A stretch of DNA of 64,000 nt from Paenibacillus guangzhouensis (GTDB lineage Bacteria > Bacillota > Bacilli > Paenibacillales > Paenibacillaceae): NCBI RefSeq assembly GCF_009363075.1, contig NZ_CP045293.1:744001-808000 (forward strand), read 5' to 3'. Every line of letters starts with the position of its first letter. The stretch's first letter is position 1. Below the pieces are notes generated by a model that was not told the origin of the DNA, searched no databases, and saw only the letters and a list, made by a program, of their open reading frames with translations. A program made the translations under genes and the position numbers. Positions 1 to 64,000 of this stretch are shown here, piece by piece.

Positions 1-1
1 T

Positions 2-700
2 CTGAAAAAAAGCCATATACTGCTAGAAGACGGTGGAAAACAGCGGTATGTACGAGAAGCGACCAAATTGATCGCGGAGTTGCAGTCACCAACGGAACGT
101 GAAGTGTACTTGAAAGATCTTGCAGCACAGTTCCCAATCTTTGATTATGAGACACTCAAGCAGGAATGTAATGAATTTCGAATCGCCTTGCAAAAAAAGA
201 AACCAGTTGGGGATAATAACGACAATTGGTGGAATAATGTTATGAATGAAAAACGCGTAACGGAACCACCAAACTTACTGCCAGCATTTCATAATGCAGA
301 ACGCACATTGCTCGCGATGATGCTGCAGGATTTGGATGTGACTCGTTATGTAGAAGAACGTCTCGGATATGAATTTAACGTAGAGGATCATGCAGCGCTT
401 GCTGCTTATCTATATGCATACTATGCGCAAGGTAAAGAACCAGATATTAGCCGCTTTATTGCTTCTTTGTCAGACGACCGGTTGGAGAAGATTGCAATAT
501 CGATCTCCATGATGGAAGTCCCGATGGACTTTAATACTCAAGTGCTTGACGATTATATTCGGGAAATTCATAAGGTACCCAAGCAGCTTGAAATTAAACG
601 GAAGAAAGAAGAAGTGTTAGAGGCGGTGCGTGCTGGTGATTCTTCGCGTGCTGCACAGCTTGGAATTGAGATTATAGCCCTAGAGAGAGACCTGAAATGA
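2..700 (+). CDS. dnaG: DNA primase, C-terminal part (5' truncated by window edge)
   Basis: About 232 codons of an open frame running in from the left edge and stopping at 698-700. DnaG makes the RNA primers for the replication fork. The visible part is the tail after the catalytic core plus the helicase-interaction domain: a helical segment with AERTLLAMML and an EIHKVPKQLEIKRKKEEVLE helix near the end, typical of the region that contacts the replicative helicase DnaB/DnaC. The zinc-binding and TOPRIM motifs lie outside the window. The stop is 38 bp before sigA, the usual dnaG-sigA arrangement of Firmicutes. Identity rests on this tail and on synteny; the true start is not in the window. Confidence 0.87.
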   Translation: MKKSHILLEDGGKQRYVREATKLIAELQSPTEREVYLKDLAAQFPIFDYETLKQECNEFRIALQKKKPVGDNNDNWWNNVMNEKRVTEPPNLLPAFHNAERTLLAMMLQDLDVTRYVEERLGYEFNVEDHAALAAYLYAYYAQGKEPDISRFIASLSDDRLEKIAISISMMEVPMDFNTQVLDDYIREIHKVPKQLEIKRKKEEVLEAVRAGDSSRAAQLGIEIIALERDLK

Positions 701-738
701 TGCACCAACGCAGTTTCTAGGGAGGAGGGAGTCGAATT

Positions 739-1872
739 ATGGCGAATGATCAACATACTGAACTAGAAACAGAATTGACATTAGACCAAGTAAAAGAACA
801 ACTCATTGAAATCGGTAAGAAGAGATCTACCCTTAGTTACAAAGATATTATGGAGAAGCTCTCACCTTTTGACCAAGATCCGGAGCAAATGGATGAATTC
901 TTCGAGCAGCTTGCTGACCATGGTATTGAGATTAACAATGAGACAGACGAAGATATGAGCATGCGAGGATCCGACGATCGAGAACGTGATCATGATCATG
1001 ATGAATTTAATTTCGATGATGACTTAACACTCCCGCCGGGTATTAAGATCAACGATCCTGTTCGGATGTATTTGAAGGAGATTGGTCGTGTACCGCTTTT
1101 ATCCGCAGATGATGAGGTTGAACTCGCGATTCGAATCGAGAATGGGGATGAAGAGGCGAAGCGGAGACTAGCTGAAGCGAACTTGCGTCTCGTCGTGAGT
1201 ATTGCGAAGCGTTATGTGGGCCGCGGCATGTTGTTCCTCGATTTGATTCAAGAGGGCAATATGGGTCTTATTAAAGCTGTTGAGAAGTTCGACCATGGTA
1301 AAGGATTTAAGTTCAGTACGTATGCAACGTGGTGGATTCGTCAAGCGATTACGCGTGCGATTGCAGACCAAGCCAGAACGATTCGTATTCCGGTTCACAT
1401 GGTTGAGACGATTAATAAGTTGATCCGGGTTTCCCGTCAATTACTCCAAGAGTTAGGACGCGAACCGACACCAGAAGAAATTGCTGCTGAAATGGAACTC
1501 AGTACCGATAAAGTTCGTGAGATTATGAAAATTGCTCAAGAGCCTGTCTCACTCGAGACGCCAATCGGGGAAGAAGATGATTCGCATTTAGGTGATTTCA
1601 TTGAGGACCAAGAGGCATTAGCTCCAGCAGATGCTGCAGCATATGAATTGCTTAAAGAACAACTCGAAGATGTTCTTGATACGTTAACCGAGCGTGAGGA
1701 GAATGTGTTACGACTACGTTTCGGATTAGATGATGGTCGGACAAGGACATTGGAAGAGGTTGGTAAAGTATTCGGCGTTACACGCGAGCGGATTCGTCAG
1801 ATCGAAGCAAAGGCACTCCGTAAACTGCGTCACCCAAGCCGCAGTAAACGTCTTAAAGATTTTCTTGAATAA
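739..1872 (+). CDS. rpoD: RNA polymerase primary sigma factor SigA (RpoD)
   Basis: Housekeeping sigma-70 factor of 377 residues that directs RNA polymerase to -35/-10 promoters. Region 1.1-like N-terminus (about 1-75) is followed by an acidic linker rich in Asp and His. Region 1.2/2 begins at [11 protein letters not shown]; region 2.3-2.4 (about 165-222) contains [17 protein letters not shown], which melts and reads the -10 element. Region 4.2 (about 337-369) has the helix-turn-helix [18 protein letters not shown] for the -35 element. The ATG at 739 follows a strong GGAGGAGGGA site. It sits just after dnaG and is closed by a hairpin terminator at 1886-1915. Length and motifs match group 1 sigma factors closely. 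Confidence 0.97.
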
Positions 1873-1885
1873 AGCGCATTGTTCG

Positions 1886-1915
1886 GACCTTCTGCGGTTT
1901 GCAGTAGGTCTTTTT
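1886..1915 (+). terminator. Rho-independent terminator after sigA
   Basis: Arms GACCTTCTGC and GCAGTAGGTC pair over ten positions with one mismatch around a GGTTT-type loop and are followed by TTTTT. It closes the dnaG-sigA transcript. Confidence 0.75.
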
Positions 1916-1984
1916 GTTAAAAAGGAAGCAATTGTGGATCTCCAATCGACTGCGGTTCTCACATAAGGGAGAGGTTAAAGGGCC

Positions 1985-2836
1985 ATGTCAGCAGATAAAC
2001 TGGATAAACGTAAAATTATTGTGCGTGAAATTCATCATTGGCGTGAAAGCCGATTATTGCCTGACCAATATTGCGATTTTCTACTCAATCTATATCAAGA
2101 TCATCCCGATGAACAATCAAGTGGAAGTGCTTCGAAGTCATCCTCCTGGTTCCGCGCCGATCGTGTTATGCAATGGAGCTGGAAGCGGTGGTTGCTTGGA
2201 ATTGTTATTTTTTCCTTGATTTGTTTTGTTGTACTTCATTTTAAAGGATTTCAACCGGCAATGCAAATTTTCACCGGGATCCTTTTTATTGTCTGTTGTT
2301 ATGGATTTGGAGCGAAGATCAAGCGAAAGAATCAGACAACAGGGCTTATGCTGATTGGTGTTGGCAGCATGACGATGATTACCGTTGGTATGTTACTGCT
2401 GCGCTGGCATCAGGTAGATAATGAATTAAGTGTCGTCTCCCTTGTCATAGGGTGCAGTATTATTTGGCTGTTGATTGGTATATTTCTGCGTGTCCCACTG
2501 CTTCATTTCTGCGGATGGGCAGGTCTATTACTGATCTACGGCGCATTTCTTACTCGCTCTGTACCTGACCCAGCATGGTACGAAATGGAGCTGTTCTGGC
2601 TTCCGATTTCAGGCGTAATGCTCTGGTTAAGCTGGTATGTGCATCATAAGAATAAGACGGGATCAGCGGTGTTATTCTTGGTAGGCGCTTTATTATGGTT
2701 CGTACCTGAGCTGCACCAAATGTTATATGATCAAGCCTTATTAGGATTAACGCAGATAGCGTTGTTCGTCAAAATTGTGGTCGGTGCAGCGCTGCTGTTT
2801 ACTTTACGAAAAAAATGGATTGTGTGGGTTGTATAA
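1985..2836 (+). CDS. Multi-pass membrane protein, DUF2157-like N-terminus
   Basis: 283-residue predicted integral membrane protein of unknown function. A soluble N-terminus of about 65 residues (VREIHHWRESRLLPDQYCD) resembles the helical start of DUF2157-type proteins, where a short domain tells a membrane-embedded body apart; this family assignment is only an impression. From about residue 70 there are roughly seven to eight hydrophobic segments, with the short charged loop KIKRKNQ between the second and third. The ATG at 1985 follows GGGAGAGGTTAAAGGG. The stop is one base before trmK, so the two are translationally linked, but nothing in the sequence ties the membrane protein to tRNA modification. 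Confidence 0.8.
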   Translation: MSADKLDKRKIIVREIHHWRESRLLPDQYCDFLLNLYQDHPDEQSSGSASKSSSWFRADRVMQWSWKRWLLGIVIFSLICFVVLHFKGFQPAMQIFTGILFIVCCYGFGAKIKRKNQTTGLMLIGVGSMTMITVGMLLLRWHQVDNELSVVSLVIGCSIIWLLIGIFLRVPLLHFCGWAGLLLIYGAFLTRSVPDPAWYEMELFWLPISGVMLWLSWYVHHKNKTGSAVLFLVGALLWFVPELHQMLYDQALLGLTQIALFVKIVVGAALLFTLRKKWIVWVV

Positions 2837-2837
2837 G

Positions 2838-3611
2838 ATGACGAAACTTATTAAATTATCAGAACGATTAACAACGATTGCAAGGCAGGTACCACAAGGC
2901 TCTCGTGTTGCGGATATTGGTTCCGATCATGCGCTGCTTCCTTGTTATTTAATACAGAATGGACAAGCGGTCCATGCGATTGCCGGTGAAGTCAATGATG
3001 GCCCACTCGAAGCTGCACGCAAGCAAGTGCGTGAGGAAAAGCTGGAAGATCATATTGAAGTACGCGGCGGTGACGGACTTGCGGTCATTCAACCGGGTGA
3101 AGTTGATGTGATTACAATCGCAGGGATGGGAGGCAGCCTGATTGTAAAGATCTTATCGGCAGATCCATCCAAACTGCAAGGGGTTCAGCGGCTTGTTCTG
3201 CAGCCTAACGTTGGTGAAGATACCGTGCGTACATGGTTGTTACAAGAAAATTGGCTATTAATCGACGAGCATATTCTTGAAGAAGACGGCAAATTCTACG
3301 AAGTTCTTGTTGCAGTACGTCATGAGAATGCAGAAATCCAAAATGCAGAACTATACGCGAAGAATCCATTAGAATCATACGGTATCCCAGTATCCAGGGA
3401 GCAGATGATTTGGATGGGGCCTTTTCTCCTCACGGAACGTAACGAGGCATTCGCAAGAAAATGGGCATCGGAGAGGCAGAAATTCGAACGTATTATTCAG
3501 ACTATGAAGCAATCGCAAGCTCAGGAAGCCAGAGAGAAGGAACAGGCATTTAGTGGACTTGTGAAGCAAATTGAGGAGGTACTGCAATGTATGCAAAAGG
3601 ACAGACCGTAA
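2838..3611 (+). CDS. trmK: tRNA (adenine-22 N1)-methyltransferase TrmK
   Basis: SAM-dependent Rossmann methyltransferase that makes m1A22 in tRNA of Gram-positive bacteria. Motif I is VADIGSDHALLPCYLI (about residues 21-36), the acidic SAM-binding residue lies in AIAGEVNDGP, and the catalytic region is DVITIAGMGGSLI. The C-terminal 60 residues are a charged helical extension (ERQKFERIIQTMKQ), as in the family, where it forms a coiled-coil arm. Start ATG 2838 is preferred over an upstream in-frame ATG because the family begins with a KLSERL-type sequence. The 3' end overlaps the next gene by 25 bp, the conserved trmK-yqfO pairing. Confidence 0.93.
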   Translation: MTKLIKLSERLTTIARQVPQGSRVADIGSDHALLPCYLIQNGQAVHAIAGEVNDGPLEAARKQVREEKLEDHIEVRGGDGLAVIQPGEVDVITIAGMGGSLIVKILSADPSKLQGVQRLVLQPNVGEDTVRTWLLQENWLLIDEHILEEDGKFYEVLVAVRHENAEIQNAELYAKNPLESYGIPVSREQMIWMGPFLLTERNEAFARKWASERQKFERIIQTMKQSQAQEAREKEQAFSGLVKQIEEVLQCMQKDRP

Positions 3612-4702
3612 TTCAATACATGGAGCAATTTGCCCCTAAGCACTACGCGGTCGAAGGCGATAAAATCGGCCTTCAACTCGGTACCTTGAATAAGGAGATT
3701 CGCAACATTCTCGTCGCACTGGATGTGACAGATGAAGTGGTTGATGAGGCGATTGCCAAGGAAGTTGATTTGATCATCGCGCATCATGCGATCATCTATC
3801 GTCCGATCGCGCAATTGAACACCGATACGCCGATGGGCAAATTATATGAAAAATTGATCAAACATGATATTGCAGTATTTATCGCGCATACGAATCTAGA
3901 TACCGCAGAAGGCGGCGTGAACGATTTGATGGCGGATGCGCTCGAACTGCAGCAGTGTACCTGCCTTGAAGAAATTCATAATGATCAATTGTTCAAACTC
4001 GTCGTGTTCGTACCTGAGACGGATCATGATAAAGTGCTCCGCGCCGTATTGGATGCTGGTGCTGGTCATATTGGTAATTACAGTCACTGCAGTTTCAATA
4101 GTCAAGGGACGGGTACATTTGTCCCGCTTGAAGGAACAAATCCTTACATTGGCAGTCAAGGGGTGATGGAGCGCGTTCCGGAGATTCGCATTGAGACGAT
4201 TGTTCCGCAGAGCCTTCAGCGTAAAGTCATTCAGGCGATGCTCAAGGCCCATCCTTACGAAGAAGTCGCCTATGACCTCTATCGGATGGATTTGAAGGGA
4301 CGCAGCTTCGGTCTTGGCCGTGTAGGCAAGTTAGAACAAGCGATGACGCTCGATGCTCTTGTCGCGAGAGTAAAAGAACGTTTCAACGTACCGCAGGTTC
4401 GCGTCGTGGGTGATCTCAATCGTGAGGTCAAGAAAGTTGCCGTATTAGGCGGCTCAGGCTCACGATATGTGAAGCATGCATTGTTCCGCGGCGCTGATGT
4501 CCTTGTTACCGGAGATATTGATTATCATACGGCTCATGATGCAATTGCGGCAGGCATAGCAATCATTGATCCAGGACATAATGTCGAGAAAATTGTCAAG
4601 CCAGCCGTAGCAGTATTGCTGCAAAAGAAGATGGATGAGAACAAATATGCAACGCGAGTGTTCGCATCCGAGCTGAATACGGAGCCGTTCCAATTCATCT
4701 AA
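3587..4702 (+). CDS. Nif3-like dinuclear metal centre protein (YqfO type)
   Basis: 371-residue NIF3/YbgI-family protein. These form toroidal hexamers with two metal ions per subunit; the cellular role is not settled, though some are linked to GTP cyclohydrolase-like folds. Metal-ligand histidines are visible in DLIIAHHAIIYRP and FIAHTNLD in the N-terminal half and in DIDYHTAHDA and DPGHNVEK near the C-terminus. Between them, about residues 125-230, lies the inserted CutA/PII-like domain (KLVVFVPETDHDKV to AHPYEEVAYDLY) found in Bacillus YqfO. The ATG follows a strong GAGGAGGT site inside the end of trmK. Length matches the inserted-domain subfamily. Confidence 0.92.
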   Translation: MYAKGQTVIQYMEQFAPKHYAVEGDKIGLQLGTLNKEIRNILVALDVTDEVVDEAIAKEVDLIIAHHAIIYRPIAQLNTDTPMGKLYEKLIKHDIAVFIAHTNLDTAEGGVNDLMADALELQQCTCLEEIHNDQLFKLVVFVPETDHDKVLRAVLDAGAGHIGNYSHCSFNSQGTGTFVPLEGTNPYIGSQGVMERVPEIRIETIVPQSLQRKVIQAMLKAHPYEEVAYDLYRMDLKGRSFGLGRVGKLEQAMTLDALVARVKERFNVPQVRVVGDLNREVKKVAVLGGSGSRYVKHALFRGADVLVTGDIDYHTAHDAIAAGIAIIDPGHNVEKIVKPAVAVLLQKKMDENKYATRVFASELNTEPFQFI

Positions 4703-4717
4703 TCTTATTTGTATCCA

Positions 4718-4734
4718 AAGATGACTTTTTGAAC
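4718..4734. repeat. 17-nt match to an end of the 17.9-kb MITE-like element
   Basis: AAGATGACTTTTTGAAC at 4718-4734 is the exact reverse complement of 17938-17954, the left end of the palindromic element at 17.9 kb. No second end is present here, so this is either a remnant or a solo end. It lies between the Nif3-like gene and the rnpB promoter. Confidence 0.5.
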
Positions 4735-4756
4735 CTTCTCTGGAAGGAGTTAAAGG

Positions 4757-4785
4757 TTGTGCTTTGACGGAAATGCGAGTATACT
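4757..4785 (+). promoter_or_regulatory. Candidate SigA promoter for rnpB
   Basis: TTGTGC at 4757-4762 and TATACT at 4780-4785 with a 17-bp spacer. Initiation about seven bases after the -10 would fall near 4792, just ahead of the predicted P1 helix at 4799. Confidence 0.55.
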
Positions 4786-4798
4786 AACGTATGTTGTC

Positions 4799-5201
4799 GG
4801 AAAGTTTGACAGACAATCGCTGGTGATTTATTCACGAGAGGAAAGTCCGGGCTCCATAGGGCAGGATGCTGGATAACGTCCAGTCAACGCGAGTTGAAGG
4901 ATAGTGCCACAGAAATGGACCGCCGATGGCCGCGCAAGCGGATCAGGCAAGGGTGGAACCGTGGTGTAAGAGACCACGAGGAACGCTGGTGACTTCGTTC
5001 CTGGTAAACCCCATCTGGAGCAAGACCTAATGAGACGCTGGCAGCTTTCGAGGCTGCAGCCTTAGCCCGAGGCGCGTCTGGGTTGGTCGCTGGAACCGTG
5101 CAGTAATGTACGGTCTAGATAGATGATTGTCACTCACAAGTGGGAGGGTAGCTCCGATCGCACCACGGTGAGTACAGAACCCGGCTTATGGCGAGCTTTC
5201 C
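4799..5201 (+). ncRNA. rnpB: RNase P RNA (class A-like)
   Basis: Catalytic RNA of RNase P, which trims the 5' leader from pre-tRNA. Universal signatures: GAGGAAAGTCCGGGCTCC near 4836-4855 and its P4 partner ACAGAACCCGGCTTAT near 5174-5189, the conserved GTGCCACAGAAA near 4905, GGTAAACCCC near 5003 and AGATAGATGATTG near 5117. GGAAAG at the 5' end pairs with CTTTCC at the 3' end (P1). The central CCGCCGATGGCCGCGCAAG and ATCAGGCAAGGGTGG, and the CATAGGGCAGG following the first block, are those of ancestral class A RNAs such as that of E. coli. They differ from the class B RNA of Bacillus subtilis. End positions are estimated to within a few bases. Confidence 0.93.
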
Positions 5202-5210
5202 ACGCTAAAT

Positions 5211-5250
5211 AAAACCCGCAAGACACGTTACCGTGTTTTGCGGGTTTTAT
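5211..5250. terminator. Bidirectional terminator between rnpB and the subtilase gene
   Basis: Near-perfect stem: AAAACCCGCAAGACACG pairs with CGTGTTTTGCGGGTTTT around a four-base loop. U-rich runs on both strands let it stop rnpB on the plus strand and the convergent protease gene on the minus strand. Confidence 0.85.
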
Positions 5251-5263
5251 TTCGTTTAGACAT

Positions 5264-7144
5264 TTATTTGCGAGTATATTTTGCTTCTGCTGAATCCATG
5301 GACTTTTTAACGGAATAAGGAAAGAAATTGAGGGTGTGCGTTTGTTGATCGGCAGCTTGTAATGCCTTCGCCACATCGATTTGACCAAATCCAAAATCCA
5401 CGTCTCTGCCTGCAGGTCCCAAATCGATTACACTTTTGCGCATTAGATCCATGACCTCTGTATTTTTGAGGGTAGGATTCACTGAGCGAATAAGCGCTGC
5501 TAGTGCTGAGACATGCGGGCAAGCCATTGATGTACCGGAAAGAGCAGCGTATTGGTTGTTCGGGAACGTGCTCGCAATATTTTCACCAGGTGCAACGACA
5601 TCGACATAATCCCCAAAGTTCGAGAAGGAAGCACGGTGTTTTGATTTATTCGTCGCCGAGACGGCGAATACTTCCGGGTATGCCGCAGGGTATCCAGGTT
5701 GATCGGTATTATCGTTACCTGTGGCTGCGATAACAACGACATCCTTGTCATAGGCATATTTAATCGCATCATGCAGGAAATTAGCTTCGGCGTAGTTGCC
5801 AAGGCTAAGGTTAATCACCTTCGCGCCATGATCTGTTGCCCAGATGATCCCTTGCGCCACCGAATAGGTCGTTCCTGCTCCAGAATTGTCGAGCACTTTA
5901 ACCGGTAATATCTTGTTGTACCAAGACATACCAGCGATCCCTTCATGGTTATTCACTTTGGCGGCAATAATCCCGGCAACATGCGTGCCGTGCCCGACAT
6001 CATCAAGCGGGTCTGAACCAGGGTCAATCGCATTGTAGCCCTTCAGTAATTGGTCCTTCAAATCTGGATGATGAATGTCCACGCCAGTATCCACTACGGC
6101 GACAATCACTTGATTATTGCCCTTTGTTAACCCCCAGCCTTTGTTCGTATCAATGATTGGCAAATTCCACTGGTACTCTTTGTAAAGCGAGTCATTTGGC
6201 TGTTCTCCGGCTGTCGGGTTCACAGCGACGTCATTGGTCATATATAAGAAATGGGGTTCAATATAGACGGGATCCCACTTCTTGAAGTAATTCGTCAGCT
6301 CATCCGCAGACATATACCTCGATCTAAAAATATAGGAATAGCCCACATGTTTCATATGAATGCTGTGGATGTCTTTTTTCATTTGATTCAGCTGCTTCTC
6401 CGTTGGCTGATGTTTGAAGCGGACAACGATCTCATTCGTATAGTAGTGGCTTGTATCGCCGTTCTGTTCACCTTGCGTAACACGTTTACTTTTCATATCG
6501 TCCGTATCTACGGTCTTGACCCGGAACTTATGATCATGTGGGTACGGAATGAGGCGAAGGTTGCGGCGTTGATGTTTGTTGACCGTATTTAATATTTCTT
6601 GATTGATGACAGCGACGATGCCGCGATTTTTATTGGTTTTGGAAGGAACGCCAAGAACAAGGTATTTATGGTTTCCTTTCAATGCTGGCGTCGTTTCATA
6701 TTTCTGGCGCTGTTCGACCTTTTGCTTAGCGGTTTTAATTTCTTGTTCCAATTGAGACTTTGCTTCAGGGTGTAAATTTGGCGGTAATTGACCATAAACG
6801 TGCTGTTTTTTGCCGTCCATCCAGACGAGATAAGCCATGTGCTGATGGTCTTTCTGCAGTTTAGCAGCATAGGATTGAATACGTGCAGGTGTTGCTTTGT
6901 CCAGATCTTGAAGCATTTGATGGAGATGGTGATTGCAATCGATTTTGCACATCTTTTCCGTTAATTTTACGTCATTTTGCAGCACCATCTGTTTCATGTT
7001 TTTCTCTTGCTTCACATTAACATGAGGTGCAGCGTAAGGTGCTGGCTGTGGGGCTTTGGATTTCGAGTTGTTAGATGATATGATGGGGTATAGAAGCGCC
7101 CCAATCCCGATCACGAATAAAAAGGCGATAAGGCCTCGCCGCAT
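5264..7144 (-). CDS. Secreted S8 (subtilisin-like) serine protease
   Basis: 626-residue subtilase. The N-terminus MRRGLIAFLFVIGIGALLYP is a signal sequence or membrane anchor without a lipobox Cys. About 200 residues of poorly classified, Lys- and His-rich sequence follow. Next is a propeptide-like segment (EIVVRFKHQPTEKQLNQM, from about residue 235). The catalytic domain holds Asp in VAVVDTGVDIHHPDL (about 349), His in GHGTHVAGIIA (about 383) and Ser in GTSMACPHVSALAALI (about 538), with an oxyanion Asn in AATGNDN. The start ATG has a CGGAGGGAT site upstream. It is monocistronic and convergent to rnpB. It probably degrades extracellular or wall-associated protein; the substrate is unknown. 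Confidence 0.93.
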   Translation of the reverse strand: MRRGLIAFLFVIGIGALLYPIISSNNSKSKAPQPAPYAAPHVNVKQEKNMKQMVLQNDVKLTEKMCKIDCNHHLHQMLQDLDKATPARIQSYAAKLQKDHQHMAYLVWMDGKKQHVYGQLPPNLHPEAKSQLEQEIKTAKQKVEQRQKYETTPALKGNHKYLVLGVPSKTNKNRGIVAVINQEILNTVNKHQRRNLRLIPYPHDHKFRVKTVDTDDMKSKRVTQGEQNGDTSHYYTNEIVVRFKHQPTEKQLNQMKKDIHSIHMKHVGYSYIFRSRYMSADELTNYFKKWDPVYIEPHFLYMTNDVAVNPTAGEQPNDSLYKEYQWNLPIIDTNKGWGLTKGNNQVIVAVVDTGVDIHHPDLKDQLLKGYNAIDPGSDPLDDVGHGTHVAGIIAAKVNNHEGIAGMSWYNKILPVKVLDNSGAGTTYSVAQGIIWATDHGAKVINLSLGNYAEANFLHDAIKYAYDKDVVVIAATGNDNTDQPGYPAAYPEVFAVSATNKSKHRASFSNFGDYVDVVAPGENIASTFPNNQYAALSGTSMACPHVSALAALIRSVNPTLKNTEVMDLMRKSVIDLGPAGRDVDFGFGQIDVAKALQAADQQTHTLNFFPYSVKKSMDSAEAKYTRK

Positions 7145-7289
7145 AAGTAATCCCTCCGTTGTCCTGATTAGTCTATTCTTATCTTAGATTGGAGCACGGG
7201 GTGTTATTTTATTCGACAGGAAAAGAGTACCGTTTCCAAATGATTTATGGTAGGATTTAGATGGAACATTTGCTAAGGGGGAGCCATAT

Positions 7290-7787
7290 ATGTCAGCAGC
7301 CAATGTGAAGCAACTTTGTGAATCAACAAGAGATAAATTAAAGCTTGTGATTAAGCAGATGGAGAGCTTCTTGAATGAGTATTCACTCGCGAAATTAGTG
7401 GAAGATAATCAAGAAATGACCGAATTCTACCAAGGATATTTGTCTGACATGCGGCATTTGCTCGTATTCTCTGAAGTTTCTTATGAGGCGCTCGGTGTAG
7501 CGCTTAGACGTGCGACATTCGATGTCGATTTTGGCGAGAAGGCTTTATATGATGTGTATCATCGCTGTGTGAACAGCTTCTATTATCCGAAGAACGAATG
7601 TTATTCGGAAGACGGACGGTATGCTTATACAGGACAAGATGCCATTCGCTTCAGCAAGAAGCCGATTCGATTGGCTCGTGAGATTATCTTGGAACTCAGC
7701 AAAGTATATGAAGAGCTGCGTGAAGACCTCACTTATTATGAAAGTGACTATTTAACACAACGTCGCATGCAGAATCAGAAAATATAA
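7290..7787 (+). CDS. ypuI: YpuI/DUF3907 family protein
   Basis: 165-residue soluble, mainly helical protein of unknown function. The pattern YQGYLSDMRHLLVFSE, then EKALYDVYHRCVNSFYYPKNECYSEDGRYAYTG, then ELREDLTYYESDYLT, is what I recall for Bacillus YpuI (DUF3907), including the YxDxRxAYTG core and a C-terminal YYExDY motif. No signal peptide or membrane segment. The ATG has AAGGGGGAGCC upstream. It stands alone, divergent from the subtilase and closed by a small terminator. Family name from memory of the relatives, not from a search. Confidence 0.75.
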   Translation: MSAANVKQLCESTRDKLKLVIKQMESFLNEYSLAKLVEDNQEMTEFYQGYLSDMRHLLVFSEVSYEALGVALRRATFDVDFGEKALYDVYHRCVNSFYYPKNECYSEDGRYAYTGQDAIRFSKKPIRLAREIILELSKVYEELREDLTYYESDYLTQRRMQNQKI

Positions 7788-7791
7788 ATCG

Positions 7792-7813
7792 AAAATCGAT
7801 CAGTCGATTTTTT
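7792..7813 (+). terminator. Small terminator after the YpuI-like gene
   Basis: Perfect eight-base arms AAAATCGA and TCGATTTT around TCAG, running into further T residues, five bases past the stop. Confidence 0.55.
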
Positions 7814-7880
7814 GAAAGACCTCTAATATTTACTTGTTTAGTGCACCTCAATACAGGGTAACTTGTAGTTGGGGTGATAA

Positions 7881-8114
7881 ATGATGACAACAACCAAACC
7901 AGTTGTAAAATGTAGTGTTGCGAACTGCAGCTATTGGGCTGCAGGGAACAAATGTCAGGCACAATCCATCATCATTGACGTGGATGCGAATGCACAAGCG
8001 CAATATGATGCCGAATTTGCTGCAGACTTCGGTTCGAAGTCGCCTGAGTCAGCGCCTACTTCTTCTGTCACTTGCTGCCATACGTTCAAACCTAAAGCGG
8101 GTGAATCCAAGTGA
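7881..8114 (+). CDS. DUF1540 domain small cysteine-rich protein
   Basis: 77-residue protein with the DUF1540 pattern: VKCSVANCSYWAAGNKCQAQSI near the N-terminus and SVTCCHTF near the C-terminus. The five or six Cys suggest a metal site, though no function is established for the family. A GGGGTGAT site precedes two adjacent ATG codons (7881 and 7884); spacing slightly favours the second. Its last bases overlap the next start, so the pair is probably translated together. Confidence 0.85.
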   Translation: MMTTTKPVVKCSVANCSYWAAGNKCQAQSIIIDVDANAQAQYDAEFAADFGSKSPESAPTSSVTCCHTFKPKAGESK

Positions 8115-8464
8115 AGAAGAAACGTCACGGATCCCGTCATTTGAAGGATGAACATCGCGACATCAATGACCGAGAAGAATACGGTGCTGAGGTTGCACCC
8201 GGTGCTTGGGTAGAGAAGGACGATATGGGGCGTACAGCGCGTGCGCGTGAAGATTCAGACGCCGATGCAGGCGCAGGAGTAAGTTTGGGTTGGATTGCCC
8301 TCGTATTTGCGATCGCTTCCTTGTTCTTCTGGCCCGTTATTATGGGACCGACGGCTGCAATCCTTGGCTTCTATGCTTTCCAGCAAGGCCAGCGGGGATT
8401 AGGCACTTGGTCGATGATTCTAGGTGGTATTGCATTTTTTGTATTTGCATTCTTTATAAGGTAA
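8111..8464 (+). CDS. Small membrane protein with DUF4190-like C-terminus
   Basis: 117 residues starting at a GTG that overlaps the stop of the DUF1540 gene (GTGA). The first 55 residues are highly charged and predicted disordered. The rest forms two hydrophobic hairpin segments (LGWIALVFAIASLFFWPVI and TWSMILGGIAFFVFAFFI) with a central GPTAAILGFYAFQQGQR. This small double-helix module resembles DUF4190 membrane domains. Function unknown; the arrangement suggests co-expression with the DUF1540 protein. Confidence 0.75.
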   Translation: MKKKRHGSRHLKDEHRDINDREEYGAEVAPGAWVEKDDMGRTARAREDSDADAGAGVSLGWIALVFAIASLFFWPVIMGPTAAILGFYAFQQGQRGLGTWSMILGGIAFFVFAFFIR

Positions 8465-8470
8465 TTCGAG

Positions 8471-8506
8471 CAGCGAGGCGACTGATGGGTCGTCTCGTTG
8501 TTTTTT
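8471..8506 (+). terminator. Terminator after the DUF4190-like gene
   Basis: CAGCGAGGCGAC pairs with GTCGTCTCGTTG (two G-T pairs) around TGATGG and is followed by six T residues. Confidence 0.8.
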
Positions 8507-8620
8507 ATGTGCAGATAAAGTTATTTTATGTCGAAAAATAGTGGTTCTAGACATCGAAAAAGTGTACAATAATAACAAAGTTGACTTTTTTGGAACGCAT
8601 ATCAATCAGAATGGGGAGAA

Positions 8621-9331
8621 ATGATGCAAATCGATCCGCGCTTGATGAAGCAAATGATTCAGATGCAAGTAGTGAACAATATTGATTTGACAGGTACCGC
8701 ATTGGAGAGTACGACGGTTCCACAGGGTTCAAGTAATGATTTTGGCGCTATGCTCGAGCAATTGCTGATGGGTGCTGAGGGACTCACAGATGACTCTTCT
8801 ACGACTTCGAACTTGAATTTAAGCGCACTCGCCAGTTTGTATCCAGCAATGGGACAGGCATCATCGACCGCTACGGATGGCATGAGCGATTGGAGTACTC
8901 AGCAGCCTACGATTACAACGGAGTATGACGATCTTATTCGGAAGGCCAGTCAGAAGTATGGCATTAGCGAAGCCTTGATAAAAGCAGTCATTAAAGTCGA
9001 GTCTTCTTTCAACCCGGATACAGTATCTTCTGCAGGGGCGAAGGGGCTGATGCAGCTTATGGATGCAACAGCTCGCGGTCTTGGTGTAAGTAATTCGTTT
9101 GATCCTGCACAAAGTATTGACGGCGGTACACGCTATCTTAGTTATCAATTGCGTCGATTCGATGGACAAGAGAAGCTGGCGCTTGCGGCTTACAATGGTG
9201 GACCGAATCGTCTGGCACGTCTTGGTATTAAGACGGAAGAAGATTTGATGGCTAAGCTTCATTTACTGCCTCAAGAGACACAGAATTATCTGCGTAAAAT
9301 CGATAACGCACTCCAAGCTGTTACAGTGTAA
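8621..9331 (+). CDS. Lytic transglycosylase, SLT family
   Basis: 236-residue peptidoglycan-cleaving enzyme. The C-terminal 130 residues are a soluble lytic transglycosylase domain: catalytic Glu in AVIKVESSFNP (about residue 128), then SSAGAKGLMQLM, the sugar-binding SYQLRRF and AAYNGGP. The first 100 residues are Ser/Thr/Gln-rich low complexity without an obvious signal peptide, as in Bacillus YjbJ/CwlQ-like proteins. The start is one of two tandem ATG codons after GGGGAGAA. Monocistronic, bounded by terminators on both sides. Confidence 0.92.
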   Translation: MMQIDPRLMKQMIQMQVVNNIDLTGTALESTTVPQGSSNDFGAMLEQLLMGAEGLTDDSSTTSNLNLSALASLYPAMGQASSTATDGMSDWSTQQPTITTEYDDLIRKASQKYGISEALIKAVIKVESSFNPDTVSSAGAKGLMQLMDATARGLGVSNSFDPAQSIDGGTRYLSYQLRRFDGQEKLALAAYNGGPNRLARLGIKTEEDLMAKLHLLPQETQNYLRKIDNALQAVTV

Positions 9332-9383
9332 TTAGACGAAGATTGTTGATCAACATCGATAAACAAGATATGGATTCAATGAC

Positions 9384-9421
9384 GGATCAAAATGAGGGCC
9401 TCCTCGTTCTTTGATCCTTTT
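9384..9421 (+). terminator. Terminator after the lytic transglycosylase gene
   Basis: GGATCAAA pairs with TTTGATCC, with an inner GAGG/CCTC stem, and is followed by TTTTCT. Confidence 0.75.
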
Positions 9422-9474
9422 CTATGTATATCACACGGGATGGGTTAAGCACCCGCAGGAGAGGATGAACAACA

Positions 9475-10626
9475 GTGTTATATTTTGATCATTGTGCTTC
9501 AACACCACCCTACGATGAAGTCGTTCAGACATTAAGTGAAGTGATGCGCATGCAATACAGCAATCCTTCATCCATTCATCAGGCTGGTCTTGCAGCGGAG
9601 AAACTGGTGACAAGAGCCCGTGAGGTGATTGCGTCGGCATTAAAAGTAAATCCAGGTGAAATTCTATTCACATCGGGCGCCACAGAGAGCAACAATATCG
9701 CAATTCAGGGTGCGGCTCTCAAGAAGAAAAGCCGTGGGAATCATATTATTACAACAGGCATCGAGCATTCTTCTGTCTATGAATGCTGTCGGCTCATGCA
9801 GCGTCAGGGCTTCGAAGTGACCTATTTGCCTGTTGATACATTCGGCTGTATCCGGATCGAGGATTTAAGAGCAGCTATCACTGAACAGACGATCCTCGTG
9901 AGCATCATGCATGTGAATAATGAAATGGGGAGCATTCAACCGATCGCTGAGATTGGCCAATTATTACGTGACTATCCTCGGATTATTTTCCATGTCGATG
10001 GCGTTCAGGGACTCGGCAAGGCGCCTGTTCAGTTGAAGGAGTGGGGCGTAGACCTCTACAGCATCTCAGCGCATAAAGTTAAAGGGCCTAAAGGTGTTGG
10101 TTTACTATACTGCCGTGAGGGTATACAGCTGCAACCCATTTATGCGGGTGGAGAACAAGAGCGCGGATTACGCCCCGGCACCTTGAATGTACCGAGTATT
10201 GTCGCGATGGCGAAGGCCATTCGGATGACGACAGAACGTCAAGCAGAATCGGTAGAGATTATGCTGAAGCTGAGAAATCAACTGATTCAGGTAATAGATT
10301 CGATCCCGGCTTTGGTCTTGAACTCAGGAAGAGATACAGAACGCGCAGCACCCCATATCGTCCATTTCTCTTACCCAGGCATGAAGCCGGAAGTCATGAT
10401 TCATATGCTTGAAGAATTCGGCATTATGGCGTCCACGCAATCGGCTTGTTCTTCCAAGGATCTAAAGCCAAGCCGCGTGCTCCTCGCGATGGGCTGCAAT
10501 GAAGCTCGTGCTGCTGGTGGGATCCGAATCAGTCTAGCTGCGGAACATAGCGAACAAGATATTGCAACATTAGAAGCGGCGCTCCGCACGATTGTAACGA
10601 AGTTGAAGCCGCTCGAGAGGGGATAA
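9475..10626 (+). CDS. nifZ: Cysteine desulfurase (NifZ/IscS-like) dedicated to ThiI
   Basis: 383-residue class V PLP aminotransferase that takes sulfur from cysteine as an enzyme-bound persulfide. The N-terminal YFDHCASTPP, the PLP-contacting TSGATESNN and GIEHSS, and the Schiff-base Lys in SISAHKVKGPKGVG (about residue 202) are present. The active-site Cys lies in TQSACSS (about 325). The GTG start at 9475 follows AGGAGAGG. The stop is eight bases before thiI, as in the Bacillus nifZ-thiI pair, so it is inferred to supply sulfur for 4-thiouridine. A general Fe-S role cannot be excluded. Confidence 0.9.
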   Translation: MLYFDHCASTPPYDEVVQTLSEVMRMQYSNPSSIHQAGLAAEKLVTRAREVIASALKVNPGEILFTSGATESNNIAIQGAALKKKSRGNHIITTGIEHSSVYECCRLMQRQGFEVTYLPVDTFGCIRIEDLRAAITEQTILVSIMHVNNEMGSIQPIAEIGQLLRDYPRIIFHVDGVQGLGKAPVQLKEWGVDLYSISAHKVKGPKGVGLLYCREGIQLQPIYAGGEQERGLRPGTLNVPSIVAMAKAIRMTTERQAESVEIMLKLRNQLIQVIDSIPALVLNSGRDTERAAPHIVHFSYPGMKPEVMIHMLEEFGIMASTQSACSSKDLKPSRVLLAMGCNEARAAGGIRISLAAEHSEQDIATLEAALRTIVTKLKPLERG

Positions 10627-10634
10627 TAAGGTAC

Positions 10635-11918
10635 ATGAAATACGATATGTTAATTCTTCGTTTCGGCGAAGTCACGCTGAAAGGCAAGAATCGGACAAGG
10701 TTCGAAAATACGGCATTAAGCCATGTACGTCGACTTGTGGCGGAGTTCCCGGAAGTTGAAGTTCGTAAGGAGTATGGTCGTATCTATGTAGAGCTTCATG
10801 GATTAGATGCGGATCAAGTGATTACGAGACTCAAGAATGTCTTCGGGATCAATTCGATTTGCCTTGTGAAGCGGGCGGAATCGGTGCTGGAGGATATCCA
10901 AGCGATAGCGCTAGAATTTATGCATGAAGTGATGGAGCGTCATGGGCAAGAAGCGATCATTCCATTTAAGGTCAGCGCTAGGCGCGTATGGAAAGGGTTC
11001 CCACATGGCTCTCAGGAAATGAACCATCTGATCGGAACACCGATTCTTCGTACATTCCCTGCATTGAAAGTTAACGTGAACGATCCTGTCGTAGATCTGC
11101 GAATCGAGATTCGCCAAGATGGTACCTATATTTATCATGAAGTCGTTGAAGCGGTAGGTGGATTCCCGCTTGGTTCGAATGGAAAAGCGATGCTCTTGTT
11201 ATCTGGAGGGATTGACAGTCCTGTGGCAGGGTGGTCTGCACTTCGCAGAGGGCTTGAGATCGAATGTGTTCATTTTCACAGTTATCCGTTTACTAGCGAA
11301 CGCGCGCAGCAGAAGGTGCTTGACCTGGCTAAGGTACTTGCAGGCTTCGCAGGCAAGATTAAAGTGCATATGGTTCCTTTTACAGAGATTCAGACAAGAT
11401 TTACACAGGTTGGTCATGATAATTTGATTATTACGTTGATGCGCCGTGCGATGCTTCGAATCGCGACAAAGCTTGCGGAACAGCATCGTGCGATGGCGCT
11501 AGTAACCGGAGATAGCCTCGGGCAAGTGGCGAGCCAGACGTTAGGATCTATGAATGTCATTGGCAGAGCAACGGATATTCCGCTGCTTAGACCGCTTGTC
11601 ATGATGGATAAGAATGAGATCATTGATATTTCGGTAAAAATCGGAACCTATGATCTTTCCATCCTGCCTTATGAGGATTGCTGTACATTGTTTGTGCCGA
11701 AATCCCCGGCAACGAACCCGAATTTGAGAATCGTAGAACAGATTGAAGCGCACATCGAAGGCCTTGATGCGTTGATCGATGAAGCGGTTAACCATACGGA
11801 GACGATCGTTCTGCGAGACGAAATCGATGAGAACAACGAACACCAGGAATCAGCTTCTGTGGAGCTGAAGAGTGATGAGCCAACAACGAAGCTGATCGAT
11901 GAAGATCGTTGGTTCTAG
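10635..11918 (+). CDS. thiI: tRNA 4-thiouridine synthase ThiI
   Basis: 427-residue enzyme that adenylates U8 of tRNA and inserts sulfur. An N-terminal ferredoxin-like/THUMP region (about 1-165, with VSARRVWKGFPHGSQEMN) is followed by the PP-loop ATPase motif LLSGGIDSPVAGW (about 183). AlphaANH-type motifs such as GDSLGQVASQTLGSM and the YEDCCTLFVP segment follow. There is no rhodanese domain, so sulfur is taken from the upstream desulfurase, the Bacillus mode. An acidic C-terminal tail of roughly 35 residues makes it slightly longer than the Bacillus protein. Forms an operon with the desulfurase gene. Confidence 0.95.
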   Translation: MKYDMLILRFGEVTLKGKNRTRFENTALSHVRRLVAEFPEVEVRKEYGRIYVELHGLDADQVITRLKNVFGINSICLVKRAESVLEDIQAIALEFMHEVMERHGQEAIIPFKVSARRVWKGFPHGSQEMNHLIGTPILRTFPALKVNVNDPVVDLRIEIRQDGTYIYHEVVEAVGGFPLGSNGKAMLLLSGGIDSPVAGWSALRRGLEIECVHFHSYPFTSERAQQKVLDLAKVLAGFAGKIKVHMVPFTEIQTRFTQVGHDNLIITLMRRAMLRIATKLAEQHRAMALVTGDSLGQVASQTLGSMNVIGRATDIPLLRPLVMMDKNEIIDISVKIGTYDLSILPYEDCCTLFVPKSPATNPNLRIVEQIEAHIEGLDALIDEAVNHTETIVLRDEIDENNEHQESASVELKSDEPTTKLIDEDRWF

Positions 11919-11936
11919 GTATTAGATGAATGAACA

Positions 11937-11965
11937 AAAGGGCATCCCTATGGGATGCCCTTTGT
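11937..11965. terminator. Shared terminator between thiI and the convergent TerC gene
   Basis: AAAGGGCATCCC and GGGATGCCCTTT form a perfect 12-bp stem with a three-base loop. T-rich flanks on both strands suit bidirectional use. Confidence 0.85.
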
Positions 11966-11985
11966 GTTTCGTATTACACGGCGAA

Positions 11986-12672
11986 TTACGCACTTTGCTG
12001 CTCACGCCGATGTTGGGCATTCTTGAGCATTCTGCCAACGAGTAGAACGATCACAACGATAATCAATATGAACGTCCATTTGAGGACGGGAGATTCTGCG
12101 AAAAACGGATGTATTTTTTTCTCCTCTGTAATCATCTTCGCTGCGTTATATGCTAATACAGCGGAACCAAAATAGATGATCCAGGGGAAACGATCGATGA
12201 GGCGAATGAAAACGGTACTGCCCCATACGACGATCGGCACACTGATAATCAGACCGATTGCGACGAGTAACGTATGTCCTTGAGCTGCGCCAGCGACGGC
12301 GATGACATTATCAAGACCCATTGCAGCGTCAGCGACGATGATCGTCCAGACGGCTGCCATTAGTGACGTACCGGGCTTTATGTTTTCTTCTTCTTTATGA
12401 TCAGCTAGTAGCTTGATGGAGATCCATAACAGCAGAAGCCCGCCAACAAGCAATAACCACGGGATTTGCAGCAGCTTTACGACGATAATTGTAGCGAAGA
12501 TGCGGATTAGAACAGCACCTAATGTACCGAAAATGATCGCTTTCTTTTGCTGGTTTACATCAAGGTTGCGCGCTGCCATACCGATAACGATCGCATTATC
12601 ACCTGCGAGGAGCAGGTCAACGAATACGATGTTGGCGAGTGCGATGAAAAACTCTAAACTAAATAATTCCAC
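11986..12672 (-). CDS. TerC family integral membrane protein (YjbE type)
   Basis: About 228 residues with seven hydrophobic segments. TerC hallmarks are the paired acidic motifs LLAGDNAIVIGM in the first helix and MGLDNVIAVAG in the middle helix. Members of this superfamily in Bacillus export manganese and help metalate secreted enzymes. A GTG at 12681 is possible, but AGGAG overlaps it; the in-frame GTG at 12672 has an eight-base spacer and gives the usual MELFSLEF start, so it is preferred. Convergent to thiI and divergent from a second TerC gene. No Mn riboswitch was recognised in the 135-bp divergent region. Confidence 0.9.
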   Translation of the reverse strand: MELFSLEFFIALANIVFVDLLLAGDNAIVIGMAARNLDVNQQKKAIIFGTLGAVLIRIFATIIVVKLLQIPWLLLVGGLLLLWISIKLLADHKEEENIKPGTSLMAAVWTIIVADAAMGLDNVIAVAGAAQGHTLLVAIGLIISVPIVVWGSTVFIRLIDRFPWIIYFGSAVLAYNAAKMITEEKKIHPFFAESPVLKWTFILIIVVIVLLVGRMLKNAQHRREQQSA

Positions 12673-12806
12673 GTCTATCACTCCTCTGTCTACCCTTCAT
12701 GCACTTATTGAAAATATATGGGCTCGAATTCAAGTCCAGGCAAGGGTCCATATTTAAGCATAGCTTGACTCACTTCTACATACAAGTGTAAAAGGGGGGT
12801 GAGCTG

Positions 12807-13472
12807 TTGGAAAATTTATTTCTACTACTCGAAATATTGATTATTAATATGGTTCTGAGCGGTGACAATGCGGTTGTAATTGCCATGGCAAGTAAGAACC
12901 TGCCCGTGTCACAGCGTAGAAAAGCGGTGTGGTGGGGGGCTTTTGGCGCTGTCATTCTTCGGTGTATCCTCACCGTTGCCGCGATGTTGCTCCTCGACAT
13001 TCCCTTAATCCAGGCGATCGGTTCTTGTTTATTGCTCTATATTGCAATCAAACTGCTGATCGATGAAGATGACCTGGGTCGCGTGAAATCGGCTTCGAGC
13101 CTATGGATGGCGGTTCAGACGATTCTGATTGCTGATTTCGTGATGAGTCTAGATAATGTGCTCGCGATCGCAGCCGTAGCCAAAGGCGATTTCCCGCTCA
13201 TTATTATCGGGATTGCACTAAGTATTCCCATTATCGTCTGGGGAAGCACGATGATCATGAACTTGCTTCATCGGTATCCGGTGCTGATCTACCTCGGTTC
13301 AGGCATTCTTGGATTCACGGCAGGGCAAATGCTCATGGAGGACCGAAAAATGCAAGAATGGATATTCCGTGATTGGGCGCCTGTGTTGTATATTGTTCTT
13401 CCTGTGCTTCTGGCTTTTATTGTTATTGCCATTGGACTTGCATTCAAACGCAGACAGTCTTATTCCCATTAA
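12807..13472 (+). CDS. TerC family integral membrane protein, second copy
   Basis: 221 residues with about seven membrane helices, TTG start at 12807 after AGGGGGGTGA. The two TerC motifs are VLSGDNAVVIAM near the N-terminus and MSLDNVLAIAA in the centre. By family it is probably a divalent cation (Mn) exporter subunit. It differs considerably from the divergently oriented neighbour, which suggests an old duplication or two specialised paralogues. It ends in a strong terminator. Confidence 0.9.
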   Translation: MENLFLLLEILIINMVLSGDNAVVIAMASKNLPVSQRRKAVWWGAFGAVILRCILTVAAMLLLDIPLIQAIGSCLLLYIAIKLLIDEDDLGRVKSASSLWMAVQTILIADFVMSLDNVLAIAAVAKGDFPLIIIGIALSIPIIVWGSTMIMNLLHRYPVLIYLGSGILGFTAGQMLMEDRKMQEWIFRDWAPVLYIVLPVLLAFIVIAIGLAFKRRQSYSH

Positions 13473-13479
13473 TTTTCAT

Positions 13480-13512
13480 TTCTGCAGGAGAAGCGCCTGC
13501 GGAATTTTTTTT
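13480..13512 (+). terminator. Terminator after the second TerC gene
   Basis: TTCTGCAGG pairs with CCTGCGGAA (one G-T pair) and is followed by eight T residues. Confidence 0.8.
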
Positions 13513-13611
13513 GTGCGGCGGTGGTTTTTTTTAGAAAGTTCAGATAAACTAAAGGTAGAATCTGTCGCTTTTTGTCTTGTCCAATTGAATATATGGAATG
13601 GGGGTAAGGGG

Positions 13612-14097
13612 ATGACGAATAAACAGCAGGGACTAGGGATCGGTATCTTATTCGTAGGTATCGTGATTTTGCTAGGCAAACTGGGTGTATTTAACTTTAT
13701 CGGTGAACTGTTCTGGCCGTTGTTTATATTAATACCCGGCATTCTATTGCAGTTCCTATATTTCTCAAGAGTGCTGCCTGCAGGAATACTCATACCCGCT
13801 GGGATACTAACGACGTATGGACTTATTTTTCTCATCTGCAATCTGGCTGGATGGGAATCGCTACAATACTTATGGCCGTTCTTTATATTCGGTGTTGCTG
13901 TAGGATTGTATGAATATTATGTATTTAGTCAGGATCGGCCTCATGGCGCATATATCGCCTCGTTGATCTTAGCGATCATCACTGTCGTTTTCTTGGCAGC
14001 GACGATGCTGTGGACGATTGGGATCTATTTCATCGCAATCGGTCTAATTGTTGTTGGGCTTGTACTCGTCTTCTGGAAACGGAAAAGCAAATGGTAA
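13612..14097 (+). CDS. Membrane protein with LiaI/LiaF-like transmembrane region
   Basis: 161 residues, ATG at 13612 behind a GGGGGTAAGGGG site. Four or five hydrophobic segments; the first part, GIGILFVGIVILLGKLGVFNF then WPLFILIPGILL, has the G-x-W-P-L pattern of the LiaI-LiaF-like transmembrane region (DUF5668 type). Such proteins belong to envelope-stress regulation in other Firmicutes, but no two-component system is nearby, so that role is not claimed. An upstream in-frame extension overlapping the TerC gene has no ribosome site and was not used. Confidence 0.8.
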   Translation: MTNKQQGLGIGILFVGIVILLGKLGVFNFIGELFWPLFILIPGILLQFLYFSRVLPAGILIPAGILTTYGLIFLICNLAGWESLQYLWPFFIFGVAVGLYEYYVFSQDRPHGAYIASLILAIITVVFLAATMLWTIGIYFIAIGLIVVGLVLVFWKRKSKW

Positions 14098-14121
14098 TCC
14101 TTGCATGACGCAAAATTCAGT

Positions 14122-14149
14122 TTGCATTTTTTATACAATTCCGTATAAT
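14122..14149 (+). promoter_or_regulatory. SigA promoter for typA
   Basis: TTGCAT at 14122-14127, 16-bp spacer, consensus TATAAT at 14144-14149. The inferred transcript starts near 14156 and has a 100-nt leader with a strong hairpin at 14164-14189. Confidence 0.7.
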
Positions 14150-14163
14150 TAAAGGGATATGTC

Positions 14164-14189
14164 AAGCGTCGGCATTTTGCCTGGCGCTT
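14164..14189 (+). other. Leader hairpin upstream of typA
   Basis: AAGCGTCGGCA pairs with TGCCTGGCGCTT with one bulged base and a TTT loop, starting within about ten bases of the predicted transcript start and followed by ATTTTGTG. It could stabilise the 5' end or act as a weak attenuator. Confidence 0.45.
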
Positions 14190-14257
14190 ATTTTGTGTAA
14201 AACACCCAATGGAGTTACAATTAAATTTAAGATATTGAAAGGATTTGAACATTTCTT

Positions 14258-16099
14258 ATGCATTCAAGAGAAAACATTCGTAATATCGCTATTATCGCGC
14301 ACGTTGACCACGGGAAAACGACCCTCGTCGATAAGTTGTTGCAGCAATCGGGAACATTCCGTGAAAACGAGCAAGTCACAGAACGTGCGATGGACTCCGG
14401 TGATATTGAGCGTGAACGCGGCATTACGATTTTGGCGAAAAATACAGCTATCACGTATAAAGAGTTCTTAATTAACATCATGGATACACCAGGCCATGCG
14501 GACTTCGGCGGTGAAGTAGAGCGGATCATGAAAATGGTCGATGGTGTACTCCTCGTCGTCGATGCATTCGAAGGATGTATGCCACAGACAAAGTTCGTAC
14601 TTCGTAAAGCGCTTGAGAGTAATCTAACGCCAATTGTTGTCGTGAACAAAATTGACCGTCCGAACGCTCGTCCAGCTGAAGTTATTGACGAAGTATTGGA
14701 GCTCTTCATCGAGCTAGGTGCCAATGATGATCAATTGGATTTCCCTGTTGTCTACGCGTCTGCATTGAACGGGACATCCAGCTTGGATCCGGAGAAGCAA
14801 GATGAGAACATGCTTGCCCTCTATGATACGATTACTAGCCACATCCCTGCGCCTACGGAGGATGTAACACTTCCGCTTCAGTTCCTCGTAACATTAATGG
14901 ATTATAATGAATATTTGGGTCGTATTGCGATTGGTCGCGTGAACCGCGGAACGATTCGTCAAGGCCAACCGGTTGCCGTGATGACACGTGAGGGCCAGAT
15001 GAAGCAAGCACGTATCGAGAAATTGTTCGGTTTCCAAGGCTTGAAGCGTATTGAAGTCGAAGAAGCGGGTGCAGGCGATATTATCGCAATCGCAGGTATC
15101 AAGGACATCAACATTGGTGAGACCATTGCAGATCCAGCGAACCCAGAAGCATTGCCAGTCCTCAAAATCGATGAGCCAACGCTTCAAATGACATTTATCG
15201 TTAACAACAGCCCATTCGCAGGTCGTGAAGGAAAATGGGTTACGTCCCGTAAACTTCGTGAGCGTCTATTCAAAGAGCTTGAAACAGATGTAAGTTTGCG
15301 TGTCGATGAGACAGATAGCCCAGATGCATTCATCGTATCAGGACGCGGTGAGCTTCACTTAGGGATTCTGATCGAAAATATGCGTCGCGAAGGCTTCGAG
15401 CTTCAAGTCTCCAAGCCAGAAGTTATCATCCGCGTTGAAGACGGCGTGAAAATGGAGCCAATCGAACGTTTGTTAATCGACATTCCAGAAGAGAGCATGG
15501 GTTCTGTTATGGAGAGCCTTGGATCACGTAAAGCGGAAATGGTCAACATGATTAACCATGGTAATGGCCAAGTACGTCTTGAGTTCTTGATCCCTGCTCG
15601 TGGATTAATCGGATACCGTACGAACTTCCTTACATTGACGCGTGGATACGGCATTATGAACCATGCATTCGATAGCTATGGACCGCTTGTTACAGGTCAA
15701 GTTGGCGGACGTCACCAAGGCGTATTAGTATCCAGTGAGAACGGTACGTCGACACTGTATGGTATTCTCTCGATCGAGGATCGTGGAATTCTATTCCTAC
15801 AGCCAGGTTCAGAAGTATATGAAGGCATGATCGTGGGTGAACACACACGTGATAACGATATTATCGTGAATATCTGTAAAGAAAAACAATTGAACAACAT
15901 TCGTTCTGCAGGTAAAGATGATACCGTGAAGATGAAAACTCCTCGTCTGTACACGCTTGAGCAAGCACTAGAATACTTGAACGATGATGAGTATTGTGAA
16001 ATTACGCCGAAGTCCATTCGTCTTCGTAAAAAAATTCTGAACAAGAATGAACGCGAACGTGCGGAGAAACACCGCAAAATGGCTGAAGCGAACCTGTAA
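14258..16099 (+). CDS. typA: Ribosome-associated GTPase TypA/BipA
   Basis: 613-residue translational GTPase of the EF-G/LepA superfamily; it binds ribosomes and supports 50S assembly and growth under stress. G1 is AHVDHGKTTL (about residue 16), switch region RERGITILAKN, G3 DTPGHADFGGEV, G4 VVNKIDRPNA and G5 YASALNG. Elongation factor domain II follows (YLGRIAIGRVNRG), then domain III/V with SGRGELHLGILIENMRREG and the TypA-specific C-terminus with RGLIGYRTNFLT. The AAAGGA site lies 14 bases from the ATG, longer than usual. Its position before ylaH matches Bacillus ylaG. Confidence 0.97.
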   Translation: MHSRENIRNIAIIAHVDHGKTTLVDKLLQQSGTFRENEQVTERAMDSGDIERERGITILAKNTAITYKEFLINIMDTPGHADFGGEVERIMKMVDGVLLVVDAFEGCMPQTKFVLRKALESNLTPIVVVNKIDRPNARPAEVIDEVLELFIELGANDDQLDFPVVYASALNGTSSLDPEKQDENMLALYDTITSHIPAPTEDVTLPLQFLVTLMDYNEYLGRIAIGRVNRGTIRQGQPVAVMTREGQMKQARIEKLFGFQGLKRIEVEEAGAGDIIAIAGIKDINIGETIADPANPEALPVLKIDEPTLQMTFIVNNSPFAGREGKWVTSRKLRERLFKELETDVSLRVDETDSPDAFIVSGRGELHLGILIENMRREGFELQVSKPEVIIRVEDGVKMEPIERLLIDIPEESMGSVMESLGSRKAEMVNMINHGNGQVRLEFLIPARGLIGYRTNFLTLTRGYGIMNHAFDSYGPLVTGQVGGRHQGVLVSSENGTSTLYGILSIEDRGILFLQPGSEVYEGMIVGEHTRDNDIIVNICKEKQLNNIRSAGKDDTVKMKTPRLYTLEQALEYLNDDEYCEITPKSIRLRKKILNKNERERAEKHRKMAEANL

Positions 16100-16171
16100 G
16101 TGTGAATTTGAATTCCACGCGGGCAGCATGAATCGAAGTATTTATTTAATCAAGAAAGAGGAGTGAACAGC

Positions 16172-16474
16172 ATGTTTCATGACTGGTTTGCTGCGCATCC
16201 GATTATATCTTTTCTAATCATCTATTGTTTCTTGGTGTATATCTTTAATAAAGTGTTTCGTGTTCGGAAATTGCCGATTCTTAAAGACCTTGTCATCTAT
16301 TTGATGATTGCGGTTGCGGCATTTGTGCTGCTCGTGTTTCAAATTGATAAATTACCCATTATTCCTTGTCTAACGGTGGCAGTTGCTCTTATGCTGATGG
16401 TGCGCATTCGATATTTCGTCGAAGCGCGCCAGAAGCGTAAAAGCGCTGGACAACCCTCTACGGATGGCAAGTAA
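16172..16474 (+). CDS. ylaH: YlaH-like membrane protein
   Basis: About 100 residues with three hydrophobic segments (IISFLIIYCFLVYIFNKVF, VIYLMIAVAAFVLLVFQI, LPIIPCLTVAVALMLMV) and a basic cytoplasmic tail. Location directly downstream of typA is as in Bacillus ylaG-ylaH, and YlaH proteins share this length and topology. ATG at 16172 is chosen because AGAGGAG sits eight bases upstream; a GTG nine bases earlier overlaps that site. Function unknown. Confidence 0.75.
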   Translation: MFHDWFAAHPIISFLIIYCFLVYIFNKVFRVRKLPILKDLVIYLMIAVAAFVLLVFQIDKLPIIPCLTVAVALMLMVRIRYFVEARQKRKSAGQPSTDGK

Positions 16475-16506
16475 GCTATAGTCAACGGTTGAAAGGGGAA
16501 TAAGGA

Positions 16507-16782
16507 ATGAAGCTGCAGGATGCCTTGTTTAATTGGCTTCAAATTCGAATGGTTGCAGACGCCAGACCAGATGATCGCGCAGCAGAAGATACGGTGCAGT
16601 TCTTCGCTACGATATTGCAAGAGGATCATGGCATGACTGAATTTGATATCGTCATGGTTGACGATACGATGGTACATATCAAGTATGTAATCGATGGAAA
16701 AGCAAAGAAACAAATGGTTCCACGCGAATCCGCTGAACAGTTGCTTCATGACATAAACTCGAACCCGAAATACAACGAATAA
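16507..16782 (+). CDS. Small conserved-looking protein of unknown function
   Basis: 91 residues, soluble, no signal or membrane segment. A helical first half (QDALFNWLQIRMVADARPDDRAAEDT) is followed by a beta-rich stretch (DIVMVDDTMVHIKYVIDG) and a Lys/Gln-rich end. I do not recognise the family. A GAAAGGGG site precedes the ATG, and tight spacing after ylaH and before the LCP gene suggests one transcript. It takes the place that the zinc-finger gene ylaI has in Bacillus but lacks the cysteines. Confidence 0.7.
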   Translation: MKLQDALFNWLQIRMVADARPDDRAAEDTVQFFATILQEDHGMTEFDIVMVDDTMVHIKYVIDGKAKKQMVPRESAEQLLHDINSNPKYNE

Positions 16783-16817
16783 TTACTGATTTAGCATTTG
16801 AAAAGGTGTTGTTGAGA

Positions 16818-17858
16818 ATGAATCCAGCTACTGGACTCCCGCCGAGGGAGGGCCCTAAACGGAGACGCAGCGCTCAGACGACGAAGAAGAAGCAGGTGAA
16901 GCCGAAGAGTCCTGTGCGAACCACGCTTAAGACACTAGGCATTCTGCTCATTGTCGGTATTCTAGCGGCCTGTGTCTATGTTGGTTATGTCGCCTATAAG
17001 GCAGATAAGGAATTGGATAATATTTCGACGGTCGTCGATGAGAAGCCACTTCCTCCGGAAGAATCCGCTAAGGTGAAGCCGGTATCGATCCTGCTCCTAG
17101 GGGTGGATACACGGGAAGAGTCGGGCGGACTGAATACTGATGTCTTTATGGTGGCGACCTTAAATCCAGAGAAGAAGAGTGCGACGGTCGTATCGATTCC
17201 TCGGGATACGAAGGTAGAGCTTCGCGGTTATAAGTCTCACAAGATTAATAGCTATTATGCAGCTTTTCGTTCGAAGAATAAGGACACAGCCAATGATGAG
17301 ATCAAGGAAATGGTTGGCAAATATTTGGATATTCCAATCGACTATGTTGCGATGATCAATTTTAAGGGCTTCAGTGATGTGGTTGATGCGCTAGGCGGTG
17401 TCGATGTGAATGTCGACATGGACATGCGTTATATCGATAAAGCTGACGGCACGAACATTAATTTGAAACAAGGCTTCCAGACCTTAAATGGCGAGGATGC
17501 GCTCAATTTCGTTCGTTATCGGAAGTCGAACACGAAGAACCCAACGAAAGGCTCAAGCGACTTCGATCGGAACCGGAGACAAAGCGAAGTGCTGCACGAA
17601 ATGATGCGTAAGCTGCAGAGCTTCGATGGGTTGACGAAGGTGCCGGCCATTATTGAATCTGTCGGTAAGAACCTGAAGATGGATATTCAGAAAGAGCAAA
17701 TCAAAGATATGATTACGACATACATCACGATGAATAAGGATAATATTCAATTCATTCCGATTGAGGGAAAATGGAAAAGCCCTTATGTCTATCTCGATGA
17801 TGATAAATTCGAAGCGGCTAAGCAAGCGTTGAAGCAGCAGCTTACACTTCAACCATGA
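16818..17858 (+). CDS. LytR-CpsA-Psr (LCP) family cell-wall ligase
   Basis: About 346 residues. LCP enzymes transfer lipid-linked teichoic acid or other glycopolymers to peptidoglycan on the outer membrane face. A basic N-terminal tail (KRRRSAQTTKKKQ) precedes one membrane helix (TLGILLIVGILAACVYVGY, about residues 38-58). The extracellular catalytic domain carries LLLGVDTREESGG, VVSIPRDTKVEL and the phosphate-binding region LNFVRYRKS with DFDRNRRQ. The ATG at 16818 is favoured; a GTG at 16806 overlaps the AAAAGGTG site. Substrate polymer is not indicated by its neighbours. Confidence 0.92.
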   Translation: MNPATGLPPREGPKRRRSAQTTKKKQVKPKSPVRTTLKTLGILLIVGILAACVYVGYVAYKADKELDNISTVVDEKPLPPEESAKVKPVSILLLGVDTREESGGLNTDVFMVATLNPEKKSATVVSIPRDTKVELRGYKSHKINSYYAAFRSKNKDTANDEIKEMVGKYLDIPIDYVAMINFKGFSDVVDALGGVDVNVDMDMRYIDKADGTNINLKQGFQTLNGEDALNFVRYRKSNTKNPTKGSSDFDRNRRQSEVLHEMMRKLQSFDGLTKVPAIIESVGKNLKMDIQKEQIKDMITTYITMNKDNIQFIPIEGKWKSPYVYLDDDKFEAAKQALKQQLTLQP

Positions 17859-17930
17859 CGCAACTTTATCGGGCGTAGGCATTTCTGCTAGTAGATGCAA
17901 GTTTCTTCCTGTGATATCATATAATTAATT

Positions 17931-18126
17931 AGAGGTTGTTCAAAAAGTCATCTTATGATCACGTAGCATGAACAAGGAGAGATTTCGACATCGAATCTTG
18001 CATTCAAACTCGAAGTCCGGTGCTCATTTAGGTTTTGCCTAAACTCCGCTCCTCCTTCTTCATTTTCAAGCAACCTTCTCGGTGCTAATAAGCCGACTTT
18101 TTGAACATATAATTAGAGGTTGTTCA
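17931..18126. repeat. MITE-like palindromic intergenic element
   Basis: A non-coding block of about 175-195 bp with perfect 12-bp inverted ends, GTTCAAAAAGTC at 17938-17949 and GACTTTTTGAAC at 18094-18105. The sequence AATTAGAGGTTGTTCAA occurs at the left (17926-17942) and again just outside the right end (18110-18126), forming direct flanks. Inside there is a small hairpin (TTTAGG and CCTAAA, 18027-18043) and no open frame with a ribosome site. The architecture is that of a non-autonomous miniature transposable element. A 17-nt copy of one end lies beside rnpB. Confidence 0.65.
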
Positions 18127-18164
18127 ATCTTATAGCAATTGAAGTTATAGGAGGCTAGGGGCCC

Positions 18165-18617
18165 ATGGCAGAAGTGATTGTATCACTATCCGACGCTTTG
18201 CTGAAGCAATTAGAACAGGAATCCTTCGTCTTATTAAGTACGGTTGATGCCGAGACCGGCGGTCCAACGACAAATGCGATCTCATGGGTATACGCTGTAG
18301 ACAACAAGACGTTGCGATTCGCAATTGATCAGCGTTCTAGACTAATTGCAAATGTGACGCAAAACCCAAAAGTTACAATATCGATATTTAGTGAAGGGTC
18401 TCTTCATGCGGTATATGGGACAAGTGAGGTCATCGCTTCTCCACTTGCCGAAGTGCCGATTAAGCTCGTCTGTATTGAAGTGAAGGTCGACACCGTTCGT
18501 GATGCGATGTTCTATGGCGCACGAATTTCGGTGATGCCTGCTTATGAGAAAACCTATGATAAACGTGCTGCTGACAAGTTAGATGGACAAGTTTTTGCAG
18601 CCATGCGTAAAGCCTAG
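18165..18617 (+). CDS. ylaL: Pyridoxamine 5'-phosphate oxidase-like FMN-binding protein (YlaL-like)
   Basis: 150-residue split-barrel flavin-binding family protein. The N-terminal half shows the fold pattern FVLLSTVDAETGGPTTNAISWVYAVDNKTLRFAID, a beta-meander with the substrate-side turn, then SRLIANVTQNPKVTISIF. Proximity to phoH (ylaK) and typA supports equivalence to Bacillus ylaL, although gene order differs slightly. Enzymatic activity is not known. The ATG has ATAGGAGG upstream. Its stop codon lies inside the first arm of a terminator. Confidence 0.8.
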   Translation: MAEVIVSLSDALLKQLEQESFVLLSTVDAETGGPTTNAISWVYAVDNKTLRFAIDQRSRLIANVTQNPKVTISIFSEGSLHAVYGTSEVIASPLAEVPIKLVCIEVKVDTVRDAMFYGARISVMPAYEKTYDKRAADKLDGQVFAAMRKA

Positions 18618-18637
18618 TGAATTTTTCACTGGGCTTT
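18609..18637 (+). terminator. Terminator overlapping the YlaL-like stop codon
   Basis: AAAGCCTAGTGAA pairs with TTCACTGGGCTTT around TTT; the TAG stop at 18615-18617 is inside the stem. Confidence 0.75.
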
Positions 18638-18782
18638 TGCCTATTTAAGGGGCATGTTAACGGCTATTGCTTCGTATTATTCTGAGGAGAGGGTGATGGC
18701 CTGGTTGACCGAAATAGATAGATCATGAAGGAGTATGCATTACACGATGCGGCAGTGATTACCACGCTTGGAGGCGGCGCAG

Positions 18783-20114
18783 ATGAAGAAAATATTTGTG
18801 TTGGATACGAATGTATTATTACACGATCCCAATGCGATTTTTGCTTTTGAGGATAATGATGTCATCATTCCTGCGGTGGTATTGGAGGAGATTGATTCTA
18901 AGAAACGGAATGCGGATGAAATCGGCAGAAATGCAAGATATGTATCCCGCTTATTAGACAGTCTTCGAGAAAAGGGGCAATTACACAGCGGCATTCAGCT
19001 CGATCAAGGCGGAACGCTCACCGTAGAGCTTAATCATCGGAGCTTCGTTCGAGTCCAAGAGATGTTCGGGGAAATTACGAATGACAATCGAATCTTGGCC
19101 GTAGCGTTGAATTATCACATCGAAGAGCAACAGACAGAGGAGCCAAGACCTGTCGTTCTCGTCAGCAAAGATGTTTTAGTCAGAATTAAATCCGATGTCC
19201 TTGGACTGAACACACAAGATTATTTGTCGGACCGCACGGTGTCGTTGACAGACTTATACCTTGGCAACCTAACGCTGCATGTGCACCCTTCCGTCATTGA
19301 TGAGTTTTATACGTATCGGTATTTAAATATTTCACAGCTGCAATTGAAGTACCCGCTATATGCCAATGAATTTGTGATCTTGCGCGACGAAATGGGTACG
19401 AGCAAGTCGGCCTTATTGCGCGTGAATGCTGAAGCGACCAAGTTAGAGCCATTGTTCTTGAGCAATGACCCGGTATGGGGCATCAGTGCTCGAAATGCGC
19501 AACAACGTATGGCACTCGAGCTGTTGTTGAACGACGATATTCCCCTGGTTACGATTACGGGAAAAGCCGGTACAGGTAAGACATTGCTTGCACTGGCAGC
19601 AGGTCTGATGAAAGTGGAAGACGAGCACAAATATAAGAAGCTGCTTATCGCAAGACCTGTGGTTCCGATGGGTAAGGATATTGGTTATTTACCGGGAGAG
19701 AAGGATGAGAAGCTTCGACCGTGGATGCAGCCGATCTATGATAATCTCGAGTATCTTTTCGATACCAAGAAAGCTGGAGATATTGATAAGATCTTAGTCG
19801 GGCTTGGAAGCATCCAAGTAGAGGCGCTGACCTATATTCGGGGGCGTTCCATTCCAGGTCAATTCATTATTATCGATGAAGCTCAGAACTTATCGAAGCA
19901 TGAAGTGAAGACCATTGTCTCGCGGGTCGGCGAAGGCAGTAAGATCATTCTGATGGGAGATCCGGAACAGATCGACCATCCGTATCTGGATGCAGCGAGT
20001 AATGGATTGACGTATATCGTGGAACGATTCAAGCAGGAAGGAATTAGCGGTCATATTACCCTCGAGAAAGGCGAACGATCGAAGCTCGCGCAATTGGCTG
20101 CTGATTTGTTGTGA
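18783..20114 (+). CDS. ylaK: PhoH family protein with N-terminal PIN domain (YlaK type)
   Basis: 443 residues combining a PIN-like nuclease domain (FVLDTNVLLHDP at the N-terminus, further acidic residues in VVLEEIDSKKRN and TNDNRILAVAL) with a PhoH ATPase. Walker A is ITGKAGTGKTLLAL (about residue 262) and Walker B QFIIIDEAQN (about 362). PIN-PhoH proteins of other bacteria act as RNA helicase/ribonucleases; that is inferred here. ATG 18783 is preferred to an upstream in-frame TTG because GGAGG lies eight bases ahead of it. Length matches Bacillus YlaK. Confidence 0.92.
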   Translation: MKKIFVLDTNVLLHDPNAIFAFEDNDVIIPAVVLEEIDSKKRNADEIGRNARYVSRLLDSLREKGQLHSGIQLDQGGTLTVELNHRSFVRVQEMFGEITNDNRILAVALNYHIEEQQTEEPRPVVLVSKDVLVRIKSDVLGLNTQDYLSDRTVSLTDLYLGNLTLHVHPSVIDEFYTYRYLNISQLQLKYPLYANEFVILRDEMGTSKSALLRVNAEATKLEPLFLSNDPVWGISARNAQQRMALELLLNDDIPLVTITGKAGTGKTLLALAAGLMKVEDEHKYKKLLIARPVVPMGKDIGYLPGEKDEKLRPWMQPIYDNLEYLFDTKKAGDIDKILVGLGSIQVEALTYIRGRSIPGQFIIIDEAQNLSKHEVKTIVSRVGEGSKIILMGDPEQIDHPYLDAASNGLTYIVERFKQEGISGHITLEKGERSKLAQLAADLL

Positions 20115-20139
20115 GGATAATGGAATAAGAGTGTATAGG

Positions 20140-20168
20140 CCTGCTTCGAAATTCGAGGCAGGTTTTTT
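20140..20168 (+). terminator. Terminator after phoH
   Basis: CCTGCTTCGAA pairs with TTCGAGGCAGG and is followed by six T residues. Confidence 0.85.
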
Positions 20169-20238
20169 CTCGGCTTTCCCGTAGTGTGACTGACTATCTT
20201 CTAGGATAGCGCTCCATTGTACGCGGTTATTTTTGTAG

Positions 20239-20267
20239 GCGACAAATGCGTCCAACCTTGCTAGAAT
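20239..20267 (+). promoter_or_regulatory. Candidate SigA promoter of the orphan solute-binding protein
   Basis: GCGACA at 20239-20244, 17-bp spacer, TAGAAT at 20262-20267. The -35 element is imperfect. Confidence 0.4.
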
Positions 20268-20296
20268 ATAAGCATGAAAAGGGGGAGGGAGAATGC

Positions 20297-21586
20297 GTGT
20301 CTAACAAAAGAAATACGTTGATGCTCTTTGTTATGTTGCTCCTAATTCTTCTATTATTAACCCCTATGAACGGTGTAACACCAAATCGTAATACAGAGAA
20401 ACGTGAGCAGGATACGAGTCAGGTTGCGATTGCGCCATCTGGAGACCAGGCGGAGCGTGAAGAGAAGTTAACGGTCTCTGTAAGTCTAGAGCCGGCTCAA
20501 TTTGCTGTACTACAGTCCATGAATCAACGATATATGCAAGACCATCAGATGGTTGTTGAACTTTCCAATACATATCCACAAGATGCTTATCATCTATTTG
20601 CAGAACAATCGATGCTAGGGGACGCCGCAGATGTCATGCTCCTGCAAAGTGAGTGGGTGAATAAATTTGCCGTATCTGGCTATTTATTGCCTGTTGACTC
20701 GTATTTCTCTGGCGTTGCGGCTTCGGAGCCTTTAGATTGGTTAATGAACCAAGTGAAGTGGAATGGATACATCTGGGGAATTCCTAAAGACGTCGATCCT
20801 TATATTCTCGTCTGGAATCCTAAGTTGTTACGGGAACTTTCGATGGATCAGCTGCCGAGTGAGAGGGAAGGGTGGATCAATCTAGAGCGGTATTTCTCGA
20901 AATTGCCGAATGCCCCTTATCTGATTGCGGCTGATTTGAATGATGGCTATCAGATCTTATCATCACTGCGCAGATTGGGAAGTTTGGGGGAGATCTCCAC
21001 GTTTCTAGAGTCGCTTCGGCCTCATATCTATGTGGCGGAAGATTCGGCATCGCTATGGGAAATGATGGCTCGAGGGGAATTGCTGGCGATGGTAACGACT
21101 GCGTCCGCATGGCAGCAGCATCCGAATACCGATTTGAGTGTCGAGTCCGTTAATCCAGCAAGGAACGGGAAAAGTTTTTGGGCTCGGAGTCGGAGTTTCG
21201 TTGTTTCTTCCAAGTCACGATTAGAGAAGGAAGCGAAGGATTGGATTCAAGCGATGACGACGGCAACGGCGCAAGAGGAAGTCCTTCACGAGACGAGAAT
21301 GCTTCCCGCTCTGAAATATATGTACACACCATCTTCTCTTCCTGCACTACACGGAAGCATGCGTGACAGGCTAGCCCAAATGACTGATCTAGGTCTAAGG
21401 AATTCCCCGACAATCGTGCAAGAGATGAAGCAACTGGGGCATGTCTTCGGGCAATATATTCACAACCTCGTTCCACTGCAAACCTTACTCTTGCAATTGG
21501 AGTCACTAGAGCTGGAGACGACGGTCAAAAGCGTTGATCCGCACGATGAAATGGAAAAGGGGACATCATCACTAGATCACCCGTAG
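20297..21586 (+). CDS. Orphan extracellular solute-binding protein
   Basis: About 429 residues from a GTG at 20297 behind GGGGGAGGGAG. One N-terminal hydrophobic helix (LMLFVMLLLILLLLTPM) lacks a lipobox Cys, so the protein is probably membrane-tethered or cleaved as a plain secretory protein. The mature part shows a type 2 periplasmic-binding fold typical of family 1 binding proteins: LTVSVSLEPAQFAVLQ, DAADVMLLQSEWVNKFAVSG, LPVDSYF and KWNGYIWGIPKDVDPYILVWNPKLL. No permease or ATPase gene is adjacent. The ligand is unknown; it could serve as an orphan sensor or shared binding protein. Confidence 0.8.
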   Translation: MSNKRNTLMLFVMLLLILLLLTPMNGVTPNRNTEKREQDTSQVAIAPSGDQAEREEKLTVSVSLEPAQFAVLQSMNQRYMQDHQMVVELSNTYPQDAYHLFAEQSMLGDAADVMLLQSEWVNKFAVSGYLLPVDSYFSGVAASEPLDWLMNQVKWNGYIWGIPKDVDPYILVWNPKLLRELSMDQLPSEREGWINLERYFSKLPNAPYLIAADLNDGYQILSSLRRLGSLGEISTFLESLRPHIYVAEDSASLWEMMARGELLAMVTTASAWQQHPNTDLSVESVNPARNGKSFWARSRSFVVSSKSRLEKEAKDWIQAMTTATAQEEVLHETRMLPALKYMYTPSSLPALHGSMRDRLAQMTDLGLRNSPTIVQEMKQLGHVFGQYIHNLVPLQTLLLQLESLELETTVKSVDPHDEMEKGTSSLDHP

Positions 21587-21611
21587 ATTATGTCCCCACA
21601 CGATTGTATAA

Positions 21612-22694
21612 TTATAAGTTCATTTTTAACTTAACTTCCAACGTACCCTTATCGATCGTAACGCTTGTAGCTTGAATGAAGGAGACGAGCTTCGCAGGGT
21701 AGAACCCAAGATCGAATTCCTTCTCGAGTGATTTGCGCGTCGTGTCCGGCAGTTCGAGGCCGTTGAAAAGAAGATGATCCACATGGAATAAGATGCAGTT
21801 CTCTGGCGTACTCTCGACCGTATAATGACCTTTAATCTCGACTTTGATCGCATTCCGTTCACCGTAGGCGACAAGTTGATCTTTTTCGAATCGGAAGGCG
21901 AAATTTTTGAACATTTCATTTTTGTTGCGTAGAAATTGATTGAGATCTTCTTCACGTAAATTAATGGTGTAATTGAGTCCGTTAATGACAAGGCTGCCTT
22001 CTGTATTTTTAATGAGACTAGGCAAGTCCTGCATGGCATCGGAGAGGGCTTGGAAATAAGATCGTACCTCATACATGCCGATGTTCTGCCAGAAGCTTGT
22101 GAGTTCATCAATTAACTTTTTGAGTTGCTCTGCGTTTGTGCTATGCGCTAATTGGTCATTGACTTCATTCTGAAGAGCCAAAACGCGAGTCCGTTGCTCG
22201 GTCAGATTGGCGAGTACCTCGGTTAATTCGTCCTGCTTCTCTTGATATCGCAGCCCCAGCTTCTCAATCTCTTTGTATTCAGAGGCGAAAGTCGTCAATA
22301 TATCGTGGTCTTGCTCCATGATGATGGAGTAATAATCATAGACCAAGAAGAATTTCTCGAGGCTATCGAGCGATAGGATGGCTGCGAGCAGCGAATCGCG
22401 GTCCCCCATATAATAAGCTCTTAATACTTGTCCGGCTTGCTTGCGTTTGATCTCGATTTGCTCGTTTTTTGCAGATAATTGAACTTGAATGTCAGATGAT
22501 TGCTTTTGTAATGTATCTAATTCTTGTTGTATACGTTCAATTTCGTGATCAATTTCGACAATCGATAAGCTTTTCTCGAGAATTTGCTTAGTCTCTTCGT
22601 CTGTGGGTTCGGCGAGGATCAGAATGGGCTTCCATGTTGTGAGTAACAGGACCATACAGAGCAAGCACGCAAGTCCGCGAATCCAATATTTCAT
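21612..22694 (-). CDS. Secreted coiled-coil protein
   Basis: 360 residues. The N-terminus has a signal peptide (LACLLCMVLLLTTWKPIL, likely cleavage near ILAEP). Residues about 45-200 form long coiled coils (EIDHEIERIQQELDTLQKQ and later segments) interrupted by VLRAYYMGDRDSLLAAILS, resembling the coiled-coil half of CwlO/PcsB-type hydrolases with the AYY...LLxAxxS feature. The C-terminal 150 residues are beta-rich (SLVINGLNYTINL, NAIKVEIKGHYTVES) and lack NlpC or peptidase motifs. Role unknown; perhaps a regulator or scaffold for a wall hydrolase. Convergent with the orphan binding protein. Confidence 0.8.
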   Translation of the reverse strand: MKYWIRGLACLLCMVLLLTTWKPILILAEPTDEETKQILEKSLSIVEIDHEIERIQQELDTLQKQSSDIQVQLSAKNEQIEIKRKQAGQVLRAYYMGDRDSLLAAILSLDSLEKFFLVYDYYSIIMEQDHDILTTFASEYKEIEKLGLRYQEKQDELTEVLANLTEQRTRVLALQNEVNDQLAHSTNAEQLKKLIDELTSFWQNIGMYEVRSYFQALSDAMQDLPSLIKNTEGSLVINGLNYTINLREEDLNQFLRNKNEMFKNFAFRFEKDQLVAYGERNAIKVEIKGHYTVESTPENCILFHVDHLLFNGLELPDTTRKSLEKEFDLGFYPAKLVSFIQATSVTIDKGTLEVKLKMNL

Positions 22695-22786
22695 TGGGTG
22701 TCCCCCTTAGCTTGGTCCATATAAATATATGAGAGTGAAATGAAATCATGACGGATTCACATTAACTTCAGCTTTCGATAGAAAGG

Positions 22787-23947
22787 ATGTCTCTCTTGTC
22801 TCATTATCAGGGAACCGATCAATTAATTCAATATATTCGCGCGGAAATGAAAGATAGTCCTATGCAGCATATCCCTTTTGGGCGCTATATGGAGCTTAGT
22901 TTATATCATCCAACAGCAGGCTACTATATGAAGGATCGACCTAAGATCGGCAAGGAAGGCGACTTCTATACCAGCTCGAATTTGGGTTCCATGATGGGGG
23001 AAATGTTAGCTGCAAAAATCGCGCATATAATAGAAGAAAATTTTCACAAGGCTACGAATGAGCAGGTTCGTATTGTGGAATGGGGCGCGGGCACAGGCCG
23101 ACTTGGTGTGCAAATCCTCGAAACATTAGAGGGCAAATATCCTGAGATGTATCGGCGGATTGCATATACGATTGTAGAGCAGAGCGAATATCATCGCCAG
23201 CAATCTCAGGAACAGTTCGATAAGGCTGAGAAACAGGCAGAATGGTGGACAGAAGATCAGTTTTATGAGCGAAATGATCAATCTCCCGTCATTGTAATAG
23301 CAAATGAACTACTTGATGCATTTCCTGTCGAGCGGGTACGTTATCTAGAGGGGGAACGTGGTAAGTGGTCACTCGAGCAACAATTTGTGAGTTGGGATGA
23401 GGGATCTGCTGTGTTTGTTGCGAGGTGGAGTGAAGCAGTACCAGATGTCGAAGCCTATGTACGTGAACATGTGATAGAACGTGGGATTCGGCTTCAAGCC
23501 AAACAGGAGTTAGAGGTTAATCTAGGCGCGCTTGCTTGGATTCGGAAGATGGCGGCTGCGATTCGCCAAGGATATTGCATCATTATTGATTACGGTGATC
23601 AGACGAAGGAGCTCGCATCGGCACATCGCATGAAGGGAACCTTGATCTGCTATCATCGTCATCTCGCACATGATAATCCCTATATCAACGTAGGGGATCA
23701 AGATATTACAGCGCATGTGGATTTTACGGTACTTGAGAGTGAAGCTGCTGAATCGGGTTTTGTACGAACGTTCTATGGCACCCAGAAGTATTTCTTAATG
23801 GAGGCAGGTTTGCTGAACCAGCTGCAGGAGCATTACACGGCAGATCCATTCGATCCCATTGCGAAACGTAACCGTGCGATTAGACAGCTGCTGCTGAGTG
23901 ATCAGATGAGTGAATTGTTCAAAGTGTGGATTGGACAGATAAAATAA
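22787..23947 (+). CDS. MidA/NDUFAF7-family SAM-dependent methyltransferase
   Basis: 386 residues of the DUF185/MidA family, whose mitochondrial members methylate an arginine in complex I; bacterial substrates are unknown. Family signatures are PFGRYMELSLYHPTAGYY, GKEGDFYTSSNLG, the SAM motif VEWGAGTGRLGVQIL (about residue 90), IANELLDAFPVERV and IIDYGD in the C-terminal half. The ATG at 22787 immediately abuts GAAAGG; the in-frame TTG at 22796 has a better nine-base spacing and may be the real start. Divergent from the coiled-coil gene. Confidence 0.88.
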   Translation: MSLLSHYQGTDQLIQYIRAEMKDSPMQHIPFGRYMELSLYHPTAGYYMKDRPKIGKEGDFYTSSNLGSMMGEMLAAKIAHIIEENFHKATNEQVRIVEWGAGTGRLGVQILETLEGKYPEMYRRIAYTIVEQSEYHRQQSQEQFDKAEKQAEWWTEDQFYERNDQSPVIVIANELLDAFPVERVRYLEGERGKWSLEQQFVSWDEGSAVFVARWSEAVPDVEAYVREHVIERGIRLQAKQELEVNLGALAWIRKMAAAIRQGYCIIIDYGDQTKELASAHRMKGTLICYHRHLAHDNPYINVGDQDITAHVDFTVLESEAAESGFVRTFYGTQKYFLMEAGLLNQLQEHYTADPFDPIAKRNRAIRQLLLSDQMSELFKVWIGQIK

Positions 23948-23964
23948 TTTTATAATGTAGAAAT

Positions 23965-24003
23965 AAAAAAACGATCGAGCCGATGTCGGTTTCGATCGTT
24001 TTT
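23965..24003. terminator. Bidirectional terminator between MidA-like and DUF2626 genes
   Basis: AAAAACGATCGA and TCGATCGTTTTT form a perfect stem with an inner CCGA/TCGG helix; A and T runs on both sides serve both converging genes. Confidence 0.8.
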
Positions 24004-24019
24004 GGTATGTGCGTGTAGA

Positions 24020-24256
24020 TTAGAATGGTAATCCCATTTGAAAGACGGTCCAGTAACTAAAACCGGTAAAGGTCACGATCATATATCCCCAGAAAATAAG
24101 AATATAGGTTTTCTCGGTGAACTTCAGGTAGCCTAGCAGTACGAAGAATGCAGTCTGGAAGAAGAACAGTAATGCCATTTCCATCATATCTCCGGCGAAT
24201 GCCATGAGCCCAATCATCAATGTGAAAAAGCCTAATACGCGAAACATACGTGCCAT
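24020..24256 (-). CDS. DUF2626 small membrane protein (YqgY-like)
   Basis: 78 residues with three hydrophobic segments: MARMFRVLGFFTLMIGLMAF, MALLFFFQTAFFVLLGYLKF and YILIFWGYMIVTFTGFSYW. The opening RMFRVLGF, the QTAFFVLLGYL core and YIxIFxxYM match what I recall of Bacillus YqgY (DUF2626). Function unknown. GAGGGGGA precedes the start on the minus strand. Confidence 0.8.
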   Translation of the reverse strand: MARMFRVLGFFTLMIGLMAFAGDMMEMALLFFFQTAFFVLLGYLKFTEKTYILIFWGYMIVTFTGFSYWTVFQMGLPF

Positions 24257-24584
24257 ATGTACATCCCCCTCTCTAACGCGCTAACCATAATTTTCTAGTC
24301 CTATTATATCCTTCGCGATCCGAAGTGTAAATCCGGAATCGTGACGAAATAGCAAACTTTTATCATTATAGTGACATTTATTATTGATTTTTATACTTTG
24401 TCAAAAAATAGGTATGAGCCCCTGCCAATTTGGTTATACAAAATAGTAGAAAAAAGATTCTATGAACTCTACCAAGGGCATAGAGATGGAGTAAGCACAT
24501 TTTTACCCCCGATGTATTCAAGCGGATGATTATTAGCTGCTTTGATATCGGTTTATTTTAGAATGTTGTTAGGAGGTTTATTGC
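24257..24584. other. 328-bp AT-rich intergenic region with a Spo0A-box match
   Basis: No open frame with a ribosome site is seen. TTTGTCAAA at 24397-24405 matches the Spo0A box TTTGTCRAA exactly. About one such match is expected by chance in 64 kb on both strands, so it gains weight only from its position before a sporulation-type regulator gene. No clear promoter pair was identified. Confidence 0.35.
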
Positions 24585-25241
24585 ATGACTGCCATTAGAC
24601 AGGATGCATGGAGCGTTGAGGATGATTTAATTTTAGCTGAGGTAACTTTGCGTCATATACGCGAAGGAAGCACACAACTTGCTGCGTTCGAAGAGGTAGG
24701 CGAGAAAATTGGAAGAACATCGGCGGCTTGCGGGTTCCGGTGGAATAGCTTTGTGCGTAAAAAGTATGAAACAGCCATTCAAAATGCCAAAGCACAGCGG
24801 CAAAAGCGGAATTACATGAAGAAGCAGCCAATGATGGTCGAGGGAGCTCATGTTGCATCCCTAATGACGATGGAAGCAGCGGAAGAGACATCATTTAAAC
24901 ACGAAAATATGAGTGAAGAATCGATATCAATCGATGCGGTGATTCGGTTTCTGCGTCAGTGGAAAGGCGCCTATCAAGATGTAGGCCGTCAGATTAAATC
25001 ACTCGAGAGAGAGATACGTGATAAGGAAGAAGAACTCTTGTATTTGCGTAAAGAGAACGAACGTCTCTCCCGGGAAGTGAACGATGTCCAGACAGACTAT
25101 CGGGTCGTAAATGATGACTATAAAGCACTGATTCAGATTATGGATCGTGCGCGTCGGTTAGCCTTTCTCTCGGAAGAGGAAGAAGAGAACAGGACTCGCT
25201 TCAAGATGGATGCGAATGGGAATTTAGAGCGAATCGAATAG
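24585..25241 (+). CDS. GerR/RsfA-family sporulation transcription regulator
   Basis: 218 residues. The N-terminal 60 residues form a Myb/SANT-like DNA-binding domain of the RsfA family: DAWSVEDDLILAEVTLRHIREGSTQLAAFEEV then GRTSAACGFRWNSFVRKKY. The second half is a coiled coil (LEREIRDKEEELLYLRKENE). RsfA acts in the forespore and GerR (YlbO) in the mother cell of Bacillus. Here panE (ylbQ) and then bshC lie downstream as around ylbO, so GerR is the more likely counterpart. Strong TTAGGAGG site before the ATG, and a terminator follows. Confidence 0.85.
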   Translation: MTAIRQDAWSVEDDLILAEVTLRHIREGSTQLAAFEEVGEKIGRTSAACGFRWNSFVRKKYETAIQNAKAQRQKRNYMKKQPMMVEGAHVASLMTMEAAEETSFKHENMSEESISIDAVIRFLRQWKGAYQDVGRQIKSLEREIRDKEEELLYLRKENERLSREVNDVQTDYRVVNDDYKALIQIMDRARRLAFLSEEEEENRTRFKMDANGNLERIE

Positions 25242-25256
25242 GTAGTTAACGTAAAA

Positions 25257-25302
25257 AATCCTGAGTATCGCCGTGTTGTAACGCGATTTACTCAGGTTTT
25301 TT
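25257..25302 (+). terminator. Terminator after the GerR/RsfA-like gene
   Basis: CCTGAGTA...TCGC pairs with GCGA...TTACTCAGG and is followed by six T residues. Confidence 0.8.
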
Positions 25303-25365
25303 GTGTTTTTTCCATATCTTTGCTATATATATCATTATAGCTTGGACAGAAGGGGAGCAAGTACC

Positions 25366-26313
25366 ATGAATATACATATTGTTGGCGCCGGATCACTAGG
25401 GTTATTGTTTGCCGGGAAATTAGGCATCGCAGGAGCTAACGTTACATTGTATCCACGCACAGAACAACAGTCAGAACAATTGAGAGAACATGGCATTACG
25501 ATTATTACCGCTCAAGATAAAATCGAACAGAGAACGCATGCTGTGACAATACAAGCTTGGGATCAAATCACTGCTGACACTATGGTTGAAGATGGGGATT
25601 GGATCCTAATAACTGTGAAGCAGAAACATATCGACGACTTGTTCATACAAAGATTGGCTTGGCTAGCCGGGCAGCAGGGATATATCTGTTGTTATCAGAA
25701 TGGTGTGGGACATATAGAATGGATAGAACAGGCGATTGATGCGTCACAGGTATATGTCGCGATTACGACAGAAGCCGCGCGGCGAGATGCTACAGGCATC
25801 GTGACGCACACAGGTAGTGGGAATACACGAATTGGCCACCTAAGAGGCAGCTTGAATGAGGAAAATCTCGAAAATAGTCTAATGAAGTGGCTAAATCGAG
25901 CAGGATTCAGCGCACAGGTGTCGAAAAACATCGATATGGATGTTTATCGTAAACTTATGATCAATGCCATCATTAATCCGCTGACTGCGATCATGCGTAT
26001 CCGGAATGGTGAGTTGTTGGACAAGCCGGAGCGATTGCAGTGGATGAAGTGGTTATATGAAGAGATTGAAGCGGTATATCAAGCGAACGATATTTATGTG
26101 GGGGCTGCCATGTGGGATCAAGTGAAGCATGTCTGCGCTGCAACAGCGGCGAATACGTCCTCCATGCTCAAAGATGTGCTAGCGGGATCGGACACAGAGA
26201 TCGAATGGATTAATGGGAGTATACTTCGTCTAGCTGAATCGACTGAACTTGATCCTATCTACAATCGAGCGGTCTATACGCTTGTGCATTCACTCGGAGG
26301 GCCACTCGCATAA
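25366..26313 (+). CDS. panE: 2-dehydropantoate 2-reductase (PanE/ApbA family)
   Basis: 315-residue NADPH-dependent reductase converting ketopantoate to pantoate for coenzyme A synthesis. The N-terminal Rossmann motif is IVGAGSLGLLFAGKL, and TVKQKHIDDL supplies the family Lys region. The substrate-binding Lys/Asn motif KLMINAIINPLTAIM lies near residue 203, with the C-terminal Asp/Ser region AGSDTEIEWINGSI. The ATG at 25366 lies behind AAGGGGAGC. The gene is ylbQ-like by position. Other ApbA-family hydroxyacid reductases cannot be separated by motif alone. Confidence 0.85.
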   Translation: MNIHIVGAGSLGLLFAGKLGIAGANVTLYPRTEQQSEQLREHGITIITAQDKIEQRTHAVTIQAWDQITADTMVEDGDWILITVKQKHIDDLFIQRLAWLAGQQGYICCYQNGVGHIEWIEQAIDASQVYVAITTEAARRDATGIVTHTGSGNTRIGHLRGSLNEENLENSLMKWLNRAGFSAQVSKNIDMDVYRKLMINAIINPLTAIMRIRNGELLDKPERLQWMKWLYEEIEAVYQANDIYVGAAMWDQVKHVCAATAANTSSMLKDVLAGSDTEIEWINGSILRLAESTELDPIYNRAVYTLVHSLGGPLA

Positions 26314-26345
26314 CCATCTTATTCTGGAGAGGAGAATCGAGATAG

Positions 26346-26732
26346 GTGAAGATATTTGGTTTTTTATTACAGTTTTTGACGGTGTTGCCCTTCATTCCTT
26401 TTCTCAGTATATGGTTGATTTATGGATTCATAAATGGAGATAATAAGAAGGCTTTCCGTCTTGCTATGGATGTAACCACTTTATTCTTGATCCTTGTCGT
26501 CGCTACGATGTACAATACGATCTTTGGCGGCAGCTTCGGATTTTACCTGATTGTCTTGGTTTTATTGATCGCAGGAGGCTTACTGGGCGGGGCGCAGAAC
26601 CGTAAACGAGGGAAGATCGATGCGCTAAAGCTAGTGAAAACGATCTGGCGGTTGACATTTTTTGTCATGGCGTTTTTTTACATAATATTCCTAATTACTG
26701 GCGTTATTCGATATTCCTTGCATATTGTCTGA
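26346..26732 (+). CDS. DUF3397 family membrane protein
   Basis: 128 residues with four hydrophobic segments (VLPFIPFLSIWLIYGFI, VTTLFLILVVATMY, GFYLIVLVLLIAGGLLGG, LTFFVMAFFYIIFLITGVI). The topology, the length and the position between panE and the dcw side agree with DUF3397 proteins of Bacillales. GTG start behind GGAGAGGAG, 32 bp after panE, so probably co-transcribed. Function unknown. Confidence 0.7.
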   Translation: MKIFGFLLQFLTVLPFIPFLSIWLIYGFINGDNKKAFRLAMDVTTLFLILVVATMYNTIFGGSFGFYLIVLVLLIAGGLLGGAQNRKRGKIDALKLVKTIWRLTFFVMAFFYIIFLITGVIRYSLHIV

Positions 26733-26822
26733 TAATTCTTTTAAATTAGACCTAGATTTTTTTGACCAGTGGATGTATACTAATTTTCAATTACTTTAAA
26801 TATTTTTTAGGGGGAGTCTAGT

Positions 26823-28505
26823 TTGAAAAGAAAAAGTTTACTTCTGATTCTTACTTTGATTGTTGTCCTCGGGACAGTGCTGGCCGGATGTGGAGGCAAA
26901 ACAGAAAACAAAAATGAAGCCTCTAAAGGTACAGAACAAACGACTGACTCCGAAACAGCTAAAGTAAGCAAGGGCGGAACATTCCGCATGAACTTGCATT
27001 CTGAGCCGCCAAGTCTTGATCCTGCACAAGCACAAGATAACACTTCGGGTACTGTGCTTAACGCGATTTTCGCAGGTCTTGCTGAAATCGACAAAGACGG
27101 TAAAGCCGTTCCAGCCGCAGCTGAGAGCTGGGAAGAGAATGGCAACAAGATCACTTTCCACCTTCGCAAAGATGGTAAATGGAGCAATGGTGATCCTGTA
27201 ACAGCACATGATTTCGAGTACGCTTGGAAACATGTCTTGGATCCAAAAACACAACCAGCTCCACCTTATGCTTATCAATTGTTCTACTTGAAGAACGGTG
27301 AGAGCTATAACCAAGGTAAAGCTGATGCAGCATCTGTTGGTGTTAAAGCTACGGATGATTACACACTTGAAGTTGAGCTTGAGAACCCAACGCCTTACTT
27401 CGTTAGTTTGACATCGTTCTATACGTATATGCCAGTTCACAAATCGGCTCAAACAAATCCGAAATGGGCAGCTGATGCAAATACAATTATTTCGAACGGT
27501 GCATTCAAAATGACTGCATGGCAGCATAATGGTTCGATCGAGCTTACGAAGAACGAGAACTACTTCGCGCAAGACAAAGTTAACTTTGATAAAGTTCAAA
27601 TGGCGATGATCGATGCATCCGCTACTGAGCTTAGCATGTACCAAACGAACCAATTGGATTACTCCGGTGCTCCAACGGGTGAATTGCCTACAGACCAAAT
27701 TCCTGTATTGAAAAAATCGTTACCAGACGAATTGAAAATTCAAGGTATTGCAAGTATCTACTACTACGTATTCAACAACACAGTAGAACCTTTCGACAAT
27801 GCTAAAATCCGTAAGGCATTTGCTATGTCGATCGATCGTCAACAAATCGTTGATAAAGTAACGCTTGGTGGCCAAATCCCAGCTTACGGCTTCGTATCCC
27901 CTGGTATCATGGGTGAGAGCAAACCGTTCCGTGAAGAGCATTCCGATGCGGAATACATCAAACCAGATGTAGCAGAAGCTAAGAAATTGCTTGAAGAAGG
28001 TATGAAAGAAAAAGGCTACACAACTCTTCCGCAAATCACTTTGATCCATAACCAAGGTGATGGACATAAGAAAATTGCACAAGCAATTACAGATATGTGG
28101 AAACAAAACTTGGGTGTAACTGTTAAAGTTGAATCCCAAGAGTGGGGCGTATTCCTTAAAAACCGTACCAACGGTAACTATCAAATCGCACGTTCCGGTT
28201 GGGGCGCAGACTACAGTGACCCTATGACATTCCTTGATATGTGGGTAACAAAAGCTGGTAACAACGATGCGAAGTTCTCGAACGAAGAGTACGACAAATT
28301 GATCAAAGAAGCAAAAGCAACAAGCGATAACAAAGTTCGTATGGATAACTTTGCTAAAGCGGAGAAAATCTTAATGGGCGATAGCACAGCGGTTCTTCCG
28401 ATTTACTACTATACAAGTGTAGGTTTGGTTAAACCTAACCTTAAAGGTCTATTCCATGACTTTAACGGAAGCATCCACTTCAATAACGCTTACTTCGAAA
28501 AATAA
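26823..28505 (+). CDS. oppA: Peptide ABC transporter substrate-binding lipoprotein (OppA/DppE-like)
   Basis: 560-residue family 5 binding protein that captures oligo- or dipeptides outside the membrane. The signal peptide ends in the lipobox VLAGCGG (Cys about 23), so it is lipid-anchored. Family features are GTFRMNLHSEPPSLDPAQ, the SWEENGNKITFHLRKDGKWSNGDPVTAHDF region and VRKAF-type KIRKAFAMSIDRQ. TTG start after AGGGGGAGT. A strong terminator lies between it and the permease genes, which would let the binding protein be made in excess. Peptide length preference cannot be told from the sequence. Confidence 0.94.
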   Translation: MKRKSLLLILTLIVVLGTVLAGCGGKTENKNEASKGTEQTTDSETAKVSKGGTFRMNLHSEPPSLDPAQAQDNTSGTVLNAIFAGLAEIDKDGKAVPAAAESWEENGNKITFHLRKDGKWSNGDPVTAHDFEYAWKHVLDPKTQPAPPYAYQLFYLKNGESYNQGKADAASVGVKATDDYTLEVELENPTPYFVSLTSFYTYMPVHKSAQTNPKWAADANTIISNGAFKMTAWQHNGSIELTKNENYFAQDKVNFDKVQMAMIDASATELSMYQTNQLDYSGAPTGELPTDQIPVLKKSLPDELKIQGIASIYYYVFNNTVEPFDNAKIRKAFAMSIDRQQIVDKVTLGGQIPAYGFVSPGIMGESKPFREEHSDAEYIKPDVAEAKKLLEEGMKEKGYTTLPQITLIHNQGDGHKKIAQAITDMWKQNLGVTVKVESQEWGVFLKNRTNGNYQIARSGWGADYSDPMTFLDMWVTKAGNNDAKFSNEEYDKLIKEAKATSDNKVRMDNFAKAEKILMGDSTAVLPIYYYTSVGLVKPNLKGLFHDFNGSIHFNNAYFEK

Positions 28506-28536
28506 GACATCTCAAGTTGTAGCACGATGAAGCTAG

Positions 28537-28577
28537 ATTCGGGATATATGAGAAATCGCATATATCCCGAATTTTTT
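28537..28577 (+). terminator. Terminator between oppA and oppB
   Basis: Perfect 14-bp stem, ATTCGGGATATATG with CATATATCCCGAAT, then seven T residues. It separates the binding-protein gene from the downstream permease/ATPase genes and must be partly read through if they share a promoter. Confidence 0.8.
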
Positions 28578-28701
28578 TGAAGATATAGATTGTATCTTAT
28601 TTCACAGATATTGGATACAGTTTTTGAAACGAATACCGTCCCCTTAAACGACGGCGAGGTCGTTTCGTATGGTCAAAATATTATGATATGGGGGTGTTCG
28701 T

Positions 28702-29637
28702 TTGGCACGGTATATATTCAGCAAGTTTTTCTTTATGCTCGTTTCGATGTTTGTGCTAGCGTCATTGACTTTTGGTCTTATGAAAATTATTCCCGGCGAT
28801 CCCTTTATGTCGGAGAAAGCTGTACCGCCTGAAGTAAAGGCGAAGTTATTTGAACAGTATGGGTTGGACAAGCCGATCCTAGAGCAATACGGTATTTATT
28901 TGAACAATATTCTTCATGGTAATCTTGGCGTTTCAATGAAATTGCAAAATCAAGAGGTTACTAAGGTAATCAGTGACTCTTTCAAATATTCGTTACGACT
29001 TGGTCTTGTATCAATTGTAGTATCGGTTATTGTCGGCGTATCCCTTGGAATGCTGGCAGCACTTAAACACCGCAAGCTGCTAGATAATGTGGCGATGGTG
29101 ATTGCGGTTATCGGGATTTCGGTACCGAGTTTCGTACTTGCATCATTCATGCAGTATGCATTCGGGGTCAAATTGATGTGGCTTCCAGTTGCTGGATTGG
29201 ATAGTCCGCTAACCTATGTCATGCCGGTTCTAGCATTGTCAGCGCTTTCCATTGCGTTCATTGCACGCCTAACGCGTTCGAGCATGTTGGAAGTATTATC
29301 GGCCGACTATATTAAGACAGCGAAAGCGAAAGGCTTGACAGCTGGTACGATTCTTCGCAGACACGTGCTGCGCAACGGAATCATGCCTGTTGTTACGTAT
29401 ATCGGTCCGCTTGCAGCTAACGTTATTACGGGTTCCGTTGTTATCGAATCTATCTTCGGGATTAGCGGCTTGGGTAAAGTCTTCGTCTACAATATTACGA
29501 ACCGTGACTATCCAATGATCATGGGGATTACATTGTTTTACGGTATTATTTTGATGTTGGCGCGTTTTGTAACGGATCTATCTTATGGCTTTATCGATCC
29601 GCGTATTAAATTGCGTTCACAACGGAAGGAGGGCTAA
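28702..29637 (+). CDS. oppB: Peptide ABC transporter permease OppB/DppB
   Basis: 311-residue inner permease with about six helices. The N-terminus LTFGLMKIIPGDPF, the AIIGISVPSF-like IAVIGISVPSFVLASF and the EAA loop DYIKTAKAKGLTAGTILRRHVLRNG are typical of binding-protein-dependent permeases of the OppB class. TTG start after ATGGGGGTG. Two bases separate it from oppC, indicating translational linkage. Confidence 0.93.
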   Translation: MARYIFSKFFFMLVSMFVLASLTFGLMKIIPGDPFMSEKAVPPEVKAKLFEQYGLDKPILEQYGIYLNNILHGNLGVSMKLQNQEVTKVISDSFKYSLRLGLVSIVVSVIVGVSLGMLAALKHRKLLDNVAMVIAVIGISVPSFVLASFMQYAFGVKLMWLPVAGLDSPLTYVMPVLALSALSIAFIARLTRSSMLEVLSADYIKTAKAKGLTAGTILRRHVLRNGIMPVVTYIGPLAANVITGSVVIESIFGISGLGKVFVYNITNRDYPMIMGITLFYGIILMLARFVTDLSYGFIDPRIKLRSQRKEG

Positions 29638-29639
29638 TC

Positions 29640-30587
29640 GTGGCAGGAAATCAGAATCATGAAGCTGTACTCAACAATCTGACGCCAGATGATTTTCGTC
29701 CTATTAGCCAAGATGATAAGAATAGCGAAATCATTCAGCGTGAGAGCCTTTCGGCATGGCGTGATGCTTGGGAGCGTCTGCGTGAGAATAAACTCGCCAT
29801 GTCAGGTCTTACCATTCTAATTCTTCTAATTATTATGGCCATCTTCGGTCCAATGTTCTCAAAGTATGATTACTTTACTAATAACCTAGATGCGACGAAT
29901 TTAGCACCATCCGGTGATCACTGGTTCGGAACGGATGATCTTGGTCGCGATATGTGGGCAAGAACATGGATGGGTGCGCGCATTTCCCTTATTGTTGGTT
30001 TTGCGGCTGCGCTGTCCGATTTGATTTTCGGCGTTATCTATGGTGGTATTATGGGTTATGTCGGCGGTAAGACCGATGAAATTATGAATAAGGTATCTGA
30101 AATTCTATATTCGATTCCTTACTTGCTCGTTTGTATCCTATTGCTTGTTGTCATGGAGCCAAGTCTATTGACTATCATTATTGCGATGGCGATTACAGGC
30201 TGGATTAATATGGCTTGGATCGTTCGCGGTCAGACGATGGGTCTTAAGAACCAAGAGTATGTTCTTGCATCCCGTTCGATGGGTGCTGGCGCAGGCCGCA
30301 TTTTGCTTCGCCATTTGATTCCGAATGCGATGGGTCCAATCATCGTAACTTTGACGTTAACGGTTCCATCTGCGATTTTCGCAGAGGCGTTCCTCAGCTT
30401 CTTAGGTCTTGGTGTTCAAGTTCCAGTCGCATCTTGGGGTTCCATGATCAGCGATGCATTGAGTTCGTGGATGATCTATCCATGGCGCATGTTCTTCCCA
30501 GCGATCCTCATCAGCTTGACGATGTTGTCGTTCAACGTACTTGGTGATGGTCTTCGTGATGCACTCGATCCAAAAATGAAAAAATAG
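29640..30587 (+). CDS. oppC: Peptide ABC transporter permease OppC/DppC
   Basis: 315 residues. The long soluble N-terminus ends in SLSAWRDAWERLRENKLAMSG, the DppC/OppC N-terminal domain, followed by six helices. The periplasmic motif HWFGTDDLGRDMWARTWMGARISL and the EAA loop YVLASRSMGAGAGRILLRHLIPN confirm the class. GTG start behind AAGGAGGG. Confidence 0.94.
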   Translation: MAGNQNHEAVLNNLTPDDFRPISQDDKNSEIIQRESLSAWRDAWERLRENKLAMSGLTILILLIIMAIFGPMFSKYDYFTNNLDATNLAPSGDHWFGTDDLGRDMWARTWMGARISLIVGFAAALSDLIFGVIYGGIMGYVGGKTDEIMNKVSEILYSIPYLLVCILLLVVMEPSLLTIIIAMAITGWINMAWIVRGQTMGLKNQEYVLASRSMGAGAGRILLRHLIPNAMGPIIVTLTLTVPSAIFAEAFLSFLGLGVQVPVASWGSMISDALSSWMIYPWRMFFPAILISLTMLSFNVLGDGLRDALDPKMKK

Positions 30588-30600
30588 GAGGTGTGTAGGT

Positions 30601-31593
30601 ATGCAACCCATTTTGGAAGTTAAAGATTTAAGCGTGTCCTTTAAAGTCCGCGGCGGTGAGGTTCAAGCGGTTCGCGGTGTGAATTTCCATGTGAATAAAG
30701 GGGAAGCGGTAGCGATCGTGGGTGAATCGGGTAGTGGTAAGAGTGTTACGGCACAATCCATTATGCGACTTCTTCCTACACCCCCAAGCTTTGTGAAGAA
30801 TGGTTCGATTCTTTTCCAAGGGGAAGAGATTCTGAATAAAACGAATAAAGAGATGGAAGCGATCCGCGGTAAAGATATCGGGATGATCTTCCAAGATCCG
30901 ATGACTTCGCTTAACCCGACGATTACGATCGGGAAGCAGATTACAGAAGGTCTAATCAAGCATCAGAATGTATCGAAAAAAGATGCACAAGGTCGTGCGA
31001 TTGAGATGTTGAAACTCGTTGGTATTCCGAATCCGGAGTCCCGGTTCAACCAATATCCGCATGAATTCTCAGGCGGTATGCGTCAGCGCGCGATGATCGC
31101 GATTGCGCTTGCTTGTAACCCATCGCTTCTTATTGCGGATGAGCCGACAACAGCGCTAGACGTTACGATCCAAGCTCAAATCCTCGATGTAATGAAGGAT
31201 ATGCAGAAGAAACTTGGCGTTTCGATCATTCTGATTACGCATGACCTTGGTGTCGTTGCAGATATGTGTGATCGCGTTGTCGTTATGTATGCAGGTAAAG
31301 TCGTTGAGACAGGGACGAAATGGGAGATCTTTAAGAATCCTCAGCATCCTTATACAAGAGGCTTGCTTCGTTCATTGCCTCGTCTGGATCAGAAAAAAGA
31401 CGAGCCGCTCATTCCGATCCACGGAACACCGCCAGATTTGATCAAGCCACCAGCTGGCTGTGGATTCTGTGCGCGTTGTGATGAAGCGATGCGCATCTGT
31501 GAGACGCAGGATCCAGGTGTAACGCAGCTTAGTGAATCACATGCATCCCGTTGCTGGTTGCTGCATCCAATGGCTAAGGAGGTGCAGGCATGA
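30601..31593 (+). CDS. oppD: Peptide ABC transporter ATP-binding protein OppD/DppD
   Basis: 330-residue ATPase. Walker [11 protein letters not shown] (about residue 40), Q-loop [10 protein letters not shown], signature SGGMRQR, Walker [13 protein letters not shown] and switch His in ITHDLG. The C-terminal oligopeptide-transporter extension has a Cys cluster ([15 protein letters not shown]), which in related proteins binds an iron-sulfur cluster. Stop overlaps the start of oppF by four bases (ATGA). Confidence 0.95.
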
Positions 31594-32552
31594 GTAATAA
31601 ACAACCTTTAGTTGAAGTAGATCAACTGATGAAATATTTTAACATTGGGGGCGGCGCAACACTTAAGGCCGTGAACAATATTAGTTTCTCAATCCAACAA
31701 GGTGAGACTTTAGGGGTTGTAGGGGAGTCGGGTTGCGGTAAATCTACTGCAGGCCGTACGATACTCAGACTCTATGAGCCAACAGCAGGACAAGTCCGAT
31801 TCAATGGAACGAATATCTATGATTTGTCGGGTTCCAAACTTAAAGCAATGCGCCGCGAAATGCAAATGATTTTCCAAGATCCATACGCTTCTCTTAATCC
31901 GCGTATGACGGTCTCGGATATTATTGCAGAGCCGCTCTTGATTCATAACTTGAACGCAAGCCGCGCAGAGCGTAAAAAACGTGTTGAAGAATTGCTAGAT
32001 CTCGTTGGTCTGAACGCGGAACATGCGACACGTTACCCGCATGAGTTCTCAGGCGGACAACGTCAACGGATTGGGATTGCAAGAGCGCTTGCTGTAAATC
32101 CGAAGTTCATCATTTGTGATGAACCGATCTCAGCGCTAGACGTATCGATCCAAGCACAGGTCGTGAACTTGCTGCAAGATTTGCAGCGTGATTTCGGATT
32201 GACTTACCTGTTCATCGCGCATGACCTCTCCATGGTTAAGCATATCAGTGACCGGGTAGCGGTTATGTATCTTGGTAAAGTTGTTGAGCTTGCGACGAGT
32301 GAAGAGCTCTATGCAAATCCGCAGCATCCTTATACGCGCGCGCTATTATCCGCAATTCCGATTCCGGATCCAGAAGTCGAAGCAACGAAAGAGCGCGTCG
32401 TATTGAAAGGCGATCTTCCGAGTCCAATCAATCCGCCAAGCGGCTGCCATTTCCGGACAAGATGTCCGATGGCAACAGAGAAATGTGCTTCGGTTGAGCC
32501 AGAATTGGTAGAGACTAAATCGGGTCATTTCGCCGCATGTCATTATATTTAA
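31590..32552 (+). CDS. oppF: Peptide ABC transporter ATP-binding protein OppF/DppF
   Basis: 320-residue partner ATPase. Walker [17 protein letters not shown]-loop [12 protein letters not shown], signature [14 protein letters not shown], Walker [15 protein letters not shown] and switch His in IAHDLS. The C-terminal extension again carries Cys residues ([16 protein letters not shown]). Overlaps oppD by ATGA; transcription ends at a long terminator at 32563-32613. Confidence 0.95.
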
Positions 32553-32562
32553 TCGGTTAAGC

Positions 32563-32613
32563 AAAGGGTTGTTTATTGGAGTCCTCCAGGACTTCGATAA
32601 ACAGCCTTTTTTT
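32563..32613 (+). terminator. Terminator of the opp operon
   Basis: Long imperfect stem: AAGGGTTGTTTAT with ATAAACAGCCTT and an inner GGAGTCC/GGACTTC helix, then seven T residues. Confidence 0.85.
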
Positions 32614-32633
32614 ATTTTTTGCTCCTTGTTCCT

Positions 32634-32663
32634 TTGACGAAATGACCTCAGGTTGTGTACAAT
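32634..32663 (+). promoter_or_regulatory. SigA promoter for bshC
   Basis: TTGACG at 32634-32639 and TACAAT at 32658-32663 with an 18-bp spacer, preceded by TGTG. Transcription would start about 70 bases before the bshC start codon. Confidence 0.6.
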
Positions 32664-32739
32664 CAAGAGAGATCACTTTCAAAAAAATAGTGGCTTGTTT
32701 TTTTGGGTCCAAATATAAATTGAAATGGAGGGGCTGGAC

Positions 32740-34368
32740 GTGAACGTAGTTCAAGTACCCATGAAAGTCAATCAACCTTTATCAGATACATATATAAAGG
32801 ATTATGAGCAGGTTCGTGAATTGTTCGATTATAATCCAGTATCTGAGCAGGATTGGCATGCAAGAGTAGCTTGGTTAGACAAGACGCGCGATTTACGCGC
32901 GGAACGCAAAGAGCTCGTTAAGCGATTGCGCGCATATAATGCGGAGAGAAATCCGCATGCTGCCGTATCAACGGCATTGGATCAATTGGAGCAAGATGAT
33001 GCGTTGGTCGTGGTCGGGGGTCAACAAAGTGGTTTATTTACAGGACCTCTGCTCGTGATCTATAAGGCGCTAACTATTATTCAGACAGCACGTATGGCGG
33101 CACAGCGATTGAGTCGTCCCGTTGTTCCTGTATTCTGGATCGCAGGGGAAGATCACGATTTCGACGAAGTAAATCATACGTACGTATTATCGCCAGAACT
33201 ACAAGTACAGAAGATTCGAATAGATCATCCGACAGGCGTAAGATCGATGGTGAGTGAGGTTGTTGTATCGCCAGAAGTTTGGCATGCTGCAATCCAGCAG
33301 CTATGTGACCTTCTTCCAAATACAGAGTTCAAGGCTGATCTTATGGAGAAGCTGAATACTTATGCGGCTGTCTCGGATACGCTAAGTGATTTCTATGCAC
33401 GCATTTTCGGCATGTTGTTCGGGGAAGCAGGACTCGTCTTAATTGATTCGGCCGATCAAGCCATTCGTTCCATCGAAGTGCCGATGTTCGAGCGTATTAT
33501 TGCACAGAACGATGAGCTGGAGCGCGCATATTTCCAATCCCAAGATGATGTTGCAAGGCAAGGGTTCTCAGCCCAAGCAGATGTTACGGCCGGGAATGCG
33601 AACTTGTTCTATATTCATGAAGGTACACGGTTGTTATTGCACAAAGAGAATGGGCGGTTTACAGATCGGAAAGGGCTGGTGTCCTTCAGTGTTGATGAAT
33701 TAAGAACTGCACTTGCATCATCCCCAGAACGTTTCAGTAATAATGTACTGACAAGACCGCTCATGCAGGATTATTTGTTCCCTGTGCTATCGGCGATACT
33801 TGGCACGGGAGAAATTGCTTATTGGGCATTGACGCACCATGCGTTCCATGAGGTGGGCTTCCGAATGCCGATTATCGTGCCGCGGATGTCTTTCACGTTC
33901 GTAGAAGGTACGGTACAGAAGCAAATGACCAAATATGATCTGACGTTCGAGGATGTTACGGAACGATTCGCAGAGCGGAGAGAAGCTTGGCTGCATGCGC
34001 AGGATACACTTGGACTGGATGCGGACTTCGATCATCTGAAGCAAGAGCTGGAGTCCATGTATCAACCTATCTTAAGCAAATTGGCTCAGATCCAAGCGGG
34101 ATTAGGGAAACTTGGCGAGACGAATAAGCAGAAGGTGATGGAGCAGGTTGAATTTTTGCAAAATCGGGCTGTCAACGACTTAGCGAAGCAGAATGAAACG
34201 GCACTCAGACACTGGGACCGCATTCATAGTTCCTTAATGCCCCTTGGCAAACCACAGGAACGTGTTTATAATATCTTTGCGTATCTTAATCGATATGGAA
34301 GCGCTTGGATTTCATCCTTATACGAGATTCCACTTGATCTAACAGGTCAGCATCGTGTGATTTCTTAA
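32740..34368 (+). CDS. bshC: Bacillithiol biosynthesis cysteine-adding enzyme BshC
   Basis: 542 residues. BshC adds cysteine to glucosaminyl-malate in the last step of bacillithiol synthesis, the low-molecular-weight thiol of Bacillales. Family features include VVGGQQSGLFTGPLLVIYKALTII (about residue 88), FWIAGEDHDFDEVNH (about 130) and the C-terminal EIAYWALTHHAFHEVGFRMPI (about 360) followed by a coiled-coil segment. GTG 32740 is chosen because GGAGGGG sits six bases upstream and itself overlaps an earlier ATG. It precedes the dcw cluster as yllA does in Bacillus, with two genes inserted between. Confidence 0.94.
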   Translation: MNVVQVPMKVNQPLSDTYIKDYEQVRELFDYNPVSEQDWHARVAWLDKTRDLRAERKELVKRLRAYNAERNPHAAVSTALDQLEQDDALVVVGGQQSGLFTGPLLVIYKALTIIQTARMAAQRLSRPVVPVFWIAGEDHDFDEVNHTYVLSPELQVQKIRIDHPTGVRSMVSEVVVSPEVWHAAIQQLCDLLPNTEFKADLMEKLNTYAAVSDTLSDFYARIFGMLFGEAGLVLIDSADQAIRSIEVPMFERIIAQNDELERAYFQSQDDVARQGFSAQADVTAGNANLFYIHEGTRLLLHKENGRFTDRKGLVSFSVDELRTALASSPERFSNNVLTRPLMQDYLFPVLSAILGTGEIAYWALTHHAFHEVGFRMPIIVPRMSFTFVEGTVQKQMTKYDLTFEDVTERFAERREAWLHAQDTLGLDADFDHLKQELESMYQPILSKLAQIQAGLGKLGETNKQKVMEQVEFLQNRAVNDLAKQNETALRHWDRIHSSLMPLGKPQERVYNIFAYLNRYGSAWISSLYEIPLDLTGQHRVIS

Positions 34369-34409
34369 TCTAATGCAGACGTCATAACCACACTGTAGGA
34401 GGTAAGCGA

Positions 34410-35678
34410 ATGAGTAATGCAGCACAGAACAGTATTGTAAGAGATATGTCTTTAGCGCCGGAAGGGCACCTAAAGATCAGTTGGGTAGATGCACATATGC
34501 CTGTACTGAACAGCATTCGTGAACAATTTGAGAAGGATCAGCCTTTCAAAGGGTTAAAGGTAACGATCTCCCTCCATTTGGAAGCCAAAACAGCTTATCT
34601 GGCAAAGGTTGTTCAAGCAGGTGGCGCCGAAGTTACCATTACAGGCAGCAATCCACTGTCCACACAAGACGATGTCTGTGCTGCCTTGGTCGAAGACGGG
34701 ATTACCGTATTCGCGAAATATAATCCAGACCCGAAGGAATACAAAGAGCTCTTGATTAAAGCGCTTGAGACGAAGCCTGATTTGATTATTGATGATGGTG
34801 GCGATCTGGTTACGATTCTGCACTCCGAACGTCAAGATCTTCTCGCGACCGTACGCGGCGGGGCGGAAGAGACAACCACAGGTATTTTACGCTTAAAAGC
34901 ACTGGAGAAAGAAGGCCAGTTGAAATTCCCGATGGTTGCGGTTAATGATGCATTCTGCAAGTATTTGTTCGATAATCGATATGGTACGGGTCAATCTGTA
35001 TTTGATGGCATCAATCGGACGACGAACCTCGTCGTAGCAGGGAAGAATGTCGTCGTTGTTGGGTATGGCTGGTGCGGTAAAGGCGTAGCCATGCGTGCAA
35101 AAGGACTCGGTGCAAACGTCATTGTCACGGAAATCGATCCAATTAAAGCGGTAGAAGCATTTATGGATGGATTTACGGTATTGCCAATGATCGAAGCAGC
35201 GAAGGTCGGAGACCTATTCGTGACCGTGACAGGGAACCGTGATGTGATTCGCGGGGAGCATTATGATGTGATGAAGAATGGTGCGATTCTATCGAATGCT
35301 GGTCACTTCGATGTTGAAGTGAACAAACCCGAATTGAATGAGCGTTCCACTTCTGTTCGCACCGTTCGCCGTAATATCGAAGAGTTCCAATTGAAGGACG
35401 GACGCAAAATCTACTTACTCGCAGAAGGGCGTCTTGTCAACTTGGCAGCAGGTGACGGACATCCGGCCGAGATTATGGATATGACATTTGCGCTTCAAGC
35501 GTTAGCGCTTCGTTATGTGAATGAGCAATATGAGAGAATCGGGAATCACGTTCTGAACGTCCCTTATGAGACGGATCAAGAAGTTGCGCGTCTGAAGCTT
35601 GGATCTTTGGGCATTCAGATCGATTCGCTGTCCGATGAACAACGTGCATATTTGGATAGTTGGGCAGATCACGAGTAA
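34410..35678 (+). CDS. ahcY: Adenosylhomocysteinase-family hydrolase
   Basis: 422 residues. SAH hydrolase splits S-adenosylhomocysteine to adenosine and homocysteine with bound NAD. Visible motifs: ISLHLEAKTAYLAKVVQAGG near the N-terminus, TTTGILRL, the Lys/Asp pair region VNDAFCKYLFDNRYGTGQS (about 177-195), the NAD fold VVVGYGWCGKGVAMRAKGLGA, and SNAGHFDVEV. The protein ends in DSWADHE and lacks the K-x-DHYRY tail of common eukaryotic and proteobacterial enzymes. It thus resembles the shorter archaeal/thermophile-type clade, some members of which act on S-inosylhomocysteine. AGGAGG precedes the ATG. Confidence 0.9.
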   Translation: MSNAAQNSIVRDMSLAPEGHLKISWVDAHMPVLNSIREQFEKDQPFKGLKVTISLHLEAKTAYLAKVVQAGGAEVTITGSNPLSTQDDVCAALVEDGITVFAKYNPDPKEYKELLIKALETKPDLIIDDGGDLVTILHSERQDLLATVRGGAEETTTGILRLKALEKEGQLKFPMVAVNDAFCKYLFDNRYGTGQSVFDGINRTTNLVVAGKNVVVVGYGWCGKGVAMRAKGLGANVIVTEIDPIKAVEAFMDGFTVLPMIEAAKVGDLFVTVTGNRDVIRGEHYDVMKNGAILSNAGHFDVEVNKPELNERSTSVRTVRRNIEEFQLKDGRKIYLLAEGRLVNLAAGDGHPAEIMDMTFALQALALRYVNEQYERIGNHVLNVPYETDQEVARLKLGSLGIQIDSLSDEQRAYLDSWADHE

Positions 35679-35793
35679 GGATTGAACTTATTTTATAAAA
35701 TATGGGTTTCGAAGCAACCTCCTTGGGGTACATCGCGTCTATTGGGAAAAGGTGTAAAAAACACCGCGCGATAACCAATAAGGGGGTTGTTTT

Positions 35794-36767
35794 GTGCGTA
35801 CAAGGTTAACAAAGAGATTGAGTATGGTATTACTGCTGTGTATGGTCTTCATCAGTGTTGCGACTGGATGCAGCAGCGCTTCGAAAAGTGAAGATCTTAA
35901 GTCGAGCAGTCTCCATTCTGAATCCACAGCAGATCAATCGACAGCCGCAGCACCAGCCGAATCGAAAGCAGAGATGGCAGCAAACACAGATGCGAATGCC
36001 GATACAATTGACGCAGAATCCACAAAATCGGCACTAGGTGCTGGGGCCGATCGTTCCTTAAGTCCTTCGATGGATCAGCGGAAGCTGATCTATCAAGCGA
36101 ATGTCACGATGGAAGTAAAGGACTACGGGAAGGCGCAGACCGAACTGCAGAACAAGATTCAACTTGCTGGGGGTATTTGCTCCAGTTCTCAGATCAGAAG
36201 AGCGACTATGAGCTGGGAGGCAACTTTACTTTTAAAGTACCCGCGAATGGGTTCATGGACTTCATGAAGCAGCTTGGTCAAATGGAGCATACGAAGTATG
36301 AACGGCAATTGCAAGGGCAAGATGTGACCGAAGAATATGTAGACTTGGCATCGCGACTGAAGGCCAAACAGGTTGTTGAGAAACGATTGCTTGGGTTTAT
36401 GGATAAAGCAGTCAATGCAGGAGATTTGTTGAAATTCTCCTCCCAATTAGCGGAAGTTCAGGAGCAAATTGAACAAATCCAGGGTCGGATGCGTTACCTA
36501 GATCAGAACGTGGCCTACTCAACAGTTAGCTTAAGACTATACCAGCCCATTGAGTCTACCGACCCAGGGTTAGTGACAAAAGATAAGCCTTTTACAGAGC
36601 GTATGGGGATTACTTTGCAGAAAAGTATGGATGCAGTCGTCGTCTTCTTTCAAGGGCTAGTCCTTGTCCTGATTGCAATTTTCCCTTTTATTGTGATATT
36701 ACTGATCGTAGGTATCCCTCTCTTGTACTATTATCGTAAGCAGAAACGCAAGAAAATAGATCTATAG
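35794..36767 (+). pseudogene. DUF4349 lipoprotein gene, frameshifted
   Basis: Two overlapping frames make one protein if joined. The first (GTG 35794, AAGGGGG site) encodes a signal peptide with lipobox ISVATGCSS, a Ser/Ala-rich linker and DQRKLIYQANVTMEVKDYGKAQTEL, the start of a DUF4349 domain. It leaves frame after KIQLAGG. The rest (SDQKSDYELGGNFTFKVPANGFMDFM, a coiled coil around QVVEKRLLGFMDKAV, then a C-terminal helix and basic tail) continues in another frame to 36767. Reading resumes correctly if one G is added to the five-G run at 36169-36173 (LAGG then YLLQF). It may be a true mutation, phase variation or a sequencing error. Confidence 0.85.
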
Positions 36768-36799
36768 AACCTTGACGAATTTAATAAGTCTCAATTATT

Positions 36800-36829
36800 A
36801 AAAATCCTGCATTCGTTGCAGGATTTTTG
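36800..36829 (+). terminator. Terminator after the DUF4349 gene
   Basis: AAATCCTGCA pairs with TGCAGGATTT around a TTCGT-type loop and continues into TTTTTG. It isolates the dcw cluster. Confidence 0.8.
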
Positions 36830-36854
36830 TTGTGAATGGCGAAATAGTATGACT

Positions 36855-36881
36855 GAAGTGGAGGAAAGTGGTGCGAAGTGG
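36855..36881 (+). promoter_or_regulatory. Triple MraZ-box operator
   Basis: GAAGTGG (36855), AAAGTGG (36865) and GAAGTGG (36875) repeat every ten bases with three-base spacers, 30 bp before mraZ. Direct repeats of this AAAGTG(G/T)-N3 form are the described MraZ operator in Mollicutes. The site would let MraZ autoregulate the dcw operon. Confidence 0.75.
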
Positions 36882-36910
36882 TAGATTAGGGGGAAGAGGT
36901 GGAGCGGCCG

Positions 36911-37342
36911 ATGTTTATGGGGGAATACCAGCATACGATTGACGACAAAGGCCGAATGATCATTCCTTCTAAATTTCGCGATGCGCTAGGAACCTCCTTT
37001 ATTATCACTCGCGGTTTGGATAACTGTCTTTTTGTCTATCCACGTTCAGAATGGGAAGTGCTGGAGCAGAAGCTTAAGGCGCTGCCACTGATGAAATCGG
37101 ATGCCCGTGCGTTTACGCGGTTCTTTTTCTCAGGGGCGACAGAATGTGAATTGGACAAACAGGGCAGGGTAAATATACCGAATAATCTGCTGCAATATTC
37201 CAAGCTCGATAAAGATTGTGTGGTGCTTGGTGTATCGAACCGGGTAGAGATTTGGAGTAAGGAGAATTGGGAGGGTTACTTCGAGCAATCGGAGGAATCT
37301 TTCAACGAAATTGCCGAGAAACTGGTTGATTTTAATTTTTAA
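36911..37342 (+). CDS. mraZ: Transcriptional regulator MraZ
   Basis: 143 residues, two AbrB-like SpoVT domains: [21 protein letters not shown] (about 3-23) and [20 protein letters not shown] (about 76-95). MraZ forms a ring-shaped oligomer that binds repeats upstream of its own gene and controls the division/cell-wall cluster. ATG 36911 is chosen to match the family MFMGEYxHxID start. Triple boxes lie just upstream. First gene of the dcw cluster; 41 bp to rsmH. Confidence 0.96.
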
Positions 37343-37383
37343 CAGAAGTATTGCTTGAGATTTGCTAGCTAGGAGGGCTTATT

Positions 37384-38337
37384 TTGTTTCATCACATCAC
37401 GGTATTAAAAGAAGAGGCTGTCGAAGGCCTCCGCATCAAGCCCGATGGCATCTATGTCGATTGTACATTAGGTGGAGCGGGCCACAGTTCGGTCATCGCT
37501 TCGCAGCTGAAGGCACCGGGACTCTTGATCGCACTGGATCAGGATGATACGGCGCTTGCGAATGCCAAAGTGAAGCTTGCACCTTATGAAGATCGTGTTC
37601 GATTGATTAAGACGAATTTTCGATATATAGAAGAAGTGCTTCGTGATTTGCCTGAAGTTCCACAAGTGGATGGCATACCGCAAGTCGATGGCATCTTGTT
37701 CGATTTGGGCGTATCGTCCCCACAACTGGACGAGGCGGATCGAGGATTCAGCTATAACCATGATGCGCCGCTCGATATGCGGATGGACCAAGAGGGTATG
37801 CTGACTGCGTACGATATTGTCAACACATGGTCTGAGCAGGAGATCGCGAAGATTTTGTTCGAATACGGGGAGGAGAAATTCTCGCGCCGCATTGCGAAGA
37901 ACATCATAGAGGCTCGGAACGCTGCGCCAATCGAGACAACGGGACAGCTCGCTGAGCTCGTGAAGGAAGGGATTCCGGCCGCAGCGAGACGCACGGGTGG
38001 ACATCCCGCGAAGCGTAGTTTCCAAGCGCTCCGCATTGCAGTGAATGATGAGCTTGGTGCATTTGAAGAGGCGTTGAACAAGACGGTACGCTGTCTTGCC
38101 CCTGGTGGCAGAGCGTCTGTTATTACGTTCCATTCGCTTGAGGACCGAATCTGTAAGCAAATTTTTGCACAGTATATCGAAAAATGTACGTGCCCTCCGG
38201 ATTTCCCAATGTGTGTATGCGGCAAGAAGGGGACGTTGAAGTTAGTCAATCGGAAGCCGTATATCCCAAGTCAACGCGAGCTGGATGACAATCCGCGATC
38301 CCGCTCAGCCAAATTACGCATTGCGGAAAAGTTATAG
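37384..38337 (+). CDS. rsmH: 16S rRNA (cytosine-1402 N4)-methyltransferase RsmH
   Basis: 317-residue SAM methyltransferase of the ribosomal P site. [16 protein letters not shown] opens the protein; the SAM motif is [12 protein letters not shown] (about residue 22), and [40 protein letters not shown] and [10 protein letters not shown] are all present. A direct in-frame duplication, PQVDGI twice (37660-37695), sits just before [11 protein letters not shown] start after AGGAGGG. Confidence 0.96.
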
Positions 38338-38356
38338 TAATGGGGGAGTATAGTCA

Positions 38357-38716
38357 ATGGCATATGTTCGTGGGAATTTAGCGCTAAAAGAAAAGAAGAT
38401 CCAACGCACACCGGAACGGTATCGCGAGACGACGAAAGTTGTGTCGCGGAAGGGGTTACTATCCACGCAGGAGAAGCTGCTCTACCTGTTCACCATTGTT
38501 GTATGCTCCCTTGTTGCTGGTGTAATTATTTGGCGCTATGCGCAAATCTATGATCTGAACATGCAGATGCAGAAGATGAATCGTGAAGTGCAAGTGATGA
38601 AGAAGGAAATTGCTGTGCTCAAGACAGAGAAAGAGAAATTGTCGAGCCCGGCTGCGATCTATGATCGAGCTGTGGCACTTGGTTTTCAGCCCAAGTCCAA
38701 AAAAGCGGGGGATTGA
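38357..38716 (+). CDS. ftsL: Cell division protein FtsL
   Basis: 119-residue bitopic protein. A basic cytoplasmic tail (to about residue 42) precedes one membrane helix (LLYLFTIVVCSLVAGVIIW) and an extracytoplasmic leucine-zipper-like coil (LNMQMQKMNREVQVMKKEIAVL). The FtsL-DivIC-DivIB complex activates septal peptidoglycan synthesis. Position between rsmH and the class B PBP gene is diagnostic, since sequence conservation is low. Confidence 0.9.
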   Translation: MAYVRGNLALKEKKIQRTPERYRETTKVVSRKGLLSTQEKLLYLFTIVVCSLVAGVIIWRYAQIYDLNMQMQKMNREVQVMKKEIAVLKTEKEKLSSPAAIYDRAVALGFQPKSKKAGD

Positions 38717-38766
38717 TTAACTCGAGGCCGTTGATGTAACGGCTGCGGATAAGGGGATGTTGGATA

Positions 38767-40959
38767 ATGGTGAAGAGAATACGAATACGGACCATGTTTA
38801 TCGGAGGATGTATTACCATCCTCTTTTTTATTCTATTAACGAGAATTTTCTGGGTTCAGGTGGTCAATGCTTCATTCTGGACGGAGAAAGCAAAAGAAAC
38901 GTGGTCGACCACGGTTAAACTAAATGCGGTTCGAGGAACGATCTTCGATCGGAATATGAACACACTCGCCGTTGATGCACCGGCTTATACTGTTGCGGTC
39001 AATCCGAAGCGGATTCATGATTTGCAGATGGAAGAGCCGATTGCTGCCAAGCTGAGCGAGATTCTGAAGAAGCCGCTTCCTGAGATGTTGGCGCTGGTAA
39101 CGGCCAAGAAGGATGATGGAACCTATTATGACCAGCGCGAAGTTCGCCAGGAGGGCTGGAAGATTGATCAGACACTTGCGGATAAGATCAATACCTACAT
39201 CGATGAAATTCGAGAAAAAGTAGGAAAAAACGCGGACGTCGGTATTTACCTGATGAAAGAAACGAAGCGCTTCTATCCGAATGATTCATTAGCTGCACAT
39301 GTTCTTGGCTATACGGATAAGCAAGGGAAAGCTGTTACAGGACTTGAAGCCTTTTTCAATAAGGATTTAGCGGGAACGAATGGTTCCATCTCTTATGATC
39401 AAGACCGCAAAGGATACAAGCTGCCTTCCGCTGACGAGATCTATAAGCCGGAGAAGGACGGTAAAAATTTGGTGTTGACGCTCGACCAGAATATTCAGCA
39501 TTTTACGGAAGAAGCACTCAAGGAAGTGTATAACAAGTATCAACCGATAAGCGCCACGGCAATCGTCGCTGATCCGAGTACGATGGACATTCTTGCGATG
39601 GCCAATCTGCCGAACTATAACCCAAACAAATACTGGGAAACGACCAATCAGAAGAACTTCTATGATCATGCGATCAAATCAGTGTATGAACCAGGCTCGA
39701 CATTTAAGATCATCACACTAGCTGCTGCGGTACAGGAGGGGCTATTCAATCCGAACGAGACCTATATGTCGGGACAAATAAAAGTTGGCAAGTGGCCAAT
39801 ACGTGACCATAAACGCGGAGGTTGGGGTGAAATTACATTCTTAGAAGGACTTAAGCGTTCGAGTAACGTCGCCTTCGTCAAGTTAGGGTATGAACGGTTA
39901 CAGAAGGATAAATTGGAGAAATATTTCGAAGATTTCGGTTTTGGTCAAAAAACAGGCGTACCGTTGTTTGGCGAACAAGCAGGGTTATTGCGATTGGATT
40001 CAAATGCAGCCGTAGCCACAGCAACATTTGGTCAAGGTAGTGTCGTTGTAACACCGATTCAACAGGTTGCAGGTGTCGCGGCTGTTGCGAATGGCGGGAA
40101 GCTCATGGCGCCTCGTCTTGTCAAAGAAATCATTGATCCAACAACCAATACAACGACGAAGATCGAACCGACGATGATCAGACAAGTGATCTCGCCAGAG
40201 ACTTCTCGCAAGGTTGGGGAGTATTTAGAGCAAGTTGTATCCGATAGGAAGATTGGTACAGGTAAGAGTGCATATATTGAGGGCTACCGAATCGCGGGTA
40301 AAACAGGAACGGCACAGAAACCGAAAAAAGGCGGGGGTTACGAAGCGAATAAATATGTCGTATCCTTTATCGGTTATGCACCAGTTGAGGATCCGAAATT
40401 ATTGATTTATGTCATTATTGATGAACCGAATGACCAATATGTAGGCGGTGGTTCAGCAGCCGGTCCTGTATTTAAATCGATTATGAGCCAGTCCTTAAGA
40501 TACCTGGGGATCGAACCTAGCACGGAACCGAAGCCAGAGACAGAAACAGAGAAGAAAGAAGACGCCAAAACAGCTAAACCTGTTGTTATTGTCCCAGATG
40601 TGCTCAAGCAGAAGGTCGTGGATGCGAAGAAGAAGCTCACCGATCAGGGCATCGCGTTTGATACGATTGGCAAGGGGAGCAACATTGTACGCCAAGTGCC
40701 GGATGCGGGAACACCAATCGCTGAAGGGAATCGCGTCTACCTGATTACCGAGGATCCCAAGAACATTACGATGCCGGATATGAAAGGGTCATCGCTTCGA
40801 GATGTGCTTGAGTTCTGCACCTTACTCGATATTTCGTATACCGTTACGGGAGAAGGTTATGTTGTAAGCCAAGAGACGACGAAAGACGGCGATAAAATTC
40901 ATGTGAATTTCAAGCTCGAACCGATGACGGGGACGCCGAGCGACCCTCCGCCCAAATAG
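38767..40959 (+). CDS. pbpB: Septal class B penicillin-binding protein (PBP2B) with PASTA domains
   Basis: 730-residue transpeptidase cross-linking peptidoglycan at the division septum. One N-terminal helix (IGGCITILFFILLTRIFW), then the dimerisation domain with RGTIFDRNMNTLAV. Transpeptidase motifs are the acylated Ser in YEPGSTFKIIT (about 315), SSN in LKRSSNVAFVKLG (about 365) and KTGTAQ (about 515). Two C-terminal PASTA repeats start at VIVPDVLKQKVVDAKKKL and ITMPDMKGSSLRDVLEF. Cytoplasmic start ATG follows AAGGGGATGTTGG. Confidence 0.95.
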   Translation: MVKRIRIRTMFIGGCITILFFILLTRIFWVQVVNASFWTEKAKETWSTTVKLNAVRGTIFDRNMNTLAVDAPAYTVAVNPKRIHDLQMEEPIAAKLSEILKKPLPEMLALVTAKKDDGTYYDQREVRQEGWKIDQTLADKINTYIDEIREKVGKNADVGIYLMKETKRFYPNDSLAAHVLGYTDKQGKAVTGLEAFFNKDLAGTNGSISYDQDRKGYKLPSADEIYKPEKDGKNLVLTLDQNIQHFTEEALKEVYNKYQPISATAIVADPSTMDILAMANLPNYNPNKYWETTNQKNFYDHAIKSVYEPGSTFKIITLAAAVQEGLFNPNETYMSGQIKVGKWPIRDHKRGGWGEITFLEGLKRSSNVAFVKLGYERLQKDKLEKYFEDFGFGQKTGVPLFGEQAGLLRLDSNAAVATATFGQGSVVVTPIQQVAGVAAVANGGKLMAPRLVKEIIDPTTNTTTKIEPTMIRQVISPETSRKVGEYLEQVVSDRKIGTGKSAYIEGYRIAGKTGTAQKPKKGGGYEANKYVVSFIGYAPVEDPKLLIYVIIDEPNDQYVGGGSAAGPVFKSIMSQSLRYLGIEPSTEPKPETETEKKEDAKTAKPVVIVPDVLKQKVVDAKKKLTDQGIAFDTIGKGSNIVRQVPDAGTPIAEGNRVYLITEDPKNITMPDMKGSSLRDVLEFCTLLDISYTVTGEGYVVSQETTKDGDKIHVNFKLEPMTGTPSDPPPK

Positions 40960-41033
40960 CTTGTTCTAACCCCTGTTTGTCCTGAATAGTCATGTTATGA
41001 AACCATTCATGATGGGACAGGGAGGGGTACGCT

Positions 41034-42971
41034 GTGAAAAGTTCAGGCGTCACAATACGGCGCAGAATTATGTTGTCATTAATCGTGATAACCGTAGGAT
41101 TTGCTGCCTTGATGGGCAGGCTAGGGTTTGTGCAATTGTATAAGGGAAGTGAACTCTCCAAGGAAGCGGAAGATTCCTGGCGTCGTGAAATCCCGTTCTC
41201 TGCGAAGCGCGGCGAGATCTTGGATCGCAATGGCGTTCGACTCGCCTACAATATCAGCTCACCAAGCATATTGGCTATTCCTGTTCAAATTAAGGACAAG
41301 GAAGCTACAGCTGCAGCATTGGCGAGTGTTCTAGGGACAACGAAGGAAACGATGCTTAAATATGTCTCGAAGAAAGGTTCATTTATCGTCAACATCCAGC
41401 CGGCAGGGCGTAAAATTACGCTAGAGAAAGCACAGCAAGTTCGGGACTTGAACCTGAAAGGCATCGTCGTCGCGGAAGATAACAAACGGTATTATCCTTT
41501 TAACGAGCTTGCAGGGCAAGTGTTGGGGATTGTGGGGCTCGACGGCGGGCTTACAGGCGTAGAGAAGGTCTACGATGATAAGCTGCAAGGTCAACGTGGG
41601 AACGTGTCATTCTTATCGGATGCAGCCGGTCGTCAAATGCCGAATTCATCTGAGAAGTACACGGAGCCGCAAGATGGATTGAATTTACAATTGACACTGG
41701 ACAAACATCTACAGACAATAGTAGAGCGGGAACAAGATCAAGCGATGGCTCAATTGAACCCTAAATCGATTACAACCATCGTCATGAATCCGAAAAACGG
41801 AGAGATCCTTGCGATGTCTAGTAAGCCTGGTTATGACCCGGGAAATTATCGTGATTACGCGCCTGAGTTGTATAATCGAAATCTACCTATTTGGAGTACG
41901 TATGAGCCGGGATCAACGTTTAAGATTATAACCCTGGCTGCTGCTGTTCAAGAGAAGAAAGTCAATTTGAAGTACGACCATTTCTACGATCCGGGTTATG
42001 TCGATGTGAGCGGGGCCAAGCTCCGCTGCTGGAAGAAAGGCGGCCACGGAAGCGAGACGTTCATGCAAGTCGTAGAGAACTCTTGCAACCCGGGGTTCGT
42101 GGCACTAGGACAACGCCTCGGCAAGGACAAATTGTTCGAGTACATAAAGAATTTTGGGTTTGGCCAGAAGACAGGCATTGATCTGAACGGGGAAGCGACA
42201 GGGATTCTCTTTAAGTTATCCCGTGTAGGTCCGGTTGAGCTTGCGACGACGGCTTTTGGACAGGGGGTATCGGTGACACCGATCCAACAGGTCGCTGCCG
42301 TATCTGCAGCGATTAATGGAGGATACTTGTATCAGCCTCATGTTGGCAAACGATTGATTCAACCTGAGACAGGGACGGTTCTTCAAGATATGGAATCAGA
42401 ACCCGTCCGTCAAGTAATCTCAGAGGAGAGCTCCAAAATCGTTCGGGAAGCACTGGAGAGTGTCGTCGCCAAAGGGACGGGGGGCAAAGCGTTTATCGAT
42501 GGGTATCGTGTTGGTGGAAAGACGGGAACGGCACAAAAGGTTATCAATGGAAGATACTCACCGAATGAGCACATCGTATCTTTTATTGGCTTCGCGCCAG
42601 CGGATGATCCGCAATTGGTCGTCTACACCGCAGTCGATAATCCGCAAGGGATTCAATTCGGGGGTTTGATCGCTGCGCCGATTGTTCGCAACATTATGGA
42701 AGATGCGTTACAATATATGGGCGTTCCGAAACGAAAGGATCAGATCGCGCATCAATATAAACCGGATGAAGTGCCGCTTGTTACGGTGCCTGATATGAAG
42801 GGGATGACCTTGGAGGACATCTATCAAGACATGAATACCAACTTCAATCTTGCCAAATCGGGTACGGGCAAAGTTGTCATCGCCCAAGCGCCTAAACCGG
42901 GAGAACGCGTGGAGAAAGGTTCCACCATTCGGATTTATATGGGCAGTGAAGCTGCCTTGCCGAATGAATAA
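41034..42971 (+). CDS. spoVD: Stage V sporulation protein D, class B PBP for spore cortex
   Basis: 645 residues, near the length of Bacillus SpoVD. SpoVD cross-links spore cortex peptidoglycan in partnership with SpoVE. Motifs are an N-terminal helix, KRGEILDRNGVRLAYNI, acylated Ser in YEPGSTFKIITLAAAV (about 295), SCN in VENSCNPGFVALG (about 350) and KTGTAQ (about 498), then a single PASTA domain (VTVPDMKGMTLEDIYQDM). GTG start behind GGGAGGGG. Adjacent to pbpB and upstream of murE as in Bacillus; the single PASTA repeat and length favour SpoVD over a second vegetative PBP. Confidence 0.92.
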   Translation: MKSSGVTIRRRIMLSLIVITVGFAALMGRLGFVQLYKGSELSKEAEDSWRREIPFSAKRGEILDRNGVRLAYNISSPSILAIPVQIKDKEATAAALASVLGTTKETMLKYVSKKGSFIVNIQPAGRKITLEKAQQVRDLNLKGIVVAEDNKRYYPFNELAGQVLGIVGLDGGLTGVEKVYDDKLQGQRGNVSFLSDAAGRQMPNSSEKYTEPQDGLNLQLTLDKHLQTIVEREQDQAMAQLNPKSITTIVMNPKNGEILAMSSKPGYDPGNYRDYAPELYNRNLPIWSTYEPGSTFKIITLAAAVQEKKVNLKYDHFYDPGYVDVSGAKLRCWKKGGHGSETFMQVVENSCNPGFVALGQRLGKDKLFEYIKNFGFGQKTGIDLNGEATGILFKLSRVGPVELATTAFGQGVSVTPIQQVAAVSAAINGGYLYQPHVGKRLIQPETGTVLQDMESEPVRQVISEESSKIVREALESVVAKGTGGKAFIDGYRVGGKTGTAQKVINGRYSPNEHIVSFIGFAPADDPQLVVYTAVDNPQGIQFGGLIAAPIVRNIMEDALQYMGVPKRKDQIAHQYKPDEVPLVTVPDMKGMTLEDIYQDMNTNFNLAKSGTGKVVIAQAPKPGERVEKGSTIRIYMGSEAALPNE

Positions 42972-43043
42972 CTTAAATTTTTAAATGGATGCATTGAAAT
43001 GCGCAAGGTGTAACACTTAAGGAAAATGACGGAGGGATTAGAC

Positions 43044-44534
43044 ATGTTAGTGAAAGAGCTCGTGTCGCGGTTAACTACAGCACAAATTGAAGGAGACGGG
43101 GATATTCAGATAACGGGAGTCCAGACGGACTCACGTAAGGTGCAACCAGGGGACTTGTTCATTTGTTTGCCTGGTCATACCGTCGATGGGCATGCATTCG
43201 CTGACAAGGCTGTTGCCCAGGGTGCAGTGGCACTGGTGGTCGAACATAAGCTCAATGTTCCGGTAACGCAAATTGTGGTGAAGGATTGCAGATATGCGAT
43301 GGCGGTCTTCGCAGATTATTACTATGGATCGCCTAGCAAGCAGCTGAAAATGATCGGTGTGACGGGGACGAATGGCAAGACGACGACGACGTACCTGATC
43401 GAACGGATTCTAGAAGACGCGAAATTCCGTCCTGGCATCATCGGTACGATTCAGATGCGTTATGCTGGACAGCAAATAGAGATGAGCCGTACAACGCCGG
43501 AAGCGCTAGAACTGCAGCAATCGTTGCACGCCATGGTTGAAGCGGGTACTGACGCGTGCGTGATGGAGGTGTCGTCCCATGCGCTCTTGCAAGGACGTGT
43601 CAAAGGATGCCGGTTCCGTACTGCGATTTTCACGAACTTGACGCAGGATCATTTAGACTACCATAAGACGATGGAAGAATATAAAGCAGCCAAAGGGCTC
43701 TTGTTCTCGCGTCTTGGGAATGATTTTGCAGAATCGCCGGATCAACATACGTATGCGATACTGAATGCGGACGATGCGGCAAGCGACTACTTCCGTTCCA
43801 TTACTTCGGCAGAAGTGATTACTTACGGTGTAGATCGGCCGTCAGATGTGCAGGCAAGTCAGATTAAGATCACATCCAAAGGTACGAAGTTCCATGTTAC
43901 ATCATTCCGAGGCAGTGCAGATATTGAGCTGCGTATGGTCGGAAAGTTCAATGTCTACAATGCGCTTGCAGCGATTAGTGCGGCACTTGTAGAAGGGATT
44001 TCCTTGGAGCAGATTAAAGCAAGTCTTGAATCGATCGCGGGTGTGGATGGGCGTGTCGAAGCGGTGGATGCAGGACAACCGTATGCAGTTATCGTAGATT
44101 ATGCGCATACACCGGATGGGCTAGAAAATGTTCTTAAGACTGTGAAGGAATTCGCTACGGGCCGCATCCTCTGTGTCTTCGGATGTGGCGGAGATCGTGA
44201 CCGTACGAAACGGCCGATTATGGGCCAGATTGCTGCAGAGTATTCGGATCATGTTCTCGTTACTTCGGATAATCCTCGCACAGAGAATCCGGATCTCATC
44301 TTGAAAGATATCGAACAAGGAATCGTAGATTATACATCGCGCCAATCGACCTATGAGCTGATTGTGGATCGCAGATCAGCGATACAAAAGGCTATTGAAA
44401 TGGCAAGCTCTCACGATGTAGTATTGATTGCGGGGAAAGGGCATGAAACCTACCAGATCATCGGTCAAGAGACGTTTGATTTTGATGATCGAGAAGTTGC
44501 TAAAGAAGCGATAAGGGGCCATGAATGTGATTAA
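43044..44534 (+). CDS. murE: UDP-MurNAc-L-Ala-D-Glu:meso-diaminopimelate ligase MurE
   Basis: 496-residue Mur ligase adding the third stem-peptide residue. ATP motif MIGVTGTNGKTTTTYLIERI (about 105-125), carbamylated-Lys region and the diagnostic specificity motif SDNPRTENPD near residue 410. The DNPR motif indicates meso-diaminopimelate, not lysine, so the wall is of the DAP type. ATG 43044 has GGAGGG seven bases ahead; an in-frame ATG 18 bp earlier lacks a site. Overlaps murF by 14 bp. Confidence 0.96.
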   Translation: MLVKELVSRLTTAQIEGDGDIQITGVQTDSRKVQPGDLFICLPGHTVDGHAFADKAVAQGAVALVVEHKLNVPVTQIVVKDCRYAMAVFADYYYGSPSKQLKMIGVTGTNGKTTTTYLIERILEDAKFRPGIIGTIQMRYAGQQIEMSRTTPEALELQQSLHAMVEAGTDACVMEVSSHALLQGRVKGCRFRTAIFTNLTQDHLDYHKTMEEYKAAKGLLFSRLGNDFAESPDQHTYAILNADDAASDYFRSITSAEVITYGVDRPSDVQASQIKITSKGTKFHVTSFRGSADIELRMVGKFNVYNALAAISAALVEGISLEQIKASLESIAGVDGRVEAVDAGQPYAVIVDYAHTPDGLENVLKTVKEFATGRILCVFGCGGDRDRTKRPIMGQIAAEYSDHVLVTSDNPRTENPDLILKDIEQGIVDYTSRQSTYELIVDRRSAIQKAIEMASSHDVVLIAGKGHETYQIIGQETFDFDDREVAKEAIRGHECD

Positions 44535-45927
44535 GAAAACATTGCGAGAGATTGCTAATGCATGCGGCGGGAGACTGTCGGATTTACAATATGAAGGATT
44601 ACAGGTTCACGCTGTCGAGACGGATACGCGTAAACTTCATGAAGGCTGCTTGTTCGTTCCTTTTGCCGGGGAGCATTTTGACGGCCATGATTTTGTTGGC
44701 AAGGCGCTTGAGCAAGGCGCACAAGCTGCCTTCTGGCCGGAACATCGTGAACAACCTGAAGTGAACGGGGCATTGATTCTTGTCGATGACCCATTACTTG
44801 CGTTACAGCGTCTAGCTGCCTATGTGCTTCGGGAATCGGGTGTTCGAGTCGTTGGCGTGACAGGCAGCAATGGTAAGACAACGACGAAGGATATGATCGC
44901 TGCCGTCCTTAGCGCGAAATATAAAGTTCATAAGACGAACGGAAATTACAATAATCATATAGGTCTGCCGCTCACGATTCTTCAGATGGAACCCGAGACG
45001 GAAATTATTGTGCTGGAGATGGGGATGAGCAGCCGCGGTGAGATTGAGCTGTTATCGTCAATCGCATGTCCTGAGGTTGCCGTCATTACGAATATCGGCG
45101 ATGCTCATTTGCTACAGCTTGGCTCTCGGGAAGAGATTGCTAGAGCGAAGGTGGAGATTATCAGTTCCTTGCGCGAAGGTGGCCTACTCATTTCGAACGG
45201 CGATGAGCCTCTTATCGCACAAGTGCTGGAGGAAGCTTCGACCGTCAAGCCGAAACAGATGGCGCAGATTCGATTTGGCTTCGAGCAGGCTAATGATATT
45301 TATGCGACAGGGGTTATGCTGAATGCGCGTGGAACGATATTTACGACGTCTGTATCGCATCAATCCAGTTACTTCATCCCGCTGTTAGGTCAGCACAATG
45401 TAGCGAATGCACTGGCTGCGATGGCGGTTGCCGAATACTTTGGTGTTCCAGAGCAAGAGATCGATAAGCAATTACGGAATCTTGTTGTAACGGGGATGCG
45501 TACGGAAGTGGTCGAAGGGGTAACAGGTCTTACGATCATAAATGACGCGTACAATGCAAGCCCGACAGCCGTTCGCGCGGCGCTGCAGCTGTTCGATTTG
45601 ATGAGCGGTTTCCGCCAGAAAGCAGTCGTGCTTGGCGATATGTTAGAATTAGGACCAGAAGAAGTGAATTTGCATCGTCAGATTGGTCATGAATTCAAAG
45701 GAATCAAAATAGATTACTTGTATACCTATGGACGACTGGCTGCGGAGATTGCATCTGCTGCATCTGCCTATTTACCTGCGGATCACGTCAGAGCATTTCA
45801 AGATAAAGAAGAGCTTGCAAAGGCGCTTGTCTCCGTATTAACACCGCGTGATCTTGTTCTTGTGAAAGGTTCAAGAGGGATGAAGCTCGAAGAAGTGGTA
45901 CGATCGCTAAGAGATACCGCGTTATAA
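44521..45927 (+). CDS. murF: UDP-MurNAc-tripeptide:D-Ala-D-Ala ligase MurF
   Basis: 468-residue Mur ligase completing the pentapeptide. ATP motif VVGVTGSNGKTTTKDMIAAVL (about 111), KTNGNYNNHIGLPLTIL just after it, EMGMSSRGEIELL, and NDAYNASPTAVRAAL in the C-terminal half are family hallmarks. Start ATG 44521 is within the end of murE; GTG 44527 in the same frame is possible. AAGGGG precedes. Confidence 0.96.
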   Translation: MNVIKKTLREIANACGGRLSDLQYEGLQVHAVETDTRKLHEGCLFVPFAGEHFDGHDFVGKALEQGAQAAFWPEHREQPEVNGALILVDDPLLALQRLAAYVLRESGVRVVGVTGSNGKTTTKDMIAAVLSAKYKVHKTNGNYNNHIGLPLTILQMEPETEIIVLEMGMSSRGEIELLSSIACPEVAVITNIGDAHLLQLGSREEIARAKVEIISSLREGGLLISNGDEPLIAQVLEEASTVKPKQMAQIRFGFEQANDIYATGVMLNARGTIFTTSVSHQSSYFIPLLGQHNVANALAAMAVAEYFGVPEQEIDKQLRNLVVTGMRTEVVEGVTGLTIINDAYNASPTAVRAALQLFDLMSGFRQKAVVLGDMLELGPEEVNLHRQIGHEFKGIKIDYLYTYGRLAAEIASAASAYLPADHVRAFQDKEELAKALVSVLTPRDLVLVKGSRGMKLEEVVRSLRDTAL

Positions 45928-46007
45928 TAATTGTGTTTTTCTGATTCATGAATGGTTGTAATCGCAAGGATATGCGGTTTTGATCGTATTTTAGGAGTGT
46001 GACGGTA

Positions 46008-46970
46008 GTGGACTTTAAATTGGTATTACTTACGATCGGGGTTTCGTTTCTGTTAGCGGTGATTGCAGGACCATTATGTATTCCGCTGCTCCGAAGATTG
46101 AAATTCGGTCAGCAGATTCGACAGGATGGCCCTCAAGGGCATTTGAAAAAAGCAGGTACGCCGACAATGGGCGGTATTATTATTCTACTTGCTTTTACAC
46201 TTAGCTTCTTGAAGTTCTCCGTGATGAATACGGACTTTATTGTCTTGCTCGTGGCGACATTAGGGTTCGGTCTTGTTGGATTCCTGGATGACTATATTAA
46301 AATTGTGTTCAAAAGATCGCTTGGCTTAACGGCAATGCAGAAGTTGTTCGGTCAACTGCTCTTTGCTGTCATCATATGTGCTCTCTTAATTTCGAACAAT
46401 CATAGTACGGTGATTGCGATACCGGGCACTTCGGTGGCTTGGGATTTCGGCTGGTTCTACTATGTGTTCATTACGTTAATGATGCTCGCGATCAGTAATG
46501 CAGTGAATTTCACGGATGGGCTAGACGGCTTGTTATCAGGCGTTAGCGCCATTGCATTCGGGGCCTTTACGGTCGTTGCGATGCAAGTTGAAGGACATGC
46601 GTCTGCTATCGCAGCCGCAGCCATGATTGGGGCCGTACTCGGTTTTCTTGTATATAACGCGCATCCTGCCAAAGTGTTCATGGGGGATTCCGGTTCCTTG
46701 GGAATTGGCGGCGCGATTGCTGCGATTGCGATTTTGACGAAAACCGAGCTGTTGTTTATTATTATCGGAGGCGTATTTGTTATTGAGATGCTGTCCGTTA
46801 TTCTTCAGGTCGGTTCCTTCAAATTGAGAGGCAAGCGGATTTTTAAGATGAGTCCGATCCATCATCACTTTGAATTGTCAGGCTGGTCAGAATGGCGCGT
46901 CGTTATTACGTTCTGGATCGTAGGCCTGCTGCTCGCAGGGCTTGGACTTTATATCAACAAGGGGTTGTAG
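46008..46970 (+). CDS. mraY: Phospho-MurNAc-pentapeptide transferase MraY
   Basis: 320-residue polytopic enzyme that moves phospho-MurNAc-pentapeptide to undecaprenyl phosphate, making lipid I. About ten helices; catalytic motifs [48 protein letters not shown] and [17 protein letters not shown] 46008 is preferred because AGGAG lies ten bases upstream, whereas the GTG at 45999 directly abuts it. Confidence 0.96.
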
Positions 46971-46973
46971 TGC

Positions 46974-48407
46974 ATGTTGTTACCAGAAAGCTATCGAGGC
47001 CAAGACGTCGTTGTTCTTGGTCTTGCCAAAAGCGGCTTGCAAGTCGCGAAAGTACTCGCCAAGTGGGGCGCGAACGTGATCGTCAATGATAAGAAAGAAC
47101 GAGACCAGAGTCCCGAAGCTGACGAATTAGAAGCTTTGGGCATTTCTGTTATTTGCGGAGGGCACCCGGACGAACTAATTCACCCCGGCGTGGCCCTTGT
47201 TGTCAAAAATCCGGGAATTCCCTATAGCGTCAAGCCGCTGCAGCAAGCGTTGGAACTTGGAATCGAGATTGTCACGGAAGTGGAAGTCGCTTCTTACATA
47301 TCTGCTGCGCCGATGATTGGGATCACGGGCTCAAATGGGAAAACAACGACCACCACGTGGGTGGGTAAAATATTAGAGCATGCCGGGAAGCATCCGATCG
47401 TGGCGGGGAACATTGGTACGCCGCTTGTTCAGGCTGTCGCGAAGGCAACGGCTGAGAACCATATGGTTGTGGAATTAAGCAGCTTCCAATTAAAAGGGAC
47501 GAGTGCGTTCCGTCCGCATATCGCGTGCCTGCTGAATGTTGCAGAGACCCATCTGGACTATCATGGTTCGATGGACGATTATATTGGATCCAAAGCGAAA
47601 ATATTCGCTAATCAGACGGATTCTGATTTTGCTGTGCTTAACATGGATGATCCGGTCTGCCGGAGACTGGCTGCTGATGTCTCTGCACAAGTGCTGCCTT
47701 TCTCAGGCAAGGAGCGTCTTGCATTCGGTGTGTATGTTGAACCGCCATATGCCGAAGAAGCAGACGTGAATGCAGGAGAGCATGTCATTCGACATGTCGT
47801 CTACCGAGATCATGAGGCGCAGGTTCATCCGATTATCGAAGTCGATCACATCGGTCTGCCAGGTCGCTACAATGTAGATAACGCACTAGCAGCTTCGGCA
47901 ATCAGTATCGCTGCAGGCGTAAGCCCTTCGGAGCTTCGAGCTCCGCTTGCCGAATTCCGCGGTGTAGAGCATCGCTTGGAATTTGTTGAGGTGAAGAACG
48001 AGGTTGTCTATTACAACAATTCAAAAGCAACGAATGCCATTGCAACGATTATGGCGCTGCAAGCGTTCAAAGAAGATATTATCCTCATTGCTGGCGGTCT
48101 TGACCGAGGTCTGGATTTTCACGATCTGATTCCAGCGCTGCAAGCGCATGTCCGAGGGATTGTGACCCTTGGCGAGACGCGTCACAAGTTAGCGTCTGTT
48201 GCGGAAAAAGCGGGGATATTGGATATTAAAACCGTCGATACTGTGGAAGATGCGGCGGATACGCTGCGCATGGCCGTCCGGCAAGCTGCTCAGCTTGCTA
48301 AACCTGGAGACATCGTTCTTCTCTCACCGGCATGCGCTAGCTGGGACATGTTTGCTTCCTATGAACAGCGTGGACGAATTTTTAAAGAGGCCGTGCATAA
48401 TCTTTAA
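46974..48407 (+). CDS. murD: UDP-MurNAc-L-alanine:D-glutamate ligase MurD
   Basis: 477-residue Mur ligase adding D-Glu. N-terminal Rossmann-like VVVLGLAKSGLQVAKVLAKWG, ATP motif MIGITGSNGKTTTTTWVGKIL (about 112), MVVELSSFQL, AETHLDYHGSMDDY, NNSKATNAIATIMAL and IAGGLDRGLDF. Starts three bases after mraY. Confidence 0.96.
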   Translation: MLLPESYRGQDVVVLGLAKSGLQVAKVLAKWGANVIVNDKKERDQSPEADELEALGISVICGGHPDELIHPGVALVVKNPGIPYSVKPLQQALELGIEIVTEVEVASYISAAPMIGITGSNGKTTTTTWVGKILEHAGKHPIVAGNIGTPLVQAVAKATAENHMVVELSSFQLKGTSAFRPHIACLLNVAETHLDYHGSMDDYIGSKAKIFANQTDSDFAVLNMDDPVCRRLAADVSAQVLPFSGKERLAFGVYVEPPYAEEADVNAGEHVIRHVVYRDHEAQVHPIIEVDHIGLPGRYNVDNALAASAISIAAGVSPSELRAPLAEFRGVEHRLEFVEVKNEVVYYNNSKATNAIATIMALQAFKEDIILIAGGLDRGLDFHDLIPALQAHVRGIVTLGETRHKLASVAEKAGILDIKTVDTVEDAADTLRMAVRQAAQLAKPGDIVLLSPACASWDMFASYEQRGRIFKEAVHNL

Positions 48408-48458
48408 TAGGGGGGCATGTTCGAGCCCTCACATTTTAAATGTAAGGGTGTGCCTGCT

Positions 48459-49556
48459 ATGTCAAAAACTCGTTCCGCGCCAGATATTTGGCTGATCTTC
48501 TCGATCCTCGCGCTGCTCGGCATCGGAATGGTGATGGTGTACAGCGCCGGAGCTGTTGTGGGATTCCACGCGCACGGCGACTCGTTCTATTTTGTGAAGC
48601 GCCAGTTGCTATTTGCTGTACTTGGGTTAGTTGCGATGTATTTTACGATGAATACAGACTATTGGGTCTGGAAGAAGTATGCGAAGGTGGGGCTGCTCAT
48701 CTGCTTCGCATTGCTCGTCATCGTGTTGATCCCGGGGATCGGGGCTGTACGGGGTGGTGCACGAAGTTGGCTCGGAATTAGCTCCTTCGGTATCCAGCCC
48801 TCTGAGTTTATGAAGCTGGCGATGATTCTGTTTCTATCGAAGCTGCTCGCAGATCGCCAGAAGGAATTGGATTCGTTCGTCCGAGGCTTGCTGCCGCCGC
48901 TTGGCATTATGGGGCTTGCCTTTGGACTTATTATGCTGCAGCCCGATCTCGGAACAGGTACGGTGATGGTCGGAGCTTCACTAATCGTGATTTATACGGC
49001 AGGAGCACAGATACGGCATCTGGTTTCGCTAGCGATGGTAGGTGTTGCGGGTTTTGTTGGTCTTGTTCTAGCTGCGCCGTATCGACTTGCTCGGATAACT
49101 TCGTTTCTAGACCCATGGAGTGATCCGCTCGGCGCGGGATACCAGATCATTCAGTCCTTATATGCAATTGGGCCAGGCGGTTTTGTTGGACTCGGGCTTG
49201 GCATGAGCCGACAGAAGTACAGCTACGTACCGGAGCCGCAGACGGACTTCATTTTCTCGATCCTAGCGGAGGAACTTGGATTTATTGGCGGGATGACCGT
49301 TTTATTATTATTTCTTATTTTAGTCTGGCGCGGGATGCGCGTAGCGATGACGATATCCGATCCGTTCGGAAGTTTCCTGGCGGTTGGCATCGTCGGTATG
49401 TTCGCTGTGCAGGTCATCATTAACATTGGCGTCGTCATCGGTCTGATGCCGGTAACGGGAATTACGCTGCCATTAATCAGCTATGGAGGTTCTTCTCTGA
49501 CGTTAATGCTGACCGCGTTAGGCATTTTACTCAATATATCCCGTTACGCGAGGTGA
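48459..49556 (+). CDS. spoVE: SEDS-family lipid II polymerase SpoVE/FtsW
   Basis: 365 residues with about ten helices. SEDS glycosyltransferases polymerise lipid II together with a class B PBP. Motifs are MVYSAGAVVGF, GARSWLGISSFGIQPSEFMKLAM, MLQPDLGTGTVM, the catalytic-loop region YQIIQSLYAIGPGGFVGLGLGMSRQKYSYVPEPQTDFIFSILAEELGF and the C-terminal GLMPVTGITLPLISYGGSS. ATG 48459 gives the SpoVE-like MSKTRSAPD start and a good AAGGGTG site. Position between murD and murG is that of spoVE in Bacillus. Whether it also serves vegetative division depends on an ftsW elsewhere. Confidence 0.93.
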   Translation: MSKTRSAPDIWLIFSILALLGIGMVMVYSAGAVVGFHAHGDSFYFVKRQLLFAVLGLVAMYFTMNTDYWVWKKYAKVGLLICFALLVIVLIPGIGAVRGGARSWLGISSFGIQPSEFMKLAMILFLSKLLADRQKELDSFVRGLLPPLGIMGLAFGLIMLQPDLGTGTVMVGASLIVIYTAGAQIRHLVSLAMVGVAGFVGLVLAAPYRLARITSFLDPWSDPLGAGYQIIQSLYAIGPGGFVGLGLGMSRQKYSYVPEPQTDFIFSILAEELGFIGGMTVLLLFLILVWRGMRVAMTISDPFGSFLAVGIVGMFAVQVIINIGVVIGLMPVTGITLPLISYGGSSLTLMLTALGILLNISRYAR

Positions 49557-49561
49557 GTGTC

Positions 49562-50674
49562 ATGCGAGTTGTACTCAGCGGCGGCGGCACCGGAGGACAT
49601 ATCTATCCGGCTGTTGCGATTGCGAGACAATGTCAAGCAGAACATCCAGATACAAAAATACTATACATAGGGACAACGAAAGGGCTAGAGAGCACGTTGG
49701 TTCCGAAAGAAAATATACCATTTGAATCGATTGAAATTACAGGATTCCGTCGTAAGCTGTCTTTAGATAACGTGCGGACGGTGCTGCGTTTCATTCAAGG
49801 GGTTAACCGTTCGAAGAAGTTGCTGCAGCAATTCAAACCGGACGTTGTAATCGGAACGGGAGGGTACGTATGCGGACCGGTCGTCTATGCGGCTTCGAAG
49901 CTGGGGATTCCGACGCTCATTCATGAGCAGAATGCAATCCCAGGGCTGACGAACAAATTCCTAAGCCGCTACACCGATACGGTAGCTCTGAGCTTCCCAG
50001 AATCGAAGGAGCATTTTGGTAAAGGCAAACATGTCCTATACACAGGCAATCCGCGTGCTACAGCCGTATTTAAGGCTAATCGTCGTAAAGGATACGACGT
50101 GTTAGGACTTCCTGAAGGACGTCGGGTCGTGCTGGTCGTTGGCGGTAGCCGCGGCGCCAGAGCGATCAATGATGCGATGGTTCAGATGGCACCTGCGCTT
50201 GCACATCTATCCGATGTGCATTTCGTCTATGTGACCGGCGAGAGTTACTTTGCAAGCACGAAGGAACGTATCGAGCAAGCTGTTAATCCGATGCCTAAGA
50301 ATCTGCAAGTCTTGCCTTATATCCATAACATGCCGGATGTGCTCGCTGCGACATCGCTTGTCATCGGCCGTTCCGGCGCGTCTTCCCTAGCGGAGCTAAC
50401 GGCGTTAGGCATACCGTCGATCCTGATTCCTTCACCGAACGTGACGAACAATCACCAGGAAGCGAATGCACGCTCCTTAGAGCGAGTGAATGCAGCAGAA
50501 GTGATTCTCGAGAAGGATCTCGATGGCGATAAGTTGTTCGCTCGGGTGGAAGCGATAATGAAAGATAAAATTCGGTTCGAGCAAATGTCACAAGGTGCGC
50601 GATCCCTTGGCCAACCGGATTCAGCAGAAATGATTGTACGTGAATTGCAGCGTTTAGTGAAAAACAATAAATAA
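49562..50674 (+). CDS. murG: UDP-GlcNAc:lipid I N-acetylglucosamine transferase MurG
   Basis: 370-residue GT28 glycosyltransferase making lipid II on the inner membrane face. N-terminal LSGGGTGGHIYPAVAIA, TGGYVCGPVVYAASKLGIPTLIHEQNAIPGLTNKFL and the C-terminal donor site VIGRSGASSLAELTALGIPSILIPSPNVTNNHQEANA. ATG 49562 has GAGGTGA five bases ahead; that site contains the spoVE stop. Confidence 0.96.
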   Translation: MRVVLSGGGTGGHIYPAVAIARQCQAEHPDTKILYIGTTKGLESTLVPKENIPFESIEITGFRRKLSLDNVRTVLRFIQGVNRSKKLLQQFKPDVVIGTGGYVCGPVVYAASKLGIPTLIHEQNAIPGLTNKFLSRYTDTVALSFPESKEHFGKGKHVLYTGNPRATAVFKANRRKGYDVLGLPEGRRVVLVVGGSRGARAINDAMVQMAPALAHLSDVHFVYVTGESYFASTKERIEQAVNPMPKNLQVLPYIHNMPDVLAATSLVIGRSGASSLAELTALGIPSILIPSPNVTNNHQEANARSLERVNAAEVILEKDLDGDKLFARVEAIMKDKIRFEQMSQGARSLGQPDSAEMIVRELQRLVKNNK

Positions 50675-50863
50675 GTAAAAACATCAAGAATTTGCACACA
50701 AGAGAAGAACTTAGGCGATTGTCACACTCCCCCTCTGTCTGACATAAGATACTCTATAATCGTGACAGACATTCATGAGTTCCGGTTTATCATACCGATT
50801 TGGAGTCGTATTCATGCCTGATGACGCTTCTCTTATTGAGGCATAGAAGGAGGGTTCATTAGA

Positions 50864-51769
50864 ATGCAGCCGTTTTTATCTGAATTAGCATCCGCGAATG
50901 TCGGTAAGGTGCTCTACCATGAGCCGTTAGCAAATTATACGACTTGGAAAATCGGAGGGCCTGCAGACGTCCTCATCATACCGGGCGGAAAAGAACAACT
51001 GGTGAAAACGGTCAAGCTGCTGCATAAGCACGGAATTCCTTGGACTTCAATTGGTAAAGGATCCAATATGCTCGTGACCGATAAAGGCATCCGAGGTGTT
51101 GTGATCAAACTAGGAGAAGGAATGGATCACATCCAATTTACCGGCGATGAGGTTCGTGTAGGCGGTGCGTATTCTTTTATCACACTTAGTATTAAGGCGG
51201 GTAAAGAAGGTCTATCGGGCTTGGAATTTGCAGGGGGCATTCCGGGAACGGTCGGCGGCGCTGTATACATGAATGCAGGAGCTCATGGATCAGATGTGTC
51301 ACGTATATTAAAGGAAGCTGAGATTGTACTGGAGACCGGGGAATTGGTACGGTATACCACGTCGGATATGCAATTTGCTTATCGACACTCCATATTGCAA
51401 GAGGTGAAGGGGATCGTTCTTGAAGCCACCTTCAAACTCGAACATGGGGATCGGAAAGAAATCGCGGCCGCGATGGCATCGTACAAAGAACGTCGAAGAA
51501 AAACACAGCCTTATCAGTTGCCATGCTGTGGCAGCGTATTTCGAAATCCGCCGAATGATTTCTCTGCGAGACTGATTCAAGAAGCGGGCTTGAAAGGTTA
51601 TCGTGTTGGGGGCGCTGAAGTATCGACGTTACACGCCAATTTCATTGTGAATACCGGGCAAGCGACAGCTAGAGATGTTCTCACCCTAATCGAGGAGATA
51701 AGGCAGACGATCCAGTCGAAGTATGGGATTTCGTTAGTGCCGGAAGTGTTGGTCGTGGGTGAGCGGTAA
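50864..51769 (+). CDS. murB: UDP-N-acetylenolpyruvoylglucosamine reductase MurB
   Basis: 301-residue FAD enzyme reducing UDP-GlcNAc-enolpyruvate to UDP-MurNAc. FAD-binding motifs YTTWKIGGPADVLI, WTSIGKGSNMLVTD and GLEFAGGIPGTVGGAVYMNAGAHG. The catalytic Ser is in CCGSVFRNP (about 227) and the C-terminal Glu region is VPEVLVVGER. It follows a 189-bp gap after murG that contains possible promoter signals, then AAGGAGGG. Confidence 0.96.
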   Translation: MQPFLSELASANVGKVLYHEPLANYTTWKIGGPADVLIIPGGKEQLVKTVKLLHKHGIPWTSIGKGSNMLVTDKGIRGVVIKLGEGMDHIQFTGDEVRVGGAYSFITLSIKAGKEGLSGLEFAGGIPGTVGGAVYMNAGAHGSDVSRILKEAEIVLETGELVRYTTSDMQFAYRHSILQEVKGIVLEATFKLEHGDRKEIAAAMASYKERRRKTQPYQLPCCGSVFRNPPNDFSARLIQEAGLKGYRVGGAEVSTLHANFIVNTGQATARDVLTLIEEIRQTIQSKYGISLVPEVLVVGER

Positions 51770-51785
51770 ACTCGGAGGTGATACA

Positions 51786-53069
51786 TTGGACAAATTGGTG
51801 ATTGAGGGAGGGAGACCCCTATCAGGAACCATTCGTATCCATGGAGCGAAAAATGCCGCATTGCCGATTCTTGCAGCAAGCCTTCTGACGCGTGGAAGAA
51901 TACAGCTTCATAATGTTCCGAAATTGCTGGATATACAGGTTATGCTGCAAATCTTAGAGGATATTGGTTGCGAGACGCAGCATTCAGGCGATACCGTCGT
52001 GATTGATACAACCGCAGCGAATTCCTCGCATGTTCCGGAATCCTTAATGAAGCAAATGCGGTCTTCCATATTCTTGATGGGTCCGCTGCTGGCTCGCTTT
52101 GGGGAAGTGCAGATCTACCAGCCGGGAGGCTGCGCAATCGGCGAACGCAAGATTGATCTGCATCTCTGTGGACTCATGGAACTCGGTGCTCAAATATTGC
52201 AGACGGATCAACGCATTATTTGCAGAGCGGAACAACTGATAGGCGCGAATATCCATCTAGATTTCCCAAGCGTTGGCGCGACGGAGAATATTATGATGGC
52301 GGCTGTCTTGGCCAAAGGTACGACAGTCATCACGAATGCGGCAAGAGAACCGGAAATCCAGGATTTGCAGAATTTCTTGAATCGGTTAGGCGCCCGAATT
52401 ATCGGAGCTGGAACAGATACGATCACAATTGTGGGGGTTGAGGAGCTGACGCCTTGTTCGTACGAGGTGATTCCGGATCGCATTGTCGCAGGGACGTTTA
52501 TGATCGCTGCAGCAGCCACGCGAGGCAATGTCACGCTAACACATGTAAATGCATCGCATTTAACATCTCTCATCCATGTACTCAGGCGGGCCGGTGTTCA
52601 AGTGGCAGTAGACGATGATATAATACAAGTGAGCAGCGAGACAAGACCGCTTGCGGTTGAACGCATCGTAACTTCGCCTTACCCGGCATTTCCGACAGAT
52701 TTACAATCTCAGATCATGGTACTGCTGTCGTTGTCGGACGGATTTAGCATTATGAAAGAGACGATTTTTGAAGGTCGATTTAAGCATGTCGAAGAACTGA
52801 CCCGGATGGGTGCAGATATTCGGACGGATCTAAATTCTGCTTTTATCCGCGGCGTGAACCGATTGTTCGGAGCAACGGTGGAAGCAACCGACCTACGCGC
52901 AGGAGCAGCGCTTGTCATTGCTGGACTCTGTGCGCAAGGGAAGACAGTCATCGAACAAGTGCATCATATTGACCGCGGCTATGATCAGATTGAGCGATTA
53001 TTTACGAGTCTTGGGGCAACGATATATCGTGAATCGCAAGTAGCAAGGCAGCTTGACTTTGCAAATTAA
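51786..53069 (+). CDS. murA: UDP-N-acetylglucosamine 1-carboxyvinyltransferase MurA
   Basis: 427-residue EPSP-synthase-fold enzyme, first committed step of peptidoglycan synthesis. IEGGRPLSGTIRIHGAKNAALPILAASLL at the N-terminus, the fosfomycin-target Cys in QPGGCAIGERKID (about 117) and DLRAGAALVIAGL near the end. TTG 51786 is chosen because GGAGGTGAT precedes it directly. Placement inside the dcw cluster between murB and divIB is common in Paenibacillus-type genomes. Confidence 0.95.
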   Translation: MDKLVIEGGRPLSGTIRIHGAKNAALPILAASLLTRGRIQLHNVPKLLDIQVMLQILEDIGCETQHSGDTVVIDTTAANSSHVPESLMKQMRSSIFLMGPLLARFGEVQIYQPGGCAIGERKIDLHLCGLMELGAQILQTDQRIICRAEQLIGANIHLDFPSVGATENIMMAAVLAKGTTVITNAAREPEIQDLQNFLNRLGARIIGAGTDTITIVGVEELTPCSYEVIPDRIVAGTFMIAAAATRGNVTLTHVNASHLTSLIHVLRRAGVQVAVDDDIIQVSSETRPLAVERIVTSPYPAFPTDLQSQIMVLLSLSDGFSIMKETIFEGRFKHVEELTRMGADIRTDLNSAFIRGVNRLFGATVEATDLRAGAALVIAGLCAQGKTVIEQVHHIDRGYDQIERLFTSLGATIYRESQVARQLDFAN

Positions 53070-53127
53070 CCGCCTTCATCCCCTTCGCTCGCTGGAGGGG
53101 ATCGAGGCTTTTATAGGTGGTATGGAT

Positions 53128-53892
53128 ATGGCTAAGCAGCTTCCCGTATTAAAAGAGAAAAAAGTAAAGAAGAACACCAGCAGAAAGCTGCTTCTGATCC
53201 TGCTGCTTCTTTTTGTCGTCATTTTAGCCGTTCTATTCTTTCGATCTTCCGTAAGCAAGATTTCAGAGATTCAGATTAAGGGTTACCACATGATCACCAA
53301 AGAGGAGATATTGCTGAAAAGTGGACTTCATGTTGGCGATCAATTTTTTGGGACAAGCAAGGAAACCATCAGCGAGCGAATTCGAAAAATCCAAGCCGTT
53401 GAAGATGTGAAGATTGATCTTCAGTTCCCTGGGGTCATTCAGATTAATGTTCAAGAATTTCCTGCGGTAGCGTATCAAATATCACAAGGGAACGGACAGA
53501 TTACAGGTATACTTTCTAATGGGACGAATGTCTTACTGCAGCAGGATCATGTCCTCGTAGAGAAGCCTATTCTAACCCAGTGGAAATCGGGCGATCCGTT
53601 ACTTGCCCAACTGTGCAAGCAGCTCGCGATGATCCCTGATGAACTGCTCACGGATATATCCGAGATTATCCCCGATCCTACGAAGGCGTACCCGGATCGC
53701 ATCAAGATGTATACTCGTTCACAGTTCGAGATTACGACATCCATATCGCTATTAAAGGATAAGGCAGAGTACTTGAATAAAGTGATTGAGACACAACAGC
53801 CGGGGCTGATTACGATGCTGGCAGCAGACACGTATAAGCCGTTCGACCGCGCAACATCGGACATTGAACCGGAAAAAGAGACTACTCAATAA
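53128..53892 (+). CDS. divIB: Cell division protein DivIB/FtsQ
   Basis: 254-residue bitopic protein. A Lys-rich cytoplasmic tail precedes a membrane helix (LLLILLLLFVVILAVLFF, about 22-40). The POTRA domain starts at ISEIQIKGYHMITKEEILLKSGL, followed by the FtsQ beta domain (PAVAYQISQGNGQITGILSNG) and an acidic tail. Works with FtsL and DivIC. ATG 53128 has AGGTGG seven bases ahead. A small hairpin (53078-53102) lies in the gap after murA. Confidence 0.9.
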   Translation: MAKQLPVLKEKKVKKNTSRKLLLILLLLFVVILAVLFFRSSVSKISEIQIKGYHMITKEEILLKSGLHVGDQFFGTSKETISERIRKIQAVEDVKIDLQFPGVIQINVQEFPAVAYQISQGNGQITGILSNGTNVLLQQDHVLVEKPILTQWKSGDPLLAQLCKQLAMIPDELLTDISEIIPDPTKAYPDRIKMYTRSQFEITTSISLLKDKAEYLNKVIETQQPGLITMLAADTYKPFDRATSDIEPEKETTQ

Positions 53893-53945
53893 TGTGAAAA
53901 AATGTTAGAATGGTAGTTATAGGTTTGCCCGTCTTTTTTTGAGTT

Positions 53946-53963
53946 TTGGTAAACATTTACCAA
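53946..53963. other. Perfect 18-bp palindrome upstream of ftsA
   Basis: TTGGTAAA, CA, TTTACCAA: eight-base perfect arms with a two-base centre, about 60 bp upstream of the ftsA promoter candidate. It is not followed by a T run on the plus strand, so it looks like a protein-binding site and not a terminator. I cannot name the regulator. Confidence 0.45.
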
Positions 53964-54000
53964 TAAAAAAATTGTAGAAAAAAGAGGGAATACATAAAAT

Positions 54001-54030
54001 TTGTTGAATATGTACAGAGTGTCATACAAT
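54001..54030 (+). promoter_or_regulatory. Candidate promoter for ftsA-ftsZ
   Basis: TTGTTG at 54001-54006 and TACAAT at 54025-54030 with an 18-bp spacer. The same -10 area reads CATACAAT, the sporulation SigE -10 consensus, but its -35 match is poorly spaced. Confidence 0.4.
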
Positions 54031-54070
54031 ATTACTATTATACTTAGGTAGAAATAGGAGGTGCCACAGA

Positions 54071-55315
54071 TTGAGCAACGGTGACATCATTGTTAGTTTG
54101 GACATCGGTACATCCAAAGTTCGAGCTATTATCGGTGAAATGAACAATGGAACCTTTAATATTATTGGAGTTGGATCTGCCGACTCGGAAGGTATTCGAA
54201 AAGGAGCAATTGTAGATATTGACCAGACGGTACAGTCGATTCGCAATGCTGTCGATCATGCAGAACGTATGGTTGGCATTCAAATATCGGAAGTTTTTGT
54301 CGGAATTTCAGGAAATCATATTGGGCTACAATCAAGTCATGGCGTAGTTGCTGTGTCAAATGAAGATCGTGAGATCGGTGATGAAGATATTGAACGGGTG
54401 TTAAAAGCTGCTGAAGTCATTGCTCTCCCTCCTGAGCGAGAGATTATTGACGTGGTTGCGAAGCAATATGTTGTGGACGGGCTTGAGGGCATTCAAGATC
54501 CACGCGGCATGATTGGCGTACGCCTGGAAGTGGAAGCAACGATCATTACGGGTGCGAAGACAGCGATACATAACCTATTAAGATGCGTTGAAAAAGCAGA
54601 TTTAAAAGTAAAAGATCTCGTGCTTATGTCTCTAGCAGCGGGACAGTTGGCGCTGTCCAAGGATGAGAAGACGATGGGATCCATCTTGGTCGACATTGGT
54701 GCAGGCGCGACGACCATTGCTGTATTCCAGAATGGAGCGATGATTGCGACGTCAACGTTGCCGATTGGCGGCGAATTCGTCACCAACGATATTGCCTATG
54801 GGCTTCGCACATTGACTGACCAAGCGGAGCGAGTGAAGCTGAAGTTCGGTTGCGCTTATGGTCCGGATGCGGAAGAGGATCAAGTCTTCAAAGTCATTCG
54901 CATTGGCAGCAATGTCGAGAAAGAATTCTCCCAATTAGATCTAGCGGCGATTATTGAACCTCGTGTTCAGGAAATCTTCCAAATGGTGCGTCAAGAGGTT
55001 AAGAGATTAGGATATAGCGAGATGCCAGGCGGATATATCTTAACAGGTGGAACAGTATGCATGGCAGGCGTGCTAAAAGTTGCCCAAACGGAACTGGAAG
55101 CGACTGTCCGCATTGCCGTTCCAGATTTTATCGGTGTACGTGATCCGGGCTACACGAGCGGTGTTGGTATTATTCATAGTGTCATTCGCACAGTTAGAAT
55201 GCGTAATGCTTCACCTGCGAAGAAGGCTGCGAATCGTCCCAAAGCGCCAAAGAGTGTGGAAGAAAAGCCGGGTATTTTTGACCGTATGAAGAAATTTTTT
55301 GAGGATTTCATATAA
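54071..55315 (+). CDS. ftsA: Actin-like cell division protein FtsA
   Basis: 414 residues. FtsA polymerises on the membrane and tethers FtsZ. Actin-fold ATP motifs are VSLDIGTSKVRAIIGE, SILVDIGAGATTIAVF and YILTGGTVCMAGVL; the 1C subdomain lies around residues 85-165. The C-terminal amphipathic helix IFDRMKKFFEDFI provides membrane anchoring. TTG start after AGGAGGTG. Confidence 0.96.
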   Translation: MSNGDIIVSLDIGTSKVRAIIGEMNNGTFNIIGVGSADSEGIRKGAIVDIDQTVQSIRNAVDHAERMVGIQISEVFVGISGNHIGLQSSHGVVAVSNEDREIGDEDIERVLKAAEVIALPPEREIIDVVAKQYVVDGLEGIQDPRGMIGVRLEVEATIITGAKTAIHNLLRCVEKADLKVKDLVLMSLAAGQLALSKDEKTMGSILVDIGAGATTIAVFQNGAMIATSTLPIGGEFVTNDIAYGLRTLTDQAERVKLKFGCAYGPDAEEDQVFKVIRIGSNVEKEFSQLDLAAIIEPRVQEIFQMVRQEVKRLGYSEMPGGYILTGGTVCMAGVLKVAQTELEATVRIAVPDFIGVRDPGYTSGVGIIHSVIRTVRMRNASPAKKAANRPKAPKSVEEKPGIFDRMKKFFEDFI

Positions 55316-55373
55316 GATGACAGGCATGAAGATATCCTGGGCAGGCTAGCGCAATGAGGGGGAGATGGAGATT

Positions 55374-56489
55374 ATGTTGGAATTTGATTTTGAAATGGAG
55401 TCGTTAGCGCAAATAAAGGTCATCGGCGTAGGTGGCGGCGGTAGCAACGCAGTCAACCGAATGATTGATAATGGCGTTAAAGGCGTAGAATTTATTACTG
55501 TAAATACAGATGCTCAAGCGCTTCATTTGGCAAAATCGGAGCATCGTTTACAAATTGGTGATAAATTAACACGTGGACTTGGAGCAGGTGCGAACCCAGA
55601 TGTGGGGAAGAAAGCTGCTGAAGAATCCCGTGAAGCGATTATGAATACTTTGCGCGGTGCAGATATGGTGTTCGTTACTGCAGGTATGGGTGGCGGAACA
55701 GGTACGGGTGCTGCTCCAGTGATTGCTGAAATCGCTAGAGAATGCGGTGCATTAACGGTTGGAGTCGTAACACGTCCTTTCTCTTTCGAAGGCCGCAAAC
55801 GTTCTACGCAAGCAGAACTCGGTATCGAAGCACTGAAAGAAAAAGTAGATACACTTATTGTCATTCCGAACGATCGCCTATTGGAGATGGTGGATAAGAA
55901 GACACCAATGCTTGAAGCATTCCGTGAAGTCGATAACGTATTGCGTCAAGCGGTACAAGGTATTTCGGACTTGATCGCTGAACCAGCGTTAATCAACCTT
56001 GACTTTGCGGACGTGAAGACGATCATGACCGAGCGCGGCTCTGCATTAATGGGGATTGGCGTTGCGAATGGAGAGAACCGTGCGGCCGAAGCTGCGCGTA
56101 AAGCGATTATGAGTCCACTTCTCGAGACTTCGATTGAAGGCGCTCGTGGTGTCATCATGAACATCACTGGCGGGATGAACTTATCCTTGTATGAGGTCAA
56201 TGAAGCAGCTGAAATTGTTATCTCGGCATCCGATCCAGAAGTAAATATGATTTTCGGTGCGAGGATTGAAGAAGACATGAAAGACGATATCAAAGTAACT
56301 GTTATCGCAACAGGGTTCGAATCGAAGCCGGTTCACATCCCTGCTCGCAGACCTGTGACTGCTGCACAAACGGAAGAGGCTCCAGATACTCGTTCTACGA
56401 GTCATTTACGACCGTTCGGCAATCAGCCGTCAGGCGATCAATTGGATATTCCGACCTTCTTACGCAATCGTCCTCGTCATAACGATTAA
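55374..56489 (+). CDS. ftsZ: Cell division GTPase FtsZ
   Basis: 371-residue tubulin homologue forming the Z ring. [18 protein letters not shown], the tubulin signature [18 protein letters not shown] (about 104), T7 loop [12 protein letters not shown] and the C-terminal partner-binding peptide [13 protein letters not shown] 55374 is preferred to an ATG nine bases earlier because it gives the family start MLEF and better spacing from GAGGGGGAG. Ends in a 17-bp-stem terminator. Confidence 0.97.
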
Positions 56490-56501
56490 TACTTCGTCGA
56501 C

Positions 56502-56544
56502 AAGCTCATTTTACAGAATTTATTTCTGTGAGATGGGCTTTTTT
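56502..56544 (+). terminator. Terminator of the dcw cluster after ftsZ
   Basis: AAGCTCATTTTACAGAA pairs fully (with G-T pairs) with TTCTGTGAGATGGGCTT and runs into TTTTTT. Confidence 0.85.
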
Positions 56545-56576
56545 CATGATTTAAGCAATTTTCCTCGGTTCGTTTC

Positions 56577-56643
56577 TTCGACAAAAAAAGATGCACAGCT
56601 TCTCCATGTTTAGACAGACTTTGAATATGAGGTTTAATATACT
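56577..56643 (+). promoter_or_regulatory. spoIIG promoter region with Spo0A box
   Basis: TTCGACAAA at 56577-56585 is an exact reverse-strand Spo0A box (TTTGTCGAA). Downstream are TAGACA at 56611-56616 and TATACT at 56638-56643, 21 bp apart. A long-spaced, Spo0A-activated SigA promoter is the known arrangement for spoIIG in Bacillus. Confidence 0.6.
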
Positions 56644-56683
56644 AGTTTCATCCGTTGCCAAGTTCGGTGGATGTGATGAGGCG

Positions 56684-57613
56684 GTGAAGCGACTGGTTGT
56701 ATATCTTGATCTCATTTTTCTCATGAATTTGCTCATTGATGGTGCACTATTATGGACAACGGCATGGATGCGTAAAATAAAGCCTCGAATTTGGCGTCTG
56801 ATTGCAGCGTCCGTTCTTGGTGCTTCGTATGTCGTGATGATGTTCGCACCCGCATTATCTTTCTTATTTACATTTTTAATTAAATTTCTGATGTCTCTGG
56901 GGATGCTCTGGATTGCGTTTGGATTTAACAGCCTACAGAACTACTTACGCAATATGGCAGCATTCTATGTCATAAATTTTGTGGCGGCAGGAGGCATCCT
57001 TGGACTCCATTACTTGATGCAGAATTCAGGCGATGTATTAAACGGCATTTGGTTCTCCCACTCCGGTGGATTTCAGTTTAATTTGAAAATTGGGTTCTGG
57101 ATTATTGCCATCGGGCTCGTCGTTACATTTCTTTTGTATCGTACCGTGATACGCAGCCGTGCGAACAAAGAAGCGATGACGCAATTTCTCGCGCAAGTGG
57201 AAGTCTGGATCGATCAAGATCAGTCAAGCTGTATCGGACTCATTGATACCGGGAATCAGTTGACTGACCCGCTGACGCGCAGCCCTGTCATCGTCATGGA
57301 AGCGGGCTTATGGTTAAATGCGTTCCCCGAAGGATGGATTGATCGTTTGCGTGATCTCTCTGCCGATCAATGGATTATGGAAATGCAAGACGCATCCGTA
57401 CCATGGCAAGATCGGCTCCGAATGGTTCCTTACCGTGGGGTGAACCGTGGCAGTACACAGTGGATGATCGCTGTCAAACCGGATAAGGTTATTCTGACTC
57501 ATGGTGGAACGACCACGGAATGCACGAAGGTATTAATCGGTCTAGATGGCGGCAAGCTATCGTCAGATGGCAGCTATCAGGCGATTCTGCATAGCGCGCT
57601 ATTTCATCATTAA
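56684..57613 (+). CDS. spoIIGA: Sigma-E processing peptidase SpoIIGA
   Basis: 309-residue membrane aspartic protease that cleaves pro-SigE in the mother cell. Five hydrophobic helices fill the first 150 residues (VVYLDLIFLMNLLIDGALLW onward), and the cytoplasmic protease domain has the catalytic Asp in GLIDTGNQLTDPL (about 188). GTG 56684 gives the family start and the same length as the Bacillus protein; the longer frame upstream runs over the promoter. Followed after 18 bp by sigE. Confidence 0.94.
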   Translation: MKRLVVYLDLIFLMNLLIDGALLWTTAWMRKIKPRIWRLIAASVLGASYVVMMFAPALSFLFTFLIKFLMSLGMLWIAFGFNSLQNYLRNMAAFYVINFVAAGGILGLHYLMQNSGDVLNGIWFSHSGGFQFNLKIGFWIIAIGLVVTFLLYRTVIRSRANKEAMTQFLAQVEVWIDQDQSSCIGLIDTGNQLTDPLTRSPVIVMEAGLWLNAFPEGWIDRLRDLSADQWIMEMQDASVPWQDRLRMVPYRGVNRGSTQWMIAVKPDKVILTHGGTTTECTKVLIGLDGGKLSSDGSYQAILHSALFHH

Positions 57614-57631
57614 TGTTTAGGAGGAGACGGA

Positions 57632-58354
57632 ATGCTCTTAAAACTGAAATTGACAATGCAATTGAACTATTACCGAATTCTTTTTTTGCTAGGGTTGAAG
57701 AGCGAAGAGATCTATTATATTGGCGGCAGCGAGGCCCTACCTCCGCCCCTCACGCGCGAGGAGGAAGAATATTTACTAACGAGACTATCCTCGGGAGATA
57801 CGGCGATACGGGCGATGTTAATCGAACGCAACCTGCGGCTTGTCGTATATATCGCTCGTAAATTCGAGAACACCGGCATTAACATTGAGGATTTAGTCTC
57901 CATCGGCGCCATTGGACTCATCAAAGCTGTTAATACGTTCGATCCTGACAAGAAGATTAAGCTCGCGACCTATGCTTCACGATGTATCGAAAATGAGATT
58001 CTGATGTATCTACGTCGAAATAGCAAGATCCGAACAGAGGTATCATTCGACGAGCCGCTCAATATCGACTGGGATGGAAATGAGCTATTGCTATCCGACG
58101 TCCTTGGAACGGAGAACGATACGATTTACCGGAATATAGAGGAGCAGGTAGACCGCAAACTTTTACATAAGGCATTAGATAAATTATCGGACCGTGAGCG
58201 TGTCATTATGGAATTGCGCTTTGGACTCACGGATGGGGAAGAGAAGACCCAGAAGGATGTTGCGGATATGCTCGGCATATCACAGTCCTATATTTCACGA
58301 CTGGAGAAGCGAATTATTAAACGGCTGCGAAAAGAATTTAATAAGATGGTATAA
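57632..58354 (+). CDS. sigE: Sporulation sigma factor SigE (pro-form)
   Basis: 240-residue mother-cell sigma factor made as an inactive precursor. The hydrophobic/basic pro-sequence covers about residues 1-28 ([20 protein letters not shown]), ahead of [13 protein letters not shown]. Region 2 includes [26 protein letters not shown] and [19 protein letters not shown]; region 4 has [30 protein letters not shown] before the ATG. In an operon with spoIIGA. Confidence 0.96.
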
Positions 58355-58434
58355 GCAAAGCCTGGCGCGGAGTAGGCGTCGAAATGAGTCGAAGATGTGT
58401 CGAATTGTAACCTGAAAAAGGAATAAAAAAACAG

Positions 58435-58471
58435 CCCTCGGAGATAATGAACATTAATGTTTCTCCTTGGG
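58435..58471 (+). other. Hairpin in the sigG leader overlapping the ribosome site
   Basis: CCCTCGGAGA (58435-58444) pairs with TCTCCTTGGG (58462-58471) with two central mismatches, enclosing the perfect palindrome AACATTAATGTT (58450-58461). The 3' arm covers the first three bases of the GGGAGG ribosome site of sigG, so it could limit translation. Confidence 0.5.
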
Positions 58472-58483
58472 AGGTTGTACACG

Positions 58484-59266
58484 ATGACCCGAAATAAAGT
58501 CGAGATTTGTGGTGTGGATACTGCAAAACTGCCAGTTCTAACGAACGCGGAAATGCGCGAATTATTCGTCGCCTTACAACAACAAAATGAACGAGCAGCA
58601 AGAGAGAAATTAGTGAATGGCAATCTAAGGCTCGTACTCAGCGTCATTCAACGATTCAACAATCGCGGGGAATTTGTGGACGATCTGTTCCAGGTCGGCT
58701 GCATCGGGTTGATGAAAGCCATCGATAACTTTGATCTAGGTCAGAACGTCAAATTCTCTACGTATGCCGTACCGATGATTATTGGTGAGATCCGGCGTTA
58801 CCTTCGGGACAATAACCCGATTCGCGTCTCACGCTCGCTACGAGATATTGCGTACAAAGCGCTTCAGGTTCGCGACAGCTTAACGAATAAGAATGCGCGT
58901 GAACCGACGATCTTCGAAATCTCTGAAGCGCTGAATGTCCCCAAAGAAGATGTCGTGTTCGCCCTAGATGCCATCCAAGATCCCGTATCGCTCTTCGAGC
59001 CGATCTATCATGATGGCGGAGATCCGATTTATGTGATGGACCAGATCAGTGACGATAAGAATAAGGATGTATCTTGGATTGAGGAGATTGCACTTCGTGA
59101 AGCGATGCGCAAACTGAACGATCGTGAGAAAATGATCTTATCTATGCGATTTTTCGAAGGGAAGACTCAGATGGAAGTGGCAGAGGAGATTGGCATATCC
59201 CAGGCACAGGTATCGAGACTTGAGAAATCGGCCATTAATCAGATGCAGAAGCATGTTAAATCGTAA
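58484..59266 (+). CDS. sigG: Sporulation sigma factor SigG
   Basis: 260-residue late forespore sigma factor. The start MTRNKVEICGVDTAKLPVL is almost identical in pattern to Bacillus SigG. Region 2 LRLVLSVIQRFNNRGEFVDDLFQVGCIGLMKAIDNF, then KFSTYAVPMIIGEIRRYLRDNNPIRVSRSL; region 4 TQMEVAEEIGISQAQVSRLEK. ATG 58484 lies ten bases after GGGAGG, within a leader hairpin. Probably transcribed both by read-through from spoIIG and from a forespore promoter that I could not locate securely. Confidence 0.97.
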   Translation: MTRNKVEICGVDTAKLPVLTNAEMRELFVALQQQNERAAREKLVNGNLRLVLSVIQRFNNRGEFVDDLFQVGCIGLMKAIDNFDLGQNVKFSTYAVPMIIGEIRRYLRDNNPIRVSRSLRDIAYKALQVRDSLTNKNAREPTIFEISEALNVPKEDVVFALDAIQDPVSLFEPIYHDGGDPIYVMDQISDDKNKDVSWIEEIALREAMRKLNDREKMILSMRFFEGKTQMEVAEEIGISQAQVSRLEKSAINQMQKHVKS

Positions 59267-59283
59267 ATCTCTAGTTGGCTATG

Positions 59284-59317
59284 AAAGTCCTAACGTTGAA
59301 TGCGTTAGGGCTTTTTT
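59284..59317 (+). terminator. Terminator after sigG
   Basis: AAAGTCCTAACG pairs completely (one G-T) with CGTTAGGGCTTT, followed by a T run. Confidence 0.85.
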
Positions 59318-59512
59318 GAAATTGAAGATGGATATGCTTCGGGGTTTCATAACGCTTAACCAGTTTCGGTTTTCTTTTGAGGATCAGGACATTTTACGTC
59401 TTTTCCACATATATTTAGGATATAGTCGTGTATCAGCCCATTTCCCATTCCTTCATGCGAAGTGAGAGGGAGGGTACGAACCCTAAAATTATAAGGTTAG
59501 TGGTGATGACGG

Positions 59513-59839
59513 GTGAAGATATCGGATTTTCAGACGAAGGATGTTATTAATATTGTGGACGGGAAGAAGCTCGGGCAAATATCAGATTTGGAACTGGATT
59601 TGCGTCAAGGGCGGATCAGCTCGATTGTCGTGCCGAACTATAATAAATTTCTTGGTCTATTCGGTGGGGGAACCGACCTTGTGATTCCTTGGCGGAATAT
59701 CGTGAAGATCGGTGCGGACGTCGTCCTCGTCAAAATGGATGAGACACGTGTCACGAAGCAGGAGGAATATGAGCCATTATCAGACCGATACGAGCGGCTG
59801 GACCCGATGACGCGAGAGACGCGAACCTATCCTAGTTAG
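59513..59839 (+). CDS. ylmC: YlmC/YmxH family PRC-barrel sporulation protein
   Basis: 108 residues. VINIVDGKKLGQISDLELDLRQGRISSIVVP and the GGGTDLVIPWRNIVKIGADVVLV core form a PRC-barrel domain as in YlmC/YmxH. The C-terminal tail is charged. Location between sigG and the ylmD-like gene matches ylmC. GTG start with a modest GGTGATG site. The 246-bp upstream gap holds the sigG terminator and no further gene. Confidence 0.88.
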   Translation: MKISDFQTKDVINIVDGKKLGQISDLELDLRQGRISSIVVPNYNKFLGLFGGGTDLVIPWRNIVKIGADVVLVKMDETRVTKQEEYEPLSDRYERLDPMTRETRTYPS

Positions 59840-59888
59840 TGAAAATTAACGGCAGCCTATGGTACACTAGGGTTGAGGTGAATGAACA

Positions 59889-60737
59889 ATGGAACCATTC
59901 GTACAACAGACTAGACCATCAGCACCTGCTCTATTTATGCTGAAACCTTGGATAACGAAGGGATCGGACATTACAGCAGGTTTTTCTTCGAAAAATGGCG
60001 GTGTCAGCAGCGGCCCCTATGACTCGTTAAATTGCGCCTTTCACGTTCATGATCGGGATGAAGATGTCATCCGGAACCGGGAAGCGATCGCAGAGGTGCT
60101 GCAGCTTCCGTTCGAGGCATGGACGTGCGGTGAGCAAGTGCATAGCAATCATGTGTTTGAAGTGAAAGAAGAGCAGCGCGGACTCGGACGTGAGACGAGA
60201 GCATCGGCTATCCAGGATACGGACGCATTGATTACCAATGTACCCGGCGTGTGGCTGACCTCGTTTTACGCCGATTGCGTTCCGTTATACTTCTGGGATC
60301 CTGTCGTTCGGGCGGTAGGACTTGCCCATGCAGGCTGGAAAGGAACTGTACTTGAGATTGCCGCAAAGACGATTGAGAAGATGGGCGAGGCTTACGGCTC
60401 GATTCCGAGCAATATACGGACTGCAATTGGTCCCTCGATTGGCGCCTGCTGCTATGAAGTAGATGAACATGTCATGCAGCATGTGAAAGACTTAGCACAG
60501 ACGTTCGCTCTAACAGACCAAGATCCTCCGATTTATATCGCGAAGCCAAACGGGAAGTTCATGCTTGACTTGAAACAATTTAATCGACACATTATGATAA
60601 AAGCAGGAATTCTACCGACAAATATCGAATGTTCTACGTGGTGTACAAGTTGTCAGGAGGAGGATTTCTTCTCTCATCGACGCGATCAAGGAAGAACAGG
60701 TCGAATGATCAGTTGGATCGCAATAGAAAAGGAGTGA
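59889..60737 (+). CDS. pgeF: Peptidoglycan editing factor PgeF (YlmD, laccase-domain)
   Basis: 282 residues of the multicopper-polyphenol-oxidase-like/DUF152 family. PgeF removes L-Ser-containing muropeptide precursors in E. coli; other members act on purine nucleosides. Metal ligands are visible in TCGEQVHSNHVF, FYADCVPLYFWDP and GLAHAGWKGTVLEIA. TAIGPSIGACCYEV and the C-terminal CSTWCTSCQEEDFFSHRRD complete the pattern. Part of the ylm operon, eight bases from ylmE. Confidence 0.9.
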   Translation: MEPFVQQTRPSAPALFMLKPWITKGSDITAGFSSKNGGVSSGPYDSLNCAFHVHDRDEDVIRNREAIAEVLQLPFEAWTCGEQVHSNHVFEVKEEQRGLGRETRASAIQDTDALITNVPGVWLTSFYADCVPLYFWDPVVRAVGLAHAGWKGTVLEIAAKTIEKMGEAYGSIPSNIRTAIGPSIGACCYEVDEHVMQHVKDLAQTFALTDQDPPIYIAKPNGKFMLDLKQFNRHIMIKAGILPTNIECSTWCTSCQEEDFFSHRRDQGRTGRMISWIAIEKE

Positions 60738-60744
60738 TCTTCGC

Positions 60745-61437
60745 ATGGCATTGCAAGAGCGAATCGAGCTCGTGGAACAACGTGTGAATGAAGCATGCAG
60801 ACGCAGCGGTAGACTGCGTGAAGATGTACATATCATTGCCGTAACGAAATATGTATCACTCGCGATGACGGAATCCGTGCTGAAGCATGGGTTAGAGCAT
60901 ATTGGTGAGAATCGTTGGCAGAATGCCGAGGAGAAGTGGAATGCGCTCGGGAACCAAGGGACATGGCATTTCATCGGTCATCTGCAGACGAATAAAGTGA
61001 AGGATGTTATCGGCAAATTTGCTTATATTCATTCGTTGGACAGGCTGTCGCTTGCCAAGGAATTGAACAAGAAAGCGGAAGCGTTACAGATGGATGTGAA
61101 TTGCTTCGTGCAGGTGAATGTCTCTGGGGAGACGTCGAAGTATGGCATGGAGCCTGAACAGCTCGTTCCATTCATTGAAGAATTACGCGCATACCCTCGA
61201 ATTCGGATCGCCGGACTCATGACGATGGCGCCATTCGAGTATGAAGCAGAACAGACACGACCGGTCTTTCGCGGATTGCGAACTCTACGGGATGAGCTTA
61301 ACCAGCTTGCAATCACAGAAGACCCCATTCAACACCTTTCCATGGGAATGTCCAACGATTTTGAGGTGGCCATTGAAGAGGGAGCAACTTGGATTCGACT
61401 CGGCTCTATTTTAGTAGGGGATAAGGAGGAAGTGTAA
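60745..61437 (+). CDS. ylmE: YggS-family pyridoxal phosphate homeostasis protein (YlmE)
   Basis: 230 residues, fold type III PLP-binding protein thought to buffer PLP and amino-acid metabolism. The PLP Lys is in IIAVTKYVS (about 36); [36 protein letters not shown] and [25 protein letters not shown] are hallmarks. Its stop overlaps the sepF start by one base (TAATG). Confidence 0.94.
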
Positions 61438-61877
61438 TGGGCGTTATGAATCGGTTTATGAATTTTCTGGGGCTGCAAGAGGAAGAAGAAGTGGTCGAAC
61501 GGGAGAAAATAACGCACGAAGAAGAACAAGAAATTGAAACCCCGAGCTTTGAACCACGTAAAAATGTAAAAGCAAGTAATGTGGTTAGCATCCACTCGCA
61601 GAAAAATGCCAAAGTGGTGCTCTATGAACCGCGTTCGTATGACGAAGCGCAAGAAATTGCAGACCATCTGCGTTCTCGCCGTTCTGTCGTTGTGAACTTG
61701 CAGCGGATTCGCAAAGATCAGGCGATGCGTATTATCGATTTTTTGAGCGGGACCGTCTATGCGCTGAATGGGAATATCTCTAAGCTTGGCATCAACATCT
61801 TCATGTGCACACCGGACACCGTTGAAATTCAAGGCGCAATCTCCGAAATCTTATCCGAGGAAAAAGACTATAGCTAA
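61437..61877 (+). CDS. sepF: Cell division protein SepF
   Basis: 146 residues. SepF binds membrane and FtsZ and aligns protofilaments. The N-terminal amphipathic helix [15 protein letters not shown] is the membrane anchor; an acidic linker follows, then the globular core [32 protein letters not shown] and [30 protein letters not shown]. In the ylm operon as usual. Confidence 0.96.
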
Positions 61878-61892
61878 ATGAGGTGACTGATT

Positions 61893-62165
61893 TTGGGGCA
61901 AATTGATTATTACATTTCCATGCTTGGACAGATTTATCTATACATGATTATCGTGTATGTGCTTCTCTCTTGGGTGCCGAATGCGCGCGAGAGTTTTGTT
62001 GGGAATTTGCTTGCGAAGCTGGTCGAGCCGTATTTGAGTCCGTTTCGTAAAATTATTCCGCCAATTGGAGGTATGTTAGACATTTCGCCGATTGTTGCGT
62101 TGTTCGTTCTGCAATTCGTAATCCAGGGTATCATTGCAGTCGTGCATTTCATAATCCCAGGGTGA
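61893..62165 (+). CDS. ylmG: YggT-family membrane protein (YlmG)
   Basis: 90 residues with two long helices separated by VEPYLSPFRKIIPPIGGMLDISPIVAL, the YggT signature. TTG start after GAGGTGA. Linked to septum or nucleoid morphology in other bacteria; exact role unclear. Confidence 0.92.
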   Translation: MGQIDYYISMLGQIYLYMIIVYVLLSWVPNARESFVGNLLAKLVEPYLSPFRKIIPPIGGMLDISPIVALFVLQFVIQGIIAVVHFIIPG

Positions 62166-62172
62166 TTCGCGT

Positions 62173-62952
62173 ATGAGCGATTTATTCAATCATTTTCATC
62201 CGGATGAGCGGCCTTTTGTGGATCGGGCGATGGAGTGGGTTACCAACGCCGGAGAATATCATGAGGCCAAGCTAACCGATTTCCTAGATCCGAGACAAGC
62301 ATTCATTGTCCAGACGCTCGTGAATCGGCATCCGGATGTTGCTGTGCGATTCGATGGGGGATACCCCGAAGCAGAGAGACGCCGTGCCTTCATCGCTCCG
62401 GATTATCGGCATTTGGAGAGCGAGAAGATGGGGCTCGTCGTCCTCTCGGTTACATCTCCTGATCAGAAGTTCATTGAACTCGATCATGGCGACTATATGG
62501 GCTCGATTCTAGGGCTTGGCATGAAGCGGGATAAGATTGGTGACATTCATGTGCTCGAGACAGGCTGTCATTGTATAGTTGAAGAGGAGATTAGTAATTA
62601 TATCAATATACAACTTCGTCAAGTACACCGGATTCAAGTTCAGACAGATATTCTTCCGATCGAGCGTTTGCAGACAAACGTCTCGCAGCTGGAGGAGATG
62701 AACTTGACGGTGGCTTCTTTTCGTCTAGACGGGATAGCGAGCGACGTCTTCCGCATAAGCCGCACGAAGATCGTATTGCCAATCAAGGCGGGGCGTTGTC
62801 GTATAAATTGGAAGGTGGAAGAAGATCCGTCGAAGCCGCTTAAAGTCGGGGACGTTGTTTCTATGAAAGGCTTAGGTCGCTTTAAAGTTCTTGAGATCGA
62901 TGGCGTAACGAAAAAAGGCAGGAATCGTGTGAAAATCGGGAAATTCGTGTAG
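62173..62952 (+). CDS. ylmH: S4-domain RNA-binding protein YlmH
   Basis: 259 residues. The N-terminal YlmH domain (HFHPDERPFVDRAMEW, then LTDFLDPRQAFI) precedes DYMGSILGLGMKRDKIGDI in the middle. The S4 domain is at the C-terminus: LRLDGIASDVFRISRTKIVLPIKAGRCRINWKVEEDPSKPLKVGDVVSMKGLGRF. YlmH has been tied to rescue of stalled ribosomes in Bacillus. Follows ylmG by seven bases. Confidence 0.93.
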   Translation: MSDLFNHFHPDERPFVDRAMEWVTNAGEYHEAKLTDFLDPRQAFIVQTLVNRHPDVAVRFDGGYPEAERRRAFIAPDYRHLESEKMGLVVLSVTSPDQKFIELDHGDYMGSILGLGMKRDKIGDIHVLETGCHCIVEEEISNYINIQLRQVHRIQVQTDILPIERLQTNVSQLEEMNLTVASFRLDGIASDVFRISRTKIVLPIKAGRCRINWKVEEDPSKPLKVGDVVSMKGLGRFKVLEIDGVTKKGRNRVKIGKFV

Positions 62953-63038
62953 AGCGATTGCAGGAATTTTAGAGTTCTTGTCGAAATGAATAGGCAATAG
63001 AAACAAGGTTTGTTGACTTTATAGGAGGTGCAGAGAGG

Positions 63039-63554
63039 ATGCCGTTAACCCCGTTAGATATACATAACAAAGAGTTTGGCCGCAGACTGCGCGGATATGA
63101 CGAAGATGAAGTGAATGAATTCCTTGACCAAGTCATTAAGGACTATGAGTCCATTATTCGTGAGAATAAAGACCTGCAGAACCAAATTTTCTCCCTGCAA
63201 GAGAAATTGGACCACTTTGCGAACATCGAAGAAACATTAAGCAAGACGATCATCGTCGCACAGGAAGCGGCGGATGAAGTGAAGCATAATGCGAAGAAGG
63301 AAGCTCAGCTGATTCTGAAGGAAGCAGAGAAGAATGCGGATCGCATTGTGAATGAATCCTTAGTGAAATCACGTCGGATCGCACTGGAAGTCGAAGAATT
63401 GAAGAAGCAAGCATCGATCTACCGTGCACGTTTCCGTACGCTCGTGGAAGCTCAGCTTGAACTCTTAAGCCAAGATGGGTGGGAAGCGTTAGAGAACCGG
63501 AACCAAGATAATCTCCTTGTTGAGCGTGAGCGGGAGGCGAATGAGGTCTATTAA
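63039..63554 (+). CDS. divIVA: Cell pole/septum protein DivIVA
   Basis: 171 residues. The N-terminal membrane-curvature-sensing domain MPLTPLDIHNKEFGRRLRGYDEDEVNEFLDQV precedes an extended coiled coil (IIRENKDLQNQIFSLQEKLDHF; KEAQLILKEAEKNADRIVNES). Recruits Min or chromosome-anchoring proteins to curved membrane. ATAGGAGGTG before the ATG. Last gene of the ylm cluster. Confidence 0.95.
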   Translation: MPLTPLDIHNKEFGRRLRGYDEDEVNEFLDQVIKDYESIIRENKDLQNQIFSLQEKLDHFANIEETLSKTIIVAQEAADEVKHNAKKEAQLILKEAEKNADRIVNESLVKSRRIALEVEELKKQASIYRARFRTLVEAQLELLSQDGWEALENRNQDNLLVEREREANEVY

Positions 63555-63577
63555 GAGGTATTCCTCGCGGAATGGGT

Positions 63578-63606
63578 TTGACTTTTCGAAGCAAAGAGGA
63601 TATATT
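63578..63606 (+). promoter_or_regulatory. SigA promoter of the ileS T-box transcript
   Basis: TTGACT at 63578-63583, 17-bp spacer, TATATT at 63601-63606; predicted start about 63613. Confidence 0.75.
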
Positions 63607-63612
63607 ATCTTG

Positions 63613-63925
63613 TAATATTATTTTATACATGTAAGTTCGTTGATGGGAACAGTAGGTCAGATCCAGGTTCATCAGAGAGTTGGCGGTTGGTGCAAGCCAA
63701 TGGACAGGAATGACGGAAGATCATCCCGGAGAAGCGAAGCTGAACCGCGTATTGAAGTAAGCTGAGCCGGTCTTTCCACCGTTAACAGGAACGTGCTGTG
63801 ATCCGGATAGACCCGGACATAACATGACGAAGGTGCCGTTCTGATGCATGCTGTTTCTCAGTGCTCAGACGGAACAAGGGTGGTAACGCGAGCGAACCTC
63901 GTCCCTTTTAGGGATGAGGTTTTTT
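63613..63925 (+). promoter_or_regulatory. T-box riboswitch (isoleucine) upstream of ileS
   Basis: Stem I contains the AGAGAGTTGGCGGTTGGTG apical motif (63673-63691). The specifier is ATC at 63720-63722 in GAAGATCATCCC, an isoleucine codon. The T-box AAGGGTGGTAACGCG is at 63876-63890, whose TGGT pairs with an ACCA tRNA end. The terminator AACCTCGTCCC/GGGATGAGG with a T run lies at 63895-63925. Uncharged tRNA-Ile should favour the antiterminator and switch on ileS. Confidence 0.93.
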
Positions 63926-63972
63926 GGTGTTTTTTTCACCATATATTAGCTATGAAGAAAGGGTTGTAAGCC

Positions 63973-64000
63973 ATGCGTAAAATTGACGTCAAAGAAAAAG
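63973..64000 (+). CDS. ileS: Isoleucyl-tRNA synthetase, first codons only
   Basis: ATG at 63973 begins MRKIDVKEK before the window ends. The start matches IleS of Bacillales, and the isoleucine T-box directly upstream plus location after divIVA make the identification strong despite only nine residues. Confidence 0.88.

Follow-up and report, generated by a model that had tools for sequence, protein, structure and literature searches.

What controls transcription at the head of the dcw cluster in an endospore former? The question is raised by a stretch of DNA from Paenibacillus guangzhouensis (64,000 nucleotides, hereafter the window), in which three short direct repeats lie just before mraZ, the first dcw gene. 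The repeats have the appearance of an operator for MraZ, a regulator of cell division, and a candidate promoter for sigma-H, the sigma factor of starvation and sporulation, lies ahead of them. We consider it probable, on the strength of sequence comparison, that this is a sigma-H-type dcw promoter with a MraZ operator over its start.

The MraZ boxes and the cluster they precede

mraZ (36911..37342, + strand) starts with ATG, encodes 143 aa, and is identified by Pfam PF02381 (E 4e-52). It is followed on the same strand by mraW/rsmH (37384..38337; PF01795, E 8e-126) and by an ftsL-like gene (38357..38716), which is assigned by position and has weak DivIC/FtsL matches, both under the Pfam cut-off. 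The rest of the cluster, seen as ORF translations, occupies 38767..56489 of the + strand. From sequence features and gene order, we take these ORFs to be pbpB, spoVD, murE, murF, mraY, murD, spoVE/ftsW, murG, murB, murA, divIB, ftsA (at 54071), and ftsZ (at 55365). Upstream of mraZ, a DUF4349 gene is broken into two frames that overlap (35794-36267 and 36177-36767); in another genome of the same genus (L090), both parts lie in one open frame. The split reflects either a frameshift or a sequencing error.

MraZ is a ring-forming protein whose Arg15 has a DNA-binding role. Alignment of the window MraZ with that of E. coli indicates that Arg15 is conserved, and the N-terminus was also aligned to solved MraZ. 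The window protein matches solved MraZ chains (9qlr, 9qlg, 9r4j, 9sx6, 9sz7, 1n0e, 1n0f, and 1n0g) with an E of 1.7e-26, and it is 78-86% identical to Paenibacillus proteins among the best 80 of 589 loci, which are thus close relatives. Together with samples taken from the order, the class, and the phylum, these 80 named loci supplied the mraZ upstreams: 306 upstreams, of which 271 are unique over their last 90 nt, plus 20 class regions added without de-duplication, for 291 in all. The class sample has 103 loci from the 168 MraZ-positive genomes among 200 drawn, and the phylum sample has 60 loci from 235 MraZ-positive genomes among 249; one region (G164) is offset by a few bases. Shuffles, here and below, are first-order Markov resamples.

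The initial annotation described RAAGTGG repeated three times with an exact 10-bp period about 30 bp before the mraZ start, and this description is accurate. Box 1 (GAAGTGG, 36855..36861), box 2 (AAAGTGG, 36865..36871), and box 3 (GAAGTGG, 36875..36881), all on the + strand, are separated by AGG and TGC, so that the full array spans 36855-36881, and 29 nt lie between box 3 and the ATG at 36911. A first-order Markov model predicts 4e-7 copies of the exact triple for the two strands of the window and 5e-5 for the genome. With no mismatches, even the two-box pattern is present in the window only as the two overlapping pairs of this array. When up to 3 mismatches are allowed, the triple has 1 occurrence in the 6.95-Mb genome, and the reversed-pattern control has 2. 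The head of the dcw cluster is thus the sole three-box target that this test reveals. Further MraZ targets in the genome were sought and set aside: there is no other three-box match at up to 3 mismatches, and two-box matches at up to 2 mismatches are not enriched genome-wide, numbering 137 versus 298 for the reversed control. When 36700-36950 was scanned with Rfam, three matches came back, every one under its gathering score.

The array is highly conserved. Of the 291 Bacillota upstreams sampled, 284 have three or more GTGG spaced at exactly 10 bp before mraZ, a pattern found in 2 of 13,550 shuffles. Among the 271 unique upstreams, 264 have the three boxes (127/128 in the order, 82/83 in the class, and 55/60 in the phylum), and box 2 is preceded by three letters that are A in 95-98% of the loci of the order. 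Loss of the repeats in close relatives had been named as one observation that would count against an operator; the boxes are kept in all except one of the 128 order-level upstreams. In three loci of Bacilli (L204, L212, and L213), there are five GTGG ahead of mraZ, and one of the later steps is 11 bp. At least three repeats with a 10-bp period, a position adjoining mraZ at the head of the dcw cluster, and conservation in relatives are therefore all found here.

Similar arrays are known elsewhere. In E. coli, MraZ boxes at the mraZ promoter were reportedly described by Eraso in 2014. The mraZ upstream of E. coli K-12 (NC_000913.3) reads GTGG-N6-GTGG-N6-GTGG, and so, as in Paenibacillus, three GTGG at 10-bp steps lie just past the promoter. 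However, E. coli has a sigma-70-like promoter there (TTGACA/TAAACT), whereas the Paenibacillus promoter is predicted to be of the sigma-H type. In Mollicutes, direct repeats of AAAGTG[T/G] precede mraZ (Fisunov 2016, as described in PMC8475190), and in M. genitalium, according to the same account, these repeats are said to occur nowhere else in the chromosome (PMC8475190). The proposed likeness to the Mollicutes operator holds, since the RAAGTGG boxes match both these direct repeats, as PMC8475190 gives them, and the E. coli mraZ upstream. Mollicutes are wall-less, and the cluster of M. genitalium has four genes, whereas Paenibacillus has its operator at the head of a full dcw cluster and behind a predicted sigma-H-type promoter. 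In B. subtilis, likewise an endospore former, MraZ is reported to control ftsL (White 2022, J Bacteriol, as cited in PMC11021899 and PMC11796246), so that there too its action is on the head of the dcw cluster. The three repeats thus look like a known kind of MraZ operator, putative here, and as such the array is ordinary and expected. From it we infer, as the initial annotation did, that MraZ may autoregulate the dcw cluster.

A possible fourth, degenerate box was also suggested just downstream of box 3. An extra GTGG does exist, but not at the place indicated. That place, AGGG at +30 from box 1 (36888..36891, + strand), is weakly supported: in 284 three-box loci, an exact GTGG is located at +41 in 121, at +40 in 22, at +30 in 11, and at +31 in 4, with each remaining offset from +24 to +59 represented in at most 10. 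A G-rich RDGG is present at +30 in 81 of 127 order loci. In the window, the +41 GTGG (36899..36902, + strand) lies 21 bp past box 3 and overlaps the Shine-Dalgarno sequence AGGTGG (36897-36902). An extra GTGG downstream of box 3 is found at +41 in 53/78 cases in the order, 47/84 in the class, and 21/56 in the phylum, and the best single distance of the same GTGG to the start codon accounts for at most 26, 20, and 14, respectively. Because the +41 counts exceed those of any single start-codon distance, this GTGG appears to keep its distance from the boxes more strictly than its distance from the start codon. For 90 of the 121 GTGG at +41, the start codon is 13-15 nt away, and so a role in the ribosome site is also possible. 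Judged by these counts, the GTGG at +41 is a better candidate for a 'fourth box' than the +30 place.

A predicted sigma-H promoter and the upstream terminator

The two elements of a sigma-H promoter are spaced 11-12 nt apart. Ahead of the boxes on the + strand lie a predicted sigma-H -35 element, GCAGGATTT (36818..36826), and, after an 11-nt spacer, a predicted -10 element, GGCGAAATA (36838..36846); the position of the latter places the expected transcription start region at 36850..36853. Together, GCAGGATTT-N11-GGCGAAATA (36818-36846) agrees with 14 of 15 positions of the sigma-H consensus, RNAGGAWWW / RNNGAATWW (quoted in PMC8510167), with the single mismatch being A for T in GAAT.

The bare motif AGGAWWW-N14/15-GAAW occurs in the window at chance level (3 found versus 2.3 expected), and so the case for the promoter rests on its place and its conservation. 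Agreement at 12 or more of the 15 positions, with no further requirement, is present in 28.8% of shuffles. A core site is defined here as one that has AGGA and GAA and agrees with the consensus at 12 or more of the 15 positions. Such a site is present in the mraZ upstreams of 116/128 order loci, 46/103 class loci, and 50/60 phylum loci, versus 1.2% of shuffles. Families in which one or more members have it number 22 of 35 in the class and 46 of 55 in the phylum. The spacing is equally regular. The best site has a spacer of 11 in 125 of 128 order loci, and alignment of 88 order loci on box 1 reveals 78 AGGA/GAA pairs whose starts are 21 nt apart; 7 of the 88 have no such pair at any distance from 17 to 23.

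The spoVG gene of the same order served as a control. Its upstream contains RNAGGAWWW-N11/12-RNNGAA in 25 of 30 genomes, 24 of these with N11 (reversed control, 0/30), and the site typically reads GAAGGAWTT...GTGGAATTA. With a matrix built from spoVG sites only, 141 of 221 mraZ upstreams exceed the 99% background; the window mraZ site scores 12.3, between the 99% (7.8) and 99.9% (13.7) backgrounds. Sigma-H itself (TIGR02859, over the cut-off) is encoded in 30/30 genomes, among them the window's genome, where the gene (G000:C1:4864585-4865166) scores 370 bits. The window's genome also has Spo0A.

The predicted -35 element is shared with a neighbor. A strong intrinsic terminator, composed of a stem, a short loop, and a T tract, follows the DUF4349 gene (36800..36828, + strand, from RNA folding); the fold of 36790-36835 has an energy of -17.2 kcal/mol and a z of -6.05. 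Its 10-bp perfect stem reaches the AGGA of the -35 element, which lies within the 3' arm and T tract of the terminator. In a test that counts perfect stems only, a stem reaches AGGA in 66 of 116 order core sites, and no perfect stem of at least 6 does so in 50/116 core sites of the order, 19/46 of the class, and 47/50 of the phylum. Thus, as judged by this stem count, the predicted -35 element in the Paenibacillus order is often (66/116) made from a terminator arm. It nevertheless seems to be kept in its own right, since AGGA and its spacing persist in the core sites that have no such stem. The initial description of the locus as a MraZ operator is supported but incomplete, as it took in neither the +41 box nor the sigma-H-type promoter and its overlap with the terminator.

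Distribution of the site and other division promoters

In the class, the core is present in 44/88 Spo0A-positive versus 1/12 Spo0A-negative genomes (Fisher p 0.0055), a contrast that is phylogenetically weak because 8 of the 12 Spo0A-negative genomes are from one family. Agreement at 13 or more of 15 positions gives 59/88 versus 2/12 (Fisher 0.0012). Three genomes with weak Spo0A matches were left out of the main contrast, and counting them as positive changes the first figure to 45/91. Genomes G274, G313, and G295 were counted as Spo0A-negative on the basis of their absence from the Spo0A-positive list; one of them, G295, keeps a 15/15 site. Both Spo0A-negative genomes sampled in the phylum (80% and 90% complete) also keep the core. 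All 12 Spo0A-negative class genomes retain the MraZ boxes, so the operator and the type of promoter are separable.

Some Bacilli have a different arrangement. In 36 of 103 class loci there is a TATAAT-like hexamer (at least 5/6) and no sigma-H core, and the core is absent from families f13 (0/8), f27 (0/7), and f40 (0/4). In several class loci (L193, L200, L202, L203, L208, L230, L237, L241, L249, L273, and L274), TATAAT stands in place of the sigma-H GAAT; these loci mostly share the same AGGATTT arm and the MraZ boxes. The presence of TATAAT versus GAAT in some Bacilli families is, from the sequences, an apparent sigma-factor switch. A TATAAT-like hexamer is found in 25 of 128 order loci as well, in 14 beside the core and in 11 alone, and thus a sigma-A promoter may coexist with the sigma-H site or replace it.

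The mraZ site is not the only candidate of this type in the window. Before ftsA there is a second sigma-H-like site, AGAGGGAAT-N11-GTTGAATAT (53983..54011, + strand), with AGGG rather than AGGA. The layout RNAGGN-N13/14-RNNGAA is present upstream of ftsA in 30/30 relatives, 27 of them with AGGG (reversed control, 0/30). The spoVG matrix rejects the window ftsA site, whose score of 3.2 is below the 99% background of 7.8, and we keep it as a weaker, putative sigma-H-like site. In B. subtilis, a sigma-H-dependent ftsAZ promoter lies before ftsA (as cited in PMC12421865), and the window site is likely its counterpart. The resemblance extends to function in that, according to this citation, sigma-H raises division-gene transcription early in sporulation; in Paenibacillus, however, there is also a sigma-H-type site at the head of the cluster, with a MraZ operator on top. 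Near the window end, a further sigma-H-type site, GCAGGAATT-N11-GTCGAAATG (62960-62988), precedes divIVA (ATG 63039), and RNAGGAWW...GTCGAAW is found there in 22/30 relatives, 20 with N11 (reversed control, 0/30). The TGTCGAA of the window divIVA site is a perfect Spo0A-box core as well. Given the conservation of these sites in relatives, three division promoters of the order (mraZ, ftsA, and divIVA) look sigma-H-like.

Alternative readings and a model for the dcw head

Other readings of the region ahead of the boxes can be weighed against these data. The boxes could be a MraZ operator behind an ordinary sigma-A promoter, with AGGATTT being only the 3' arm of the terminator and GAA incidental. 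Such a reading would fit the stems that reach AGGA in more than half of the order core sites, the TATAAT-like hexamers located just before box 1 in many Bacilli, the TTGACA/TAAACT of E. coli mraZ, and the chance-level frequency of the bare motif in the window. Yet AGGA and its spacing are still kept in the 116 of 212 core sites that have no perfect stem, spoVG has the same layout, and no sigma-70-like site at 9/12 was found on the + strand of 36000-38000; we regard an ordinary sigma-A promoter here as unlikely. Another reading concerns TGGCGAA (36837-36843), inside the predicted sigma-H -10 element, which differs by one mismatch from the Spo0A-box core TGTCGAA. The mraZ upstream would then be primarily a Spo0A target, probably repressed, instead of or besides a sigma-H promoter. 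PMC3485338 gives G2, C4, and G5 as the contacted bases of the 0A-box core, all of which TGGCGAA retains; TGNCGAA is found at the -10 position in 57/116 order core sites, and in the B. subtilis spo0A gene a 0A box (0A4) overlaps the -10 of the sigma-H promoter Ps, as reported in PMC12090719. Outside the order, however, TGNCGAA is found in 1/46 class and 0/50 phylum core sites, all of which retain AGGA and GAA. In addition, TG precedes NNGAA at spoVG too, and so it fits the sigma-H -10 element of this order. A primary role as a Spo0A target therefore seems doubtful to us.

The G-rich region could instead have been conserved as a G-quadruplex that controls mraZ. A quadruplex has been reported in the S. 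aureus mraZ promoter and is said, in PMC11796246, to be conserved across bacteria. A quadruplex, however, needs neither the strict 10-bp phase nor the A-runs before GTGG, both of which are conserved, and the three window boxes contain only GG doublets, making this reading very improbable. Conversely, the S. aureus G-quadruplex reported downstream of the mraZ promoter (PMC11796246) may itself be the MraZ box array.

If the dcw head does have a sigma-H-type promoter overlaid by a MraZ operator, its control could proceed as follows. RNA polymerase with sigma-H would recognize GCAGGATTT and GGCGAAATA and open the promoter, and transcription would start a few bases before box 1. MraZ, made from the first gene, would dock on the three boxes, which are 10 bp apart and would thus present one helix face, with the +41 GTGG as a possible extra contact. 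Located on the first some 30 transcribed bases, MraZ would block initiation or promoter escape, and the bound protein would limit its own expression and that of the downstream dcw genes. What the sequences show is the repeats, with their phase, uniqueness, and conservation, and the promoter motif, with its spacing and distribution; MraZ binding, dependence on sigma-H, the start site, repression, and a promoter that drives the whole cluster are what we infer from them. In such an arrangement, sigma-H could switch on, and MraZ could restrain, the division genes at one spot.

A wider proposal is held with less assurance, although we lean toward it. In much of the endospore-forming Bacillota, the dcw head would have a sigma-H promoter overlaid by a MraZ operator, so that sigma-H, active at entry into starvation or sporulation, and MraZ, a brake on division, compete at a single site. 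Several Bacilli families would have swapped this promoter for a sigma-A TATAAT and kept the operator; sigma-H-type promoters would precede all of mraZ, ftsA, and divIVA in the Paenibacillus order; and in the window, a mraZ -35 element derived from the neighbor's terminator would tie the beginning of the cluster to the end of the gene before it.

MraZ operators in E. coli and Mollicutes are known, and MraZ control of ftsL is reported in B. subtilis; what appears new is the predicted combination of the operator with a sigma-H-type promoter. A search of open-licence literature for a sigma-H promoter at mraZ or the dcw head found none, and subscription papers may have one. The dcw-encoded peptidoglycan synthases of sporulating Firmicutes are specialized for sporulation, as described in PMC10693644, and a sigma-H-type promoter at the head of the dcw cluster would be the regulatory counterpart to such synthases. 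If correct, it would help to explain the joint rise of septum and cell-wall synthesis at the switch to polar division, and it would make a role for MraZ in sporulation directly testable.
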